Notes under the pieces: model-generated | Seen by the model: only the letters and a program-made list of their open reading frames with translations | Database searches by the model: none | What the model was told of the DNA's origin: nothing | Assembly: GCA_015056155.1 (NCBI GenBank) | Contig: SVGU01000001.1 | Coordinates: 1 to 64,000, forward strand | Source: Clostridiales bacterium | GTDB lineage: Bacteria > Bacillota > Clostridia > Christensenellales > Aristaeellaceae | Direction: 5' to 3' | DNA: 64,000 nt | Part shown: in pieces, positions 1-64,000 of the stretch | Layout of the letters: each line of letters begins with the position of its first letter | Numbering within the stretch: the stretch's first letter is position 1 | Position numbers and translations under genes: made by a program

Positions 1-125
1 TCGGCTGGTACAAGGTCTTCGATGGTGATCATGTGTAGCTTGAGCTGCATGTTCCTCGCCCCTTGTGGCTTTTCTCTATTTTACCACATTAGGGTGCCAG
101 ATGGTAGGTTTGTCAACAAGCCCAT

Positions 126-593
126 ATGGCATTGGAGTTGGCCAAGCAGTCAGCAGAGGTCACGCACAACCACCCGGAGGGAATCAAAGGAGCGCAAGCT
201 GTTGCAGCAGCCATCTACTTAGCTCGCACCGGCGAAAGCAAGGATGGCATACGCAAGTACATCAATCAGCACTTCTACCCGCTTACCCGAACGGTAGATG
301 AAATCAGACCCAGGTATTCCTTCGATGAATCCTGCCATGGTACTGTGCCACAGGCAATCACAGCATTCCTTGAATCGGTCGGTTTCGAGGATGCTCTACG
401 AACGGCTGTATCGCTTGGCGGTGACTGTGATACCCTGACTGACATTACCTGCGCCATTGCATGGGCTTTCTATTCCAGGTCTGGTGTTGATGCGACAATG
501 ACGAAGCTGCAAGATAATGCTTTGAAACTGTTGAATCCTGATCTGAGGCAGATTGTTGATGAATGGGAGAATCGTTACAGCAAGACGAAGTAA
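126..593 (+). pseudogene. ADP-ribosylglycohydrolase (DraG-like), C-terminal portion only
   Basis: AKQSAEVTHNHPEGIKGAQAVAAAIYLAR and SLGGDCDTLTDITCAIAWAFY motifs; only 155 aa, in-frame TAG at 105, N-terminal half absent. Confidence 0.65.
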
Positions 594-605
594 GGAGGAT
601 AGAGT

Positions 606-740
606 ATGAGAAAGAATCTGACTGAGTTGGTGTTCATTCTGGATCGCAGCGGCTCTATCTGCTCCGTGCGCTGCAGTAGACCGCTGGAACCAGCATGGAA
701 AGAGCGGATTGATGATGATTACAAGAAGAGAGGAGGCTAA
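606..740 (+). pseudogene. von Willebrand factor A domain protein remnant, internally deleted
   Basis: 44-aa reading frame MRKNLTELVFILDRSGSI...RPLEPAWKERIDDDYKKRGG joins a typical VWA N-terminus to a C-terminal tail. Confidence 0.5.
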
Positions 741-1253
741 TACTATAATACTTGCTTGTGCATGGTATGGGCTTTCATTCATGGCAGCTTCAAAAGCGAG
801 ACTGCCGCCGTAACGGGGCATGGGAACATTCCTCCTATTCTGTAATAGAAAAGCCACGGTGCATCGTGTGACACATCGTGGCCAACATGTGAACTGGAAC
901 GGAAAGGCGTACCAGACTGCATAAACAAATAGCGATATGCAAGAACTCTTTCGAGACTGGCATACCGCTATTAGGGGCTACTAAACTCCAGAAACTTGTG
1001 GTATACTTGCTATAAGGGTGGCGATTTGCTAACCAGCAGAAACGAAGCAGCGTTCGTCCGGGTTCGATTCCCACGCATTTTGCTCCTGGATTCTGCTAAC
1101 ATTTTGCTAACAGGACGTAAAATCACGAGGAAAAAGAGGACAATATCGCACAACACCAAATAACACGAATTTCGGGTGTAATCCTTGTATTTCAAGGGAT
1201 TGCAAGACATGGCAAGACATCGTAGCACAGCGTGGATCAGACAATTTTCAGTG

Positions 1254-1298
1254 CTCCTAAGCGGAAGGCCATGGGTTCGAATCCCGTCGGGCGTGCCA
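1254..1298 (+). other. tRNA-Arg(CCT) 3'-half fragment, candidate att site
   Basis: CTCCTAAGCGGAAGGCCATGGGTTCGAATCCCGTCGGGCGTGCCA: anticodon loop, T-arm and acceptor 3' strand with CCA; upstream bases do not pair as anticodon stem, D-arm or acceptor. Confidence 0.65.
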
Positions 1299-1299
1299 C

Positions 1300-1334
1300 A
1301 ATGCCGTAAACGCAAAGGTTTGCGGCATTTTTTC
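1300..1334 (+). terminator. Rho-independent terminator
   Basis: AATGCCGTAAAC-gcaaag-GTTTGCGGCATT followed by TTTT. Confidence 0.8.
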
Positions 1335-1392
1335 GTGCCGCAGAAAAGCTGTGCCCCCCTTTGGAGGCACAGCTTTCATGATGCTGCGGTTT

Positions 1393-2646
1393 TCACACGC
1401 CGGAAAGGTATTCCTCGGCCATGTGGGCGGCCATCGCGCCGTCGGCCACGGCGGTCACGACCTGCCGCAGCAGCTTCGTGCGCACGTCGCCCACCGCGTA
1501 TACGCCGGGGATGGCCGTCTCGGTGGTCTCGCCGGCGGCGATGTAGCCGTTTTCCAGCGGCAGCTGACCGGCGACGAGGTCCGTCGCAGGCTGACGGCCG
1601 ATGCTGACGAACACGCCGCCGCAGGGCAGCAGGGTCTCTTCGCTCGTTCGCACGTTCCGCAGGCGCACGCCCGTGACCACGTCGTCGTGCACCAACTCCG
1701 TCACCACGCTGTTCCAGCGGAACTCCACGTTCGCCGCCTGCATCAGCGGCTCGTGATACACCTTCGTGGCGCGCAGGGTATCGCGGCGGTGCACCACGAT
1801 GACCTTTTCCACGATGCGGCTGAGCAGCAGCGCGTCCGCCGCGGCGGAATTGCCGCCGCCCACGACCACGACCGTCTTGCCCCGGTAGAACATGCCGTCG
1901 CACGCCGCGCAGTAGGCGACGCCGCGGCCGAGCAGCTCCTGTTCGCCCGGCAGGCCGAGGGGCCGGGGATTGGCGCCCGTCGCCAGCACGACGGTCCGTG
2001 CCAGGAACGTGCCTTCGCTGCTCCGGATCACCTTGGGGCTGGATTGCAGGTTGATCCCGTGCACGTTGGCGGTCCTCGTCTTCGCGCCGAAGCGCTCCGC
2101 CTGCTTCTGCATCTGCTCCGCCAGCTCGTATCCGCCGATGCCCTCGGCAAAGCCGGGGTAGTTGTCGATCTGGTGGGTCAGCGCCATCTGGCCGCCGGCG
2201 GACATGCGCTCCAGCACCAGCGTGTCCAGTCCGGCGCGGGCCGCATACAGCGCAGCCGTGTAGCCGCCCGGGCCGCCGCCGACGATGATCATGTCATACA
2301 CATGCTGATCGTCCGCCTTTTCCTTCGCGGGCAGGACGGAGGCGAGAAATCCGTCGATATCCGCCCGGGCCGGAGGCTCGACGATCTGCCCCAGCGCCTG
2401 ACCCTCCCGATACAGCCGGAGGGTGGGGATGCGGCGGATGTCCTCCCGCTCCCGGATACCCTCGAGCTCGTCAACGTTCAGCTTCACGACCTCCATCCGG
2501 TCCGCATATTCCTCGGCGATCTGGTCATACGCCTTCTCGATCCGGCGGCAATCGCCGCACCAGGGCGCCCAGAAGTCCGCCAAGACCGTCTTTCCGCTTG
2601 CTACCAGCTCGTGGAGCTGCTGTTCGTTGATGTTCTTCGCTGACAT
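1393..2646 (-). CDS. Thioredoxin-thioredoxin reductase fusion
   Basis: N-terminal Trx domain with WAPWCGDC; C-terminal FAD/NADPH reductase with GGGPGGYTAALYAARAG, CAACD redox motif and VVGGGNSAAADA. Confidence 0.9.
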   Translation of the reverse strand: MSAKNINEQQLHELVASGKTVLADFWAPWCGDCRRIEKAYDQIAEEYADRMEVVKLNVDELEGIREREDIRRIPTLRLYREGQALGQIVEPPARADIDGFLASVLPAKEKADDQHVYDMIIVGGGPGGYTAALYAARAGLDTLVLERMSAGGQMALTHQIDNYPGFAEGIGGYELAEQMQKQAERFGAKTRTANVHGINLQSSPKVIRSSEGTFLARTVVLATGANPRPLGLPGEQELLGRGVAYCAACDGMFYRGKTVVVVGGGNSAAADALLLSRIVEKVIVVHRRDTLRATKVYHEPLMQAANVEFRWNSVVTELVHDDVVTGVRLRNVRTSEETLLPCGGVFVSIGRQPATDLVAGQLPLENGYIAAGETTETAIPGVYAVGDVRTKLLRQVVTAVADGAMAAHMAEEYLSGV

Positions 2647-2781
2647 GATCGTTGCCCCTTTCGTTTGCGGTGTTCATTGCTGACAGGATACCACGAAATC
2701 CGGATTTTGAAACAGCGGGGGAGAAACTGTGGATAACTTTTTCTGCGCCGGACATACTGAAGAAAAAAGGAGGGGACAATT

Positions 2782-3216
2782 ATGGTTGAACAGGATACCA
2801 TCCGGCTGCTCAGGGAGTGCGACGCGGGGGTGAAGATGGGCGTTTCGTCCATCGGCGAGGTGATGGAAAGGATCGAATCGCCGGAGTTCCGCCGGGTGCT
2901 GACGGAAAGCCGCCGGAAGCATGACGAGCTCGACCGGGAACTCCGGCAGGAGCTTGCCCGCTGCGGCGATCAGGGCAAGGCGCCAAACCCCATGGCGAAG
3001 GGCATGTCCTGGATGAAGACGAACGCTATGCTGATGATGAAGCCCGGCGATCAGACCATCGCTGACCTGATGACTGACGGCTGCAACATGGGCGTCAAGT
3101 CCCTGCACAAGTACCTCAACCAGTATCGGGCCGCAGACGAAAATGCCAAAGAGATCACGAAAAAGCTCGTGAATCTGGAGCAGAAGCTGGCCGTGGACCT
3201 CCGCAGCTTCCTGTGA
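2782..3216 (+). CDS. Hypothetical all-helical protein (ferritin-like/DUF2383-like)
   Basis: 144 aa, RBS ggagggg, predicted helical bundle-type composition. Confidence 0.5.
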   Translation: MVEQDTIRLLRECDAGVKMGVSSIGEVMERIESPEFRRVLTESRRKHDELDRELRQELARCGDQGKAPNPMAKGMSWMKTNAMLMMKPGDQTIADLMTDGCNMGVKSLHKYLNQYRAADENAKEITKKLVNLEQKLAVDLRSFL

Positions 3217-3398
3217 TACGCCCATTATACAGCATTTCCCGGGAAAAGGGAAGGCAGTTCTGATGCGCTTCCCATCTGCCAGCTGCTCCCGGCGGGATGT
3301 TGCCCGTGACAAACCGGCGCGGATGGAGTATAATCGGAGATACAGAGCGGATGGCGGCGCAGCGGGCTGCAAGGCCATCGGATAGGGAGGAAATACGC

Positions 3399-5348
3399 AT
3401 GAGATTCATCTATGGGCGGCAGGATATGCCGACGCTGATGCGGGCGCAGGAGAACTGCTTCCTGCTGACGAACGGGCTGGGCGGCTATATGTCCCTGTCG
3501 GCCGCGTTTTCCATGGCGCGGGGCGATCAGGGGCTGCTGGTGTCCGCACGGACCGCGCCCAACGACCGGGTGACGCTGGCGGCGCGCATGCAGGAGCGCC
3601 TGACTGTCGGCGGCGCGGAGTGCTTCCTGTCCACGCAGCAGTTTGCCGACGGCGCTGTCCCGGAGGAGGGGTATCGCTTCCTGTCGTCCTTCACGGTGGA
3701 GGACGTGCCCTGCTGGACCTATGACGTGCGGGGCGTGCATGTGGTGCGCGAGGCGGCGATGGCCTGGGGCCGGAATGCGTCAGCGGTCCGCTACACCGTG
3801 GAAAACCGCACGGGCGGGGAGTGCCTGCTGACGGTCCGTCCGTTCGTGCTGGGCTTTGAGAAGGGACATGCGCCGCGCGCGGTCTGGCCGGTCGCTGTGG
3901 AAGAGGGCTGCATCATGACCAACGATCAGCCGCTGCATATCCGTACCGATGGCGAACTGACCGCAGAGGAGCCGCGCTTTGAGGCCGCCGCCTACCTCCA
4001 CGATGCGCCCGACGGCCGCCCGGGGTGGGGGCTGATCGCCAGCGCGTGCAGCGTAACGCTGCGGGTCGCTGCGGGAGAGACGCGAACGATGGAGATCGTC
4101 CTGTCCGCAGAGCCCGACGCGCCGGACGCGCAGGAGATGATCGCGGCGCAGCGCCGGCGCATGCAGGACATCCGCGATCGTTCCGGCCTGCGGGACGTGA
4201 CGGCGCGGCAGCTTGCCTGCGCGGCGGACGCCTACATCGCCAAGCGCGCCTCCACCGGCGGAAAAACGATCCTCGCCGGCTATCCCTTCTTCGGCGACTG
4301 GGGCCGGGACACGATGATCGCCCTGCCCGGCTGCACCCTGTCGACCGGCCGGTTCGCGGATGCGAAGAGCATCCTGCGCACCTTCCTGCAATACGAGAAG
4401 GACGGCCTCGTTCCCAACCTGTTCCCCGAGGGCACGCAGGAACCGATGTACAACACCGTGGATGCGGCGCTGCTGCTGGTGAACGTGGTCTGGATGTATG
4501 TACGCAAAACGGGGGACGAGGATTTCGTCCGGGAGGCGTGGCCGGTGCTGACGCGCATCATCGATGCATACCGGCGCGGCACGCATCACGGCATCGGCAT
4601 GGACGCGGACGGTCTGATCCATGCCGGGCAGGGGCTGGATCAGGTGACGTGGATGGACGTGCGGGTCGGGGAGATCCTGCCCACGCCGCGCCACGGAAAG
4701 CCGGTGGAGATCAACGCCTACTGGTACAGCGCGCTGCGGGTGATGGAGGCGCTGGCGCCGCTGATGGGGCAGGACGGGGCAGCATACGGCAGCCTTGCCG
4801 GGCAGGTGCGCGCGTCCTTCATCCGCGCCTTCTGGATGGAGGAGCGGGGCTGCCTGCGCGACGTGATCTCCGGCACGGCGGCGGACGAGCAAATCCGCTG
4901 CAACCAGATCTGGGCGCTGACGATGCCCTTCACCATGCTCACCCCGGAGCAGGAGCGCCGCGTGGTCGATACGGTGTACGCGCATCTGTACACGCCCTGC
5001 GGCTTGCGGACGCTGTCGCCGGCGGACGGGCAGTACCATGGCGTCTACCGGGGCGAGCAGAAGGAGCGCGACATGGCGTATCATCAGGGTACGGCGTGGG
5101 TGTTCCCGCTGGGCGCGTACTATCTGGCGTACCTGAAGACGCGCGGCGAAACGAAGGAAGCGGCCGCCGAGGTGCGGGAGATGCTGCGCGCGATGGAGAC
5201 TGCGCTGCGCGAGGGCTGCGCAGGGCAGCTGCCGGAGATCTACGACGGCGACGCGCCGTCCTTCAGCCGGGGCTGCTTCGCGCAGGCGTGGAGCGTGGGC
5301 GAGATGCTGCGGGTGTATGAAGCGCTGGAGCTGATCGAAGGTCGGTGA
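3399..5348 (+). CDS. Amylo-alpha-1,6-glucosidase / glycogen debranching enzyme
   Basis: TNGLGGY N-terminus and GYPFFGDWGRDTMIALPGCTL, GLDQVTWMD, YHQGTAWVFPLG motifs; RBS gggagg before ATG 3399. Confidence 0.88.
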   Translation: MRFIYGRQDMPTLMRAQENCFLLTNGLGGYMSLSAAFSMARGDQGLLVSARTAPNDRVTLAARMQERLTVGGAECFLSTQQFADGAVPEEGYRFLSSFTVEDVPCWTYDVRGVHVVREAAMAWGRNASAVRYTVENRTGGECLLTVRPFVLGFEKGHAPRAVWPVAVEEGCIMTNDQPLHIRTDGELTAEEPRFEAAAYLHDAPDGRPGWGLIASACSVTLRVAAGETRTMEIVLSAEPDAPDAQEMIAAQRRRMQDIRDRSGLRDVTARQLACAADAYIAKRASTGGKTILAGYPFFGDWGRDTMIALPGCTLSTGRFADAKSILRTFLQYEKDGLVPNLFPEGTQEPMYNTVDAALLLVNVVWMYVRKTGDEDFVREAWPVLTRIIDAYRRGTHHGIGMDADGLIHAGQGLDQVTWMDVRVGEILPTPRHGKPVEINAYWYSALRVMEALAPLMGQDGAAYGSLAGQVRASFIRAFWMEERGCLRDVISGTAADEQIRCNQIWALTMPFTMLTPEQERRVVDTVYAHLYTPCGLRTLSPADGQYHGVYRGEQKERDMAYHQGTAWVFPLGAYYLAYLKTRGETKEAAAEVREMLRAMETALREGCAGQLPEIYDGDAPSFSRGCFAQAWSVGEMLRVYEALELIEGR

Positions 5349-5543
5349 GGGGGAGGATGTTCCCACCACCGTGAGTGGATTTCTCTTGAATGATTAACTT
5401 GTTCCGCAGCTCGGAGGCCGCTTTCGCCCGTCGAAGGGACATCGACCCGCGCGGCGCAGAGCCGCCGGGGGGAAGCGAAAAAAGCGCTTTCCCCCGGACC
5501 CCCTCGCGTCCTTAGCGAGTTGCGCGCGCGGCTGCACAGTCTG

Positions 5544-5614
5544 GCGGCTCTGGATGCCGAGGATCGCCTGAATTTACGCTTTCAGCGGAAGCGATCCTCG
5601 GCATCCAGCGCCGC
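5544..5614. repeat. Long inverted repeat (18 bp perfect, extended to 23 pairs)
   Basis: CTGGATGCCGAGGATCGC (5550-5567) / GCGATCCTCGGCATCCAG (5591-5608). Confidence 0.9.
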
Positions 5615-6020
5615 ATCTTTTCCTTTGCTTGTTGCACGGCAGCCGCACAGCAGCTTGCGAAGCTGCGGCTTGCCGCGTCCTTTGGAGGCGGTGCGCGCCG
5701 CAGCCTGTCGCGTCTCTCGGGGGGAACGCGTGCGACAGCACGCCACCCCATCAGAGGCAGTAACTCCCGCACCCCACCGCAGGTGGGGGCCGCCTCCCAC
5801 TACTCCAAAGGAAAGACGAGTCCGGGCGACGCTCGAACTCTGTGAGCTCGGCTCACAGATTCGAGCCAAAGCGACTCCAACAAGGTGCATGAAGATTTCG
5901 TCCCCACGCTGCACCCAAGTGCAGCCGTGATCCGCCGTGCCTGCACGGCGGGCGCACAGCCCCGCATGGCGATGCCGCACGAGTGCGTCGCGGGGCGTCT
6001 GTCACGCCCCGTGACCCCTG

Positions 6021-6100
6021 CAAAGGAAAAGACCATAACCACCCCAAAACGGGTCAAGGGTCGAAGACCCTTGCAGGGTCCCGGGACAGAGTCCCGGGCC
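6021..6100. repeat. Composite hairpin repeat, copy A
   Basis: CAAAGGAAAAGAC...CGGGTCAAGGGTCGAAGACCCTTGCAGGGTCCCGGGACAGAGTCCCGGG; second copy at 63768-63850. Confidence 0.8.
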
Positions 6101-6130
6101 GCCGGAGGCCCCCGCGCCCCATCCCCACGC

Positions 6131-6159
6131 AAAAGGACTGCCGCAAACCACGGCAGTCC
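6131..6159 (-). terminator. Terminator of lysA
   Basis: On the minus strand GGACTGCCG-tggtttg-CGGCAGTCC-TTTT. Confidence 0.85.
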
Positions 6160-6174
6160 ATCATATTTACATAA

Positions 6175-7443
6175 TCAATTGAGCCCAAGCGCCCCGGCGC
6201 CCTCGTCGATGTCGAGGGTGGCGAAGTAGTCCTTGGGGGTCTCGGCGCGGCGGATGAGGCGGAAGGAGCCGTCCTCGCGGTGGAGGACTTCGGCGGAGCG
6301 GAGGCGGCCGTTGTAGTTGTAGCCCATGGCGTGACCGTGGGCGCCGGTGTCATGGATGACGAGCAGGTCGCCCTCGGCGATCTCGGGCAGCATGCGGTCG
6401 ATGGCGAACTTGTCGTTGTTCTCGCACAGGCAGCCGGTCACGTCGTAGAGGTGGTCGCAGGGCTGATCGGCCTTGCCGCAGACGGTGATGTGGTGGTACG
6501 CGCCGTACATCGCCGGGCGCATCAGGTTGGCGGCACAGGCGTCCACGCCGATATAGTGCTTGTAGGTGTCCTTGTGGTGGATGGCATGGGTCACCAGCCA
6601 GCCGATGGGGCCGGTCATCCAGCGGCCCAGCTCGGTCTTGATGGCCACGCCGCCCTCGGGGAAGACGGCCTCGTAGGCTTGGCGCACGCCCTCGCCCACG
6701 GCGAAGATATCGGTCTTGTGCGCGTCGGGCAGGTAGGGGATGCCCACGCCGCCGGAGAGGTTGATGAAGTCCAGCGTCAGACCGGTCTCTGCGGCCAGGT
6801 CGCGCCCGACGGCAAAGAGGATCTTCGCCAGGGCGGGATAGTAGCCGTCGTCGGTGTTGTTGGAGGACAGGAAGGAATGCAGGCCGAAGCGCTTTGCGCC
6901 CTTCGCCTTGAGGATGCGCAGACCCTCCTGCAGCTGGGCGTAGGTGAAGCCGTACTTGGCGTCGCCGGGATTGCCCATGATCTCCGTACCGATGCGGAAA
7001 TCGCCGCCGGGATTGTAGCGGCAGCAGACAGTCTCCGGGATGCCGCCGTGCTGCTCGAGGATGTCGATGTGGGTGATGTCGTCAAGGTTGATGTACGCGC
7101 CGACGGCCCGGGCGTGGTCGAACTCCTCATAGGGCATGGCGTTGGCGGAGAACATCACGTCGCGGCCGGAGAAGCCGCAGCATTCGGCGAGCATCAGCTC
7201 CGTTTCGCTGGAGCAGTCCACGCCGCAGCCCTCCTCCTTCAGGATGCGGAGGATGGCGGGGTTGGGCAGCGCCTTGACGGCAAAGTATTCCTGAAAATCG
7301 CTGCACCAGGAAAACGCCTTCTTCAGGTCGCGGGCGTTGCGGCGCAGACCGGCTTCGTCGTAGAGGTGGAAGGGGGTGGCAAACCGGGCGGCAGCCTGCT
7401 CAAACACGCTGTCCGGCAGAGAAAAATTCGGCATAATCATCAC
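6175..7443 (-). CDS. lysA: Diaminopimelate decarboxylase
   Basis: PLP-dependent fold III decarboxylase: YFAVKALPNPAIL, GVDCSSETEL, GLHSFLSSN, NLSGGVGIPY, TELGRW. Confidence 0.85.
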   Translation of the reverse strand: MMIMPNFSLPDSVFEQAAARFATPFHLYDEAGLRRNARDLKKAFSWCSDFQEYFAVKALPNPAILRILKEEGCGVDCSSETELMLAECCGFSGRDVMFSANAMPYEEFDHARAVGAYINLDDITHIDILEQHGGIPETVCCRYNPGGDFRIGTEIMGNPGDAKYGFTYAQLQEGLRILKAKGAKRFGLHSFLSSNNTDDGYYPALAKILFAVGRDLAAETGLTLDFINLSGGVGIPYLPDAHKTDIFAVGEGVRQAYEAVFPEGGVAIKTELGRWMTGPIGWLVTHAIHHKDTYKHYIGVDACAANLMRPAMYGAYHHITVCGKADQPCDHLYDVTGCLCENNDKFAIDRMLPEIAEGDLLVIHDTGAHGHAMGYNYNGRLRSAEVLHREDGSFRLIRRAETPKDYFATLDIDEGAGALGLN

Positions 7444-7642
7444 TCCGGCGATTCAGTAGTGGTTTTCCTGCTCAATATAGCACAACCGGACGGGAAGTGC
7501 AAGTGTTTTGGATGTTCCTGTCATCCGCGGGGGAGAATCCTGCCGTTGCCCTGCGTTGGTAAGTGTGGTACAATGTTGCATATCCTTCCGGCCGGAGAGC
7601 GAAGACGGCGCGGAAGAACGGGATACCGAAGGAGAGATCAGC

Positions 7643-9304
7643 ATGGCAGAACGCATGAGCATCGGCTGCCCCCAGTGCCAGGCGAACGTGGAATACATCG
7701 CGGGAGCGCATCAGGCCTGCTGCCCGGTGTGCGGGCGGATATTCGACCCGGAGGGCGAGAGCGAACGCCTCCGCGCGACCGTCACCAGCCGCAGCAGCGA
7801 CATCCGCATGACGGGCGGGATCGCCCCGGACGCGCTGGTGTGGAAGCATCCGCAGACGCTCTTCCCTCTCAGCGCGCGCATCATCGCCAAGGCCGGCATG
7901 ACCGCCGTCGTCGTGCAGGGCGATCAGCAGGTCTTCGCGGTCAACGGCCAGAGCGTGCTGCTGTCCGAGACGAGCCTGCGGGCGGACGCCTGCTCCTATG
8001 GCCCCGCAGGAGACAAGCTCGTGTACGCGGAGGTCTACTATGTCCGCAACAGCATCCCGCAGGCGGTGTTCGCCTGGGGCGGACGGGCTTCCCTTGTGGG
8101 CAGCTACAATGATATGCATGCCTTCGCGCTCAACGGCACCTGCCAGCTTGCGCCGATCGTGGATCACGCGGCGTTCCTGCGCTTTGTGAATTTCGACTGC
8201 GGCGTCCGCGCCTCTGCCTTTGCGCTGCGCCGGGACGAAAGCGGCGTGGAGACGGCGGGCGAATATGCAAGGAGCATCGTCCGGGCGATGCGCGCGGTCT
8301 ATGGCGAGGCGCTGCGCCGAGTGCGCGACCGCATGGGGCTGATGCCCTCGATGCTGGGGAACTGCGCGGAGGAGATCGCCTGCGAGGTGGAGCGCCTGGC
8401 CGGCAGAGAGCTGGCCGGATGGGGCCTGGCGGTGGAGCGGGTCGTCGCGGCGGATGTGAAGTATCTGGGGATCGATGTGCACGGCGATCCGCTGCGCCTG
8501 CGCGTGGAGGGTGCGCTGGACTGGTCGGCCGGGGAGATCCGCGTCCATCAGAAGGGCGCGCCGGAGATCTACGCGCAGCTGCGCCTGAGCGGCAGCCTGT
8601 ACATCGCCGTGACGGACGAGGACCGGCTGCGCCAGGCCACCGCCGCCGTGCGCTGGAGCATGGGCGATGCAGACGGGGCGCGCCGGGAGCTTGCGGCGCA
8701 CGCGGGGAGCCTGCTGGGCAGTATGTTCGCTTCCGTGTTCCAGAACCTGATCGAGGACCTGAATCCGCCGCTGGACATGCTGGGTACCTATGCCGGGTAT
8801 CTCCGGGCGCAGGCGGAGAAGCTGCTGAACGAGCCGTCGGAGCTGCTGAGCCGGCATGGCCTGTGCGCGCAGCAGCTGACGCTCCGGGTGGAGGTCGCCG
8901 GAAAGTCGCCGCTGTACGCCCTCCGGGAGCGGGAGGCGCTGGCGGTGAGCGAAGCCGGGCTGCGCGAACGGCTCGCGGCATACGCGCCGAAGGGCTGTTC
9001 CGGGGCAGCTGCCGGGCAGCAAGGCGCCGATATGACGCCGGAAATGGAGAATGCGGCGCTCCAGCGGATGCTGGCATACCTGATCGGCCGGAACGCCATG
9101 ATGCTGACGCAGACCACGGCGCAGGAGCTCCTCACCGCTGCGGACGTCAGCGCCGGCAGCGGACTCGCCCGCTGGCTGACGGCGCAGCTTCCGGGCGCGC
9201 CTGCTTCGCTGTTCTCCGGTGCGCAGGGGACGCGCCGCTGCATGTTCTGCCAGTATGATATTCCCGTCCATGCCGTCCTGTGCCCCCACTGCGGCCACTT
9301 CTAA
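7643..9304 (+). CDS. SPFH/Band-7 domain protein with terminal zinc ribbons
   Basis: CPQCQANV...CCPVCGRIF at N-terminus, SPFH-like core (AVVVQGDQQVFAVNGQSV...VYAEVYYV...AVFAWGG), CMFCQYDIPVHAVLCPHCGHF at C-terminus. Confidence 0.75.
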   Translation: MAERMSIGCPQCQANVEYIAGAHQACCPVCGRIFDPEGESERLRATVTSRSSDIRMTGGIAPDALVWKHPQTLFPLSARIIAKAGMTAVVVQGDQQVFAVNGQSVLLSETSLRADACSYGPAGDKLVYAEVYYVRNSIPQAVFAWGGRASLVGSYNDMHAFALNGTCQLAPIVDHAAFLRFVNFDCGVRASAFALRRDESGVETAGEYARSIVRAMRAVYGEALRRVRDRMGLMPSMLGNCAEEIACEVERLAGRELAGWGLAVERVVAADVKYLGIDVHGDPLRLRVEGALDWSAGEIRVHQKGAPEIYAQLRLSGSLYIAVTDEDRLRQATAAVRWSMGDADGARRELAAHAGSLLGSMFASVFQNLIEDLNPPLDMLGTYAGYLRAQAEKLLNEPSELLSRHGLCAQQLTLRVEVAGKSPLYALREREALAVSEAGLRERLAAYAPKGCSGAAAGQQGADMTPEMENAALQRMLAYLIGRNAMMLTQTTAQELLTAADVSAGSGLARWLTAQLPGAPASLFSGAQGTRRCMFCQYDIPVHAVLCPHCGHF

Positions 9305-9320
9305 AATAGGAAAACAGAAG

Positions 9321-9366
9321 GCAGCCCTGCCGACCCGGAACGTACCGGGGACAGGGCTGCTGTTTC
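9321..9366. terminator. Bidirectional terminator between convergent SPFH and TIR-LRR genes
   Basis: GCAGCCCTG...CAGGGCTGC with inner CCCGG/CCGGG stem, flanked by aaaacag / ctgtttctttg. Confidence 0.8.
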
Positions 9367-9394
9367 TTTGGGGAATGGGATGCGGAAGCCTTCC

Positions 9395-11398
9395 TCACTT
9401 GTACACCCGTCGGAGCTGCAGGCAGGTGCTGAAGGCGTCGGGGGCCGCGTTGGCGCGCACGGGCAGGCTGACCTCCCGCAGGGATACGCACATGGCGAAG
9501 GCTTCGCTGCCGATGGAATCGAGCGAGCGGGGCAGGTCCGCCTCGCGCAGGCCGCTGCAGCGGCGGAAGGCCCGGGCGGGGATCGCCCGCACGCCCTCCG
9601 GCAGCACCAGCCCCAGCAGGCCGAAGCAGCCCTCGAAGGCGCCTTCGCCCAGCGTCGTCAGCGACGGCGGCAGGTCGAGGATGCGCAGCCGGCTGCATTC
9701 CATGAAGGCCTGTGCGCCGATGGCCTCCAGCGAAGCGGGCAGGGTCAGCGCGGTCATCGCGGCGCAGGAGCGGAACGTGCCGGGCTGGATGCAGCGCACG
9801 CCTGCCGGGACGACTGCGCTGCGCAGGCTGAAGCACCGCAGGAACGCCTCCGCCCCAAGGCTGATCAGCCCGGCGGGCAGACGGACGCTGTGCAGGGCCG
9901 CGCAGTCCGCAAAGGCGCGGCTGCCGATCACGGTCACGCGGTCGGGGAGGACGATCTCCCGCAGGCTGCTGCAGCCGGAAAACGCGCATGCGCCGATGGA
10001 GACGAGGGTGTCGGGCAGGGTGATGCGCGTCAGCGCCGTGCAGGCGGCGAAGGCGTTGTCCCCCAGCGCCGTCACGCCCCGGGGGATATCCAGCGCCGTC
10101 ACCGACGGGTCGCAGCAGCCTTCCCTGAGGATCACGCCGCTTTCGCCGGATTCGGCGGTGAGCTGCTGCGCGGCAAGGCCCTGGCGCAGCTGCCGCAGGG
10201 CCATGGAGGCGGCGAGGCAGCCCTCGTACAGGCGGCGCTCGTCGGCGGAGGCGAAGTGCAGGGCGCGCGTCCATGCCAGCGTGGTCTCGAAGGGCTCCGT
10301 GCAGGCGGCGAGCTGCGCCTCGTCGCGCAGGTGCATTTCGGCCAGCAGCTGCCCCATGTAGCCGGCGGCGCGGTTAGGCTGCTTTTCCCGCAGGAGCGCC
10401 GCGGCGCGGGCTGCCCCGTCCCAGCTGCCCTCCTCCAGCGCGAGCTGGATGCGCAGGCGGATCAGATCCGTCTCCGAGGCCGTGCGCGGGATGTGCAGCT
10501 CCAGCGTAGAGCGCAGGTTGTCCAGCGCGTTCAGGCCGCGCATGTGCACGCCCTCCAGCTGGCGGCTGACGAAGGCCGGGGGCAGGCTGGAGGCGGGCGG
10601 GTCGTCGTAGAGCAGCGGCACCAGATGGCGCGAGGGATCCCGGTCCGCCTGCTCCAGATAGCGCGTCCATTCGCTGCGCACCCAGGGCGACAGGAGGTAA
10701 TCCTTCCGGGAGCAGATGACCAGCATGACGCGGGCGGTCTTCAGCGCGTGATAGATCTGCGCCTCGAAATTCGTGCCGGCGCTGCGCTGCAGGGTGCCGT
10801 GGGCGAAGAAGACGTGGTAGCCCATCTGCACCAGATGCGCGTAGATCTCCCGCGCGCGGTCGAAATCATCGGTGAATGCGCCGCTGACGCCGGGGACGGA
10901 CGCCTTGTAGCACAGGAAGATATCGTAGGGCTTCGTGGTCTCCTCGACCCGGCGCACGTCGGCCAGCACCTTGTCGAGGTAAACGGCTTCCTCCCGGTAC
11001 TGGGCGCGCACGTCCTCCGGCGCGTTCTCGCAGGCGAGGAGGAAGTCGCCGTCCTCGCTCACGGGTCTGCGCTGCACAAAGCGGCACACCGGAAGCCGCC
11101 TGCGCCCGGGCTCAGCCGTTTCGATGTACTGCACGCCGTAGCGGCACAGCACCAGCCCCCAGAGGGCCTCGTGATCCCCGGGATGCTGGCGCAGCACCTG
11201 CTGGTAGCTCTGCGCCGCGTCATCGAAGTCGCAGGCCATGCGCTGCTGTACGGCGCGGGTCAGGTCGGCGGAGGCGCTCTGGGAGGGCGGACGGGTGTTC
11301 AGCGTGCCGCAGGCGGCGCACTCCAGCGTGTTCATGCCCTCGGGAAAGAATAATTCGTGCACGCAGCACCGGCACAGGATCCTGTTTGCGGACATCAT
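9395..11398 (-). CDS. Zinc-ribbon TIR-domain protein with C-terminal BspA-type leucine-rich repeats
   Basis: CRCCVHELFFPEGMNTLECAACG ribbon; TIR YDIFLCYKAS...GYHVFFAHGTLQRSAGTNFEAQIYHALKTARVMLVICS...WVRSEWTRYLE; ten ~23-aa LRR_5 units (xxAFxxCxxLxxIxLPxxL). Confidence 0.88.
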   Translation of the reverse strand: MMSANRILCRCCVHELFFPEGMNTLECAACGTLNTRPPSQSASADLTRAVQQRMACDFDDAAQSYQQVLRQHPGDHEALWGLVLCRYGVQYIETAEPGRRRLPVCRFVQRRPVSEDGDFLLACENAPEDVRAQYREEAVYLDKVLADVRRVEETTKPYDIFLCYKASVPGVSGAFTDDFDRAREIYAHLVQMGYHVFFAHGTLQRSAGTNFEAQIYHALKTARVMLVICSRKDYLLSPWVRSEWTRYLEQADRDPSRHLVPLLYDDPPASSLPPAFVSRQLEGVHMRGLNALDNLRSTLELHIPRTASETDLIRLRIQLALEEGSWDGAARAAALLREKQPNRAAGYMGQLLAEMHLRDEAQLAACTEPFETTLAWTRALHFASADERRLYEGCLAASMALRQLRQGLAAQQLTAESGESGVILREGCCDPSVTALDIPRGVTALGDNAFAACTALTRITLPDTLVSIGACAFSGCSSLREIVLPDRVTVIGSRAFADCAALHSVRLPAGLISLGAEAFLRCFSLRSAVVPAGVRCIQPGTFRSCAAMTALTLPASLEAIGAQAFMECSRLRILDLPPSLTTLGEGAFEGCFGLLGLVLPEGVRAIPARAFRRCSGLREADLPRSLDSIGSEAFAMCVSLREVSLPVRANAAPDAFSTCLQLRRVYK

Positions 11399-11558
11399 GG
11401 TACGCTCCTTTTGTATAGCTGGAAGGGCAGCGGGTCTCATCCGGTTCAACGCAGCGGGACCGGACGCTTCGCGCGCCGCGGAAAAATCGGCCGGATCGTT
11501 TTTTTCTGGTACATATTGTAACACAAAGCGCGCGGCTTGTCGATACGGTCGGCGCGGC

Positions 11559-11587
11559 TTGACGGGCGGCGGAGCGGAAGGTATAAT
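11559..11587 (+). promoter_or_regulatory. Sigma-A promoter for fucU
   Basis: TTGACG-17 bp-TATAAT. Confidence 0.8.
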
Positions 11588-11632
11588 GGAGGCAGACATT
11601 GCCGCGGGAAGGGCAAAAAGGAGGACGAATAC

Positions 11633-12058
11633 ATGCTGAAGGGAATATCGCCCCTGATCTCTCCGGAGCTGCTGAAGATCCTGAGCGAGATGGGCCATGG
11701 AGACGAGATCGTGCTGGCGGATGCGCATTTTCCGGCGCACAGCGTGGGCCAGCGGGTCGTGCGCGCGGACGGCATCGGCGCGGTGCCGCTGCTGGAGGGG
11801 ATCCTGAAGCTGATCCCGCTGGATCAGTACGACCGGAGCAACTTCGTGCTCATGGAGGTCGTCCCGGGGGACGATGTGCAGCCGGTCATCTGGGAGGCGT
11901 ATGAACAGGTGCTGAAGGCCAGCGAGCCGGAGGCGGCGCCGGACTGGCTGGAGCGCTTTGCCTACTATGAGCGGGCGAAGAAGGCCTATTGCGTGGTCGC
12001 CACGGGCGAAACGGCGCAGTACGCCAACATCATTCTGAAAAAGGGCGTTGTCCGCTGA
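11633..12058 (+). CDS. fucU: L-fucose mutarotase (RbsD/FucU family)
   Basis: MLKGISPLISPELLKILSEMGHGDEIVLADAHFPA signature; RBS aggagg. Confidence 0.88.
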   Translation: MLKGISPLISPELLKILSEMGHGDEIVLADAHFPAHSVGQRVVRADGIGAVPLLEGILKLIPLDQYDRSNFVLMEVVPGDDVQPVIWEAYEQVLKASEPEAAPDWLERFAYYERAKKAYCVVATGETAQYANIILKKGVVR

Positions 12059-12080
12059 CGGCCGGCGCGGGAGGAAAGCT

Positions 12081-12653
12081 TTGGGCAAGTTCAGGTTTAT
12101 CGAGACGGAGATGGAGGGGCTGTACATCGTCGAGCCGACGGTGTTCGGGGACGAGCGCGGCTACTTCATGGAGACGTTCAATGACGAATTCGCGCCCTAT
12201 GTGACGCATATCGACGGGACGCCCTGCCAGTATGTGCAGGACAACGAGAGCAGCTCCCGTCGCGGCGTGCTGCGCGGGATGCACCTGCAGCTGACGCAGC
12301 CGCAGGGCAAGCTGGTGCGCGTCATCGAGGGCGAGGTGTACGACGTGGCGGCGGACGTTCGTCCGGGCAGCCCCACCTACGGACGGCACCTGGGGGTGTA
12401 CCTCTCGGCGGAGAACCGGCGGCAGCTGCTGGTGCCGGAGGGGTTCCTGCACGGCTTCCTCGTCGTGTCCCCGACGGCGCGGTTCGTATACAAGTGCACG
12501 CGCCTGTATGCCCCGCAGGATGAGTTCGGCGTGCAGTGGAACGACCCGGACCTGGCCATCGGCTGGCCGCTGCCGGAGGAGGAGATCATCCTCGCTCCCA
12601 AGGACCGGGTCAGCCACAGCCTGCGGGAATTGATGGAAAAACAGGGGAAATGA
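12081..12653 (+). CDS. rfbC: dTDP-4-dehydrorhamnose 3,5-epimerase
   Basis: FGDERGYFMETFN, RGVLRGMHLQ, VPEGFLHGFLV; TTG start after gggagg. Confidence 0.88.
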   Translation: MGKFRFIETEMEGLYIVEPTVFGDERGYFMETFNDEFAPYVTHIDGTPCQYVQDNESSSRRGVLRGMHLQLTQPQGKLVRVIEGEVYDVAADVRPGSPTYGRHLGVYLSAENRRQLLVPEGFLHGFLVVSPTARFVYKCTRLYAPQDEFGVQWNDPDLAIGWPLPEEEIILAPKDRVSHSLRELMEKQGK

Positions 12654-12696
12654 AGGTGTTTTTTGCCTGCAGATTCCGTTTTCTTGCAATTCGTTA

Positions 12697-12725
12697 TTGA
12701 CGTGCGCAATCAATTGGAGTATAAT
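12697..12725 (+). promoter_or_regulatory. Sigma-A promoter of the EPS operon
   Basis: TTGACG-17 bp-TATAAT in a local AT-rich stretch, 65 bp before the LCP gene. Confidence 0.85.
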
Positions 12726-12789
12726 GATTCTGATTTATTGTGCAGAAATGCGCGATTGATCAAAGCGTGCTGACAGCGAGGGAGTGAAG

Positions 12790-13824
12790 ATGGCTCATAA
12801 GCACAGGACACATCGGAATCATGGGCGGCATGGCGAAAATGCATCGCGCGACAAGCTTCTGATCAAGGCTGTCGCGGGAACGATTGCCATCATTGCTGCA
12901 CTGATCGCCATTTTCGTCATCGGCGACCGTCTGGAGCCGGAGACGAAGGAGAGCAGGGGCAGCATTGAGGGCTTCTTTGAGCCGACGCTGACCATGGAGC
13001 ACGATGGCAGGACGTATGCGCATCAGGAGCTGGACTACACGACCCTGCTGTTCATCGGCGTGGATAAGCCGGCGTTGACGGGCGCGACGCTGCGCCAGAG
13101 CGGTCAGGCGGACTTTCTGCTGCTTATGACGATCGACCGGGAGGACCGGGAGATCGACATGCTGCAGATCGACCGTGACACGATCGCGAAGGTGCAGGTG
13201 TACGGCGCTTTCGGCAACCCTGCGGGTACGCGCGAAACGCAGATATGCTTGTCCTATGCCTTCGGCACGAATCCGGAAAAGGCGTGCCAGAACACGGTCG
13301 CGGCGGTGGAGACCCTTCTTGGCGGCGTGCCCGTCGACCATTACATCGCGCTGGACATGGACGGAATGTCCGTGCTCAACGATGCACTGGGCGGCGTGAC
13401 AGTGACGCTGGAGGAGGATTTTACCGATCTCGATCCTGCGATGGCGGCCGGAGAGACCATCAGACTGCAGGGACAGCAGGCGGAGTTCTACCTCCGCAGC
13501 CGCTCCGAGGTGGGCGATGGTACCAATGCCAGCCGAATGGACCGTCAGGCGACGTTCATGGAGGCTGCGGCAGAGCTGCTGAGCAAACGCATGGCAGCGG
13601 ATGCCGGCTTTGTGGGTGAGCTGCTCAGTGCGCTCGATGAGCATCTGGTGATCAGCTGCGAACAGATGTGGCTGGTCAATCAGGCTTACGACGCGCATAA
13701 ATACCCACGAACGGGGCTGAAGAAGCTCGACGGCGTGCACACCGTCGGCAGTGACGGCTTCGTGGAATTCCATGCGGACACAGAAGCGCTGATGGACTAC
13801 ATCATCAACACCTTCTGTGAATAA
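12790..13824 (+). CDS. LytR-CpsA-Psr (LCP) family protein
   Basis: Single N-terminal TM; LLFIGVDK, DFLLLMTIDREDREIDMLQIDRDTI, ALGGVTVTL, YLRSRSEVGDGTNASRMDRQ. Confidence 0.88.
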   Translation: MAHKHRTHRNHGRHGENASRDKLLIKAVAGTIAIIAALIAIFVIGDRLEPETKESRGSIEGFFEPTLTMEHDGRTYAHQELDYTTLLFIGVDKPALTGATLRQSGQADFLLLMTIDREDREIDMLQIDRDTIAKVQVYGAFGNPAGTRETQICLSYAFGTNPEKACQNTVAAVETLLGGVPVDHYIALDMDGMSVLNDALGGVTVTLEEDFTDLDPAMAAGETIRLQGQQAEFYLRSRSEVGDGTNASRMDRQATFMEAAAELLSKRMAADAGFVGELLSALDEHLVISCEQMWLVNQAYDAHKYPRTGLKKLDGVHTVGSDGFVEFHADTEALMDYIINTFCE

Positions 13825-13872
13825 CCTCATCAATCAAAGGTTTCTTTGATGAAAAACAAGGAGGAGATTACA

Positions 13873-14421
13873 ATGAAGAAGTTTCTGGCTCTGGTGACCC
13901 TCGTGTGCATGGTGCTGACCGCGACCGCGGCCTTCGCCTTCCCCAGCAAGACTGCCCAGGACATGACCACCGTCGTGACCGGCACCCCCACCAATGGCGT
14001 TGTCGCTGATCCCGGCTTCGCGATCTTCGTGACCGACCCCACCGTTGAGATCGAAGAGGAAGTCATGGCCATCTACAAGTTCGTTGCCAATGACGTCATT
14101 GCCAACTACTTCGACGAGGAGACCCAGACCAAGCTGGCCGAGGTCGCCGCTGATCCCGCTGCTCTGATCGGCTACGAGGCTGTGCCCGTTGCCTGCTGCA
14201 ACTACAAGGCCGAGTACGGCGATGTGGACGCTGACTTCACCTTCGCCACCGTTTTCCCCGAGGGCACCGAGCTGGTCGTGATGATCAAGACCGACGTGTG
14301 GTCCGTGCAGAAGGCTGTTGTCGAGAACGGCATCGTGAAGATCCTGTTCACCGGCGAAGAGCTGACCGTGATGGAGAACTCTCCCAAGCTGATGCTGGTG
14401 CTGAGCGAGGCCATCGCCTGA
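13873..14421 (+). CDS. Small secreted protein of unknown function
   Basis: Signal peptide MKKFLALVTLVCMVLTATAAFA; RBS aaggagg. Confidence 0.75.
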   Translation: MKKFLALVTLVCMVLTATAAFAFPSKTAQDMTTVVTGTPTNGVVADPGFAIFVTDPTVEIEEEVMAIYKFVANDVIANYFDEETQTKLAEVAADPAALIGYEAVPVACCNYKAEYGDVDADFTFATVFPEGTELVVMIKTDVWSVQKAVVENGIVKILFTGEELTVMENSPKLMLVLSEAIA

Positions 14422-14449
14422 TAGGTCTGACAACTGTATTTAGCGGTCT

Positions 14450-14476
14450 GGCGCAGCAGCTGTGTGCTGCTGCGCC
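14450..14476 (+). terminator. Strong hairpin after secreted-protein gene (no T-tract)
   Basis: GGCGCAGCAGC-tgtgt-GCTGCTGCGCC, 11 bp perfect. Confidence 0.5.
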
Positions 14477-14617
14477 GACTGTGTGATTATGCGATTGTCG
14501 CACCGGATGGACTGAGAGAACAAAATGGTGGTAAGCGGCGATGAACGTGCGGGATCCGTTCGCTCATCATCGCTTACCAAAGATGAAAGAAACAGAAGTA
14601 AAGGCAGGAGTAGACGC

Positions 14618-15475
14618 ATGGCACAGGATTATCAGCGACAGTACCGGGCGCCGCAGCACTCGGCGCTGGAACAGAATCAACTGGTAGAAAAGCTCTCTGC
14701 GGTGCTGCAGGAAACGCATGCCCGGAATGAATCGGAAGACATGCTGCAGGAAGAGAACGTCAGCATTGATTTGGCGGCCCTGTTCTTCAAGATCCTCAGC
14801 AAGATCCATTATGTGATCATTGCGGCGGTGCTGTGCACGATCCTCGCCGGCGTGTATGCGGAGTACGGCGTCGTGCCGGTCTACCGTGCGACTTCCAAGC
14901 TGTATATCGTCAATTCCAGCGGCGTGCAGGTGAGCGTGTCTGACCTGCAGATCGCGTCCACGCTGACCAGGGATTACCTGGAGGTGTTCAACAACTGGGT
15001 CGTGCACGAGAAGGTCATCGAGAAGCTGGACCTGAAGGATGAGTACAGCTATTCCAAGCTGCAGTCCATGATCTCGGTGAAGAACCCGGAAGGCACGCGC
15101 CTGCTGTACATTTCCGCCACGCACCCCGACCCGCAGATGGCCATGAAGCTGGCCAATGCCTATGCCGAGGCGGCGCAGGAGTTCATCTACAACGTCATGG
15201 AGCGCGAGGAGCCCAACGAGTTCGCCCCTGCGCTGCTGCCCACGACGCCCGAAGGCATGGGCCGGACGCGCTACATGCTGCTGGGCTTCATCGGCGGCGC
15301 GGCGCTGGTGGTCGTTGTGATCATGATGATGTTCCTGCTGGACGACCGTCCCCATACGCCCGACGACATCACGCAGATGGCGGGCATCCCCACGCTGGCT
15401 GTCGTGCCGCGCGCACAGAATATGCCCAAGCGTCATAAGCGCGTGATCAAGCATAAGGAGGGCAGGAAGGGATGA
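14618..15475 (+). CDS. Wzz/YveK-type capsular chain-length / kinase modulator protein
   Basis: Two TM segments flanking an extracytoplasmic Wzz domain; immediately upstream of BY-kinase. Confidence 0.85.
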   Translation: MAQDYQRQYRAPQHSALEQNQLVEKLSAVLQETHARNESEDMLQEENVSIDLAALFFKILSKIHYVIIAAVLCTILAGVYAEYGVVPVYRATSKLYIVNSSGVQVSVSDLQIASTLTRDYLEVFNNWVVHEKVIEKLDLKDEYSYSKLQSMISVKNPEGTRLLYISATHPDPQMAMKLANAYAEAAQEFIYNVMEREEPNEFAPALLPTTPEGMGRTRYMLLGFIGGAALVVVVIMMMFLLDDRPHTPDDITQMAGIPTLAVVPRAQNMPKRHKRVIKHKEGRKG

Positions 15476-16197
15476 ACAAGCTCGAATTTACCAGATTCCC
15501 CCAGCTGGAGTTCGCCTGTAACGAGGCGATGAATACGCTGGCGACCAACCTGTTCTACTGCGGCGACAACGTCAAGACCGTCATGGTGACGAGCCGCTAC
15601 GCCGATGAGGGCAAGTCCTTCATGACCCTGAACATGATGCGCACGCTGGCCGGTCTGGGCAAGAACGTCGTGCTGGTGGACATGGACCTGCGGCGCTCCC
15701 GCATCGTCTCCCACTACGGCATCAAGTTCCAGGAGGGTCAGGGCAAGGGCCTGGCGCACTATCTGGCCGGCATCAGCGAGATGGACGAGGTCGTGTACCA
15801 AACGAACATCCCCAACGGCTACATGGTGCCCATCGGCCGCGAGGTCGAAAGCTCCCTGCAGCTGCTGTCCTCCACCCGCATGAAGCCGATGATGGACGTG
15901 CTGGCGCAGGAGTTCGACATCGTCCTGATCGACACGCCGCCGGTCGGCGTCATCGTTGACGGCCTGGAGATCGCCAAGTACTGCAACGGCGCGATTGTCG
16001 TCGTCTCTGCCAACCGCGGCCGCAAGAAGGACATCACCGAGGTCGTGCGGCAGATCAAGAGCACCGGCTGTCCCGTGCTGGGCGCTGTGCTGAACAATGT
16101 TGAGTTCGACTCTTTCACCAACAGAACATATTACTACAAGTCAGAGCGTTACTCTTCATATTATTATGGCGGTGCATACGGAGACAAGAAGAAGTAA
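15472..16197 (+). CDS. CpsD/CapB family bacterial tyrosine kinase
   Basis: Walker-type SRYADEGKSFMTLNMM, VLVDMDLRRSRI, IVLIDTPPVG; C-terminal Tyr cluster TYYYKSERYSSYYYGGAYG. Confidence 0.9.
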   Translation: MNKLEFTRFPQLEFACNEAMNTLATNLFYCGDNVKTVMVTSRYADEGKSFMTLNMMRTLAGLGKNVVLVDMDLRRSRIVSHYGIKFQEGQGKGLAHYLAGISEMDEVVYQTNIPNGYMVPIGREVESSLQLLSSTRMKPMMDVLAQEFDIVLIDTPPVGVIVDGLEIAKYCNGAIVVVSANRGRKKDITEVVRQIKSTGCPVLGAVLNNVEFDSFTNRTYYYKSERYSSYYYGGAYGDKKK

Positions 16198-16226
16198 TTC
16201 TTGCCAACGGTGCGCAGCGCTCTTGA

Positions 16227-16272
16227 AATGCCTGTGCGCCGCTGGGAATTACTGGCGCACGGGCATTTTCCT
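16227..16272 (+). terminator. Intra-operon terminator/attenuator-like hairpin
   Basis: AATGCCTGTGCGCC (16227-16240) / GGCGCACGGGCATT (16254-16267), 14 bp with one G-T, then ttcc. Confidence 0.65.
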
Positions 16273-16314
16273 GTCATGTGTCGAAGGATGCCGTACGAGA
16301 GGAACGGATAGAGA

Positions 16315-18366
16315 ATGATGGAGAAACAGACCAAGCACGGCAGGCGGCATTCGACGCTGCTGATGCTGTATGACCTGATCCTGCTGCTGTGCGTGGACCT
16401 GGTGCTGCTGGGCGCATATCCGAGCAGCTCGTCCAGGCTGTCCCTGGTGGAGCTCGCCGTGCAGACGGTGATCAGCGTGGTGGCGATCTTCGGCTGCCGC
16501 TCGCTGGGCGGGATCTACCGGCAGATCTGGCGCTATTGCGGCACGACGCAGTACATCCGGCTGATCCTGACGGACCTGGCGGCGGGCGTTGTGTTCCTGG
16601 CGGTCACGAGGGTGATCCCGCCGCTGCACAGGGCGCTGGGCGCGGTATTTCCGCAGGTCGCGGCGGTCGATCTGGACCAGATCGCGGCGCTGCGCGTGCT
16701 GTCCATCGTGGCGATGAACCTGCTGGCGTCCATCGCGATGCGACTGGTGTACCAGTACATGTATGAGTTCAACAGCCTGAAGTCCCCGGCGGGGAAGATG
16801 CTGCGCTACTTGACCCGCGCCGTGACGGGGATCAAGATCGACCCGGTGCAGCACAAGATGATGGGCGCGGACGGCCAGAAGGTCGGACGCCGCATCAACA
16901 TCGCGATCGTCGGCGCGGGCCGCGTGGGCGTGATGCTGGCGGATGAGCTGCTGCGCAACCCCGCGGCGGCCTACCAGCCCTGCTGCTTCATCGACATCGA
17001 CAGCGAGAAGATCGGCCGCTACATCAACGGCCTGCGCGTCTTCGGCGAGGGCGAGGCGACGCCGGAGGTGCTGGCGTCCTTCCCGATCCAGGAGATCGTG
17101 TTCGCGATGCCGGATGTGGACAACGACCGCAAGCAGGAGCTGTACCGGCAGTACAAGGCGACCGGCTGCAAGATCAAGGTCTATGACTACGCCACGCCCC
17201 AGAAGATGGGCGGCGGCAAGCGCATGCTGCGCGAGTTTGACATCACCGAGCTCCTGTTCCGCCAGCAGGTGGAATTCATTGACGAGCGCACCAAGGCGTA
17301 CTACCGCGGCAAGACCGTGCTGATCTCCGGCGGCGGCGGTTCGATCGGCAGCGAGCTCTGCCGGCAGATCGCCAAGATGGAGCCAAAGCGGCTGGTCATC
17401 CTGGACGTGTACGAGAACGGCGCATATGACATTCAGCAGGAGCTGCGCATCCGCTACGGCGCGAAGCTGGACCTGGTGGTGGAGATCGCCACGGTCTGCG
17501 ACCGGGAGGGCCTGGAGCACATCTTCGCCGAGCACAGGCCGGATGTGGTGCTGCATGCGGCGGCGCATAAGCATGTGCCGCTGATGGAGCGCAACTGCGT
17601 GGAGGCGGTGAAGAACAACGTCTTCGGCACGCTGAACATCGTCGAGGTATCCGAGAAGTTCGGCGTGGGCAAGTTCACAATGATCTCCACCGACAAGGCG
17701 GTCAACCCCACGAACATCATGGGCGCGACCAAGCGCATGTGCGAGATGATCGTGCAGAGCCGCAACGGTTCGGGCACGAACTTCTCCGCGACCCGCTTCG
17801 GCAATGTCCTGGGCTCCAACGGCAGCGTGATCCCGCTGTTCAAGCGGCAGATCATGAACGGCGGCCCGGTGACGCTGACGGACAAGCGCATCATCCGCTA
17901 CTTCATGACCATCCCCGAGGCGAGCCAGCTGGTGCTGCAGTCCGGCGCGATGGCGAAGAACGGCGAGCTGTACGTGCTGGATATGGGCAAGCCTGTCAAG
18001 ATCCTGGAGCTGGCGGAGAACATGATCCGCCTGAGCGGCTTCGAGCCGTACAGGGACATCGACATCATCGAGACCGGCCTGCGCCCCGGCGAGAAGCTGT
18101 ACGAGGAGCTGCTGATCAAGACCGAGGAGCTGGACAAGACCAGCAACAGCATGATCTTCGTCGAGCGCGACAAGCCCCTTGGCCGCGAGGTGATCGCGGA
18201 GAAGCTGGCGTGCCTGGCTGCGGCGGTGGACACGGGCGATGACGGAGCGGTCCGCGCGGCGCTGCATGAGGTCGTTCCGACGTTCCGGACGCCGGAGGAG
18301 ATCAATGCCGAAGCCTCCAAGGCTGCCGAAATGAAGGAGACCCGGAGCGCTGCGGCCGCTGGCTGA
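16315..18366 (+). CDS. CapD/FlaA1-type membrane nucleoside-diphosphate-sugar dehydratase/epimerase
   Basis: N-terminal TM bundle + Rossmann domain, then SDR domain VLISGGGGSIGSELCRQI, HAAAHKHVPLME, ATRFGNVLGSNGSVIPLF. Confidence 0.92.
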   Translation: MMEKQTKHGRRHSTLLMLYDLILLLCVDLVLLGAYPSSSSRLSLVELAVQTVISVVAIFGCRSLGGIYRQIWRYCGTTQYIRLILTDLAAGVVFLAVTRVIPPLHRALGAVFPQVAAVDLDQIAALRVLSIVAMNLLASIAMRLVYQYMYEFNSLKSPAGKMLRYLTRAVTGIKIDPVQHKMMGADGQKVGRRINIAIVGAGRVGVMLADELLRNPAAAYQPCCFIDIDSEKIGRYINGLRVFGEGEATPEVLASFPIQEIVFAMPDVDNDRKQELYRQYKATGCKIKVYDYATPQKMGGGKRMLREFDITELLFRQQVEFIDERTKAYYRGKTVLISGGGGSIGSELCRQIAKMEPKRLVILDVYENGAYDIQQELRIRYGAKLDLVVEIATVCDREGLEHIFAEHRPDVVLHAAAHKHVPLMERNCVEAVKNNVFGTLNIVEVSEKFGVGKFTMISTDKAVNPTNIMGATKRMCEMIVQSRNGSGTNFSATRFGNVLGSNGSVIPLFKRQIMNGGPVTLTDKRIIRYFMTIPEASQLVLQSGAMAKNGELYVLDMGKPVKILELAENMIRLSGFEPYRDIDIIETGLRPGEKLYEELLIKTEELDKTSNSMIFVERDKPLGREVIAEKLACLAAAVDTGDDGAVRAALHEVVPTFRTPEEINAEASKAAEMKETRSAAAAG

Positions 18367-18417
18367 CAGACGCTGACAAATGAACCATGAGCATTGCCGG
18401 AACAGGCAGATGCATGA

Positions 18418-18460
18418 CGCTGCACAGGAATGCACCGGTGTATTCCTGTACAGCGATTTT
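18418..18460 (+). terminator. Near-perfect 38-bp palindrome followed by ATTTT
   Basis: CGCTGCACAGGAATGCACC / GGTGTATTCCTGTACAGCG. Confidence 0.7.
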
Positions 18461-18489
18461 GCGCGCCGGGGCATGACGAGGAGGACGCG

Positions 18490-19578
18490 ATGAAGACATT
18501 CACGGTGACATTCCACCACACCACCAATTACGGGGCGCTCCTGCAGACCTACGCGCTGCAGCAGGCGATCCTGAGCAAGGGGCATGAGAACCTTGTGATG
18601 GAATATGTGGGCATGTCCGCCGCCGGGAAGCAGCCGCGCAGCATCGTGCGGCGCCTGATCGACATGTATCACCGCCTGCAGCTGCAGCTGCGAAGGGCGG
18701 AGTTCAAGCGTCTGCTGAAGTCCTTCCGGTCCTTCCACGACGATCACCTGCTGCTGAGCCGCAAGTATGAGAGCATGGATGACCTGCGCAGCGACCCGCC
18801 GCAGGTCGACTGCCTCATCACCGGCAGCGATCAGGTGTGGAACATGCACACCAGCAAGCATTACATCCCCGCGCGCTTCCTCGACTTCGGTGACGCCTCC
18901 CTGCGGCGCTTCAGCTACGCGGCGAGCATCGAGAAGCTGGACTTCACGCAGGAGGAGAAGGAATATGCCCGCAAGGCTCTGTCCGGCTTCTGCGGCGTCT
19001 CCCTGCGCGAGGAGGCGGCCCGGAAGTACATGGAGGAGATCATCGGCCGCCCCTGCGTGCAGACCGCGGACCCCGTGTTCCTCCTCAAGCCGGAGGAGTG
19101 GCTGAAGATCGCCAGCCCCGCCCGCGTGGAGGGCAAGTACATCCTCTGCTATCAGGTGCAGCATAACGACCTGATGCAGAGCACGCTGGACCAGCTGAAG
19201 AAGCAGACCGGCTGGAAGACTGTCGCGGTGTGCAACACGCCCACGCGCTACTGCAGGGCGGATGTGTACCTGCACGACGTGTCGCCGGAGGAGTTCCTGT
19301 CGCTGTATGCGGGGGCTTCGGCGGTCGTGTCCGCGTCCTTCCACGGGACGGCGTTCGGTCTGGTGTTCGGCAAGCCTGTGTATTCCCTCACGCGCCCCGG
19401 TTTCGGCGGCCGCATGAAGGATCTGATGCGGGCCTTTGAGATGGAAGAGTATGTGATCAGCGCGAAGGGGAGGATCCCGGCGCTGAAGACGGACCTGTCG
19501 AAGCAGGGCGAGATCCTTGCACAGATCCGGCAGAATGCACATTGCTATTTGGAACGGATGTTGGAGAAAGATGAGTAA
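18490..19578 (+). CDS. Polysaccharide pyruvyl transferase family protein
   Basis: MKTFTVTFHHTTNYGALLQTYALQQAI, ITGSDQVWN, SFHGTAFGLVFGKP. Confidence 0.9.
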   Translation: MKTFTVTFHHTTNYGALLQTYALQQAILSKGHENLVMEYVGMSAAGKQPRSIVRRLIDMYHRLQLQLRRAEFKRLLKSFRSFHDDHLLLSRKYESMDDLRSDPPQVDCLITGSDQVWNMHTSKHYIPARFLDFGDASLRRFSYAASIEKLDFTQEEKEYARKALSGFCGVSLREEAARKYMEEIIGRPCVQTADPVFLLKPEEWLKIASPARVEGKYILCYQVQHNDLMQSTLDQLKKQTGWKTVAVCNTPTRYCRADVYLHDVSPEEFLSLYAGASAVVSASFHGTAFGLVFGKPVYSLTRPGFGGRMKDLMRAFEMEEYVISAKGRIPALKTDLSKQGEILAQIRQNAHCYLERMLEKDE

Positions 19579-20827
19579 TATCAGAAGGGGAAAGCTGACC
19601 TTCAGCATGGGGCAGGTGCTCGGAACGATCCATGTTGTCCTGCTCTGCGTGATGCTGGTGCTGAAGGTCATCCGCGCCTATTCCGGCGCTGCAAGCACCG
19701 GCGGTGTGTGGAACTACATCCAGCTGTTTTTTGTGGGGTCCGGTCTGCTGTTCAGCATCCGGTACGCGAGGATCCACGGGAGACAGCCGGCGCTGGCGGT
19801 GTTCATTGTCTTCGGCGTCATCACATTCCTGATCGCATGCACGAAGCTGAGCACCTTCTCCATTGCCCAGCTGTTCAACCTGTTTACGATCCCCTATGGC
19901 CCGATGATGCTCGTATGGGTGTATTACCTGTCCATGCGCGGCAAGATCCAGTCCATGCATCGGTATGTGTACTGGGTGTACTACATCATCGCGGTCATCG
20001 TCGTGCTGGCCATGCTGCGCTATCGCGGCGGTATGGTCAGCGAGCGCGGCGCGGTCGCTGACGTGTATTATGTGGTCGCGCTGATGCCCTTTGCGATGTT
20101 CCACATCCGCAAGCGCAGCAACGGTCTGCTCGTTCGCAGCACAAAGCGCAAGAACCAGGAAGCGACCTACCGCCTCAACTGGAAGATCATGCTGCCGATC
20201 CTGGCGGCGGCGGCGGGCACGGTCCTGACGGGCAAGCGCGCGGGTCTGCTGGCGGTCGTGGCGATGTTCCTGGTGTACTTCTTCATCGTTTCCCGGCAGC
20301 AGAAGGATGGCCGGCGTCAGTTCAATACGCTGCTGCTCTTCGGTTTCGTGATTCTGCTGGCGCTGCTGGCGCTGTCCTATCTGGAGAAGCAGTACGACCT
20401 GGGCGTCATCGAGCGTCTGATGCGCCTGGCGGAGGACGGCGGTTCGAACCGCGACGTGATCTGGGCGGCGCGCCTGCAGGCTGTCAGGGACGCCACCCCG
20501 ATGCAGCTGCTCTTCGGCTACCGCACGAGTCCCTTTGTGGGCCATGCGCATAATGACTTCCTGGAGCTGATGACGCTCTACGGCATCTTCCCGCCTGTCC
20601 TGTTCATGGCTTACTTCCTGCTGCTCACGGCCCAGCTGCGCAGGATGCTCAAGACCCGCTATCCCTATGCGGCGGAGTTCTCTGCGGCGATCATTTCGGG
20701 CTTCTTCCTGGCCATGTTCTCCTTCTTCGTCATCGACCCCACCTATATCACCTCGCATGTGTTCAGCGTGGGCGTGCTGATGGCGGATTACCAGGGTTAT
20801 TTGAAAGGAAAAGTGAGCAGAAAATGA
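19571..20827 (+). CDS. O-antigen ligase/polymerase-like membrane protein (Wzy)
   Basis: Polytopic hydrophobic protein with HNDFLELMTLYGIF motif typical of Wzy/WaaL. Confidence 0.75.
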   Translation: MSNIRRGKLTFSMGQVLGTIHVVLLCVMLVLKVIRAYSGAASTGGVWNYIQLFFVGSGLLFSIRYARIHGRQPALAVFIVFGVITFLIACTKLSTFSIAQLFNLFTIPYGPMMLVWVYYLSMRGKIQSMHRYVYWVYYIIAVIVVLAMLRYRGGMVSERGAVADVYYVVALMPFAMFHIRKRSNGLLVRSTKRKNQEATYRLNWKIMLPILAAAAGTVLTGKRAGLLAVVAMFLVYFFIVSRQQKDGRRQFNTLLLFGFVILLALLALSYLEKQYDLGVIERLMRLAEDGGSNRDVIWAARLQAVRDATPMQLLFGYRTSPFVGHAHNDFLELMTLYGIFPPVLFMAYFLLLTAQLRRMLKTRYPYAAEFSAAIISGFFLAMFSFFVIDPTYITSHVFSVGVLMADYQGYLKGKVSRK

Positions 20828-21984
20828 AACGGATTGCTGTTGATGCGGCGCGCTGCTGCGGCTGCGGCGCCTGTGCGGACGCCTGTCCATGCGGGGCGAT
20901 CACGCTGACGGAGGACGAAAACGGCTTCCTGATGCCGCAGATCGCGGAGGACAAGTGCGTGGACTGCGGCGTGTGCCGGACGGTCTGCCAGTTCCAGAAG
21001 GAAAAGGAAACGGAACCCGGAATCCGGGAGGTCTATGCCGTCAAGCACAACGACAAGGCTGTCGTGCTGGGCAGCTCCTCCGGCGGAGCGTTTTCGGCGC
21101 TGTCGGACTGTGTGCTGGCGCAGGGCGGCGTGATCGTCGGCGCGGTGATGGAGGATGATTTCACCGTACGCCATGTCTTTGCCGAAACTGCGCAGGAGCG
21201 CGATGCGATGCGCGGTTCCAAGTATGTGCAGAGCGATACCCGCGGCGTTTTCCGCAAGGTGCAGGAGCGCCTCGAACGCGGTCAGCTGGTCATGTTCGTG
21301 GGCACCCAGTGCCAGGCGGCGTCCATGCGGAGCTTCCTGCGCAAGGATTATGAAAACCTGCTGCTGGTGGATTTCCTGTGCCACGGCGTTCCCGGCAATG
21401 CGCTGTTCAAGGAGCACATCCGGGCGATGGAGAAGCACTTCGGGCGGAAGATCGTGAGCTATTCCTTCCGCCGCAAGAACCTGGGCTGGGACCCGGAGCA
21501 CACTGAGAGCGCTGTGCTGGAGGGCCGCAAGGGGTATGTCTGCTCTGATGAACTGCAGGGCTTCACGCGCCTGTTCAACCGGTCGCTGTCGCTGCGGGAC
21601 GGCTGCTTCAACTGCCCGTACCGGAGCCAGTACCGCTTTGCGGACCTGACGATCGCGGACTTCTGGGGGATCGAGAAGATCACCGGGAAGGCGGACAAGT
21701 CGGGCGTGTCCCTTGCTGCGGCGGGGAGCGAGCGCGGGATCGAATGGATGAAGAAGGCGGCTGCGTACGCCTCTGTGACGGAGGTGCCGGTGGAGAAGGC
21801 GCTGAACCGCTTCCGCCTGACGCCGGTGAAGCGCAAGGATGCGGTGGACGCCTTCCGTGCGTCGCTGAAAAAGAACGGCTATTCCGCAGCGATGCACCGC
21901 TATACCGCGACCGGCACGCTGAAGAGCCGCCTGCGCTTTACCATGAAGAAAATCAAAAGGATGGTTATGGACGTTGAACGATGA
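20824..21984 (+). CDS. Coenzyme F420 hydrogenase/dehydrogenase beta-subunit-like Fe-S protein
   Basis: Two ferredoxin CxxCxxC motifs (CCGCGACADACPC, CVDCGVCRTVC); VFVGTQCQAASMRSFL, VDFLCHGVPG. Confidence 0.9.
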   Translation: MKRIAVDAARCCGCGACADACPCGAITLTEDENGFLMPQIAEDKCVDCGVCRTVCQFQKEKETEPGIREVYAVKHNDKAVVLGSSSGGAFSALSDCVLAQGGVIVGAVMEDDFTVRHVFAETAQERDAMRGSKYVQSDTRGVFRKVQERLERGQLVMFVGTQCQAASMRSFLRKDYENLLLVDFLCHGVPGNALFKEHIRAMEKHFGRKIVSYSFRRKNLGWDPEHTESAVLEGRKGYVCSDELQGFTRLFNRSLSLRDGCFNCPYRSQYRFADLTIADFWGIEKITGKADKSGVSLAAAGSERGIEWMKKAAAYASVTEVPVEKALNRFRLTPVKRKDAVDAFRASLKKNGYSAAMHRYTATGTLKSRLRFTMKKIKRMVMDVER

Positions 21985-23461
21985 AAATGGGAGCACGGTG
22001 ATCTCGGGCCGGAAGATCGGCAGCGCAACGCGCTGGGCGCTGATGGGCGAGATCGCGGCGAAGCTGGCGGCGCCCCTGACGAACATGATCCTCGCCAGGC
22101 TCCTGCTGCCGGAGATCTTCGGCATCGTGGCGGCGATCAACATGGTCGTCAGCCTGTCGGAGATCTTCTCGGAGGCGGGCTTCCACCTGTATCTGGTGCA
22201 GCACGAGTTCAAGGACGAGGATGAGCTGCGGGCGTATTCCTCATCTGCACTGTGGGTATCGGTGCTGCTGTCCATGACGGTGTATGCGCTGATCGTCCTG
22301 TTCCGCTACCCGCTGGCGGTGTATGCGGGCTGCGTCGGGTATGAGAACGCGATCTCCGTGGCGGCGCTGGCGATTCCCGTGACGGCGACGAACAGCATCC
22401 TCATGTGCCAGTATCGCCGGGCGCTGAATTACAAGCCCCTGTTCCTGCGCCGGATGGTCGGCCTGTTCACGCCGGTGCTGGTGACGGTGCCGCTGGCGCT
22501 GCTGGGGCTGGACGTGTGGGCGCTGGTGATCGGTACCCTGTGCGGCAAGCTCGCCACGCTGGCGGTCCTCTTCCTGAACATGGATTTCCGCCTGCGTCTG
22601 TCGATGCGCTGGGAGCACCTGAAGGTGATGATGCCCTTCTGCCTCACGACGCTGCTTTCGTATTTCGCCTCCTGGCTGACGAACTGGATCGACGTGTTCA
22701 TTTCCAGCAATATCCTCGGCCAGCATTATACAGGCCTGTTCAAGAATTCCCAGTCCACGGTGACGGGCATCGTGGCGATCATCACCGCTTCGCTGACGCC
22801 GATCCTTTTCAGCGTCCTTTCCCGGATGCAGGATGACAAGCCGCGGTTCGAAAAGACGATGCAGGAATTCACGGAGAAGCTGTCTGTGTTCGTCTGGCCG
22901 ATCGCCTTCGGCTTCCTGACCTGCAGCGATCTGATCACGAAGATCCTGATGGGCGAAAAGTGGATGGAGGCGAGCGAGCTGATCGGCGTGTGGGGCTTCT
23001 GCACCTGCATGTCCGCGATCTACGCGACCTACTGCCGCTCCGCCTGCCGCGCGCTGGGCAAGCCGCATCTGAATGTGGCGGTGCAGGTGGTGTCGCTGCT
23101 GTTCATCATCCCTGCGAGCTATTTCGGCGCGAAGGCGGGCTTCGGCACGATGACCTACGTGCGCTCGCTGGCGATGCTGACGCTGATCCCGGCGTACTAT
23201 GTGGTCCTGTGGTTCTTCCTGAAGATCAACCCGCTGCAGCTGGTGCGGGTGACGCTGATCCCGATGCTGTGCGCGGCGGTGATGGGCGTGTTCGAGTCGT
23301 TCTACCAGCCGCTGTCGGATAACATGCTGATCCAGCTGGCGGGCATTCCGCTGGGCGCGGCGATCTACTTTGCGATCCTGCTGCTCTTCCCGTCGAAGCG
23401 CCGCGTGGTGCTGGGGATGATCCCGAAGAAGCTGCGCAGGATGCTGCACCTGAAGGCATGA
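21974..23461 (+). CDS. Polysaccharide flippase (Wzx/MATE-like)
   Basis: 12+ TM polysaccharide-export family protein; TTG start assumed. Confidence 0.85.
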   Translation: MNDENGSTVISGRKIGSATRWALMGEIAAKLAAPLTNMILARLLLPEIFGIVAAINMVVSLSEIFSEAGFHLYLVQHEFKDEDELRAYSSSALWVSVLLSMTVYALIVLFRYPLAVYAGCVGYENAISVAALAIPVTATNSILMCQYRRALNYKPLFLRRMVGLFTPVLVTVPLALLGLDVWALVIGTLCGKLATLAVLFLNMDFRLRLSMRWEHLKVMMPFCLTTLLSYFASWLTNWIDVFISSNILGQHYTGLFKNSQSTVTGIVAIITASLTPILFSVLSRMQDDKPRFEKTMQEFTEKLSVFVWPIAFGFLTCSDLITKILMGEKWMEASELIGVWGFCTCMSAIYATYCRSACRALGKPHLNVAVQVVSLLFIIPASYFGAKAGFGTMTYVRSLAMLTLIPAYYVVLWFFLKINPLQLVRVTLIPMLCAAVMGVFESFYQPLSDNMLIQLAGIPLGAAIYFAILLLFPSKRRVVLGMIPKKLRRMLHLKA

Positions 23462-23512
23462 GCCCTTCCAATGAATATGTGAATGATGTGTGCATAGAGG
23501 AGAAGCGATACG

Positions 23513-24379
23513 ATGAAGGCGAAACTGATCAAGGCGATCCGTACCGGGCTGACGATGATCTCGCCGGAGCTGAATACGCGCGTGAACTACTGGCTGGTGC
23601 ACCGCCGGTGGCTGAACCTGAAGAACCCGAAGACCTTTGAGGAAAAGGTGCTCTGGCTCAAGCTGAAGGACTATATCCACAATCCCCTGATCATCAAGTG
23701 TGCGGACAAGTACCTTGTCCGTGAGTATGTGGAGGAGAAGGGCTGCGGCGCGACGCTGAACGAGCTGCTGGGCGCGTACGATTCTGCGGACGAGATCCCG
23801 TGGGACGAGCTGCCGGAGCGTTTCGTGCTCAAGTGGAACTTCGGCTGCGGCATGAACCTGATCGTCCGGGACAAGAGCAAGCTGGACATCGCGGCGACGA
23901 CGCAGAAGCTCAACCGCTGGGGCGAGACGAAGTACTGGCTGCCCTTCTCGGAGATGCAGTACAAGTATGCGCCCAAGAAGCTGATCTGCGAAAAGTTCCT
24001 GGAGGACAAGGAGGGCGGCAAGTCCCTGTCGGACTTCAAGGTCTACTGCTTCCATGGGAAGCCGGAGGCCATCATGGTCATGAACGACCGCGGCGAGGAG
24101 CTCAAGCGCGAGTTCTTCGACACGGAGTGGACGCGCCTGCCCAACCCGGAGGGCAAGCCCGCGCCGGAGGTCGAGACGCCCCGCCCGGACTGCCTGGAGG
24201 AGATGCTGGAGGCTTCGCGGAAGCTGGCCGAGCCGTTCCCCTTCGTGCGGGTCGATTTCTATATCGTCAACGGCAAGCTGATCTTCGGCGAGTTGACCTT
24301 TACGCCGGCGGGCGGCATCTACTTTGCCAAGACCACCGTCCACGGCAAGGACATGGGCGAGTTTCTGCATATTCCGTGA
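23513..24379 (+). CDS. TupA-like ATP-grasp family protein
   Basis: NPKTFEEKVLWLKL, ADKYLVREYV, KWNFGCGMN, FVRVDFYIVNGKLIFGELTFTPAGG. Confidence 0.85.
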   Translation: MKAKLIKAIRTGLTMISPELNTRVNYWLVHRRWLNLKNPKTFEEKVLWLKLKDYIHNPLIIKCADKYLVREYVEEKGCGATLNELLGAYDSADEIPWDELPERFVLKWNFGCGMNLIVRDKSKLDIAATTQKLNRWGETKYWLPFSEMQYKYAPKKLICEKFLEDKEGGKSLSDFKVYCFHGKPEAIMVMNDRGEELKREFFDTEWTRLPNPEGKPAPEVETPRPDCLEEMLEASRKLAEPFPFVRVDFYIVNGKLIFGELTFTPAGGIYFAKTTVHGKDMGEFLHIP

Positions 24380-24430
24380 TGCGGCGCTGACGGCGCGGCA
24401 CAGGACGGTCACAGGAGGGAGCGTGGGTCT

Positions 24431-25303
24431 GTGAAGGGGATCATTCTTGCCGGCGGGCGGGGAATGCGTCTGTATCCGCTGACGAAGGCGGTGTCCAAGC
24501 AGCTGCTGCCGATCTATGACAAGCCCATGATCTACTATCCGCTGTCGATCCTGCTGCTGGGCGGGATCCGCGAGATCCTGATCATCTCCACCCCGGAGGA
24601 TCTGCCTCTGTACCGCAAGCTCCTGGGCGACGGCAGCCGGATCGGCGTCCGCCTGGCATATGCGGAGCAGGATGCGCCGCGCGGGCTGGCCGACGCCTTC
24701 ATCCTCGGTGCGGATTTCATCGGGAATGACAGCGTGTGCCTGATCCTGGGCGACAATGTGTTCTACGGGCAGGACATGACCCGGATGCTGCGCCAGGCAA
24801 TGGCGAACACGCAGGGCGCGACCATCTTCGGCTACCCGGTGAAGGATCCCCGCGCGTTCGGCGTGGTGGAGTTCGACGAGAACCAGCAGGTGCTGTCCAT
24901 CGAGGAAAAGCCGGAGCATCCCAAATCCGGCTATGCGGTGCCGGGCCTGTATTTCTACGATAACCGGGTCGTCGACATCGCGCGGCAGGTCACGCCCTCC
25001 GCCCGGGGCGAGCTGGAGATCACGGCGATCAACAACGCCTACCTGGCCATGCGGGAGCTGAAGGTGATCCTGCTGGGCCGGGGCATGACATGGCTGGACA
25101 CGGGCACGCCCGGGGGCATGCTGAAGGCGGCCATGTTCGTGCAGACGGTGCAGGACCGGCAGGGGTTCTATGTCTCCTGCATCGAGGAGATCGCGTGGCG
25201 GCGCGGGTTCATCACCACGCAGCAGCTGCGCGCGATCGGCGAAGACCTGTCCATGACGGACTACGGCCGGTACCTAATCTCCCTGACGGAGGAGGGTAAA
25301 TAA
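24431..25303 (+). CDS. rfbA: Glucose-1-phosphate thymidylyltransferase
   Basis: [40 protein letters not shown] start. Confidence 0.95.
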
Positions 25304-26326
25304 GTGAAGACGATCCTGGTGACGGGCGGCGCGGGCTTCATCGGCAGCAACTTCATCTTCTATATGATGAAGCAGACGCCGAAAATGCGCATCGTCTGTT
25401 ATGACAAGCTGACCTATGCGGGCAATCTGTCCACACTCCGCCCGATCATGGACGCGCCGGACTTCCGTTTCGTGAAGGGCGACGTCTGCGACCGTGAGGC
25501 GGTTTTCCGCGTTTTCGAGGAAGAACGCCCGGACGTGGTGGTCAACTTCGCCGCAGAGAGCCATGTGGACCGGTCGATCGAGGATCCGGGGGTGTTCCTG
25601 CGGACGAATATCCTCGGCACCCAGACGCTCATGGACGCCTGCCGGGCCTATGGCGGCGTCCGCTACCATCAGGTATCCACGGACGAGGTGTACGGCGATC
25701 TGCCGCTGGACCGTCCGGACCTGTTCTTTACCGAGGAGACGCCGATCTGTACCTCCAGCCCCTATGCCGCCTCCAAGGCCGCGGCGGACCTGCTGGCCCT
25801 GTCCTACTTCCGTACCTACGGCCTGCCGGTGACCATCAGCCGCTGCTCCAACAACTACGGGCCTTACCAGTTCCCGGAGAAGCTGATCCCGCTGATGATC
25901 GCCAACGCGCTGGCGGACAAGCCCCTGCCGGTCTACGGCACGGGCGAGAACGTCCGGGACTGGCTGTATGTGGAGGACCACTGCCGGGCAATCGACCTGA
26001 TCATCCGGGAGGGCCGCGTGGGCGAGGTGTACAACATCGGCGGCCACAATGAACTGACGAATATCGAACTGGTGAAGATGATCTGCCGCGAGCTGGGAAG
26101 GCCGGAAAGCCTGATCACCCACGTGGCGGACCGCAAGGGCCACGACCGGCGCTATGCCATCGACCCGAAGAAGATCCACGGGGAGCTGGGCTGGCTGCCG
26201 GAGACGAAGCTGGCCGACGGCCTGAAGCGGACGATCGCCTGGTATCTGGAGAACCGCCCCTGGTGGGAGGAGATCGTTTCCGGCGAGTACCAGGAGTATT
26301 ACCGGAAGATGTACGGTGCGCGGTGA
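25304..26326 (+). CDS. rfbB: dTDP-glucose 4,6-dehydratase
   Basis: ILVTGGAGFIGSNFIFYM, AESHVDRSI, SRCSNNYGPYQFPEKLIPLMI; GTG start. Confidence 0.95.
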   Translation: MKTILVTGGAGFIGSNFIFYMMKQTPKMRIVCYDKLTYAGNLSTLRPIMDAPDFRFVKGDVCDREAVFRVFEEERPDVVVNFAAESHVDRSIEDPGVFLRTNILGTQTLMDACRAYGGVRYHQVSTDEVYGDLPLDRPDLFFTEETPICTSSPYAASKAAADLLALSYFRTYGLPVTISRCSNNYGPYQFPEKLIPLMIANALADKPLPVYGTGENVRDWLYVEDHCRAIDLIIREGRVGEVYNIGGHNELTNIELVKMICRELGRPESLITHVADRKGHDRRYAIDPKKIHGELGWLPETKLADGLKRTIAWYLENRPWWEEIVSGEYQEYYRKMYGAR

Positions 26327-26360
26327 GCGCGGGCAGAATTTGACAGAGGATGTGCTGATC

Positions 26361-27533
26361 ATGAATTGTGTTGACATTTTTTGCGGAACGTACCGGCATG
26401 AGCCGACGGAGGTTGTCTTTTGCCCCTACCGCATCTGCCCGATGGGCGCGCATGTGGATCATCAGTATGGCCTGATCACGGGCCTGGCGATCGACAAGGG
26501 CGTGCACATCGCCTACGGTCCGAAGAAGAACGGCGTGATCGAGCTGTCCTCGATGCAGTTCGACCGGCGCGCGCAGTGGCACATTGCGCAGGTCCCCGAG
26601 CGCCCCACCGGCGACTGGGCGGACTATCTGCGCGGCGCCACCTGGGCGCTGGCGAAGCACTACCCGCTGCGCCTGGGCCTGTGCGGCGTGATCGAGGGCA
26701 CGATGCCCATCGGCGGATTGTCCTCCTCGGCGGCGGTGATCATCGCGTTCCTGTGCGCGCTGTGCCGCGTCAACGGCATCCGGCTGGACCAGCAGGAGAT
26801 CATCCAGATCGCGCTGGAGGCGGAGAAGGACTATGTCGGCGTGTCCGTGGGCACGCTGGACCAGAGCTGCGAGGTGCTGTCGAAGAAGAATCACCTGCTG
26901 TATCTGGACACCGGCAGCGGTCAGTATGAGCTGATCCCCCAGCATCCGGACATGAAGCCCTACCGCATTGCCATCTTCTTCAGCGGCATCGAGCGCAACC
27001 TGGCGGGCAGCAAGTTCAACATGCGCGTGGACGAGGCGAAGTCCGCCGCCTATGCGCTCATGGCCTACGCCGGCATGGAGTACGGCAAGTTCAAGGAGGC
27101 GCGGCTGCGCGACGTGCCGGTGGAGGTGTTCCGGGAGCACGGGCATCGCCTGCCGGACAACTGGCGCAAGCGCGCGGAGCATTTCTACACCGAGTTTGAC
27201 CGCGTGCAGCGCGGCGCGGAGGCGTGGCGCCGCGGCGATATCGAGGAGTACGGCCGTCTGTCCTTCCAGAGCGGACATTCCTCCATCTACAACTGGGAGA
27301 CCGGCTCGGACGAGCTGCGGACGCTGTATGAGATCATGGCCCGGACGGACGGCGTGTATGGCGGCCGTTTCTCCGGCGCGGGCTTCAAGGGCTGCTGCAT
27401 GGCGCTGATCGATCCGGCCTATGCGGAGTCGATCGAGAAGCAGGTGGGCGAGGCGTACCTGAAGGCCTTCCCGGAACTCAAGGGCCGCTATTCCTTCCAC
27501 CTGTGCGACAGCGCCGACGGCGTTTCCCTGTAA
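26361..27533 (+). CDS. Divergent GalK-like GHMP sugar kinase
   Basis: CPYRICPMGAHVDHQYG, GTMPIGGLSSSAAV, FSGAGFKGCCMA. Confidence 0.85.
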   Translation: MNCVDIFCGTYRHEPTEVVFCPYRICPMGAHVDHQYGLITGLAIDKGVHIAYGPKKNGVIELSSMQFDRRAQWHIAQVPERPTGDWADYLRGATWALAKHYPLRLGLCGVIEGTMPIGGLSSSAAVIIAFLCALCRVNGIRLDQQEIIQIALEAEKDYVGVSVGTLDQSCEVLSKKNHLLYLDTGSGQYELIPQHPDMKPYRIAIFFSGIERNLAGSKFNMRVDEAKSAAYALMAYAGMEYGKFKEARLRDVPVEVFREHGHRLPDNWRKRAEHFYTEFDRVQRGAEAWRRGDIEEYGRLSFQSGHSSIYNWETGSDELRTLYEIMARTDGVYGGRFSGAGFKGCCMALIDPAYAESIEKQVGEAYLKAFPELKGRYSFHLCDSADGVSL

Positions 27534-27562
27534 GCACCTGATCATCGCTTGCCAAGGAGGCA

Positions 27563-28306
27563 ATGAGCATGAAATGTCTGATCCTTGCGGCGGGCTATGC
27601 GACCCGCCTGTATCCCCTGACGGAGAATTTCCCCAAGCCGCTGCTGAAGGTGGGGGAGAAGACCATCCTGGACTGGCTGGTGGACGATATCGACACGGCC
27701 GGGCTGGTGGATGAGTACGTCGTGATCTCCAACCACAAGTTCGCGCCCCATTTTGACGAGTGGGCCGCGACCAAGGCGCAGAAGGTGACGGTCGTGGATG
27801 ACGGCACCAGCAGCAACGAGACCCGTCTGGGCGCGGTGAAGGACATCCAGTTCGCCATCGAGAAGCTCGGGCTGGACGACGACATGCTGGTCATCGCCGG
27901 CGACAACGTGCTGGATTTCTCGCTGACGAAGTTTGTCGCCTATGCGCAGCAGAAGGGCACCTCCTGCGTGATGCGCTACCATGAGCCGAGCGAAAAGAAG
28001 CTGCAAAAGTGCGGCGTGGCGCTGGTGGATGATAACGACCTGATCCTCTCCCTGGAGGAGAAGCCCGCCGAGCCGAAGTCCCACTGGGCGACGCCCCCCT
28101 TCTATTTCTACACGCGGAAGGACGCGCAGCTGGTGAAGGTCGGCATTGACGAGGGCTGCGGCACCGACGCGCCCGGCAGCTACATCGCCTGGCTCTGCAC
28201 CCAGACGCCCGTGCACTCCATGGAGATGCCCGGCAGCCGCTACGACATCGGCAACCTGGAGAGCTACGAGCAGGTGCAGGCGACCTACAGGGGGATCAAC
28301 AAGTGA
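27563..28306 (+). CDS. Sugar-1-phosphate nucleotidyltransferase
   Basis: MKCLILAAGYATRLYPLTENFPKPLLKVGEKTILD. Confidence 0.9.
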   Translation: MSMKCLILAAGYATRLYPLTENFPKPLLKVGEKTILDWLVDDIDTAGLVDEYVVISNHKFAPHFDEWAATKAQKVTVVDDGTSSNETRLGAVKDIQFAIEKLGLDDDMLVIAGDNVLDFSLTKFVAYAQQKGTSCVMRYHEPSEKKLQKCGVALVDDNDLILSLEEKPAEPKSHWATPPFYFYTRKDAQLVKVGIDEGCGTDAPGSYIAWLCTQTPVHSMEMPGSRYDIGNLESYEQVQATYRGINK

Positions 28307-28677
28307 TCACGGGGCTGCATCATATCGCGATCCTTGCGTCTGAGAAGGCGAGGACGCTGGCGTTCTATGAGGCGCTGGGCTTCCGGGTGACGGCGTGCCA
28401 TCCGCGGCCGGAGCGGCGGGACGAGATCGTGTTCATGGAGGCCGCCGGCGTGACGCTGGAGGTCTTCGTGTCCGCAGGGAATCCGCCGCGCGTCTCCGGC
28501 CCGGAGGCGTATGGGCTGCGTCACGCGGCCTTCGCGGTCCAGGATGCGGCTTTCGCCCGGGAGACGCTGCTGCAGGCCGGGTATGCCCCCGAGCCGCTGC
28601 GGCAGGACGCCATCAACGGCCGGGCGATGTTCTTCATCAAGGATCCCGATGGGCTGCCCATCGAAATACATGAATGA
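28303..28677 (+). CDS. VOC (glyoxalase) family protein
   Basis: LHHIAILASEKARTLAFYEALGF...FFIKDPDGLPIEIHE; GTG start overlapping previous stop. Confidence 0.85.
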   Translation: MITGLHHIAILASEKARTLAFYEALGFRVTACHPRPERRDEIVFMEAAGVTLEVFVSAGNPPRVSGPEAYGLRHAAFAVQDAAFARETLLQAGYAPEPLRQDAINGRAMFFIKDPDGLPIEIHE

Positions 28678-28687
28678 GGTGTCAGCA

Positions 28688-29743
28688 ATGGTTGAATTCA
28701 ATGTGAGCCTGACGGGCAAGACGATCCTCGTCACCGGCGCGGCGGGCTTTATCGGCGCGAATCTGGTGCGCCGCCTGTATGAGATGGCCGAGGGCATCAC
28801 CGTCATCGGTCTGGACAGCGTGAACGATTACTATGACGTGTCTCTGAAGGAGTACCGCCTGCAGGAGCTGGCGAAGTTTGATACCTTCACCTTCATCAAG
28901 GGCAACCTGGCCGACAAGGAGCTGATCGACCGCATTTTCGCGGAGTACAAGCCGGCCATCGTCGTGAACCTCGCCGCGCAGGCGGGCGTGCGCTACTCCA
29001 TCACCAACCCCGGCGCGTACATCGAGGCGAACCTGATCGGCTTCTACAACATCCTCGAGGCCTGCCGCCACAACCCGGTGGAGCATCTGGTGTACGCCTC
29101 CTCCTCCTCCGTGTACGGCACGAACAAGAAGATCCCCTATTCCACCGACGACAAGGTGGACAACCCCGTCAGCCTCTACGCCGCGACGAAGAAGTCCAAT
29201 GAGCTGATGGCCCATGCCTATTCCAAGCTCTACAACATTCCCTCCACGGGTCTGCGCTTCTTCACCGTCTACGGCCCCGCCGGCCGCCCGGACATGGCGT
29301 ATTTCGGCTTCACCAACAAGCTCCTGAAGGGCGAGACTATCCAGATCTTCAACTACGGCAACTGCCAGCGCGACTTCACCTACGTGGACGATATCGTCAC
29401 GGGCGTGGTGAACATCATGCAGCATGCGCCGGAGAAGGCCACGGGCGAGGACGGGCTGCCCCTGCCGCCCTACATGGTCTACAACATCGGCAACAACAGC
29501 CCGGAGAACCTGCTGGACTTCGTGGACATCCTGCAGCAGGAACTGATCCGCGCGGGCGTGCTGCCGGAGGATTACGACTTTGAGGCGCACAAGGAGCTGG
29601 TGCCCATGCAGCCCGGCGACGTGCCTGTCACCTATGCGGACGTGACCGCCCTGGAGCGGGACTTCGGCTTCAAGCCCTCTACCTCCCTGCGCGAGGGCCT
29701 GCGGAAGTTCGCCGAATGGTACAAGGCGTTCTACAAGGTCTGA
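28688..29743 (+). CDS. NAD-dependent epimerase (UDP-glucuronate 4-epimerase-like)
   Basis: ILVTGAAGFIGANLVRRLYE, NLAAQAGVRYSI, SSSSVYG, RFFTVYGPAGRPDMA. Confidence 0.88.
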   Translation: MVEFNVSLTGKTILVTGAAGFIGANLVRRLYEMAEGITVIGLDSVNDYYDVSLKEYRLQELAKFDTFTFIKGNLADKELIDRIFAEYKPAIVVNLAAQAGVRYSITNPGAYIEANLIGFYNILEACRHNPVEHLVYASSSSVYGTNKKIPYSTDDKVDNPVSLYAATKKSNELMAHAYSKLYNIPSTGLRFFTVYGPAGRPDMAYFGFTNKLLKGETIQIFNYGNCQRDFTYVDDIVTGVVNIMQHAPEKATGEDGLPLPPYMVYNIGNNSPENLLDFVDILQQELIRAGVLPEDYDFEAHKELVPMQPGDVPVTYADVTALERDFGFKPSTSLREGLRKFAEWYKAFYKV

Positions 29744-29754
29744 TATCTGAAATT

Positions 29755-29799
29755 GCCCTGATGTGCCCTTCGCCTGCCGGCGCGCGCGTCAGGGCTTTG
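29755..29799 (+). terminator. Candidate intra-operon terminator
   Basis: GCCCTGA...TCAGGGC followed by tttgt. Confidence 0.5.
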
Positions 29800-29849
29800 T
29801 GCCACCCGGAAAAATCGCAGCAAGAACAATGTACAGAGGGGATACCGCC

Positions 29850-32747
29850 ATGTCCAACAAGTACGCATCGCTGTTTCAGCAGCAATCCTATCAAGACGCA
29901 TGGATGACGCATGTGCAGACGCTGAAGGGACGTTTTCCCGTGTGGGATTACATCATCCTGACGGCCTCCAACGAGGATCAGGCGCGGGCGTACCGCGAGC
30001 AGATCGACTACCGCCTGCGCGGCGGCTGCCTGCCGGCGCAGACCCATTATGCGGTGCTGCCGGACCGGGACGGCCTGCGCGTGGGCAGCGGCGGCGCGAC
30101 GCTGGGCGTGATCCGCTATGTGCATGAGCATGCGGGCACCTTCCGCGGCAAGCGGCTGCTGGTCATCCATTCCGGCGGCGACAGCAAGCGCGTCCCGCAG
30201 TATTCCGCCTGCGGCAAGCTCTTTTCGCCGGTGCCGCGCCTGCTGCCCGACGGGCGGCGCTCGACGCTCTTTGACGAGTTCATCATCGCCATGAGCGGCG
30301 TGGCGGCGCGTATCAACGACGGCATGCTCGTCTGCTCGGGCGATGTGCTGCTGCTGTTCAACCCGCTGCAGATCGACTTCTACTCCCGGGGCGCGGCGGC
30401 GCTGTCCATCAAGGAGGACGTGCAGACCGGTAAGGACCACGGCGTGTGGCTCAAGGGCGCGGGGGACGATGTGCAGGCCTTCCTGCACAAGCAGTCCGTG
30501 GAGACCCTGCAGGCCCGCGGCGCGGTGGACGAGCGCGGCAACGTGGACATCGACACCGGCTCGGTGATCTTCGATGCGAACATGCTCGAGAGCCTCTGGG
30601 GCCTGATCGACACGCCGGAGAAGTACGACGCGCTGGTCAATGAGCAGGCGCGGCTGTCCTTCTATGCGGATTTCCAGTACCCCCTGTCCGAGGAGGCCAC
30701 GCTGGAGAAATTCTATCTGGAGAAGCCGGAGGGGGATTTCACCCCGGAGCTGAAGCGCGGCCGCGAGCTGCTGTGGGAGGCGCTGCGCCCCTACCGGCTG
30801 AAGCTGATCCGACTGTCCCCGGCGTCCTTCATCCATTTCGGCACCAGCAGCGAGCTTCGCAGCCTGATGGCCGAGGGCGTGGACAGCTATGACTGCCTCG
30901 GCTGGGCGCGCCGGGTCAACTGCAACCGCGAGTGCCCGGATTTCGCCGCCAGCAACAGCTACATTTCCGCCCGTGCGCAGATCGGCGCGGGCTCCTATGT
31001 GGAGGACAGCTACATCCATCACGGCTCCGTGGTGGGGGAGGGCTGCATCGTTTCCGGCGTGACGCTGGACGGGCAGACGGTTCCTGCGGGGGCTGCGCTG
31101 CATGGCCTGAAGCTGCGGGACGGCCGCTTTGTCGTGCGGATGTACGGCGTGGCGGAGAATCCGAAGGAGCCGGCGGTGTTCGGACGGACGCTGCCCACCG
31201 CGCTTTGGGAGGCGCCCATTTACCCCGTGCGCGGAAGCATCCGCGAGGCCGTGGATGCGACGCTGGCCGCCTGCGAGGCCGGCTTCCCCGGCGGCGGGGA
31301 TTGCCTGTCCCTGAAGGACAGCTTCAACCTCGCGGATACCTCGGCCATCATCGACTGGCAGGAGCGCCTGGACGACAAGATCAAGGTGGAGAGCCTGCTG
31401 GCCGCCATCGACGCCCGCGCGCCGCTGGACGAGGCGGTGCAGGTCTTCCGCGGCCGCCTCAGCCCCCGGGCGGAGCGCATGCTCCTTCAGGAGGCGCAGC
31501 GGCTGGATGAATCGCAGATGCAGCCCTTCGGCCGGAAGATCCGCATCTACTATGCGCTGGCGAAGCTGTCCGGGAAGGAAGAATACACCGGCGGCTGCTT
31601 CGGGACGATCTGCAGCGCGATCCTTGCCGACGCGGTGAACGGCGTGGCATGGGACAAGGAAGCGCGCATCGCGGAGGACGAGGTGGTCGTGCGCCTGCCC
31701 GTGCGCGTCAACTGGGGCGGCGGCTGGAGCGACACGCCTCCCTATTGCATGGAGCACGGCGGAACGGTGCTGAACGCCGCAGTCTCCCTCAACGGCGAGC
31801 TGCCGGTGGAGGCGGTCGTGCGCCGGGCAGAGACGGGGAAGATCATCCTCACCAGCGCGGACAACGGCTCCTATCAGGAATTCGATGACATCGAGCGCCT
31901 GCAGGACAGCTCGAACCCCTACGATCCCTTCGCCCTGCACAAGGCGGCGCTGATCGCCTGCGGGGTGATCCCGTACCGGGAGAAGATCTCCGTGCAGGAG
32001 ATCACCGAGCGCCTGGGCGGCGGCGTGTACCTGTCCACGCAGGTGATGGGTATCCCGCGCGGCAGCGGTCTGGGCACGTCCTCCATCCTTGCGGGCGCGT
32101 GCGTCAAGGCGATCATGCGCTTCCTCGGCAAAACGCCAACGGAGAACGAACTGTACAACCGCGTGCTGTGCATGGAGCAGATCATGTCCACCGGCGGCGG
32201 CTGGCAGGACCAGGTCGGCGGTCTGGCCCCCGGCATCAAGATGGTCACCAGCGAGCCCGGCATGCACCAGGTCATCACCTGCACGCCCCTGCGGATGACC
32301 GAGGCGGCGAAGGCGGAGCTGAACGAGCGCTTCTGCCTGATCTACACCGGACAGCGCCGACTGGCCCGGAACCTCCTGCGCGAGGTGGTGGGCCGCTACA
32401 TTTCCAGCACGCCCGACGCCCTCGCGGTGCTGGAGACGATCCAGCGCCTGGCCGTCCTGATGCGCTATGAGCTGGAAAAGGGCAACATCGACGGCTTTGC
32501 ACGCCTCCTCAGCGAGCACTGGGAGCAGTGCAAGATCCTCGATTCCGGCTGCACCAACACCTGCATCGACCAGATGATCAACGCCGTCAGCGACCTCGTC
32601 GCGGGCCACTTCATCTGCGGCGCGGGCGGCGGCGGCTTCCTGCAGGTGGTGCTGAAGAAGAGCGTGACCCCCGCGCAGCTGCAGGAGCGGCTGTATGAGG
32701 TCTTCCAGGACAGCGGCGCCTGCGTGTGGCGCTGTGCGCTGGTATAA
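29850..32747 (+). CDS. fkp: Bifunctional L-fucokinase / GDP-L-fucose pyrophosphorylase
   Basis: 965 aa: N-terminal fucose-1-P guanylyltransferase-like (SGGDSKRVPQYSACGKLFSP), C-terminal GHMP kinase (VNWGGGWSDTPPYCMEHGG, GIPRGSGLGTSSILAGA, CGAGGGGF). Confidence 0.9.
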   Translation: MSNKYASLFQQQSYQDAWMTHVQTLKGRFPVWDYIILTASNEDQARAYREQIDYRLRGGCLPAQTHYAVLPDRDGLRVGSGGATLGVIRYVHEHAGTFRGKRLLVIHSGGDSKRVPQYSACGKLFSPVPRLLPDGRRSTLFDEFIIAMSGVAARINDGMLVCSGDVLLLFNPLQIDFYSRGAAALSIKEDVQTGKDHGVWLKGAGDDVQAFLHKQSVETLQARGAVDERGNVDIDTGSVIFDANMLESLWGLIDTPEKYDALVNEQARLSFYADFQYPLSEEATLEKFYLEKPEGDFTPELKRGRELLWEALRPYRLKLIRLSPASFIHFGTSSELRSLMAEGVDSYDCLGWARRVNCNRECPDFAASNSYISARAQIGAGSYVEDSYIHHGSVVGEGCIVSGVTLDGQTVPAGAALHGLKLRDGRFVVRMYGVAENPKEPAVFGRTLPTALWEAPIYPVRGSIREAVDATLAACEAGFPGGGDCLSLKDSFNLADTSAIIDWQERLDDKIKVESLLAAIDARAPLDEAVQVFRGRLSPRAERMLLQEAQRLDESQMQPFGRKIRIYYALAKLSGKEEYTGGCFGTICSAILADAVNGVAWDKEARIAEDEVVVRLPVRVNWGGGWSDTPPYCMEHGGTVLNAAVSLNGELPVEAVVRRAETGKIILTSADNGSYQEFDDIERLQDSSNPYDPFALHKAALIACGVIPYREKISVQEITERLGGGVYLSTQVMGIPRGSGLGTSSILAGACVKAIMRFLGKTPTENELYNRVLCMEQIMSTGGGWQDQVGGLAPGIKMVTSEPGMHQVITCTPLRMTEAAKAELNERFCLIYTGQRRLARNLLREVVGRYISSTPDALAVLETIQRLAVLMRYELEKGNIDGFARLLSEHWEQCKILDSGCTNTCIDQMINAVSDLVAGHFICGAGGGGFLQVVLKKSVTPAQLQERLYEVFQDSGACVWRCALV

Positions 32748-32759
32748 AAACTCAATCAT

Positions 32760-32812
32760 CGCGCTGCGATGTCCCTGCTGCGGAGTGCTCTTGCGCAGGG
32801 GCATCCGGCGCG
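32760..32812 (+). terminator. Hairpin after fkp
   Basis: CGCGCtGCGATGTCCCTG...CAGGGGCATCCGGCGCG. Confidence 0.6.
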
Positions 32813-32910
32813 ATTTATGCGTCCGGAAAATACCCGCAGAATACGATCAGAACTGCAGCAAATCGACCGGGAAATGCATAAATGATAAAGATGAATTGGA
32901 TGAGATTATG

Positions 32911-32939
32911 TTGACGCATGATTGATTAGATGGTATAAT
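32911..32939 (+). promoter_or_regulatory. Sigma-A promoter of second EPS transcription unit
   Basis: TTGACG-17 bp-TATAAT in an AT-rich island, ~160-nt leader before GTG 33100. Confidence 0.85.
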
Positions 32940-33099
32940 TTATAAGGATTACTATGCCAATGATTCTCAGAGATTGGTTCTCTGTTCCACTGGTACAGCC
33001 GCGCGGATACGTCCGCAGACGATCGAATGTCAGGGCAGCGTGCAGGGGTCTGCAATCTGCCGGAGATGATTACCTCACGGTGATAGGAGAGAGGAAATC

Positions 33100-35217
33100 G
33101 TGGATAAGATCAAACAGATTTTCAAGAGTGCAGCAAGGGACTGGTGGATCGCTGCGCTGGATATCGTCGCGGTCAACGCGGCGTATTTTCTGGCGCTGCT
33201 GATCCGCTTCTATGTCAATTTTGAGTTCCGCCCGACGGTCACCTTCTATCTGACCGATTTCGCGACCTTTGCGCCCTTCTACACGGTCCTGTGTCTGGTC
33301 GTGTTCGCCGCCTTCCACCTCTACGGCGGCATGTGGAAGTACGCGGGCCTCAACGACCTGAACCGCATCATCGCTGCCTCTGCGGCGACGACGGTCATCC
33401 AGGTGCTGGGCACGATGCTGACCGTGGGCCGCATGCCCGTGACCTACTACTTCATCGGCACGCTGATCCAGTTCGTGCTGATCGCGTCGATCCGCTTCGG
33501 CTACCGCTTCCTGCTGGTGGAGCAGAAAAAGCTCGCGAACCGCCGGAAGACCGGCGCTGCGACGATGGTCATCGGCGCGGGCGAGGCCGGCCGGTTCATG
33601 ATCCGCAACCTGGAGGAGAGCACGTCCTACCAGCCCGTGTGCGTGCTGGATGTGAAGAACGTCTCCCGCGGCCGGATGATGAACGGTATCCCGGTGTGCG
33701 GCGGCATGGACGACCTGGAGCGACTGCTGGACAAGTTCGGCATCAAGTGCGTCTTCATCGCCGAGCCCCTGCTGCAGCCGGAGATCAAGGAGCAGATCAC
33801 CCGCCTGTGCAGCGAGCGCAAGCTCGAAATGCAGGACCTGGGCTACTCCTTCTACATGAACGAAAGCGAGGCGGAGGTCCCCGCGAAGGCGATCGAGGCG
33901 ACCAGCGTGAAGCCCGACGGCAAGCGCGCCATCCCCTTCAGCCCCCCGGACATCAGCGAGAGCGAGATCTCCGAGGCGGTGGAGGCCATGCGTTCCGGCT
34001 GGATCACTACCGGCCCCCGCACGAAGCTGCTGGAGCGCCGCCTGGCGGCCTTCATCGACACCGGCTGCGTGGACGTCGAGGCAGGCGATGAGTACAGCAA
34101 CCGCGTGGTCTGCCTGAACTCCGCCACGGCGGCGGAGGAACTGAACCTGCGCGTGCTGGGCGTGGGCCCGGGCGACGAGGTGATCGTGCCCGCCTTCACC
34201 TACACGGCCTCTGCGTCCGCGGCGATCCACTGCGGCGCGACGGTGAAGTTCGTCGATATCCAGAAGGACGGCGACAGCGTCACTCACATGCCCGAGATGG
34301 ATTACGAAGCGCTGGAAAAGGCCATCACCCCGAAGACCAAGGCGATCATCACCGTCGATCTGGCGGGCATCGTCTGCGATTATGAGCGCGTGTTCGACAT
34401 CGTGGAGCGCAGGAAGAACCTGTTCACGCCCATCGAGTCTGACGGCACGCCCCTGCGTGACCTTTCCTCCCGCATCCAGAAGGCGCTGGGCCGCGTGGCG
34501 GTCATTTCCGACTGCGCGCACGGTCTGGGCGCATCCCGCGTGTTCCGGGGCGAGAAGAAGTACGCCGGCGCCATCGCGGACATGACCTCCTTCAGCTTCC
34601 ACGCGGTGAAGAACTTCACCACCGCCGAGGGCGGCGCGAGCGCGTGGCGTCCCTTCAATGGCGTGGACAACGCGGAGATCTACAAGATGTTCCAGCTGCT
34701 GTCCCTCCACGGCCAGAACAAGGACGCCCTGGCCAAGACGAAGCTGGGCGCGTGGGAGTACGACATCATCGGACCGTGGTACAAGTGCAACATGACGGAC
34801 ATCATGGCCGCCATCGGCCTGCGCCAGCTGGACCGCTATCCGGGTCTGCTGGAGCGCCGCGTGGAGATGATGAAGAAGTACGACGCGGTCTGCGACGAGC
34901 TGGGCGTGAGCCACCTGGTGCACCACACCGGTGACATGGACAGCTCCAACCACCTCTACATCGTCCGCATCCCCGGCGTCACGGCGGAGCAGCGCAACGA
35001 GATCATCGAGAAGATGGCCAAGCGCGGCGTGGCTACCAACGTCCACTACAAGCCCCTGCCCATGATGACGGCCTACGGCAAGGACTGCTCCGGCTATCCC
35101 AATGCCTACGATTACTACCATAACCTGATCACCCTGCCGCTGCACACGCTCCTGTCCGACGCGGATGTGGCGTATGTGTGCGACAACTTCCGCGAGGTCG
35201 TGAAGGAATACATCTGA
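33100..35217 (+). CDS. Fusion: CapD/FlaA1-type TM + Rossmann module :: DegT/DnrJ/EryC1/StrS aminotransferase
   Basis: N-terminal TM bundle and MVIGAGEAGRFMIRNL; C-terminal SGWITTGPRTKLLERRLAAF, CLNSATAAEELNLRVLGVGPGDEVIVPAFTYTASASA, SFSFHAVKNFTTAEGG. Confidence 0.9.
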   Translation: MDKIKQIFKSAARDWWIAALDIVAVNAAYFLALLIRFYVNFEFRPTVTFYLTDFATFAPFYTVLCLVVFAAFHLYGGMWKYAGLNDLNRIIAASAATTVIQVLGTMLTVGRMPVTYYFIGTLIQFVLIASIRFGYRFLLVEQKKLANRRKTGAATMVIGAGEAGRFMIRNLEESTSYQPVCVLDVKNVSRGRMMNGIPVCGGMDDLERLLDKFGIKCVFIAEPLLQPEIKEQITRLCSERKLEMQDLGYSFYMNESEAEVPAKAIEATSVKPDGKRAIPFSPPDISESEISEAVEAMRSGWITTGPRTKLLERRLAAFIDTGCVDVEAGDEYSNRVVCLNSATAAEELNLRVLGVGPGDEVIVPAFTYTASASAAIHCGATVKFVDIQKDGDSVTHMPEMDYEALEKAITPKTKAIITVDLAGIVCDYERVFDIVERRKNLFTPIESDGTPLRDLSSRIQKALGRVAVISDCAHGLGASRVFRGEKKYAGAIADMTSFSFHAVKNFTTAEGGASAWRPFNGVDNAEIYKMFQLLSLHGQNKDALAKTKLGAWEYDIIGPWYKCNMTDIMAAIGLRQLDRYPGLLERRVEMMKKYDAVCDELGVSHLVHHTGDMDSSNHLYIVRIPGVTAEQRNEIIEKMAKRGVATNVHYKPLPMMTAYGKDCSGYPNAYDYYHNLITLPLHTLLSDADVAYVCDNFREVVKEYI

Positions 35218-35227
35218 GGTGCTTTGC

Positions 35228-35848
35228 ATGTACAAGAAGTTTGGTAAGCGTCTGCTGGACATCGTGATTTCGCTGATCGCCCTGCCCTTTGTGGGTCTGG
35301 TGATCCTGATCTTCGCGCCCATCATCTACCTGACGGACAAGGGCCCGGTCTTCTACAACGCCCCCCGCCGCGGCATGAACGGCAAGAACTTCAAGATGTT
35401 CAAGCTGCGCTCGATGAAGGTGAATTCCCCCGTCCTCAAGAATGCGGACGGCTCCACCTACTCCGGCGACGATGATCCCCGCGTGACGAAGATCGGCCGG
35501 ATCATGCGCAAGCTGTCCATCGACGAGCTGCCGCAGATCCTCAACGTCCTGATCGGCGACATGAGCTTTGTCGGCCCCCGTCCGAATCTGGCGACCGGCA
35601 ACTACGCCGAGTTTGACGAGGTGCGCAAGAAGCGCCTGACCGTGCGTCCCGGCATCACCGGCTACTCCCAGGCGTACTTCCGCAATTCCATCACGCAGGA
35701 CGAGAAGTTCGCCAACGATTGCTACTATGTGGATCACCTGTCCTTCATCTTCGATGTGAAGATCCTGATCCAGACGGTGCTGAGCGTCGTTGGCTCCAAG
35801 AACATCAACTACAAGGAAAGCAACCAGAAGAAGGATGTGGCGCAGTGA
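35228..35848 (+). CDS. Priming sugar transferase (PglC-like monotopic phosphoglycosyl transferase)
   Basis: KRLLDIVISLIALPF, FKMFKLRSMK, SIDELPQILNVLIGDMSFVGPRP. Confidence 0.93.
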   Translation: MYKKFGKRLLDIVISLIALPFVGLVILIFAPIIYLTDKGPVFYNAPRRGMNGKNFKMFKLRSMKVNSPVLKNADGSTYSGDDDPRVTKIGRIMRKLSIDELPQILNVLIGDMSFVGPRPNLATGNYAEFDEVRKKRLTVRPGITGYSQAYFRNSITQDEKFANDCYYVDHLSFIFDVKILIQTVLSVVGSKNINYKESNQKKDVAQ

Positions 35849-37029
35849 TGAAGCGGCTGCTTGTGATCGGCGCCTCTGTCCTGCAGGTGCCGGCGATCCG
35901 CCGGGCGAAGGAAATGGGCCTGTATGTGGCGGTGGCGGACTTCAACCCCAACGCCGTGGGCATTCCGCTGGCGGATGAATACTACAACGTCTCGACCATT
36001 GACGAAGAGGGCGTGTACCAGGCCGCGAAGGATTTCGGGGCCGACGGCATCATGACCCTGGCGACCGATATGCCCATGCGCGCGCTGGCCTACGCCTGCG
36101 GAAAGCTGGGGCTGGTCGGTCTGGCCTATGACAGCTCTGTCAAGGCCACGGACAAGGGCGAGATGATCAAGACATTCGAAGCCGCGGGTGTTGAGCACCC
36201 GTGGTATCAGATCATCCCGGACGGGGCAAAACCCGCTCCGGGAAGTTATGCGTTTCCCCTGATCACCAAGCCTACGGATAATTCCGGCAGCCGCGGCGTG
36301 ATGCTGGTGCATAACGAGGAGGAGCTGGCCGCAGCGCTGAGCTACTCCTCGGAGAACGGCCGCCGGGGCGACGTGATCATGGAGGAGTACATGCAGGGCC
36401 CGGAGGTCAGCGTGGAGGTCATGGTGACGGGCGGGGTGCCCCATGTGCTGCAGATCACCGACAAGCTGACGACCGGCGCGCCGCATTTCGTGGAGATGGG
36501 GCATTCCCAGCCCTCGCGCCTGCCGGAGGAAGCGCAGGCGGCCATCCGCGATCTGGCCAGCCGCGCGGCGCTGTCCGTGGGCGTTGAGAACGGCCCGGCG
36601 CACGTGGAGATCATCCTGACGAAGGACGGCCCGAAGATGGTCGAGCTGGGCGCGCGCATGGGCGGCGACTGCATCACGACCCATCTGGTGCCCCTGTCCA
36701 CCGGCATCGACATGGTGGGCAATACCATCCGCATCGCCCTGGGCGAGGAGCCCGACCTTACGCAGAAGTTGCACAAGGGCTCTGCGATCCGCTACTTCAG
36801 CGTGCCCTGTGGCGTGATCCGCGCGATCGAGGGCGTGGAGGAAGCGCGGCAGGTCCCGGGCGTGCAGGAGATCACCTTCGTCAAGCAGGTGGGCGATACC
36901 GCCGGGGACATCGGCAGCAGCACCGACCGCGTGGGCTTCGTCATCGCCCAGGCTGACTCGGCGCAGGAGGCTGTGCGGGTCTGCGAGCAGGCGATGGAAC
37001 GCGTGCATATCGAAATTGAGCAAGTGTGA
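35848..37029 (+). CDS. ATP-grasp domain protein (A)
   Basis: Pre-ATP-grasp N-domain MKRLLVIGASVLQVPAIRRAKEMG; ITKPTDNSGSRGVMLV, VMEEYMQGPEVSVEVMV, MVELGARMGGD. Confidence 0.9.
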   Translation: MKRLLVIGASVLQVPAIRRAKEMGLYVAVADFNPNAVGIPLADEYYNVSTIDEEGVYQAAKDFGADGIMTLATDMPMRALAYACGKLGLVGLAYDSSVKATDKGEMIKTFEAAGVEHPWYQIIPDGAKPAPGSYAFPLITKPTDNSGSRGVMLVHNEEELAAALSYSSENGRRGDVIMEEYMQGPEVSVEVMVTGGVPHVLQITDKLTTGAPHFVEMGHSQPSRLPEEAQAAIRDLASRAALSVGVENGPAHVEIILTKDGPKMVELGARMGGDCITTHLVPLSTGIDMVGNTIRIALGEEPDLTQKLHKGSAIRYFSVPCGVIRAIEGVEEARQVPGVQEITFVKQVGDTAGDIGSSTDRVGFVIAQADSAQEAVRVCEQAMERVHIEIEQV

Positions 37030-37043
37030 AAGACTGAGCATTC

Positions 37044-38300
37044 ATGAAAAAACTGCTGATTCTCGGGGGCTTCCCCCAGATGATCGAGATCGTGATGACG
37101 GCGCGGAGGATGGGGGTGTACACCATCGTTGCGGACCGGGATGCAGCGTCGCCGGCCAAACGGTTCGCCGATAAGGCGGTCAATATCAGTACGGACCGGA
37201 TCGACGCGCTGGAGGCCCTTTGCAGGGCGGAAGGCGTGGACGGCGTGCTCAACGGCTTTGAGGATTTCAACATCCATATCGCCTGCGAGCTTTGCCAGCG
37301 CCTGTCCCTTCCCTTCTACGGTACGCGCCGGCAGATCGACACGGTGACGGACAAGCTGCGCTTCAAGGAGGCCTGCCGGGCGTACGGCGTGCCGGTGATC
37401 GAGCAGTATTCCATGGAGGCGGCGCTGGCGGAGGGGAAGTACCCCTACATCATCAAGCCCGCGGACAGCTACGGCAGCCGCGGCATCATCATCTGCCGCG
37501 ATGCGGCGGAGCTGCGCGCAGGCGTTGAGAAGGCGGAGGCGGCGTCCAGGACGCATCGCACGATCATCGAGCGCTTCGTCGATACGGATCATGGGACGGA
37601 GCTGTTTTACACCATCGTCAACGGCCATATCCACCTGACGGTCACGGCGGACCGCTATACGATGCGCACCGGGAGCACGACGGTGCCGCTGCCGGTGGCG
37701 GAGGTCTTTCCTTCCAGACACCGCGACGCCATGGTCGGGCAGGTGGATCCGCAGATCCGCGCGATGCTGACCGGCATGGGCATCCGCAACGGTCTTGTGC
37801 TGGTGCAGGCGCTGTGGGATCAGCGGGACGGCAGGGATGAGTTCTTCGTGTACGAAATGGCCTACCGCTTCACCGGTGAACAGCATTACCGCCTGGTGGA
37901 AAAGCAGCACGGCGTCCATCTGGGGGAGATGATGATCCGCCTGGCGCTGGGGGAGGACGTCTCCGACTATGATACGGCGCTGCTGGATGACGAGGCGTTT
38001 GTTCGCCCGGCGATCAATCTGGCGGTGCTGCTGAGGCCCGGCGTCATCGGGCAGATCAGCGGCCTGGAAAAGGTCTACCAGATTGATGAGCTGATCTCCT
38101 ATAACCGGACCCATGAGGAACGCGATGAGATCCGCCCCAGCGGCGATTATTCCCATATGCTGATCCGGGTGAACATGGTCGCCGATAGTGAAGCAGCGCT
38201 GTGCCGGGCGGTGGATGAGGTGGCGGCGTACGTCAGCGTAACATCCGACCAGGGTGAGGATATGCTGATCACGCGCTTCCATCTGCCAGAGGTGATATGA
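37044..38300 (+). CDS. ATP-grasp domain protein (B)
   Basis: MKKLLILGGFPQMIEIVMTARRMG; YIIKPADSYGSRGIIIC, FVYEMAYRFTGEQHY. Confidence 0.88.
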   Translation: MKKLLILGGFPQMIEIVMTARRMGVYTIVADRDAASPAKRFADKAVNISTDRIDALEALCRAEGVDGVLNGFEDFNIHIACELCQRLSLPFYGTRRQIDTVTDKLRFKEACRAYGVPVIEQYSMEAALAEGKYPYIIKPADSYGSRGIIICRDAAELRAGVEKAEAASRTHRTIIERFVDTDHGTELFYTIVNGHIHLTVTADRYTMRTGSTTVPLPVAEVFPSRHRDAMVGQVDPQIRAMLTGMGIRNGLVLVQALWDQRDGRDEFFVYEMAYRFTGEQHYRLVEKQHGVHLGEMMIRLALGEDVSDYDTALLDDEAFVRPAINLAVLLRPGVIGQISGLEKVYQIDELISYNRTHEERDEIRPSGDYSHMLIRVNMVADSEAALCRAVDEVAAYVSVTSDQGEDMLITRFHLPEVI

Positions 38301-38827
38301 TGAAACTGGTGAATCTGGTCAGATGCTGGCACGAGCGGCTGTTCTGCCTGACGCGCAGGGATGCGGTGGCGCAGACGGCTTCGGTGCCGGTGAAGCTTGT
38401 GCCGGTGACGGAAGAGAATGCCGACCTTGTGGGGACGCTGCGCGGCGCGGAATATGTGAGCCAGTTCCGGCAGCAGCTGGCCCTTGGCGACTTCGGATAC
38501 TACGCGTGCGTGGGTGACGAGCCGGTCGCATATGGCTGGGCGAAGCATCCGGGCTCGAAGGATTATTTTTTCCGCATCGGGGAAGGATGCTGCTACCTGT
38601 GCCGGTTCTTCGTGCATGAGAAAATGCGCGGAAAGCGGATCTATCCGCAGCTGATCTGCGCCCTGATGGCGCGGGAAACGGATGCGGAACGGTTCTGGAT
38701 CGCGGTGGAAAGAGGCAATGAAGCCTCGGAGCGCGGATTGAAAAAAGTTGGTTTCACGTTTGTGAAGGAGTTTTCGTTTTTCCGGGTCTTGGGCAGAACG
38801 CTGAACATGCACCGCCTGACGCCCTGA
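38297..38827 (+). CDS. GNAT-type acetyltransferase
   Basis: C-terminal GNAT pattern YLCRFFVHEKMRGKRIYPQLICALM...NEASERGLKKVGF; start overlaps previous stop. Confidence 0.75.
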   Translation: MMKLVNLVRCWHERLFCLTRRDAVAQTASVPVKLVPVTEENADLVGTLRGAEYVSQFRQQLALGDFGYYACVGDEPVAYGWAKHPGSKDYFFRIGEGCCYLCRFFVHEKMRGKRIYPQLICALMARETDAERFWIAVERGNEASERGLKKVGFTFVKEFSFFRVLGRTLNMHRLTP

Positions 38828-38892
38828 TCCATGCGCCGGGGGAGCCCGGCACAGCGGCATGACGAGCTGAATACGAAAGGGAGAATCACGAT

Positions 38893-39960
38893 ATGAACAG
38901 ATCCTACATGAAGGCGCGGACCATGGTGCTCAATACGAAGCTGGGCAAGATGCTCCGCCTGTGGATGCAGAAGCGTTCCTACAAGCTGGAGAAGGCGCAG
39001 AAGATCGCGCGCGAAGCCTACGGCAGCGAGAAGACGCCCGCGGAGATCGAGGCGATCGCGAAAGACATGATGACCGAAGCGAAGAAGTACAACGTCGGCT
39101 TCGATGAGTACGTCATGTACCATTTCGACAAGCGGGATCAGGCGGACCGCCGTCTGTTCATCCCCACCCGCGAGCGCGCGCTGTACTGCGAGCGCCTGAA
39201 CGACCCGAAGAACCAGATGATCTTCGACGACAAGGGCGAGACGTACAAGGTCTTCGGCAAGTACTTCAAGCGCGACCTGACCGAGGTGGTCGGGTGGAGC
39301 GCGGAGGCGACGGAGAGCTTCCGCAAGTTCGTGGAGAAGCACAACCGCTTTATCATCAAGCCCTTCAACGGCGGCAATGGCCGCGGGATCCGCATTGCCG
39401 ACTGCGAGAAGGAAGGCGGCTTCGAGAAGTTGTGCGAGACGCTCAAGACGCAGTATGCCTCCGGCTTTGTGGCAGAGGAGCTGATCCGTCAGGTGAAGGA
39501 ACTGAGCGCCGTGCATCCCGATTCGGTCAACACGATGCGCATCTTCACGGTCCGCTTTGATGACCGCGTGATGTTCCTGCCCTGCGCGTGGCGCGTTGGC
39601 CGTGGCGGCAACTGCGTGGACAACGGCGGCTCCGGCGGTATCTTCTGCGCGCTCAACGACGAGGGCGTGATTATCTCCACCTGCGACGAGAAGGGCCGCT
39701 CCTACGATGTGCATCCCGACACGAAGCACCCTCTGATCGGCTTCAAGGTGCCGCAGTTTGAGGAAGCGAAGGCGCTCGCAGCGGAGCTGGCGCAGGTTGT
39801 GCCCAGCAACCGCTACTGCGGCTGGGACCTGGCGCTGACGGATGACGGCTGGGTCATGCAGGAAGGCAACTGGCAGGGCGGCATTGTGGCCTTCCAGTGC
39901 CCGCTGCAGAAGGGCTACCGCAAGGAAATGGACGCCATCATGGATGAGCTGGGGCTGTAA
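38893..39960 (+). CDS. Sugar-transfer-associated ATP-grasp protein (C)
   Basis: FIIKPFNGGNGRGIRI, HPDSVNTMRIFTV, GRGGNCVDNGGSGGI, WDLALTDDGWVMQEGNWQG. Confidence 0.87.
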   Translation: MNRSYMKARTMVLNTKLGKMLRLWMQKRSYKLEKAQKIAREAYGSEKTPAEIEAIAKDMMTEAKKYNVGFDEYVMYHFDKRDQADRRLFIPTRERALYCERLNDPKNQMIFDDKGETYKVFGKYFKRDLTEVVGWSAEATESFRKFVEKHNRFIIKPFNGGNGRGIRIADCEKEGGFEKLCETLKTQYASGFVAEELIRQVKELSAVHPDSVNTMRIFTVRFDDRVMFLPCAWRVGRGGNCVDNGGSGGIFCALNDEGVIISTCDEKGRSYDVHPDTKHPLIGFKVPQFEEAKALAAELAQVVPSNRYCGWDLALTDDGWVMQEGNWQGGIVAFQCPLQKGYRKEMDAIMDELGL

Positions 39961-39988
39961 AGCAGGGACAGAAGGGAGCGATGATTTG

Positions 39989-41074
39989 ATGAATATGTTC
40001 AGTATTCAACAGATGTATTTCGGGTTGTACGAGAAATGCAAGAAGATGATGATCTCCCGATATGTCCGCAAGGTCGCCAAGGGATACACTTCTCCTTCCT
40101 TTCAGTTGACAAAGGAACAAAAACGGCAGATACTGGAGTTTTACAAGCCGTACGCGAAGATCAACCTGGCTTTTCATCGCTTCTTTACGGAGAAGTCGGG
40201 CGAGTTCTCGCCGTATTACCTGCCCAACGACATGTACATCAATAAGGTTGATGAATACTTTAACAACCGCACCGAATCACAGGTGATGGACAACAAGTGC
40301 TACTACCCGATGATTTTTGACCGCAATGGTGTGAAGCAGGCGGAATGCGTTGCTCTGCGGATGAATGGTTTCTGGTTTACGCCGGAGCAGCAGATGCTGA
40401 CGAAGGAGGAGCTCGAGAGGATCCTGAATGCGGAGCCAGCTCTTTTCGTGAAGGAAGCAACCCGGTCCTACGGCGGCAAGGGAGTCCAGTATATCGAACG
40501 GCCTGCAAACGGTGACTTGTTCTCGCTTGTGATGGAAAAGATTCACCCGAATGCCGGCGATATTGTGGTCCAAAAGCCGTTGAAGCAGCATCCGGCGCTT
40601 GCAGCTTTCAATCCGAGCAGTGTCAATACTATTCGTGTTGTCACGCTCTTGAGTAAGGATGGCGTGAAGGTCTATTCCAGCGTACTGAAAACGGGCGAAA
40701 AGGGCTCGAAGGTTGATAACGGCACCAGTGGTGGAATGACTGTTGGCATTACCGGCGACGGAAAACTGCGTAAGTATGCCCGTAAGGTCAGTGGTGAGCA
40801 GTTTGACAGGCATCCGGCCAGCGGTGTTGTCTTCGAAAACTATGAATTACCATGCTTTGATGCTGTGCTGGAGCTCGTGAAGAAGGCGCATCCTCTTGTG
40901 CCGCATTTCAGGCTGGTTTCGTGGGATGTTGCGGTAGATGAGAATGGCGATGCTGTGCTGATCGAAGCAAATCTCGCAAAGGGCAGCATCAACCTTCACC
41001 AGCTGAACAACGGCCCCCTCTTTGGTGAGGACACGAAGAAGATTCTGGACGAAGTATTCGGGAAAAACAAGTGA
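39989..41074 (+). CDS. Sugar-transfer-associated ATP-grasp protein (D), lower GC
   Basis: LFVKEATRSYGGKGVQYI, NPSSVNTIRVVTLL, GSKVDNGTSGGMTVG, WDVAVDENGDAVLIEANLAKG. Confidence 0.85.
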   Translation: MNMFSIQQMYFGLYEKCKKMMISRYVRKVAKGYTSPSFQLTKEQKRQILEFYKPYAKINLAFHRFFTEKSGEFSPYYLPNDMYINKVDEYFNNRTESQVMDNKCYYPMIFDRNGVKQAECVALRMNGFWFTPEQQMLTKEELERILNAEPALFVKEATRSYGGKGVQYIERPANGDLFSLVMEKIHPNAGDIVVQKPLKQHPALAAFNPSSVNTIRVVTLLSKDGVKVYSSVLKTGEKGSKVDNGTSGGMTVGITGDGKLRKYARKVSGEQFDRHPASGVVFENYELPCFDAVLELVKKAHPLVPHFRLVSWDVAVDENGDAVLIEANLAKGSINLHQLNNGPLFGEDTKKILDEVFGKNK

Positions 41075-41097
41075 TCGATTCGATCAGGAGGGTTCAC

Positions 41098-42405
41098 ATG
41101 GATCTGAAAGGCAAGACGCTTTTGTTGATGGGCGGCGGCGCATATGCCCGGGATATTGAGCGTTACAAGAAGGCGAAGGACTTCCGCATCGTGGCGCTGG
41201 GTCGGGACGCGGACACCCCCATTTCACGCATAGCCGATGCATTCTATCAGGTCAATACGCAGGATGTGGAGGGCGTGTGCGAGGTCGTGCGCAAGGAGAA
41301 GGTGGACGGCATTTTCGTCGGCTCCTCCGAGGTGAATATCGCTCCGGCGACCCGCGTGAGCGAGATGACCGATGCGCGCTTCTATGTCACCCGCGAGCAG
41401 TGGGACGTGCTGGCGAATAAGGCGCTGTTCAAGGAGTACTGCCGGAAATACAATGTGCCGGTGGTGCCGGAATACCGCCTGCCGGAGAATTACACCCGCG
41501 CGGATGTGGAGAAGCTGCCCTTCCCCGTGATGCTCAAGCCCACCGACAGCTCCGGCGCTCGCGGCATGAACGCCTGCTACAACGCGGATGATTTCGATGC
41601 GCTGTATCAGGAGGCGCTCCGCTGGTCTAAGAAGAAGGAAGTCATCATCGAGGAGCTTATCGTCGGCGCGGATGAGGTGTTCTTCCAGTACACCCTGCAG
41701 GACGGCGTCTGCTCCCTGACGTCCTGCTTCACCAAGGTGTTCGTGCAGAGCGAGAACAAGAAGCTGATCCTGCCGATCTTCCATATGTACCCCAGCAAGT
41801 ACATCGACGAGTATTTCGACGGCGTGCATGAGGGTGTGTGCCGGATGTTCGAGGCGATCGGCGTCCGCGACGGCGTGATGACCCTGCAGAGCTTCTATCA
41901 GAACGGCCGCTTCTACATCTTTGAGGCGGGCTTCCGTATGGGCGGCGCGCAGAACTATATCCTCAGCGAGTACCAGAACGGCACGAATTCGCTGGAATAC
42001 ATGATCAACTATGCCCTGACCGGCAGCATGGACGATTCGCCGATCATCGAGCGCGACAATGCGCGCTTCCGCCATCCCTGCTGTAACTATTACGTCGGCC
42101 TCAAGCCCGGAACCATCGCGAAGATGGGCGGCGTGGACGAGGTCCGCGCGATGGACGGGGTGCTGAATGTGACGGTCATGTGCGGCGAGGGCGAGGTCAT
42201 CGAGGACACGAACGCACTGGAGCGGATCTGCCTGCGCATCCACGTGGTGGGCGAAACGGCCCAGAAGCTGGCGCAGAACCTCGTGGACATCAGCCGGACG
42301 CTCAAGATCATTTCCACCGAAGGCGAGGAGATGCAGCTGGAGCCGCTGGTGTATGAGCGGTGCCTGCAGGCGATCGGTGACACGACGATCTACTCGGGAG
42401 AGTAA
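41098..42405 (+). CDS. ATP-grasp domain protein (E)
   Basis: GKTLLLMGGGAYARDIERYKKA; PVMLKPTDSSGARGMNAC, VIIEELIVGADEVFFQYT, FYIFEAGFRMGGAQN. Confidence 0.9.
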   Translation: MDLKGKTLLLMGGGAYARDIERYKKAKDFRIVALGRDADTPISRIADAFYQVNTQDVEGVCEVVRKEKVDGIFVGSSEVNIAPATRVSEMTDARFYVTREQWDVLANKALFKEYCRKYNVPVVPEYRLPENYTRADVEKLPFPVMLKPTDSSGARGMNACYNADDFDALYQEALRWSKKKEVIIEELIVGADEVFFQYTLQDGVCSLTSCFTKVFVQSENKKLILPIFHMYPSKYIDEYFDGVHEGVCRMFEAIGVRDGVMTLQSFYQNGRFYIFEAGFRMGGAQNYILSEYQNGTNSLEYMINYALTGSMDDSPIIERDNARFRHPCCNYYVGLKPGTIAKMGGVDEVRAMDGVLNVTVMCGEGEVIEDTNALERICLRIHVVGETAQKLAQNLVDISRTLKIISTEGEEMQLEPLVYERCLQAIGDTTIYSGE

Positions 42406-42435
42406 ATTTACACATGCTTGAGAGGAGTTAACGGA

Positions 42436-43839
42436 ATGCCCATTGAGTTCCTGTATCTGGCTGCAGTGTTCGCCGTGGCGATCATCGGCTTTTCGATCCT
42501 GAAACGCCCGCTGTACGAGTGCATGCTGGCCGCGTTTGTTGTGCTGCTGACGGTGACGTCGATCTGGCCGAATGCCCCGATCACTGCGGAGAATCCCTGC
42601 ACCTGGGCAAAGGTTGGCGAATACATCTGGGAGGCAATGACAGAGGACAGCCTGTATGTGATCATCGTCTTTGTGATCTCCGCTGCGCTGCTGTCCAAGA
42701 CGAGCGTCATTGACGACTGCATCGCGATCATCCTGTCCATCTTCGGCCGGATGCGCGGCGGCGCCGGCTTCGTAGCGATCATCGGCAGCTCCTATATGGG
42801 CAGCCTGTCCGGCTCCGGCCCCGGCAACGTGGCGACCACGGGCGTCTTTACCATTCCGGCGATGAAGCACTCGGGCTTCCCGCCCCATCTGGCGGCCAAT
42901 GTCGAGGCGCACGCGAGCACCATGGGCAATATGATTCCGCCTGCGGGCATGATCGCTACGGCGTTTGCGGCGCTCAATGCGCTGTACCCGGATCAGTACA
43001 CCATGCCGCAGTACTGGATGCTTCTGTGGGGCATTGCGCTGTGGTTCATCGTGCAGCGAATCGTGACGCTGTATCTGATGTGCCGGTATTACAAGGTGGA
43101 GCCGATGAAGAAGGAAGACATCCCCAGCCTGCGGCATGCTGTGAAGCATGGCTGGAAGGCCGTGTTCCTGCCGATCATCGTGTTCCTGCCCTTCATGCTG
43201 ACGACGGAGTATGCGGATTTCTTCACCAGCCGCCTGGGCGCGGCAGGTTCCAAGGCGCTCAACAGCAGTCTGCTGCTGTTCATCCCTTCGCTGATCGTCA
43301 TCTGCGGCATTCTGCTTTCCGGGAAGGAGACCCGGAAGAAGATGAGCATGCCCTACATGGTGGAGAGCATCACCAAGGGCATGCTGAAGGTGGTGCCGAC
43401 CTCGGCGCTGGTGCTGTTTGCGTATTTCGTGAGCAATGTCTTTGCCGACATCAATGTGGAAAAGGCGATCGGCGAGTATGTGAGCGCCTTCAACATGCCG
43501 GGTTGGGCGCTGGCGATCATCGTCCCGCTGTTTATGGCGGTGCTGGGCATGCTGCTTCCCGGTTCCACGCAGGTGAAGATCTTCGGCGGCATCATCATCT
43601 CGATCTTTGCCGCGGCGGGAACGAATCCCATGCTGGCGGCTGGTATGCTGCCCTGCATCTGCGGCGCCATGCACGGCGTCACGCCGCCCTATTGCGCCTG
43701 TGTGTATACGGGTATGGGCATCGCGCAGGCTGAACTGGCGCCGACGCTGAAGAACTGCATGATCTGGGTGACGCTGCATTATCTGCTGTCCGTCCTGATC
43801 CTGAGCGGCTGGCTGCCTGTCTGGGGCCTGATTGTGTAA
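42436..43839 (+). CDS. TRAP-type transporter large permease-like protein
   Basis: Polytopic; SGSGPGNVATTGVFTIPAMKHSGFPPHLAANVEAHASTMGNMIPPAGMIATAF matches DctM-family signature. Confidence 0.75.
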   Translation: MPIEFLYLAAVFAVAIIGFSILKRPLYECMLAAFVVLLTVTSIWPNAPITAENPCTWAKVGEYIWEAMTEDSLYVIIVFVISAALLSKTSVIDDCIAIILSIFGRMRGGAGFVAIIGSSYMGSLSGSGPGNVATTGVFTIPAMKHSGFPPHLAANVEAHASTMGNMIPPAGMIATAFAALNALYPDQYTMPQYWMLLWGIALWFIVQRIVTLYLMCRYYKVEPMKKEDIPSLRHAVKHGWKAVFLPIIVFLPFMLTTEYADFFTSRLGAAGSKALNSSLLLFIPSLIVICGILLSGKETRKKMSMPYMVESITKGMLKVVPTSALVLFAYFVSNVFADINVEKAIGEYVSAFNMPGWALAIIVPLFMAVLGMLLPGSTQVKIFGGIIISIFAAAGTNPMLAAGMLPCICGAMHGVTPPYCACVYTGMGIAQAELAPTLKNCMIWVTLHYLLSVLILSGWLPVWGLIV

Positions 43840-43851
43840 GGGGAGCTTGTT

Positions 43852-44127
43852 ATGAGAGAAAAACTGTTTCAGAAGCTGAACAAGATTTACGGCATCGTGA
43901 TGAGCATCGCGTTCTTCGGCGGTATCGTGCCGCTGCCCTTTTTCCTGGCGGCGCTGGTCATCGGCGGCAGCGTGGGCGAGAACATGACGGTGTTCTTCTA
44001 CAAGCAATTCTATCCCTGGGTCATCGCGCTGGCTTCCATCGCTGTCCTGATCGGAACGGTCGCGATGTATGTCGGCAAGGTGGAAGGCCTGTCTGTCAAG
44101 AAAGTAACGGCCGAGGAAGACAAGTAA
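43852..44127 (+). CDS. Small two-TM membrane protein
   Basis: 91 aa, two hydrophobic helices, directly downstream of permease. Confidence 0.65.
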   Translation: MREKLFQKLNKIYGIVMSIAFFGGIVPLPFFLAALVIGGSVGENMTVFFYKQFYPWVIALASIAVLIGTVAMYVGKVEGLSVKKVTAEEDK

Positions 44128-44169
44128 GCGAGCGTGCGCGCTGCGCATGCAGGAATGGAGAGTACAACG

Positions 44170-45435
44170 ATGCGGATTCTGAGACTGCCCGGCTACTATT
44201 CCCCGGAACAGATTTCCAGTACACACCTGTCCAGGGATCTGAGTGAAGCGTATAAGAAGGAAGGCTTTTCCTTTGTCGATTACGTGCCCACGCCGACGCG
44301 CGGTGTGACCGACGAGGTGCGGCGGGAGTACAGCAAGCGGAAGTATGAAGAGCTTGATGGCGGCCGGATCATTGTCCACCGCTTCTCCATGTTCCGCGAG
44401 GGAAGGAATCCCATCCAGCGTGCGCTCCGCTACGTGCTGGTCAACGTGATCCAGTATTTCAAGGGGAGCAGGGCGAAGGACGTCGACCTGATCTACTCGG
44501 GCAGCACCCCGCCCACCCAGGGCCTGCTGTGCGGCCTGGTGAAGAAGCGCCTCAAGGTGCCCTTTGTGTACAACCTGCAGGACATCTTCCCGGATTCCCT
44601 CGTGAATGCAAAGATGACGAAGAAGGGCTCCCTCATCTGGAAGATCGGCCGGAAGATCGAGGACTTCACCTACCGCAGCGCGGACAGGATCATCGTTATC
44701 AGCGAGGATTTCAAGCGCAACATCATGGAAAAGGGCGTTCCGGAGGAGAAGATCGTCCTCATCCCCAACTGGGTCGATACCGGGAAGGTATACCCCGTGG
44801 CGCGGGAGGACAATGTGCTCTTTGACCGCTACGGTCTGGACCGGAACGGCTTCTACGTCTGCTACAGCGGCAACATCGGCCATTCGCAGAATCTGGAGCT
44901 GCTGCTGGACGCGGCGCGGGCGCTGAAGACCGAGCTGCCGGACATGCGCTTTGTGCTGATCGGCGAGGGCGCGGCGAAGGAAGAGCTGGAGAAGACCGTC
45001 GCGGCAGAGGGCCTGGACAACGTGATCATGCTGCCCTTCCAGCCCTACGAGGAGATCGCGCACGTGTTCAGTCTCGGCGATGCGGGCATGATCATCTCCA
45101 AGCCGGGCATCGGCGGAAGCTCCGTGCCCAGCAAGACCTGGTCCGTCATGGCAGCCGAGCGGCCGATCATTGCCTCCTTCGACGAGGACAGCGAGCTGGC
45201 CAAACTGGTCAACGCGCAGCAGGTCGGCTATGTGGCGCCCGCCGGCGACAAGCAGGCGCTGGTCGATGCGGTGAAGAAGGTCTATCAGGATCGGGCTGCC
45301 GCAGCAGCGCTGGGTCGCGTGGGCCGCAAGTACCTGATCGAAAACCTCTCCAAGGAAAAGTGCACCGGGATGTACGTCAAGACGATCCTGGAGGCCGGCA
45401 AAATGAAGGATAAAGTGAGAAGCGGGAAGGAATAA
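44170..45435 (+). CDS. GT4 glycosyltransferase (WbuB-like)
   Basis: LPGYYSPEQISSTHL, YNLQDIFPDSL, CYSGNIGHSQNLELLLDAA, IISKPGIGGSSVPSKTWSVMAAERPI. Confidence 0.88.
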   Translation: MRILRLPGYYSPEQISSTHLSRDLSEAYKKEGFSFVDYVPTPTRGVTDEVRREYSKRKYEELDGGRIIVHRFSMFREGRNPIQRALRYVLVNVIQYFKGSRAKDVDLIYSGSTPPTQGLLCGLVKKRLKVPFVYNLQDIFPDSLVNAKMTKKGSLIWKIGRKIEDFTYRSADRIIVISEDFKRNIMEKGVPEEKIVLIPNWVDTGKVYPVAREDNVLFDRYGLDRNGFYVCYSGNIGHSQNLELLLDAARALKTELPDMRFVLIGEGAAKEELEKTVAAEGLDNVIMLPFQPYEEIAHVFSLGDAGMIISKPGIGGSSVPSKTWSVMAAERPIIASFDEDSELAKLVNAQQVGYVAPAGDKQALVDAVKKVYQDRAAAAALGRVGRKYLIENLSKEKCTGMYVKTILEAGKMKDKVRSGKE

Positions 45436-45437
45436 AC

Positions 45438-46592
45438 ATGAAGATTCTGCATATGATGCTTGGCAACTTCTATATCGACAACTATTCCTATCAGGAGAAC
45501 ATGCTGCCGAAGTTCCACAAGCAGATGGGTCACGATGTGGAGATCGTCGCGAGCCTCGTCAGCTTTGACGAGAACGGCAAGCCCTGCCGCCTGCCGAAGC
45601 CGACGAGCTACATCAACGAGCACGGGATCCCGGTCACGCGCCTTGCGGACAAGAAAAAGACCCAGACGTGCAGAAGACTGCGCATGTACACGGGCCTGAA
45701 GGAAGCGCTGGAGAAGGCCGCTCCCGAGCTGATCTTCATCCACAACTGCCAGTTTGCCGATATCGGGATCGTGACGGCGTATCTGGACAAGCACCCCGGG
45801 GTCAGGGTCTATGTGGACAACCACGGCGACTTCTCCAACAGCGCGACGAACTGGTTCTCCCGCAACATCCTGCACAAGATCATCTGGCGTCACTGCGCGC
45901 ACAAGATCGAACCGTACGCAAAGAAGTTCTACGGCGTGCTGCCCGTGCGTGTGGACTTCCTGCGCAATGTGTACAAGCTGCCCCACGACAAGTGCGAGCT
46001 GCTGGTGATGGGCGCGGACGACAGCGAGGTCGAGGCGGCGGACAAGCCGGAGATCCGCAAGGAGATCCGCTCTCAGTACGGCCTGAAGGACGACGATTTC
46101 GTTATCATGACCGGCGGCAAGATCGACGCGTTCAAGACGCAGACCCTGCTGCTGATGGAGGCGGTGCAGAAGATCGACCGCGAGGACGTGAAGCTGATCG
46201 TCTTCGGCTCTGTGACGCAGGAGCTCAAGGAGAAGGTCAATGCGCTGGCCGACGGCAAAAAGGTGCAGTACATCGGCTGGGTGCAGGCGAAGGACTCGTA
46301 CAAGTACTTCGCCGCGGCGGACCTGATGGTGTTCCCTGGCCGCCACAGCGTGTTCTGGGAGCAGGTCGTGGCGCAGGGCCGTCCGATGCTGTGCAAGGAG
46401 TGGCCCGGCACGACGCATGTGAACGTGAACGGCAACGTGCGCTTCCTGACGCAGGATTCGACGGAGGAGATCCGTACGGAGATCGAGAAGCTGCTGGATC
46501 CCCAGGAGTATCAGAAGATGTACGACCTGGCCCAGAAGGCCCGCTCGGAGTTCCTGTACAGCGACATCGCCCGCAGGAGCATCGAGGAATAA
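45438..46592 (+). CDS. GT4-like glycosyltransferase
   Basis: GNFYIDNYSYQENMLPKFH, FVIMTGGKIDAFKTQTLLLMEAV, AADLMVFPGRHSVFWEQVVAQGRP. Confidence 0.8.
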   Translation: MKILHMMLGNFYIDNYSYQENMLPKFHKQMGHDVEIVASLVSFDENGKPCRLPKPTSYINEHGIPVTRLADKKKTQTCRRLRMYTGLKEALEKAAPELIFIHNCQFADIGIVTAYLDKHPGVRVYVDNHGDFSNSATNWFSRNILHKIIWRHCAHKIEPYAKKFYGVLPVRVDFLRNVYKLPHDKCELLVMGADDSEVEAADKPEIRKEIRSQYGLKDDDFVIMTGGKIDAFKTQTLLLMEAVQKIDREDVKLIVFGSVTQELKEKVNALADGKKVQYIGWVQAKDSYKYFAAADLMVFPGRHSVFWEQVVAQGRPMLCKEWPGTTHVNVNGNVRFLTQDSTEEIRTEIEKLLDPQEYQKMYDLAQKARSEFLYSDIARRSIEE

Positions 46593-46606
46593 CTGAAAAA
46601 TCGAAA

Positions 46607-46662
46607 CCCGGCTCAGCCATCCTCCGGCAGGAAACTGCGGAGAGAGGTTGAGCCGGGCTTTT
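46607..46662 (+). terminator. Terminator of main EPS operon
   Basis: CCCGGCTCA/TGAGCCGGG with nested CTCCGGCAG-GAAA-CTGCGGAG, followed by cttttct. Confidence 0.85.
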
Positions 46663-46683
46663 CTGTGCGGCGGTTAAGCGCCC

Positions 46684-47547
46684 TCACCACTGCCTGCGGA
46701 ATTCTGTCGGGGAGACGCCCTCGATCTTGCGGAAGGCACGGGAGAAGTAATTCGCCTCGGGCATGCCGCAGCGGGCGCCGATTTCCTCCACGGACAGCTC
46801 CGTGAAGCGCAGGAGCTCCTTCGCGCGGGAAATGCGCAGGGACAAAAGATAATTCACGATCGTGGAGCCGTATTGCTCCCGGAACAATCGCGTGAGATGA
46901 AACTTGTTGATGAAGAATTTCTCAGCAAGGTCATCCAGCGCGATTTTTTCGTTGTAGTGGCTGTCCAGATAGACCTTCACGTCGGCGAGGCGGCTGCGGC
47001 TGCTTGCGCCGGAGCGGTGGGCGGCGGGTCGCCAGCCGGCCTGCATCAGAAGGGACAGCAGCGCGCAGAGCAGCTCGTTGATGTGCATGTCGCGCACGTG
47101 GTCATCTGCGGCGGCGGTCTCCTGCAGCTGTGCGAGCAGGTCAAGATAAGGCTGAACATCGCCGGGGCGGAAGCAGGGGAGACCGCCGCGGTCGACGTAT
47201 TTCTGGTAGATGCCGTGCATGGTGGGGCCGTCAAAATGCGCCCATGCCAGCGACCAGAGCTTCCGGGAGGTCGCGTGGCTGTACGCCCTGCGGCAGTCGA
47301 TGAACACGCAGCTGCCCCTGCTGAGCGCATGGACCGCGCCGTCATAGGTCAGCTCGCCCTCGCCCTCCAGCACGACGAAGAACAGGTAGGACGCAAGGTC
47401 GCTGCGCTGGCTCCTGTGGGGGCTGAGCGCGCGGAGCCTGCCGACCTCCTGCAGGTGCACAAGGCAGCTGCGTGCAAAGGCGGACGGGGTGTACAGAATG
47501 CGCCGGGAATCGACCTGCTGCGGGTCGCGGAATGTGAGCTCGCTCAT
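46684..47547 (-). CDS. AraC family transcriptional regulator
   Basis: N-terminal cupin-like sensor; C-terminal double [39 protein letters not shown]...[28 protein letters not shown]. Confidence 0.9.
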
Positions 47548-47582
47548 GCGTGGGCCTCCTGTCGGGTTCGCTGCTTCCAGTA

Positions 47583-47606
47583 TGACACAGGATTCCACAT
47601 GTGTCA
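47583..47606. promoter_or_regulatory. Candidate operator inverted repeat in AraC/gmd divergent region
   Basis: TGACACA-10 bp-TGTGTCA. Confidence 0.5.
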
Positions 47607-47725
47607 AGATAGTGCTAATGAAAGGCAACATTGCCTATGGTAATCCGGCTGGAATGCTGTATAATGGACATCGTGCAGCAATGCATTTTCCGCTGAATCT
47701 GATTTTTACAAGGAGTAGATCGTAT

Positions 47726-48769
47726 ATGAAGAAGGCGCTTATCACCGGCATCACGGGTCAGGACGGCTCTTATCTGGCCGAGCTCCTGCTGGACAAGGGC
47801 TACGAGGTGCACGGCATCACCCGCCGCGCGTCCATCAGCAACACCGCCCGCATCGACCACATCCGCAGCCGTATCACCCTGCATGACGGCGACCTGACGG
47901 ATTCCTCCAGCCTCATCCGCATCATCGGCCTGGTGCAGCCGGACGAGATCTACAACCTCGCCGCGCAGAGCCATGTGCAGGTGTCCTTCGACGTTCCCGA
48001 GTATTCCGGCGACGTGGACGCCCTGGGCGTGCTGCGCGTGCTGGAAGCCGTGCGCATCCTGGGCCTGAAGGACAAGTGCCGCATCTACCAGGCCTCCACG
48101 TCCGAGCTGTACGGCAAGGTCGAGGAGGTCCCCCAGAAGGAGACGACCCCCTTCCACCCCTACAGCCCCTACGCCGTCGCCAAGCAGTACGGCTTCTGGA
48201 TGGTGAAGGAGTACCGCGAGGCCTACGGTATGTTCGCCGTCAACGGCATCCTGTTCAACCATGAGTCCGAGCGCCGCGGCGAAAACTTCGTCACCCGCAA
48301 GATCACCCTGGCCGCCGGCCGCATCGCCGAGGGCATCCAGGATCACCTCGAGCTGGGCAACATGGACAGCCTGCGCGACTGGGGCTATGCCAAGGACTAC
48401 GTGGAGTGCATGTGGCTGATGCTGCAGCACGAGACCCCCGAGGATTTCGTCATCGCTACCGGCGAACAGCACACTGTGCGCGACTTCACCGAGAAGGCCT
48501 TCGCCGCCAACGGCATGACCATCCGCTGGGAGGGCACGGGCGTCGACGAGAAGGGCTACGACGCGGAGACCGGCAAGCTGCTGGTGAGCGTCAATCCGCA
48601 GTGGTTCCGTCCCACCGACGTGGACAACCTCTGGGGCGATCCCACCAAGGCGAAGACTGTCCTGGGCTGGAACCCGCAGAAGACCACCTACGCAGAGCTC
48701 GTGCGCATCATGGCCGAGCACGACCGCCAGCTGGCCAAGCGCGAGAAGGCCATGCTGAACGCCGAGTAA
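47726..48769 (+). CDS. gmd: GDP-mannose 4,6-dehydratase
   Basis: [52 protein letters not shown]. Confidence 0.95.
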
Positions 48770-48785
48770 AGAGAGGCGACAGACC

Positions 48786-49730
48786 ATGATGGAGAAGAAT
48801 GCGAAAATCTACGTCGCCGGCCACCGCGGCATGGTGGGCAGCGCCATCGTCCGCGAGCTGAACCGGCAGGGCTATACCAACATCATCACCCGCACCCACG
48901 CGGAGCTGGACCTGACCCGCCAGGACCAGGTGGAGGCCTTCTTCGCGGCGGAAAAGCCGGAGTACGTTTTCCTCGCCGCGGCCAAGGTCGGCGGCATCGT
49001 CGCCAACCAGAGCGCGCTGGCGGACTTCATGTATGACAACATGATGCTGGAGATGAACGTGATCCACGCCGCGTGGAAGAACGGCTGCAAAAAGCTGGAG
49101 TTCCTCGGCTCCTCCTGCATCTACCCGCGCCTTGCGCCCCAGCCCATGCCGGAAAGCTGCCTGCTGACCAGCGCGCTGGAGCCCACCAACGAGGCCTATG
49201 CGCTGGCGAAGATCAGCGGCCTGAAGTACTGCGAGTACCTCAACCGCCAGTACGGCACGGACTACATCAGCCTCATGCCCACCAACCTCTACGGCCCCAA
49301 CGACAACTACCACCCCACCCACAGCCACGTCCTGCCCGCGCTCATCCGCCGCTTCCATGAGGCGAAGGAGAACGGCCTGACCACCGTCACCTGCTGGGGC
49401 GACGGCAGCCCTCTGCGCGAGTTCCTCTACGTGGACGACCTGGCGAACCTGTGCGTGTTCCTGATGAACAACTACTCCGGGAACGAGACCGTCAACGCGG
49501 GCACGGGCAAGGAAGTGACCATCAAGGAGCTGACGGAGATCGTGGCGAAGGTCGTGGGCTACGAGGGCGAGATCCTCTGGGACGCCACCAAGCCCAACGG
49601 CACGCCCCGCAAGCTCCTGGACGTGAGCAAGGCCGAGAAGCTCGGCTGGAAGTACCGGACCGAGCTGGAGGACGGCGTGCGCCTGGCCTACGAGGACTTC
49701 CTGAACAATCCCATGCGTGCGGAGCGGTAA
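48786..49730 (+). CDS. fcl: GDP-L-fucose synthase
   Basis: [64 protein letters not shown]. Confidence 0.95.
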
Positions 49731-49752
49731 GCGCCGCAGAAAGGGGCATCTC

Positions 49753-51087
49753 ATGCATTTCATCCTGCTCTCCGGCGGTTCCGGCAAGCGCCTCTGGCCG
49801 CTGTCCAACGATATCCGCTCCAAGCAGTTCATCAAGATCTTCCGCCGGGAGGACGGCGAATACGAGTCCATGGTGCAGCGGGTCTATCGTCAGATCCGCG
49901 AGGTGGACCCCGACGCGACAGTGACCATCGCCACCTCCAAGACGCAGGTGAGCGCCATCCGCAACCAGCTGGGCGAGGAGGTCGGCGTGTGCGTGGAGCC
50001 GGCGCGCCGGGATACCTTCCCGGCCATCGCGCTGGCGGCGGCGTACCTGCATGACGTCAAGGGCGTGGACGAGAACGAGGCGGTCGTGGTCTGCCCGGTC
50101 GACCCCTATGTGGAGCGCGGCTACTTCGAGACCCTCGCCCGGATGCACAGCCTCGCGGAGGCGGGCGGCGCGAACCTCGTCCTCATGGGCATCGAGCCCA
50201 CCTACCCCAGCGAGAAGTACGGCTACATCATCCCCAAGGACAAGGCAGACGTCAGCCGGGTGGACTGCTTCAAGGAGAAGCCCGATGCAGCCACCGCGGC
50301 GGACTACATCCGTCAGGGCGCGCTGTGGAACGGTGGCGTGTTCGCCTTCCGCCTCAGCCATGTCCTGAACACCGCCCATCAGCTGATCGACTTCACCGGC
50401 TACAACGACCTGCTGGCGCAGTACGAGACGGTCACGAAGATCTCCTTCGACTACGCGGTGGTGGAGAAGGAAAAGGATATCGCCGTCCTGCGCTACAACG
50501 GCCAGTGGGCGGACCTGGGCACCTGGAACACCCTGACCGAGGCGATGGTGGAGAACACCGTGGGCGACGTGCGCATGAACGACCGGTGCGAGAACGTCCA
50601 CGTCCTCAACGACCTGAACGTCCCGGTGCTGTGCATGGGCCTGAAAAACGTGATCGTCTCTGCCAGCCCCGAGGGCATCCTCGTGTCCGACAAGGAGCAG
50701 TCCAGCTACATCAAGCCCTTCGTGGACGACATCCACCAGCAGGTGATGTTCGCCGAGAAGAGCTGGGGCAGCTTCAACGTCCTGGACGTGCAGCAGGACG
50801 GCCTGACCATCCGCATCACCCTGCTGCCCGGCCACCGCCTGCACTACCACAGCCACGAGCACCGCGACGAAACGTGGACAGTCATCAGCGGCGAGGGCAT
50901 CGCCGTGGTGGACGATGCGGAGATCTCCCTGCGCCCCGGCACGATGGTGCGCCTGCCCGCCGGCTGCCGCCACACCCTCATCGCCCGGACGGAGATGAAG
51001 GTGATCGAGGTTCAGATCGGCGAGAACATCTCCGCTGCCGACAAGCACAAGTACTCGCTGGAAAAGCGGTACGGTAAGCATATGTAA
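49753..51087 (+). CDS. manC: Mannose-1-phosphate guanylyltransferase / cupin domain
   Basis: FILLSGGSGKRLWPLSNDIRSKQF; FDYAVVEKEKDIAVL; C-terminal cupin GHRLHYHSHEHRDETWTVISG. Confidence 0.92.
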   Translation: MHFILLSGGSGKRLWPLSNDIRSKQFIKIFRREDGEYESMVQRVYRQIREVDPDATVTIATSKTQVSAIRNQLGEEVGVCVEPARRDTFPAIALAAAYLHDVKGVDENEAVVVCPVDPYVERGYFETLARMHSLAEAGGANLVLMGIEPTYPSEKYGYIIPKDKADVSRVDCFKEKPDAATAADYIRQGALWNGGVFAFRLSHVLNTAHQLIDFTGYNDLLAQYETVTKISFDYAVVEKEKDIAVLRYNGQWADLGTWNTLTEAMVENTVGDVRMNDRCENVHVLNDLNVPVLCMGLKNVIVSASPEGILVSDKEQSSYIKPFVDDIHQQVMFAEKSWGSFNVLDVQQDGLTIRITLLPGHRLHYHSHEHRDETWTVISGEGIAVVDDAEISLRPGTMVRLPAGCRHTLIARTEMKVIEVQIGENISAADKHKYSLEKRYGKHM

Positions 51088-51091
51088 ACCC

Positions 51092-51134
51092 GGGACCAGC
51101 CGTTTTTTTCATGCAGGGCGGCTGGCCCTTTTTT
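51092..51134 (+). terminator. Terminator of GDP-fucose operon
   Basis: GGGaCCAGCCG...CGGCTGGCCC-TTTTTT. Confidence 0.85.
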
Positions 51135-51204
51135 GTCTCGGCGTGCACTTGAAAACCGGGGCGGGGATGTGGTATGATATGCGCGTAAGCTGATCTGAAA
51201 GGTT

Positions 51205-52323
51205 GTGTATGGAATGAATGAGGTGTACGGGAGTCTGCTGGCGCACCTCGCGCAGACGCTCTTCGGCGTACCGACGGAAGCGAAGGTCACGGACGAGGTG
51301 CTGCGGGAGGCGAGGCGGCATACGGTCCTGTCCCTGATGCCGATCACGGAATCGCAGGTGTTCTGGAAGATCATTTCGCAGAACACCAGAATGCGCGTGG
51401 AGCACCGCAAGGTGCATGATCTGATGACGCGCCTGGGGATTCCCTATGCGACGCTCAAGGGCGTCACCTCTGCGCGGTACTATCCGGAGCCTGTCCGGCG
51501 GCAGCTGGGCGATGTGGATCTGATCGTCAAGCCGGCGGACTTCGAGCGCGCCTTTGAGCTGCTGGAGAAGGACGGGCATCATGGCGTGCGGGAGATGCAG
51601 GAGCATCATGTGCGCTACGACGAGGGGCCCGCAGGCTGGGAGCTCCACTGGCGTGCGCCGGGCTTTCCGGAAAACCACGAGATCGAGCGGTATGTGGATG
51701 AGATGGTCGATAATGCCCGGGAGTATGAGGGCTGCATGTGCCTGTCGGACTTCCATCATGGCCTGATCCTCCTAACGCACAGCGCCTATCACTGGATCAA
51801 CGCGGGCTTCAATCTGCGCGCGGTCTGCGACTGGGCGGTGTTCTATTCCCACTTCCCGGAGGACGAGTTCACCGGGATGTTTGAGGAGACGCTCAGGCGG
51901 CTGGGGCTGTGGAAGTATGCGCAGTACCTGACGGCGCTCTGCATCCGCTACCTGAAGGCGCCGGAAAGGGCGTTCGTCGGCGAGCAGGATGAGGCCTTCC
52001 TGGAGGCGCTGATGGAGGATATTCTGATCCCGGACAGCGAGCGGATCAATCAGGCGAAGCTGCTGATGGATGAGGGCAGCATGACGGTGGACGATACCGG
52101 CATGGTCCGCCGGTTCTTCATCATCCTGTCCCGCAAGGCGTGCCTGGTCTGGCCGGCGTGCGAGAAGTACAGGATCCTCCTGCCCTTCGGCATGATCGCG
52201 CATCTGGTGAAATACGCCGTCAAGGTCGTGAAGGGAAAGAAACCCAAGGTGCATCTCGGACAAATGGTCACCGGCGCGAAGAAGAGGAAGTCGCTCTATC
52301 AGCGCTTTGAGCTGTTCAGATAA
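51205..52323 (+). CDS. Nucleotidyltransferase-fold family protein (NTP_transf_5-like)
   Basis: GIPYATLKGVTSARYYPEPVRRQLGDVDLIVKPADFERA; GTG or ATG 51214 start. Confidence 0.75.
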   Translation: MYGMNEVYGSLLAHLAQTLFGVPTEAKVTDEVLREARRHTVLSLMPITESQVFWKIISQNTRMRVEHRKVHDLMTRLGIPYATLKGVTSARYYPEPVRRQLGDVDLIVKPADFERAFELLEKDGHHGVREMQEHHVRYDEGPAGWELHWRAPGFPENHEIERYVDEMVDNAREYEGCMCLSDFHHGLILLTHSAYHWINAGFNLRAVCDWAVFYSHFPEDEFTGMFEETLRRLGLWKYAQYLTALCIRYLKAPERAFVGEQDEAFLEALMEDILIPDSERINQAKLLMDEGSMTVDDTGMVRRFFIILSRKACLVWPACEKYRILLPFGMIAHLVKYAVKVVKGKKPKVHLGQMVTGAKKRKSLYQRFELFR

Positions 52324-52336
52324 TCGCATATCGCAC

Positions 52337-52387
52337 AGACCCGGCGTCCGAAGTCGCACCCCGCGATGACGACGCCGGGTTTCTTCC
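52337..52387 (+). terminator. Rho-independent terminator
   Basis: ACCCGGCGTC...GACGCCGGGT-ttctt. Confidence 0.75.
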
Positions 52388-52454
52388 TGTTCCGGCGGAT
52401 GAACGCTGTCCCTGCTGGACAAAGTAGCCATGATGAAAGCGAGGGATCAGCATC

Positions 52455-54596
52455 ATGGCGAAAAAGCACCGTGAGATCCTGGCGCCCCTGAGCGGACAGG
52501 CCGTTCCGCTGGGAGAGGTGCCGGATGAAGTGTTCTCCCGGGAGGTCATGGGCGGCGGCGCGGCGATCCTCCCGGCGGACGGGCGGCTCGTCAGCCCAGT
52601 GGACGGCGTGGTCTCCGCCGTTGCGGAAACCGGTCATGCTTACGGCTTCACGACGGACGACGGTCTGGAGCTGCTGGTGCATGTGGGGCTGGACACGGTG
52701 GACATGCGGGGCGAGGGCTTCCGGCCCTGCGTCCGGACGGGCGACAGGGTGCGCGCGGGCGAAACGGTGGCGCAGATCGACCTGGCGCTGCTGCGGAAGA
52801 GCGGGCGGAATGCGGTCACGCCGGTCGTGGTGTGCGGCGGCGCGGAAGGCTGCCGGATCATCCCGGCGCAGGGGCCGGTCCGGGCAGGGAAGGACGCACT
52901 CCTCACCCTGGCGGAGGACGCTGTGCCGTCAGCGCAGAACGTCCCCGTGCGACGCAGGCCGGTGGTCAGCTTTGACCTGCTGCAGAAGCTGGGCAAGGTG
53001 CTCATGACGGTCATCGCCGTGATGCCGGCGGCGGGTCTGGTGCTGTCCGTCGGCAAGCTGATCCAGATGGCGGGTGCGGCGCTTCCGGCTGTCGTGACCG
53101 TCGGCGCGGTGATGGAGCAGATCGGCTGGGCCATCATCGGCAACCTGCATCTGCTGTTCGCCGCGGCCATTGGCGGCAGCTGGGCGAAGGACCGGGCGGG
53201 CGGCGCCTTCGCGGCGATCCTCGCCTTCGTACTCATCAACTGCATCACCGGCGCGGTGTTCGGCGTGACGGGCGATATGCTGTCGTCGGCGGAGGCGGTG
53301 ACGCATTCCGTGTTCGGGCAGGAGATGCGCGTCACGGATTACTTCACGGAGGTGCTGGGGCGGCCGGCGCTGAACATGGGCGTGTTCGTGGGCATCATCT
53401 CCGGCTTCCTCGGCGGCATGGTGTATAACCGGTATTACAGCTTCCGCCGCCTGCCGGATGCGCTGGCGTTCTTCAACGGCAAGCGCTTCGTGCCGCTGAT
53501 GGTGATCGTGTATTCGGCGGCGGCGTCGCTGCTGCTGGCGGTGGTCTGGCCGGTGATCCAGTCGGGGATCAATGCCTTCGGCGTGTGGATCGCGGGCTCG
53601 GCCGATACTGCGCCGGTGCTGGCGCCCTTCATTTACGGCACGCTGGAGCGCCTGCTGCTGCCCTTCGGACTGCACCACATGCTCACCATCCCCATGAACT
53701 ACACCTCCTTCGGCGGGGAGTACCTCATCCAGACGGGCGCGGCGGCGGGGACGGTGGTCTACGGGCAGGATCCGTTGTGGCTGGCGTGGGTGACGGATCT
53801 GATCAACCTGCGCAGCGCGGGCGACGCGGCCACGGCGCAGCGGCTGATGCAGATGGTGGTGCCGGCAAGGTTCAAGGTCGGGCAGATGATCGGCTCCGGC
53901 GGCCTCCTGCTGGGCTTCGGGCTGGCGATGTACCGCCGGGTCGAAAAGCCGCGCCGCCGGGCATACCGGTCCATGTTCGTGTCCACGGCGCTGGCGGTGT
54001 TCCTGACCGGCGTGACGGAACCGATCGAGTTCATGTTCATGTTCTGCGCGCTGCCGCTGTACATCGTGTATGCGCTGCTGCAGGGCTGTGCCTTCGCGCT
54101 GGCGGGGGTGGTGGATCTGCGGCTGCACGCCTTCGGCAGCCTGGAGCTCCTGACCCGCGTGCCCATGAGCCTGCAGGCGGGGCTGGGCGGGGACATCGTC
54201 CGCTTTGTCATCGCCTGCGCCGCGTTCTTCGTGATCGGCTATGCGGTGGCCTACTGGATGATCGGCCGCTTCCGGTATGCCACGCCCGGACGGCTGGGAA
54301 ACTACAATGACGACAGCGCGCAGGAGTCTGCCGGAGCGCCCCGGACGGCGGAGGCAGGCGAACCCTCGCAGGCGGAGCGCATCATTGCGCTGCTGGGCGG
54401 CCGGGAGAATATCGTGCTGGTGGACGCCTGCATGACGCGGCTGCGCGTGACCGTCCGGGATGCGGAGAAGGTCGCGGATGCGGCGGCGTGGCGCGCGGAG
54501 GGCGCGATGAGCCTGCTCGTCAAGGGAAACGGCATCCAGGCGGTCTACGGCCCCAAAGCGGACGTATTGAAATCGGACGTGAACGACATCCTGTGA
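52455..54596 (+). CDS. Glucose/sucrose-family PTS transporter, EIIA-EIIC-EIIB fusion
   Basis: EIIA LLVHVGLDTVDMRGEGF; EIIC GLHHMLTIPMNYTSFGGEYLIQTG; EIIB LVDACMTRLRVTVRD. Confidence 0.9.
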   Translation: MAKKHREILAPLSGQAVPLGEVPDEVFSREVMGGGAAILPADGRLVSPVDGVVSAVAETGHAYGFTTDDGLELLVHVGLDTVDMRGEGFRPCVRTGDRVRAGETVAQIDLALLRKSGRNAVTPVVVCGGAEGCRIIPAQGPVRAGKDALLTLAEDAVPSAQNVPVRRRPVVSFDLLQKLGKVLMTVIAVMPAAGLVLSVGKLIQMAGAALPAVVTVGAVMEQIGWAIIGNLHLLFAAAIGGSWAKDRAGGAFAAILAFVLINCITGAVFGVTGDMLSSAEAVTHSVFGQEMRVTDYFTEVLGRPALNMGVFVGIISGFLGGMVYNRYYSFRRLPDALAFFNGKRFVPLMVIVYSAAASLLLAVVWPVIQSGINAFGVWIAGSADTAPVLAPFIYGTLERLLLPFGLHHMLTIPMNYTSFGGEYLIQTGAAAGTVVYGQDPLWLAWVTDLINLRSAGDAATAQRLMQMVVPARFKVGQMIGSGGLLLGFGLAMYRRVEKPRRRAYRSMFVSTALAVFLTGVTEPIEFMFMFCALPLYIVYALLQGCAFALAGVVDLRLHAFGSLELLTRVPMSLQAGLGGDIVRFVIACAAFFVIGYAVAYWMIGRFRYATPGRLGNYNDDSAQESAGAPRTAEAGEPSQAERIIALLGGRENIVLVDACMTRLRVTVRDAEKVADAAAWRAEGAMSLLVKGNGIQAVYGPKADVLKSDVNDIL

Positions 54597-54684
54597 TCCG
54601 CCGGGAGCTGTCGGGTCCCTGCCGCTGCACGCGCATCCCGCTATACATTCCCCGATTGCGCTTTTCCTCCGCTGCTGGTATAAT

Positions 54685-54737
54685 GGACAGGTCGCAGGCG
54701 AGATTATCGTTGCATTTGCAACCAGTTTGTGATATGA
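54685..54737 (+). promoter_or_regulatory. Promoters and palindromic operator upstream of 54799 gene
   Basis: TTGCGC-17-TATAAT; downstream TTGCAT-17-TATGAT whose -35 overlaps the palindrome GTTGCA-TT-TGCAAC (54709-54722). Confidence 0.6.
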
Positions 54738-54798
54738 TACCCATGACGGCGCACAGGCGCCCCAATTGTTCTGACAATGAAACATCGGAGGAGACAGC

Positions 54799-56556
54799 AT
54801 GGGTAACTATCGCAATTTCAAACTTGTCGTGTATTTTGTGGCGGGCGGCGTGAAACGGGCGACCCGCGAGCAGCTGGAACAGGACCTTGCTTTCTTCGGC
54901 CGGCATATGCGGCTGGACAAGGTGTATCTGGAGCCTTATCGGGATGAATTTGCCGGCGAGGAGCAGTTCGACCTGTGCAAGGCGGTCTTCGAGGAGCACG
55001 GCGTGGAGGTATCCGGCGGCATCACGACCACGTATCCCACCCTGCCCGGCGACGACCGGCAGCGCATGTTCAACACCTTCTGCTACAACGATGAGAAGAT
55101 GCTGGAGCAGCTGCGCGAGGTGAGCGCCTTCCTCGGCGGCAAGGTGAAGGAATTCATCATCGACGACTTCTATTTCACCAACTGCACGTGCGAAAAGTGC
55201 CGCGCGGGCCGCGACGCGTTCAATGCCGCGCACGGCATCGCGGACGGCAGCTGGGAGCGGTACCGCCTGGACCTGATGCAGCGCGTCAGCCGGGAGTATA
55301 TGATCGCCCCGGCGAAGGCCGTCAACCCGGACTGCTCCATCACCATCAAGTACCCCAACTGGGCGGAGAGCTATCAGGAGACCGGCTACAATCCCGCGGA
55401 GCAGCGCACCGTCTTCGACAACCTCTACACCGGCACCGAGACCCGCGACCCGGTCACTACCGACCAGCATCTGCCGCGCTACCTGAGCTACTCGCTGATG
55501 ACCTATTTCGAGAACATGTGGCCTGGGCACAACGGCGGCGGCTGGTTCGATCCCTTTGACATGCACATCACCGAGCACTATCTGGAGCAGGCCTACCTGA
55601 CGGCCTTCTCCAAGCCGAAGGAGCTGATGATGTTCTGCTTCCAGGCGCTGGCGAACACGATGAACGTGCCCGCCCTCGGCTTCCAGCTGGACCGGCTGGA
55701 TGCGGTGCTGGACCACTGCGGCGCGCCGGTGGGCGTCGCCTGCTATCTGCCGGACAACTGTCAGGGCGAGGACAACGTGCAGGACTTCCTGGGCATGGTG
55801 GGTCTGCCGGTCGTGTGCACGCCGTATTTCCCGGAGGACGCGAAGGCGGTCCTCCTGACCCGCTCCTCCGCCTGCGACTCCGATGTGGTGGAGAAGCTGG
55901 AGCGCTATGTCGCTGCGGGCGGCCGCGCGCTGGTCACCCACGGCTTCGTGGAGGCGACGATGGACCGCGGCATCCAGCGCATGACCTCCATCCGCTTTGC
56001 CGGACGTAAGGTCCTCGCGCAGGACTTCCTCGTCGAGCAGGCGGATTCCCGCATGCACGGCCGTCTGCTGACCTATCCCCACGGGGAGAAGGCCGTCCTC
56101 GTCACCGTGCCGGAGCACCGCAACAACAGCAGCTGGGCGCTCATCAAGACCCGCGTGGGTCAGGAGAGCTACGGCATGCTCCTGCGGGACACCTACGGCA
56201 AGGGCGAGATGCTGACGCTGGCGGTGCCGGATTCCTTCAGCGACCTGTACCATCTGCCGGTGGATGTGCTGTCGCGCCTGCGCGCTGCCTTCCCGGTGAA
56301 CGGCGTGCATCTGGAGTGCGAAGCCCTCATCAGCATGTTCGCCTATGACAACGACACCTTCATCCTCTATCCCTACGTGGACGAGGGCACGCAGCCCAGC
56401 CTTGGCCGCATCCATATCGCCGGTCAGGTGAAGGAGCTGGCGCTGCCCGTCTCCTGCAGGAGCGTGAAGCCCCTGTATCGGACGGAACGGGAGACCGTAT
56501 TCGAATTCCGCGCCATGCCCGGGCAGTATGTGCTCTACCGCATCGTGCGCGAATAA
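54799..56556 (+). CDS. Uncharacterised putative glycoside hydrolase (TIM-barrel plus GATase-like region)
   Basis: EFIIDDFYFTNCTCEKC cluster, no signal peptide, adjacent to GH10; family not recognised. Confidence 0.5.
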   Translation: MGNYRNFKLVVYFVAGGVKRATREQLEQDLAFFGRHMRLDKVYLEPYRDEFAGEEQFDLCKAVFEEHGVEVSGGITTTYPTLPGDDRQRMFNTFCYNDEKMLEQLREVSAFLGGKVKEFIIDDFYFTNCTCEKCRAGRDAFNAAHGIADGSWERYRLDLMQRVSREYMIAPAKAVNPDCSITIKYPNWAESYQETGYNPAEQRTVFDNLYTGTETRDPVTTDQHLPRYLSYSLMTYFENMWPGHNGGGWFDPFDMHITEHYLEQAYLTAFSKPKELMMFCFQALANTMNVPALGFQLDRLDAVLDHCGAPVGVACYLPDNCQGEDNVQDFLGMVGLPVVCTPYFPEDAKAVLLTRSSACDSDVVEKLERYVAAGGRALVTHGFVEATMDRGIQRMTSIRFAGRKVLAQDFLVEQADSRMHGRLLTYPHGEKAVLVTVPEHRNNSSWALIKTRVGQESYGMLLRDTYGKGEMLTLAVPDSFSDLYHLPVDVLSRLRAAFPVNGVHLECEALISMFAYDNDTFILYPYVDEGTQPSLGRIHIAGQVKELALPVSCRSVKPLYRTERETVFEFRAMPGQYVLYRIVRE

Positions 56557-56577
56557 ACGCAAAAGGAGGCGGCATTC

Positions 56578-57813
56578 ATGGACCGCTACGCACACCGCAA
56601 ATCCACCTGCCGGATCCGTCTGGTGGAGGGCGACGGAACGCCCTTTGCCGGCCGCAAGGTCACGGTGGAGCTGAAAAAGCATGAATTCAAGTTTGGCTGC
56701 AACATCTTCTGGCTCAGCGCGATGCTGGACCCGGCCGTTCCGACGGAGCACCGGGCAAAGCTGGAGAAGATGTGGGAGAGCTGGTCGGCGCTGTTCAACT
56801 TCGGCACCCTGCCTTTCTATCAGGGTCAGTACGAGCGGACCGAGGGCGTGACCCGCGAGGAGAGCACCCTGCGCGCCGCCCGGTTCCTCAAGGAGAACAA
56901 CGTGGACATGAAGGGCCACCCCCTGTGCTGGCACACCGTGTCCGCCAAGTGGCTGCTGGGCCGCGACAACAAGGACGTGCTGGAGAACCAGCTCAGCCGC
57001 ATCTGCCGCGAGGTGACGGCCTTCAAGGATTACATCCACATGTGGGACGTGATCAACGAGGTGGTCATCATGCCCGTCTTCGACCGGGAGGACAACGCCA
57101 TCACCCGCCTGTGCGCCGAGATGGGCCGGGTTCCGCTGGTCAAGGCGGTGTTCGATATGGCGCGCCGGATGGACCCGGACGCGACGCTCCTGCTCAACGA
57201 CTTCAACACCAGCGACCGCTACCGCGAGCTGATCGCCGACTGTCTGGCGGCGGACGTGCCCATCGACGTGATCGGCATCCAGTCCCACCAGCATCAGGGC
57301 TTCTGGGGCCTGGAGAAGCTGCATGAGGTGCTGGAGCGCTTCGAGACCTTCGGGCTGCCGCTGCACTTCACCGAGAACACCTTCGTCTCCGGCGATCCCA
57401 TCCCCCCGCACATCACCGACCTGAACGACTGGCGCGTGGACGAGTGGCCGACCACCCCTGCCGGCGAGGACCGTCAGGCGCGGGACCTGCTGAGCATGGT
57501 CGATACGCTCTTTGCCCACCCGAAGGTGGAGGCCTTCACCAACTGGGACTTCGCCGACGGCGCATGGCTGGGCGCGCCCTCGGGCCTGGTGCGCAAGGAC
57601 GGCAGCCACAAGCCCGCCTACGACGCGCTTAAGCAGCGCATCACCCAGGACTGGCACACGAAGCTGACCCTCACGACGGACGAGAACGGCTACTGCGAAG
57701 TGACCGGCTTCCGCGGCGAATACGAGGCGGTCGTGGACGGCCTGATGGGTACCTTCACGCTGGACAAGTCCGGCGAGGACAAGACGGTGCTGCCCTGCTG
57801 GCTGGTGCTGTAA
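56578..57813 (+). CDS. GH10 family endo-1,4-beta-xylanase-like, cytoplasmic
   Basis: KGHPLCWHT, MWDVINEV (acid/base Glu), LHFTENTF (nucleophile Glu), FTNWDFADGAW; no signal peptide. Confidence 0.88.
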   Translation: MDRYAHRKSTCRIRLVEGDGTPFAGRKVTVELKKHEFKFGCNIFWLSAMLDPAVPTEHRAKLEKMWESWSALFNFGTLPFYQGQYERTEGVTREESTLRAARFLKENNVDMKGHPLCWHTVSAKWLLGRDNKDVLENQLSRICREVTAFKDYIHMWDVINEVVIMPVFDREDNAITRLCAEMGRVPLVKAVFDMARRMDPDATLLLNDFNTSDRYRELIADCLAADVPIDVIGIQSHQHQGFWGLEKLHEVLERFETFGLPLHFTENTFVSGDPIPPHITDLNDWRVDEWPTTPAGEDRQARDLLSMVDTLFAHPKVEAFTNWDFADGAWLGAPSGLVRKDGSHKPAYDALKQRITQDWHTKLTLTTDENGYCEVTGFRGEYEAVVDGLMGTFTLDKSGEDKTVLPCWLVL

Positions 57814-57834
57814 GACAACGGAATGCAAATATTT

Positions 57835-57864
57835 GCGGCGGATGGCGTGGCTGTCCGCCGCTTC
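57835..57864 (+). terminator. Rho-independent terminator
   Basis: GCGGCGGA...TCCGCCGC-ttct. Confidence 0.65.
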
Positions 57865-57960
57865 TGCGTTGCCGTAAGGGCGTTTTCCATTGCAGAAAGC
57901 TGTTTTCATCCGGCACATCCTGTGCTATAATGTCGATGAATCAACCGAAGGAGTCTGCCC

Positions 57961-58611
57961 ATGGAGACGAACCTGCTGCCGACTCATCTGCGCCCCCTCG
58001 CTGCCGGGCTGTCCCGGTATGCCGGCTGCCTCACCATGACTCTGCGCTGCCCCTGCGGCTGCACCCGTTTCCGGCTGGAGGAGGCCACGCACAGCGCGGC
58101 GGAGCAGGCGGCCATCGAAGCGTGGCTGGCGGCGGAGAAGGCTGCCCGGAAGGGACGGATCCTTCGCTTCCGCAAAAATGCGCATGGTCAGACGGAGCTG
58201 ATGTGCCGCCGGATCTTCTTCGGGCGCTGGGAGTCCTTCAAGGCCCTGATCCCGCCGCCGCCCTGCCATATGGATGTGCGGGCCCTGCGCGGCGCCTGCC
58301 GGAAATGCGGCAGGACGCACCTCATCTACGACAACCGCCTGCACGGCTTTGATGCGCTCATGGGCGAATACACCGGCGAGGCGATGGCCTGGCAGCCCCA
58401 GTGGCGGGAGATCGACATGCAGGCCCTCGATGTACCGGAGGGGGAGATGATCCGCGTGGATATCCCCGAGGCCGACGAGCGCAGCCTGGCGGATATGCGC
58501 GAATTCATCCCCGGCTTCACCCCGGAGATGGCCTGCGACGCCTTCAGCTGCATTGAGGTCTGGAGCGACGTCGGCGGCAAGCGCGATGCGATGCTCTTTG
58601 ACGCCGGATAA
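57961..58611 (+). CDS. Hypothetical protein with CxxC pairs
   Basis: RCPCGCTRF and CRKCGRTHLIYDNRLHGFDAL; RBS aaggag. Confidence 0.6.
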   Translation: METNLLPTHLRPLAAGLSRYAGCLTMTLRCPCGCTRFRLEEATHSAAEQAAIEAWLAAEKAARKGRILRFRKNAHGQTELMCRRIFFGRWESFKALIPPPPCHMDVRALRGACRKCGRTHLIYDNRLHGFDALMGEYTGEAMAWQPQWREIDMQALDVPEGEMIRVDIPEADERSLADMREFIPGFTPEMACDAFSCIEVWSDVGGKRDAMLFDAG

Positions 58612-58640
58612 ACGAACAAAACCGTGGAGGTTCAACAGAT

Positions 58641-59813
58641 ATGCACACCACTCAGCACTGGTCTTCCATCTGGGGCAACGCGGTCTCCATCGCCGAGAAC
58701 CGCCCCGAGCGCTATGCGAAGAACATCACCATCCGCTATCCCATCCGCATCCCCTTCGATGGCAGCGCCCTGCGCCTGACCTTCGACAACTACTGCGGTA
58801 CCGAGCCGGTGACGATCGACAGGACGACCCTGCTGGCTCCCCCCGGCTCCTGCGGAGCTTCCCCCCTCGGCGAGGGGGGCTGCGGCGTGTTCCTGCCGGT
58901 GACCTTCGGCGGCGGGCGCAGCGTCACCATCGGGGCAGGGGAGTGCGCCACCTGTGACCCGGTGGAGGTCACCCTCCGCGCCGGGGAAACGGTCTACATC
59001 AGCTTCTATCTGGCGGATTTCACCCTCATGCGCTCCGTGGTGTTCACCTGCGGCAAGCTCTCCGGCGGCCTCTATGCCAACGGCGATGAGACGGAGACGG
59101 TCGATATCGACATCAACACCTCCCGCGCGACGAAGCTGAACTACTTCCTGTCCAACGTGTCCATCCTGACCGCGCCGGAAAACCGGACGATCGTCTGCTA
59201 CGGCGACTCCATCACCGCGCAGGACTGGCCGGACGATCTGCAAATCCGCTGCCAGCGGGAGGGCTTCTCCCGCACGGCCATCATCCGCAAGGCCGCCAGC
59301 GGCACCCGCATCCTTCGCGAATACGCCTGCCTGACCTACGAGAGCTACGGCCTGATGGGTGCGCACCGCTTCCTGCATGAGCTGCCAGCTGACGGCGCAG
59401 ACGCGGTCATCATCCAGCAGGGCATCAACGACATCATCCATCCCGTGGGCGAGGAGGTCAACATCTTCCGTCCCATGAGCGATCTGCCGACGGTGGAGGA
59501 GCTGATTGAGGGCCTCAAGGTGTATATCGCCCAGGCGCGGGCGATGGGGCTGAAGGTCTATGTGGGCACGCTGATCCCCATGGGCGGCTGGCGCACGGAC
59601 GCTCCCTTCCGGCAGGAGATGCGCCACGCGTACAACGACTTCATCCGCACGACCGACCTGATCGACGGCTGCATCGACTTCGACGCGGCCCTGCGCGACC
59701 CGGAGCGGCCGGACTGGTTCCTGCCGGAGTACGATTCCGGCGACCACCTGCACCCGAGCAAGAAGGGCTATGAGCGCATGGCGGCCGAGGTGCCGGCGGA
59801 GCTGCTGAAATGA
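58641..59813 (+). CDS. SGNH/GDSL hydrolase (putative carbohydrate esterase)
   Basis: TIVCYGDSITAQDWPDD block I; GINDI; DSGDHLHPSKKGYERMA catalytic D-x-x-H. Confidence 0.87.
   Translation: MHTTQHWSSIWGNAVSIAENRPERYAKNITIRYPIRIPFDGSALRLTFDNYCGTEPVTIDRTTLLAPPGSCGASPLGEGGCGVFLPVTFGGGRSVTIGAGECATCDPVEVTLRAGETVYISFYLADFTLMRSVVFTCGKLSGGLYANGDETETVDIDINTSRATKLNYFLSNVSILTAPENRTIVCYGDSITAQDWPDDLQIRCQREGFSRTAIIRKAASGTRILREYACLTYESYGLMGAHRFLHELPADGADAVIIQQGINDIIHPVGEEVNIFRPMSDLPTVEELIEGLKVYIAQARAMGLKVYVGTLIPMGGWRTDAPFRQEMRHAYNDFIRTTDLIDGCIDFDAALRDPERPDWFLPEYDSGDHLHPSKKGYERMAAEVPAELLK
58846..58879. repeat. Double-hairpin palindromic insertion inside SGNH hydrolase CDS
   Basis: GCTCC-TGC-GGAGC and CCCCCCTC-GGC-GAGGGGGG, read through in frame as APPGSCGASPLGEGGCG. 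Confidence 0.6.
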
Positions 59814-60304
59814 GCGGCGCAGCCATCGGGGAGTACCCGCTGTGCATCGACACCCCCGACGGCCCCGTCACAGTTACGGCGGCGCATGAGACCGTGATCT
59901 GCGATGACGAAGTGCAGCGCGCCTCCGTCACGCTCCATCTGTCTGGAACGGCATATGCAGGGCATGGCTCCGACACGGAGTACGCGCTGTACGACCTGGA
60001 AAAGCGCCTGCCGGAGGGCTGCACGCTCCGATGCTGCCTGAGCTGCCGCCACGGGCACTTCTGCCCCGTGGGCGATGCGGACAACGAGGTGTTCTGCGTC
60101 ACGGACTTCGAGCCGCGGACAAAGAGCGACCTGTATCACGTCACCGAGGACGAGCAGGAGCGGGCTACCCGCAGCCGGACGCTGTTCCACCTCTGCGACG
60201 GCTGGCAGGCGCAGTCGGAGGAAACCTACACCTATACCAGTTACCTGGAACACACGAAAAGAGGCCATACGAATGAAACGGATCCTGACCTGGCTGAAGC
60301 ATGA
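59810..60304 (+). CDS. Hypothetical Cys-rich-motif protein
   Basis: LRCCLSCRHGHFCPVGDADNEVFC; ATGA overlap with upstream CDS. Confidence 0.6.
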   Translation: MSGAAIGEYPLCIDTPDGPVTVTAAHETVICDDEVQRASVTLHLSGTAYAGHGSDTEYALYDLEKRLPEGCTLRCCLSCRHGHFCPVGDADNEVFCVTDFEPRTKSDLYHVTEDEQERATRSRTLFHLCDGWQAQSEETYTYTSYLEHTKRGHTNETDPDLAEA

Positions 60305-61382
60305 GGTCGTGCTGACGGTCGCGCTGATCGCGGCGCTGGCGTCCTTCCTGCTGGTGCCGCCGGGGATGCACACCCTCGCCGGCATCGACACGACGACCCT
60401 GCTGATGCTCTTTTCGCTGATGACCATCGTGGCGGGATTCCGGCACATGGGCGCCTTTGACAAGCTGGCCGCCGCAGTCACCTCGCGCATCCGCACCCTG
60501 CGGGGGCTGGCGTTTGTGCTCACGTGCGGCTGCTTCCTGCTGGCGATGGTCGCCACGAACGATGTGGCGCTGATTACCCTCGTGCCCTTCACGCTCCTGT
60601 TGATGCGGGGCGCGGAGATGAAGCACCTGACGCTGACGGTGGTGCTGGAGACCATCGCCGCCAACCTGGGCAGCATGGTCACGCCCATCGGCAACCCGCA
60701 GAACCTGTACCTGTATTCCAGCCAGAAGCTGGCGGCGCTGGATTTCCCCCGGCTGACGTGGCCCTATGCGGCGCTGGCGTTTGCGATGCTGGCCGGGTGC
60801 TGCCTGCTGATCCCCCGGGAAAGCGTGCGCGCCGGAAACGGTGAGGCATCGGCCCTGCCCGGGCGGAAGCTGGCCCTGTATGGCGGGCTGACCGTCCTTG
60901 CGCTGCTGGCGCTGGCGAAGGTGATCCCGGACTGGGCGCTGGCGGCGGCGGTGCTGCTGCTGACGCTGCTGCTGGACCGGCCGGTGCTCCGGCAGGTGGA
61001 CTACACGCTGCTGGCGACGTTCGTATGCTTCTTCGTGTTCGTCGCGTCGGTGAAGGCGTATGCGCCAGTTTCCGCGTGGCTGGAGGGGCTGATGGCGGGC
61101 AGTCCGCTGCTGACGAGCCTCCTGGCTTCGCAGGTCATCAGCAATGTCCCGGCGTGCCTGCTGCTCTCGCCCTTCACCGGGGATGCGTCCGCGCTGATGC
61201 TGGGCGTGAACCTCGGCGGCCTGGGGACGCTCGTGGCGTCGCTGGCGAGCCTCATTTCCTTCCGGCTCTACGGGCAGGCGGAGGGCGCGGCGCGCGGCAG
61301 GTTCATGCTCGTCTTCACGGCGATGAACGTGCTGTTCCTCGCGGCGCTGCTGATGCTGGCGTGGGCGCTGGGCGCGGTGTGA
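60273..61382 (+). CDS. SLC13/ArsB-NhaD-type anion transporter
   Basis: ~10 TM; VATNDVALITLVPFTLLLM, NLGSMVTPIGNPQNLYLYS. Confidence 0.85.
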   Translation: MKRILTWLKHEVVLTVALIAALASFLLVPPGMHTLAGIDTTTLLMLFSLMTIVAGFRHMGAFDKLAAAVTSRIRTLRGLAFVLTCGCFLLAMVATNDVALITLVPFTLLLMRGAEMKHLTLTVVLETIAANLGSMVTPIGNPQNLYLYSSQKLAALDFPRLTWPYAALAFAMLAGCCLLIPRESVRAGNGEASALPGRKLALYGGLTVLALLALAKVIPDWALAAAVLLLTLLLDRPVLRQVDYTLLATFVCFFVFVASVKAYAPVSAWLEGLMAGSPLLTSLLASQVISNVPACLLLSPFTGDASALMLGVNLGGLGTLVASLASLISFRLYGQAEGAARGRFMLVFTAMNVLFLAALLMLAWALGAV

Positions 61383-61384
61383 AC

Positions 61385-61475
61385 TTGCATTTTTGACGGC
61401 AGAATTGCATTTTGAGAGGTTTTGACTTGCAAAATTCCCTTCATTCGCGTATAATGATGAATGCCTGCGCAGGCA
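61385..61475 (+). promoter_or_regulatory. RpiR-gene promoter with TTGCA repeats and TSS palindrome
   Basis: TTGCATTTT (61385, 61405), TTGCAAAAT (61427); TTGCAA-17-TATAAT (61450-61455); TGCCTGCGCAGGCA (61462-61475). Confidence 0.65.
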
Positions 61476-61572
61476 GGACTCAGCGGACAGAAAACCCGGC
61501 AGACGCAAGCTGCGACGGGATATGCCGGACGATCGGCCGGCAGGTGCGCCGCAGGAAGCGAGATGAAGGGTC

Positions 61573-62448
61573 ATGCAGGATATGCAGGACATGATCGAAC
61601 GGCTGAATCAGTCGGGCAAGCGGCTCAGCAAGGGCCACAGGAAGATCGCGCAGTACATCGTTGAGCACTACGAGAAGGCGGTGTTCATGACCGCCAGCCG
61701 CCTGGGCGAAAGCGTGGGCGTGAGCGAATCGACGGTGGTCCGCTTTGCCTCCGCGATGGGCTACGAGGGCTATCCCCAGCTGCAGCGCTCCCTGCAGGAG
61801 CTGGTCAGCCACCGCCTCACCGCCAATCAGCGCTTTGAAATGGCGACGGAGATCGACCCCAGCGCCGCGCTGGGCATGGTGCTCAAGAGCGACATGCAGA
61901 ACCTGCGCGCCACGCTGGAGCAGATGGACAACGCCGTGTTTGACGACGTGGTGCGCCGCCTGCTGTCCGCCAAGGCCGTGTACGTGATGGGACTGCGCTC
62001 GGCGGCCCCGCTGGCGCAGTTCATGGGCTATTACCTCAATTACATCTTTGACAACGTGCATCTGGTGTCCTCCGGGGCGACGGACGTGTTCGAGGAGATC
62101 TCCAAGCTCAACGAGGACGATGTGCTGGTGGGTATCTCCTTCCCGCGCTACTCCACGCGAACGCTGGAGGCGATGCGCTTTGCCAAGCGCTGCGGTGCGC
62201 AGGTGGTCGCCATCACCGACGGCCCCATGTCGCCGCTGACGGACATCGCCGATGCGACGCTGACCGCGCGGACGGACATGGCCTCCTTCGTGGACAGCCT
62301 TGCCGCGCCGCTGTCGCTGATCAACGCGCTGCTGGTGGCGCTGGGCCTGCACCGCAAGGAAGCGCTGACGCAGCACTTCCGCAAGCTGGAGTCCATCTGG
62401 GAGACGTACGAAGTCTACCTGGAGGAAGAAGGGAGACCCCGTGCATAA
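61573..62448 (+). CDS. MurR/RpiR family transcriptional regulator
   Basis: N-terminal HTH MTASRLGESVGVSESTVVRFASAMGYEGYPQLQ; C-terminal SIS domain. Confidence 0.92.
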   Translation: MQDMQDMIERLNQSGKRLSKGHRKIAQYIVEHYEKAVFMTASRLGESVGVSESTVVRFASAMGYEGYPQLQRSLQELVSHRLTANQRFEMATEIDPSAALGMVLKSDMQNLRATLEQMDNAVFDDVVRRLLSAKAVYVMGLRSAAPLAQFMGYYLNYIFDNVHLVSSGATDVFEEISKLNEDDVLVGISFPRYSTRTLEAMRFAKRCGAQVVAITDGPMSPLTDIADATLTARTDMASFVDSLAAPLSLINALLVALGLHRKEALTQHFRKLESIWETYEVYLEEEGRPRA

Positions 62449-63676
62449 TGTGATCGTGATCGGCGGCGGCGCGGCCGGAATGATGGCCGCGATCCACGCC
62501 TCCCGCCTCGGCGCGGCAGTGACGCTGCTGGAGCGGAACCAGAAGCTGGGCAAGAAGGTCTATATCACCGGCAAGGGCCGCTGCAACGTGACCAACGACT
62601 GTACGCTGGATGAGTTCATGAAGGAAGTCCCGCGCAATCCGCGCTTCCTCTACTCCGCGATGAGCTACTTCTCCCCGCAGAGCATGATGGAGCTGCTGGA
62701 GGATGCGGGCTGCCCCGTGGTCGTGCAGCGGGGGCGGCGCGTGTTCCCCGCGACGGAGAAGGCCAGCGACGTGACCCGCGCGCTGGAGAAGCTCCTGCGG
62801 GAGGGCGGCGTGCACATCGTCTACGACGCGCGGGTGAAGGAGATCAACGAGGCGGACGGCGCGGTCACGGGCGTGACGCTGATGAACGGCGCCGTGTACC
62901 CGGCGGATCGCGTCATCATCGCCACGGGCGGCCTGAGCTGCCCGCTGACCGGCTCGACGGGCGACGGCTACCGGATGGCGGCGTCGCTGGGGCATACGGT
63001 CACGCCGCGCAGCGCTGCGCTTTCCGCGATCGAAACGGCCGTGGACTGGCCCGGCGAGCTGCAGGGCCTGAGCCTGCGGAACGTCACCCTGACGCTGAAG
63101 AAGGGCAGGAAGACCCTCTACACCGAGCTGGGCGAGATGCTCTTCACCCATTTCGGCATTTCCGGCCCGCTGGTGCTGACGATGAGCTGCCACCTGCCGG
63201 ACGAGATGAAGGACGCGGATGTGACGCTGAACCTCAAGCCAGGCCTGGATGCGCAGCAGCTGGACGCGCGGCTGCAGCGGGATTTCGACGACAACAGCCG
63301 CAAGATGCTGCGCAGCGTCCTGCCGGGACTGCTGCCGGCGAGGCTGGCGGAGATCTTCCCCCGGCTGTGCGGCGTGGACGGCGACAAGGTCTGCGCGCAG
63401 ATCACCCGCGAGGAGCGGGAGACCATCGCGCGGATGATGCAGGCGCTGCCCATCCCGCTGGAGAAGCTCGCGCCCATCGAGGAAGCGATCGTGACCCGCG
63501 GCGGCGTCTCCGTGAAGGAGATCGACCCCTCCACGATGGAGAGCAAGCTCGTTTCCGGGCTGTACTTCGCGGGCGAGGTGATCGACGTGGATGCGCACAC
63601 CGGCGGCTATAACCTGCAAATCGCGTGGGCGACCGGCGCACTGGCCGGAACCTGCGCCGCGGAAGAAATGTTCTGA
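62441..63676 (+). CDS. HI0933/BaiN-like FAD-dependent oxidoreductase
   Basis: VIVIGGGAAGMMAAIHASRLGAAVTLLERNQKLGKKVYITGKGRCNVTN; GGYNLQIAWATGALAG. Confidence 0.93.
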   Translation: MHNVIVIGGGAAGMMAAIHASRLGAAVTLLERNQKLGKKVYITGKGRCNVTNDCTLDEFMKEVPRNPRFLYSAMSYFSPQSMMELLEDAGCPVVVQRGRRVFPATEKASDVTRALEKLLREGGVHIVYDARVKEINEADGAVTGVTLMNGAVYPADRVIIATGGLSCPLTGSTGDGYRMAASLGHTVTPRSAALSAIETAVDWPGELQGLSLRNVTLTLKKGRKTLYTELGEMLFTHFGISGPLVLTMSCHLPDEMKDADVTLNLKPGLDAQQLDARLQRDFDDNSRKMLRSVLPGLLPARLAEIFPRLCGVDGDKVCAQITREERETIARMMQALPIPLEKLAPIEEAIVTRGGVSVKEIDPSTMESKLVSGLYFAGEVIDVDAHTGGYNLQIAWATGALAGTCAAEEMF

Positions 63677-63767
63677 GCAACGGGTGTCGGGCAGGTCGAA
63701 GCACCTCCGCTGGGAGCGCAAGCGATCCAGCAAGCCCGGCCAAAGGAGCAGCACGCGAACGCAGCAA

Positions 63768-63850
63768 CAAAGGAAAAGACAAGAAAGATCGCGCAACGGG
63801 TGTCGAGAGGGTCGAAGACCCTTCGCGGGTCCAGGGCAGAGCCCTGGGGG
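63768..63850. repeat. Composite hairpin repeat, copy B
   Basis: CAAAGGAAAAGAC...CGGGTGTCGAGAGGGTCGAAGACCCTTCGCGGGTCCAGGGCAGAGCCCTGGGG. Confidence 0.8.
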
Positions 63851-63874
63851 CACCGGCGCTAAGGAGATATTGTT

Positions 63875-64000
63875 TTGCATTACATTGTGGTGGACCTGGA
63901 ATGGAATCAGCCGCTGTCCTTCGATACGCATGTGTACCGCGAGGTGGGCGACCGGCTGATCTTTGAGATGATTCAGATCGGTGCGGTGAAGGTCGGCGAG
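63875..64000 (+). CDS. DnaQ-like 3'-5' exonuclease, 5' end only
   Basis: RBS aaggagat, TTG start; HYIVVDLEWNQPLSFDT...IFEMIQIGAVKVGE; runs off window. Confidence 0.75.
   Translation, partial: MHYIVVDLEWNQPLSFDTHVYREVGDRLIFEMIQIGAVKVGE

Follow-up and report, generated by a model that had tools for sequence, protein, structure and literature searches.

A TIR protein with leucine-rich repeats and its SPFH-family neighbour in a clostridial genome: one form of a recurrent gene pairing with a candidate role in conflict

Two convergent genes, one for a TIR protein with leucine-rich repeats (LRRs) (P0001) and one for an SPFH-family protein (P0002), lie in the window, a stretch of 64,000 nucleotides that was analysed as contig C129 of a 2.9 Mb draft genome (74% complete) with gut and rumen Clostridia as its named relatives. 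An earlier note had read them as a pair that shares zinc ribbons and as a candidate signalling or immune module. The locus raises the questions of whether the two genes belong together and what such a pair may do. The features of the locus are listed in Table 1.

P0001 consists of a zinc ribbon, TPR-like helices, a TIR domain, a second TPR-like segment and exactly ten BspA-type LRRs of 23 residues each. The TIR fold was confirmed by profile (TIR_2, 55.6 bits against a cut-off of 28), and TPR chains were the best matches when the PDB was searched with a profile of the head, the part ahead of the LRR tail. The AlphaFold2 model has a mean pLDDT of 90; a PDB fold search with this model returned mostly LRR proteins and was uninformative on the TIR pocket. 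The tail is up to 28-33% identical to solved BspA-type LRR proteins. For P0002 on its own, the Pfam SPFH models gave no match; in its family alignment, Band_7_1 is matched by nine of the 11 members and Band_7 by seven. The predicted fold resembles stomatin, prohibitin, HflK/C and flotillin, with Foldseek E values from 4e-7 (stomatin) to 1e-5 for a model with a pLDDT of only 63. A Pfam match to the Rad50 zinc hook was rejected, since it is below the cut-off and reflects just the CxxC pattern. Profile and predicted fold together are taken to establish the SPFH and TIR identities. The domain content proposed in the earlier note, including the glutamate in NFEAQIYHAL, the ten LRRs and the CxxC ribbons at both ends of a convergent SPFH/Band-7 neighbour, agrees with the Pfam profiles, the repeat register, the alignments, the cysteine pairs, the Band_7 relatives and the Foldseek matches.

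Both genes have a Shine-Dalgarno-like sequence upstream of the start, and they end 90 bp apart. The hairpin between them is probably a terminator shared by both; a terminator pattern scan did not pick it up. Many SPFH proteins are attached to membranes via lipids or hairpins. A Kyte-Doolittle scan found no hydrophobic segment in P0002 or its relatives, P0001 likewise contains no hydrophobic or membrane segment, and the window has no gene for the small four-helix membrane protein that belongs to the canonical operon. The suggestion that the SPFH protein supplies a membrane scaffold is therefore weak for the window copy. In loci other than the window's, attachment of the SPFH protein via the small membrane protein is possible.

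Table 1. Features of the convergent gene pair, with positions in the window.
Feature	Position	Strand	Basis
Promoter-like site before SPFH gene	7546..7574	plus	9/12 with extended -10; pattern match only
SPFH-family gene P0002 (553 aa)	7643..9304	plus	intact ORF with RBS, Band_7 relatives, Foldseek
P0002 N-terminal zinc ribbon, Cys 9/12 and 27/30	7667..7732	plus	invariant columns, family alignment
SPFH (Band 7) core and following helices	7784..8836	plus	alignment A4, profile match 387 bits
P0002 C-terminal zinc ribbon, Cys 533/536 and 547/550	9239..9304	plus	sequence, weak DZR match
Hairpin between convergent genes	9300..9376		fold -32.2 kcal/mol, z -3.39
TIR-LRR gene P0001 (667 aa)	9395..11398	minus	intact ORF, Pfam profiles, AlphaFold2 model
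Ten BspA-type leucine-rich repeats (tail)	9413..10102	minus	LRR_5 1.1e-52, repeat register
Second TPR-like helical segment, last part common to relatives	10154..10486	minus	A3 consensus
TIR domain	10490..10930	minus	TIR_2 E 9.5e-15
Glu212 codon, putative catalytic glutamate, within NFEAQIYHAL	10763..10765	minus	E in 138/141 heads
TPR-like helices ahead of TIR	11141..11281	minus	weak TPR_16 match
P0001 zinc ribbon, Cys 9/12 and 27/30	11309..11374	minus	C27, C30 conserved in 135 heads
Promoter-like site before TIR-LRR gene	11515..11543	minus	10/12 with extended -10; pattern match only

P0002 and the TIR head were used as separate queries against 150 genomes of the family, where they were positive in 11 and 16 genomes respectively. 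The SPFH gene is present in all ten family genomes with a strong TIR-head match (Fisher 9e-15; n=150) and an SPFH match in 22 of the 24 head-positive genomes of the class (Fisher 4e-12; n=391), p-values that overstate independence because the genomes are related. The eleventh SPFH gene of the family search is cut by a contig end, and in about 20 of the 22 co-occurrences in the class the SPFH gene lies close to the head on the same contig. When GTDB contigs were scanned with just the TIR head, 78 named loci were obtained, which belong to Clostridia, Bacilli, Lentisphaerota, Solobacterium and one Alistipes bin and come mostly from gut and rumen bacteria. An SPFH gene is present in 45 of these loci, always sharing its strand with the closest TIR gene and, in all but one, separated from it by at most one gene. 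Additionally, 37 of the 45 contain a gene for a small (about 230 aa) membrane protein. Usually SPFH comes first and the small membrane protein second, and the TIR genes flank them on one side or the other, or on both. Lack of co-conservation, which the earlier note had named as a refuting outcome, was not observed. The proposed pairing is thereby strongly supported well beyond the window, by adjacency and by the co-conservation of the two genes: TIR-head genes are tied, physically and phylogenetically, to one SPFH/zinc-ribbon gene and usually also to the small four-helix membrane protein.

Within the genus, TIR heads occur in five of the 18 genomes, and a TIR-type SPFH gene adjoins in each of the five. 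The number of heads per genome varies from none (13 of 18) to two in the window genome, about nine in G546 and about 12 in G148; the latter two genomes have one TIR-type SPFH gene each. Another, distinct SPFH gene is found in nearly every genome of the genus.

Sequence comparison of the receptors shows that the head (zinc ribbon, TPR, TIR, TPR) is conserved and joined to an exchangeable repeat tail. For 64 pairs whose heads have at least 80% identity, the median tail identity is 33%, with 47 pairs below 50%, compared with 92% for control proteins from the same loci (7 pairs only). Tandem neighbours within one locus have head/tail identities of, for example, 98/33, 97/37 and 94/31. The tail families matched are DUF6273, RCC1, TPR, LRR_5, FGE-sulfatase-like, ankyrin, WG and BACON. 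Among 129 receptors, 67 have no membrane segment and 52 have exactly one, always after the head. A reading as polymorphic toxins, with constant head and toxic tail, was rejected, since it is the enzyme-like part that stays constant, and the tails are binding repeats. A phage origin of the pair was also rejected: the best 15 of 33 phage records all match the LRR part alone, and none matches the head. BspA-type LRR proteins without a TIR head are encoded by many gut phage contigs (records H1-H15), with 26-39% identity to the window tail. No plasmids with the head of a relative were found.

One site is common to the window, G148 and G546: there, a decarboxylase is followed by an SPFH gene (plus) convergent with a TIR gene (minus). 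Across the three species, the decarboxylase is 84-89% identical, SPFH 32-40% and the TIR protein 42-51% over the shared part; most of the flanking genes on the far side are 82-90% identical, and two are at 58% and 71%. Homology of P0001 to the G148 and G546 proteins stops near residues 384-426, ahead of the LRRs, which only the window copy possesses; in the other two, TPR and an unnamed end domain take up this position. The mismatch of the tails between conserved flanks implies exchange of the sensor at a fixed site, or gene replacement. The SPFH proteins also differ in length, with 553 aa in the window and 920-927 aa in G148 and G546. Other species of the genus have unrelated genes beside the decarboxylase (window 6175-7443, orthologues in loci L174-L190). 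In G540, a single 3487-aa protein is encoded at this site, which looks like a variable spot. Two large genes for proteins of unknown function lie between decarboxylase and SPFH in G148 only (L190 1597-7832), the first of which scores 22.2 bits, below the cut-off of 23.8, with a model for RNA-dependent RNA polymerase.

It is common for related SPFH genes to occur without TIR. In such loci, the same zinc ribbon is frequently seen at the start of the next gene, TPR may or may not be present, and other parts come after, for example a membrane segment with DUF6591. The sharing of zinc ribbons that had been noticed in the window pair thus extends to these loci. Since the same zinc ribbon is retained in TIR-less partners, this suggests that the zinc ribbon may be a docking part and the TIR one optional output. 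At L164 (1-1278), a fusion joins the small membrane protein to TPR and DUF6273 sensor parts, and a tail can thus be borne by this protein as well.

The pair is best explained as one version of a modular TIR-receptor/SPFH system that occurs in gut Clostridia and in some other phyla and may be NAD-linked and used in conflict, a reading for which we consider the chances evenly balanced. The repeat tail would be the sensor; in about 40% of the relatives it would lie past a single membrane helix, and in the window copy it is probably in the cytosol, because P0001 has no membrane segment. The zinc-ribbon/TPR part would dock receptors on an SPFH ring; ligand binding would then cluster the TIR domains, and the clustered TIRs may hydrolyse or cyclise NAD+, resulting in a growth stop or a nucleotide signal. 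We read the TIR as the signalling or NAD-consuming part of this receptor/scaffold system. In an alignment with the plant TIR L6, Glu212 lies two helix positions off the catalytic glutamate of plant TIRs, at what we take to be the position of that residue in L6; its register presumably agrees with SARM1. The most likely use would be conflict, above all phage infection. An anti-phage function is plausible, with a few loci adjoining known defence genes and the window's adjoining none, and an immune role would be consistent with the fast evolution, the exchanged sensor tails and a few defence-gene neighbours.

The alternative that survives best is sensing of envelope or nutrients by non-lethal signalling, in which the tails (DUF6273 lectin-like, RCC1, BACON, LRR) would bind extracellular glycans or host or diet ligands and the TIR would serve as an assembly domain or signal to gene expression. 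Such a role would suit the membrane helix that follows the head in about 40% of receptors, the BACON and DUF6273/FGE-like tails appropriate for glycan binding, the gut and rumen origin of most named loci, and the TIR-less partners that retain zinc ribbon, membrane helix and DUF6591 or TPR. We nevertheless regard it as unlikely: a pure scaffold does not need the almost invariant glutamate, fast divergence at a fixed site is typical of conflict, and half of the receptors, including the window's, have no membrane helix. The genomic distribution bears on a second alternative, envelope-stress housekeeping, in which SPFH and zinc-ribbon clients would manage membrane or protein quality and the TIR would be a captured client domain with no immune role. 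The TIR heads are accessory, being present in so few genomes of the genus, and the strong asymmetry between head and tail is odd for quality control, so that this account seems quite improbable despite the abundance of TIR-less SPFH genes with zinc-ribbon neighbours and the distinct second SPFH gene in nearly every genome of the genus. It is very improbable that the window carries a decayed or orphaned copy of a real system, its SPFH coiled coil lost and its members perhaps no longer working together, as the shorter P0002, the missing small membrane gene and the separate transcripts of convergent genes might imply, because both ORFs are intact, have an RBS and show clean domains, three species retain the convergent order, and the cysteine and glutamate positions are preserved.

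Against the favoured reading as a conflict system count the many SPFH relatives of this type that occur without TIR, the offset of Glu212 from the plant glutamate, and some of the results with neighbouring genes and curated defence models. No defence gene lies beside the window pair, which is flanked by housekeeping genes, and no ThsA-type effector gene adjoins the window TIR, whose neighbours are SPFH, the decarboxylase and FucU. Elsewhere, among 44 loci, DRT UG24 (E=0) adjoins one head locus, by sequence motif probably L136, JetA/JetC (Wadjet) adjoin L140 (G588), and AbiEi adjoins L142. Across 44 genomes there are three strong JetC and 11 AbiEi matches, one of each near the system, which is no more than suggestive, since the families were picked after the hits had been seen. 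JetA/JetC as neighbours of L121 were rejected, since JetC is at L140 and L121's genome has none; Mokosh neighbours were not counted, since the MkoA model matches 42 of the 44 genomes and is thus a general helicase model. PADLOC 2023 gave only Ago-TIR models for P0001 (0.002-0.003), none for P0002, and nothing below 1e-3 for the full proteins of seven relatives. The PDC-S66 model reached 3.4e-8 and matched 16 of 27 heads, but not the full-length proteins tested. The heads are weakly similar to the Thoeris type III ThcB4 (best 3.2e-10) and retron-TIR models; the window head scored 21.5 bits with ThcB4, against a cut-off of 220, and the head reached the cut-off of none of the curated defence models. 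The SPFH-TIR pair is not described in PADLOC, NCBIfam or the papers searched, which were mostly from outside subscription journals.

In Thoeris, the TIR protein is the sensor and senses capsids (PMC12578639). The SPFH-TIR system resembles Thoeris (ThsB sensor and ThsA effector; type III ThcB) in having TIR proteins with a putative catalytic glutamate, several genes of which may adjoin one shared partner. It differs in that no SIR2, SLOG or macro effector gene was found beside the pair, the partner being SPFH, and in that its receptors bear large exchangeable repeat tails. SpbK is a single-protein TIR defence (PMC12847820). With SpbK and TIR-STING, the likeness is a TIR effector joined to a sensing part. 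To our knowledge, these have neither a zinc-ribbon/TPR head nor an SPFH partner. TIR-NB-LRR proteins and Toll-like receptors also combine TIR with LRR or another sensor in large paralogue families with variable sensors, whereas the SPFH-TIR system has BspA-type LRRs and a TIR that precedes the membrane helix, and P0001 has only TPR-like helices and no NB-ARC or STAND NTPase between TIR and LRR. For the likeness of the bacterial and eukaryotic proteins, descent seems a less likely origin than separate assembly from the same kinds of parts. P0002 has the predicted fold of SPFH/Band 7 proteins (stomatin, prohibitin, HflK/C, flotillin), with Band_7_1 in its relatives, but differs from them by its zinc ribbons, the lack of a predicted membrane segment and a gene tied to TIR receptors. 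P0001 shares ten LRR_5 repeats with BspA-type LRR surface proteins, but its LRRs are behind a TIR head, without a membrane segment, and are probably cytosolic.

It is a tentative and rather doubtful proposal that the system is a bacterial counterpart of germ-line receptor repertoires, with one shared SPFH signalling platform per genome and many paralogous TIR receptors that have a head for docking and signalling in common and exchange their sensor tails by recombination. If true, abundant gut bacteria would hold families of TIR receptors with swapped sensors on a constant head and one shared SPFH platform, an arrangement familiar in the immune systems of animals and plants rather than in bacteria. 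SPFH/zinc-ribbon proteins without a functional name would be assigned a role, and concrete genes would be available for testing TIR recognition, including those of the cultured Ruminococcus flavefaciens and Pseudoflavonifractor capillosus.

The window genome also contains a second, split set (G000:C119, locus L074, 5728-8953), in which three genes in a row encode a TIR-like protein with a vWA-like end (judged by eye, Pfam giving no match), a zinc-ribbon/LRR_5 protein that stands on its own and an SPFH/zinc-ribbon protein. These are only 38-49% identical to their G148 versions (L055), and two flanking genes are 84-85% identical.

Follow-up and report, generated by a model that had tools for sequence, protein, structure and literature searches.

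ATP-grasp enzymes are already a known kind of component in capsule gene clusters, and an ATP-grasp survey by Iyer and colleagues in 2009 is said to be the source of the predictions for PF14397 and TupA-like proteins. In the accessible part of the published account (PMC11800379), the TupA-like C-terminal domain of Cj1438 from Campylobacter jejuni is described as a proven capsule amidoligase, whose ATP-grasp forms amide bonds in capsular polysaccharide assembly. The sugar of that system gives the carboxylate (glucuronate), a small amine is added, and the same part of the account mentions no permease. When literature on ATP-grasp enzymes was searched in connection with bacillosamine, UDP-4-amino sugars, and TupA in capsules, the C. 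jejuni case was the only direct match. A second point of reference is the Pgl-type initiation of diamino-sugar glycans (PglF, PglE, PglD, PglC), which shares a 4,6-dehydratase, an aminotransferase, and a monotopic phosphoglycosyl transferase (PGT) with the locus examined here.

This locus, of the Wzx/Wzy polysaccharide type, lies in the window (the whole 64,000-nucleotide stretch analyzed), on contig C129; the genome (2.9 Mb) is fragmented and 74% complete. Domains were assigned with Pfam profiles at their curated cut-offs, and NCBIfam was also scanned. Two classes of ATP-grasp ligase are abbreviated below as AG (CPSase/L-amino-acid-ligase type) and ST (sugar-transfer-associated). The features of the locus are as follows.

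12784: LytR-CpsA-Psr protein
14525: Wzz
15472: tyrosine-kinase-like ATPase
16315..18366, + strand: Polysacc_synt_2 nucleotide-sugar 4,6-dehydratase, PglF/WbpM-like (PF02719, E=9e-116), the probable source of a 4-keto sugar
18430: pyruvyl transferase
19517: Wzy
21974: flippase
23513..24379, + strand: TupA-like ATP-grasp, the sixth ligase (ATPgrasp_TupA, PF14305, E=6e-42)
24431-32747: nucleotide-sugar genes
33100..35217, + strand: DegT/DnrJ/EryC1 sugar aminotransferase with an N-terminal CoA_binding_3-like domain (PF01041, E=3e-76)
35219..35848, + strand: bacterial sugar transferase, a monotopic PGT that starts the lipid-linked sugar (PF02397, E=4e-58)
35848..37029, + strand: AG1, ATP-grasp ligase (ATP-grasp_4, E=2e-23; LAL_C2, 2e-22)
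37044..38300, + strand: AG2, ATP-grasp ligase with a pre-ATP-grasp N domain (CPSase_L_D2, 4e-9)
38297..38827, + strand: GNAT acetyltransferase (PF00583, 6e-7)
38893..39960, + strand: ST1, sugar-transfer-associated ATP-grasp (ATPgrasp_ST, PF14397, E=3e-46)
39989..41074, + strand: ST2, sugar-transfer-associated ATP-grasp (ATPgrasp_ST, PF14397, E=1e-43)
41098..42405, + strand: AG3, ATP-grasp ligase beside the permease (CPSase_L_D2, 6e-10; LAL_C2, 7e-7)
42418..43839, + strand: DctM-type permease (PF06808, E=6e-48)
43852..44127, + strand: 91-aa membrane protein, no Pfam family above cut-off
44134..45435, + strand: glycosyltransferase (GT4/GT1 type), the final gene of the recurring cassette

Further glycosyltransferases are also encoded in the locus. 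All genes between 35848 and 44127 are open and on the + strand, and the same run reaches upstream to the PGT (35219) and DegT (33100) genes. Neighbors in the 35848-44127 stretch either overlap or are separated by no more than 65 bp, and thus the run is consistent with one operon. A TTG-extended start for AG1 (35719) was dropped because the ATG at 35848 shares nucleotides with the stop codon of the PGT gene. The initial annotation of this DNA had listed five ATP-grasp genes, at 35848, 37044, 38893, 39989, and 41098, with a GNAT gene inside the run, a DctM-like permease and a 91-aa membrane protein after it, and a sixth, TupA-like gene at 23513. Each of these is present at its coordinates; the five ligases are open and supported by Pfam, which assigns three to the CPSase/L-amino-acid-ligase type and two to PF14397.

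The gene at 23513 parallels Cj1438 in being TupA-like. Unlike the C. jejuni sugar, however, the one in the window may provide the amine, as the DegT neighbor suggests, and the cassette includes a permease. The Pgl parallel is also partial, since an ATP-grasp ligase and a GNAT gene follow where PglD would acetylate, and the window aminotransferase carries a fused CoA_binding_3-like domain. No PglD-type family was found in the genes scanned; GNAT is present.

The reading that we prefer, and regard as reasonably probable, is that the cassette makes carboxylic-acid groups (amino-acid, peptide-like, or polycarboxylate) and attaches them to an amino sugar of the surface polysaccharide. The 4,6-dehydratase and the DegT aminotransferase would produce a UDP-4-amino-4,6-dideoxy sugar, whose amino group AG1, with GNAT, would acylate before or during PGT transfer to undecaprenyl phosphate. 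AG2, AG3, ST1, and ST2 might add more residues or decorate later sugars via acyl-phosphate intermediates. The DctM-type permease and its two-transmembrane (2TM) partner would import a carboxylate used by one of the ligases, most likely the permease-adjacent AG3. The identity of the acid and the inward direction of transport are the weakest steps of this proposal. Furthermore, the bond formed is only putatively an amide rather than an ester.

Among the ligases, LAL_C2 scores well above its cut-off of 29.4 in AG1 (79.6 bits), barely reaches it in AG3 (29.9 bits), and was not found in AG2 in the Pfam scan, and ST1 and ST2 score 158 and 150 bits with PF14397, for which the curated cut-off is 31.4. 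None of the ligases reaches a curated NCBIfam cut-off, and their substrates therefore cannot be read from family names. Across 61 aligned AG proteins, two lysines, a glutamate, and an arginine are invariant, and E/Q and E/D positions, presumably metal-binding as in ATP-grasp enzymes generally, are conserved; the roles of the other conserved residues are assumed on the same general grounds. K156, D312, E324, and N326 are likewise invariant in 33 ST proteins. The initial annotation had named inactive ATP-grasp sites as a finding that would count against it, and no such sites were found. The catalytic residues of the ATP-grasps in the window are intact. The folds nearest to a structure model of ST1 (pLDDT 93) are those of PsnB, ArgX, and RimK, which are ligases for peptides or amino acids.

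The most direct hints of what AG1 acts upon come from its relatives. An AG or ST gene lies directly downstream of 17 of the 25 PGT genes in the set of loci, the window included. In another family of the same order (L120), a relative of AG1 is fused to a PGT in a single 603-aa protein, with DegT encoded just upstream, and elsewhere (L121) an AG1 relative carries a fused N-terminal GNAT domain. An apparent AG-ST fusion in L122 was not counted because its open frame crosses a stretch of N. The PGT and GNAT fusions tie ligases of this kind to making the first, lipid-linked sugar, and they provide the best evidence that AG1 may use the PGT product or donor as its substrate. The putative target of AG1 would be the amino sugar made by DegT.

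These observations bear on a different possibility, in which the product of the ATP-grasp run is not attached to anything but is a small molecule or a peptide-like natural product that the permease exports, the polysaccharide setting being incidental. AG1 and, weakly, AG3 carry LAL_C2, and both resemble the L-amino acid ligases BacD/YwfE and BL00235 and the dapdiamide synthase DdaF; BL00235 and BacD are among the nearest solved relatives of AG1, and the ATP-grasp core with its conserved Lys/Glu/Arg positions is shared. The permease could also transport in either direction. Unlike these enzymes, however, the AGs of the window are distant in sequence, reside in a capsule operon, and have relatives fused to PGT or GNAT. 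The PGT fusion with DegT directly upstream, the frequency with which AG or ST genes follow PGT genes, and the recurrence of DegT, PGT, and glycosyltransferase genes around the permease all argue against a free product. In addition, the closest TRAP matches of the permease, by sequence as well as by fold, serve in uptake. Overall, we consider synthesis and export of a natural product to be unlikely.

Attachment to the polysaccharide, the preferred reading, gains from the way that the cassette recurs. The gene order degT-PGT-AG1-AG2-GNAT-AG3-permease-2TM-GT is repeated in three other loci (L043, L058, L098), each of which has orthologs of AG2 and of the glycosyltransferase that follows the permease. 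Two more loci (L033, L052) carry partial variants, and GNAT keeps its position in L033 as well as in the three full repeats. The cassette is found even where the permease is only 45% identical. It could be argued that a dense run of ATP-grasp genes is a chance pile-up created by capsule-gene shuffling, with no common pathway. The numbers of AG and ST genes do differ among loci, and the third-position GC of ST2 (0.64) is below that of neighboring genes, suggesting recent arrival. However, the same order in several metagenome-assembled genomes (MAGs), together with the even longer run in L052, which has four ST genes, already disfavors a pile-up, and we judge it very improbable.

The link between permease and ligases was examined more broadly in 83 permease loci, comprising 80 from a scan of genome contigs (nearly all from Clostridia/Oscillospiraceae MAGs, many of ruminant-gut origin) and three from relatives. 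An AG-type ATP-grasp is encoded within ~10 kb of the permease in 46 of these loci; at least two AG or ST genes are present in 25/83 and at least three in 8/83, and DegT occurs within ~10 kb in 32/83. Searched with the same profiles, control loci of 20 kb, which replaced a first set of short ones, have an AG in only 1 of 19 cases for TRAP_fused transporters and 2 of 20 for capsule-type PGTs. The corresponding Fisher p values are 3.5e-5 and 1.7e-4, calculated with related loci treated as independent. The permeases fall into only three groups at 60% identity, each with AGs, and into 48 groups at 80%, of which 29 have AGs. Among 101 genomes, such AGs are present in 5/5 with the permease versus 8/96 without it, and capsule ATP-grasp genes without the permease occur, for example, in G055 and G049. 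The association of the permease with ATP-grasp ligases is not due to chance, given that among related loci the small membrane partner follows the permease in 79 of the 79 with room for it, and that AG frequency far exceeds that of both controls.

The manner of this association is also informative. AG genes may be upstream of the permease on the same strand, across a LysR gene, or downstream on the opposite strand, and those adjoining the permease belong to two deep clades; on the tree, the label changes at least 10 times. Because there are two clades, the idea that the permease goes with just one family of ligases was dropped. The varied arrangements and the two deep clades indicate that the permease-AG link was either retained or established anew as the genes were rearranged.

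Another explanation holds that the permease and its partner form a separate, LysR-regulated module for carbon-source uptake that often lands in variable capsule loci, while the ATP-grasps attach intracellular acids. A LysR gene is located within 1.5 kb of the permease in 36/83 loci, 37/83 have no ATP-grasp in the stretch examined, and some neighbors look catabolic (MmgE/PrpD, a TPP enzyme, an aldo/keto reductase). Against such independence, ATP-grasp linkage is far above that in two controls, one of which consists of capsule-type loci, and it survives rearrangement. Moreover, the window and 20/83 other loci have an AG immediately upstream of the permease in the same orientation, nearly always less than 70 bp away. 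A separate uptake module therefore seems doubtful to us.

The permease had been called TRAP-type, a description that needs to be corrected. Its structure model (pLDDT 88.6) matches TRAP M domains in Foldseek, with IseQM first and SiaQM among the best, followed by dicarboxylate/sulfate transporters; the substrates of these matches include isethionate, sialic acid, dicarboxylates, and sulfate, anions both organic and inorganic. IseQM is the only PDB sequence match, and alignment with 16 TRAP_fused proteins by hhalign (probability 100) covers the M region only. Like SiaQM, IseQM, and the TAXI-type fused DctMQ proteins, the permease thus has a homologous M domain and fold, but the P and Q subunits of TRAP transporters are lacking across the family and a distinct small membrane protein is found instead. 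Neither the window nor the 83 loci have a DctP or TAXI gene beside the permease, and four weak TAXI-like hits are not adjacent to it. By the same neighbor method, 14 related TAXI-like neighbors, recognized from sequence without a family scan, were seen in the 19 TRAP_fused control loci. The claim of the initial annotation that no DctP-type binding protein accompanies the permease was borne out. The window's own genome, in which an unlinked gene could be missed at 74% completeness, has no TAXI, and its one DctP hit is a fragment where a different contig ends.

The small partner also stands apart. No DctQ match was obtained among 40 members, no similarity to TRAP_fused proteins was detected, and comparison with PDB chains revealed no relation. 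A shrunken DctQ or a TRAP_fused C terminus was dropped as an identity for the partner, since neither comparison supports it, and DUF3561 was dropped as a match that is below cut-off and present in only 1/40 members. The permease is a DctM homolog with a TRAP M fold, but it falls outside the definition of a TRAP transporter, since a neighboring DctP/TAXI binding protein is lacking and a DctQ could not be detected. Judging by its fold, it probably works like an organic-anion elevator transporter.

Other settings of the permease offer hints regarding its substrate. MmgE/PrpD genes, often two, are present in six loci (L038, L042, L053, L056, L073, L074), four of which also have an AG; their nearest relatives are cis-aconitate decarboxylase and IDS-epimerase, and L074 additionally has a CitMHS-type transporter. 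There is no MmgE in the window's genome at its 74% completeness, so the polycarboxylate hint rests on other loci. In a separate clade (L059-L068, L070), the permease and partner belong to a conserved AtuA-DUF4387-SSF-permease-partner operon, joined in L067 by a GntR/UTRA regulator, and capsule genes are absent from these loci. In three further loci (L089, L102, L104), each arranged differently, the permease is accompanied by an AMP-ligase and a DltB-like MBOAT. This combination recalls Dlt D-alanylation, in which an acid is placed onto a surface polymer, but the pair is absent from the window's cassette. Taken together, the MmgE/PrpD, AtuA-DUF4387-SSF, and MBOAT/AMP-ligase contexts favor a carboxylate, perhaps a polycarboxylate, as the likely substrate. 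The permease family occurs outside capsule loci too, and hence the permease, which had been described as dedicated, is not dedicated to capsule synthesis in every organism. As a tentative extension, which we hold with less confidence than the cassette proposal, the DctM-2TM pair could represent a new two-part family for organic-acid uptake. Such a family would be related to TRAP, have neither binding protein nor DctQ, and supply an environmental carboxylate for surface-polymer acylation, which would proceed by ATP-grasp amide ligation or, alternatively, by AMP-ligase plus MBOAT.

A literature search, with most subscription papers outside its reach, gave no description of ATP-grasp genes at this density, of the PGT and GNAT fusions, or of a ligase-tied, binding-protein-less DctM with a small partner; such a permease pair thus seems undescribed in the literature searched. 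The suggestion that the genes form a pathway for building and attaching polysaccharide substituents is supported in part: the recurring cassette, the co-conservation of permease and ligases in the neighborhood comparison, the intact active sites, and the fusions speak for it, and an amide linkage, a particular acid, and inward transport are putative.

If the proposal is true, the coats of these gut bacteria may bear scavenged groups of dietary or host origin, and nutrient uptake would be linked to capsule chemistry. A DctM family that has no binding protein but a constant small partner departs from the rule by which TRAP permeases need such a protein. Finally, the PGT-ATP-grasp fusion provides a concrete starting point for work on how ATP-grasps may acylate the first sugar.

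Among the loci from related genomes, the DctM-type permease is adjoined by MmgE/PrpD-family genes in L038, L042, L053, L056, L073, and L074, frequently by two of them, and a short TPP enzyme is additionally encoded in L042, L056, and L073. The module of LysR regulator, permease, and small membrane partner that is frequent at permease loci outside the window has an AMP-ligase and a DltB-like MBOAT protein as neighbors in L089, L102, and L104, each with a different layout of these genes. Loci L059-L068 and L070 share a kept operon in which genes for an AtuA-like protein, a DUF4387 protein, and an SSF symporter accompany the DctM permease and its small partner; capsule genes are absent from these loci, one of which (L067) carries a recognized GntR/UTRA regulator.

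LysR, a frequent permease neighbor elsewhere, is absent from the polysaccharide locus of the window, where a regulator of another family is encoded:

46684-47631, (-) strand, AraC-family regulator with a cupin domain

Other genes in the window include the following:

9395-12127, (-) strand, 910-aa protein with a TIR_2 domain and BspA-type leucine-rich repeats
18430-21984, polysaccharide pyruvyl transferase with an FrhB/FdhB-type iron-sulfur protein nearby in the same locus

Two sets of genes related to GDP-fucose synthesis also occur within the single window locus:

29763-32747 and 47489-51087, fucokinase/GDP-fucose pyrophosphorylase-like fusion plus ManC-, GMD-, and Fcl-like genes (de novo conversion of GDP-mannose to GDP-fucose)

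Ligases of the AG1 type, represented in the window by an ATP-grasp gene whose start overlaps the stop of a sugar transferase gene, occur as fusion proteins in two related loci:

L120:1411-3222, (-) strand, sugar transferase and AG1-type ATP-grasp ligase in a single open frame, with a DegT gene immediately upstream
L121:1244-2965, (-) strand, N-terminal GNAT domain (Acetyltransf_3) fused to an AG1-type ATP-grasp

The sugar-transfer-associated ATP-grasp family (PF14397), to which ST1 and ST2 of the window cassette belong, also has a separate member outside the capsule locus (genome G000, contig C140, 9184-9900), and across the bacterial family many genomes carry relatives of this gene, usually one copy each.
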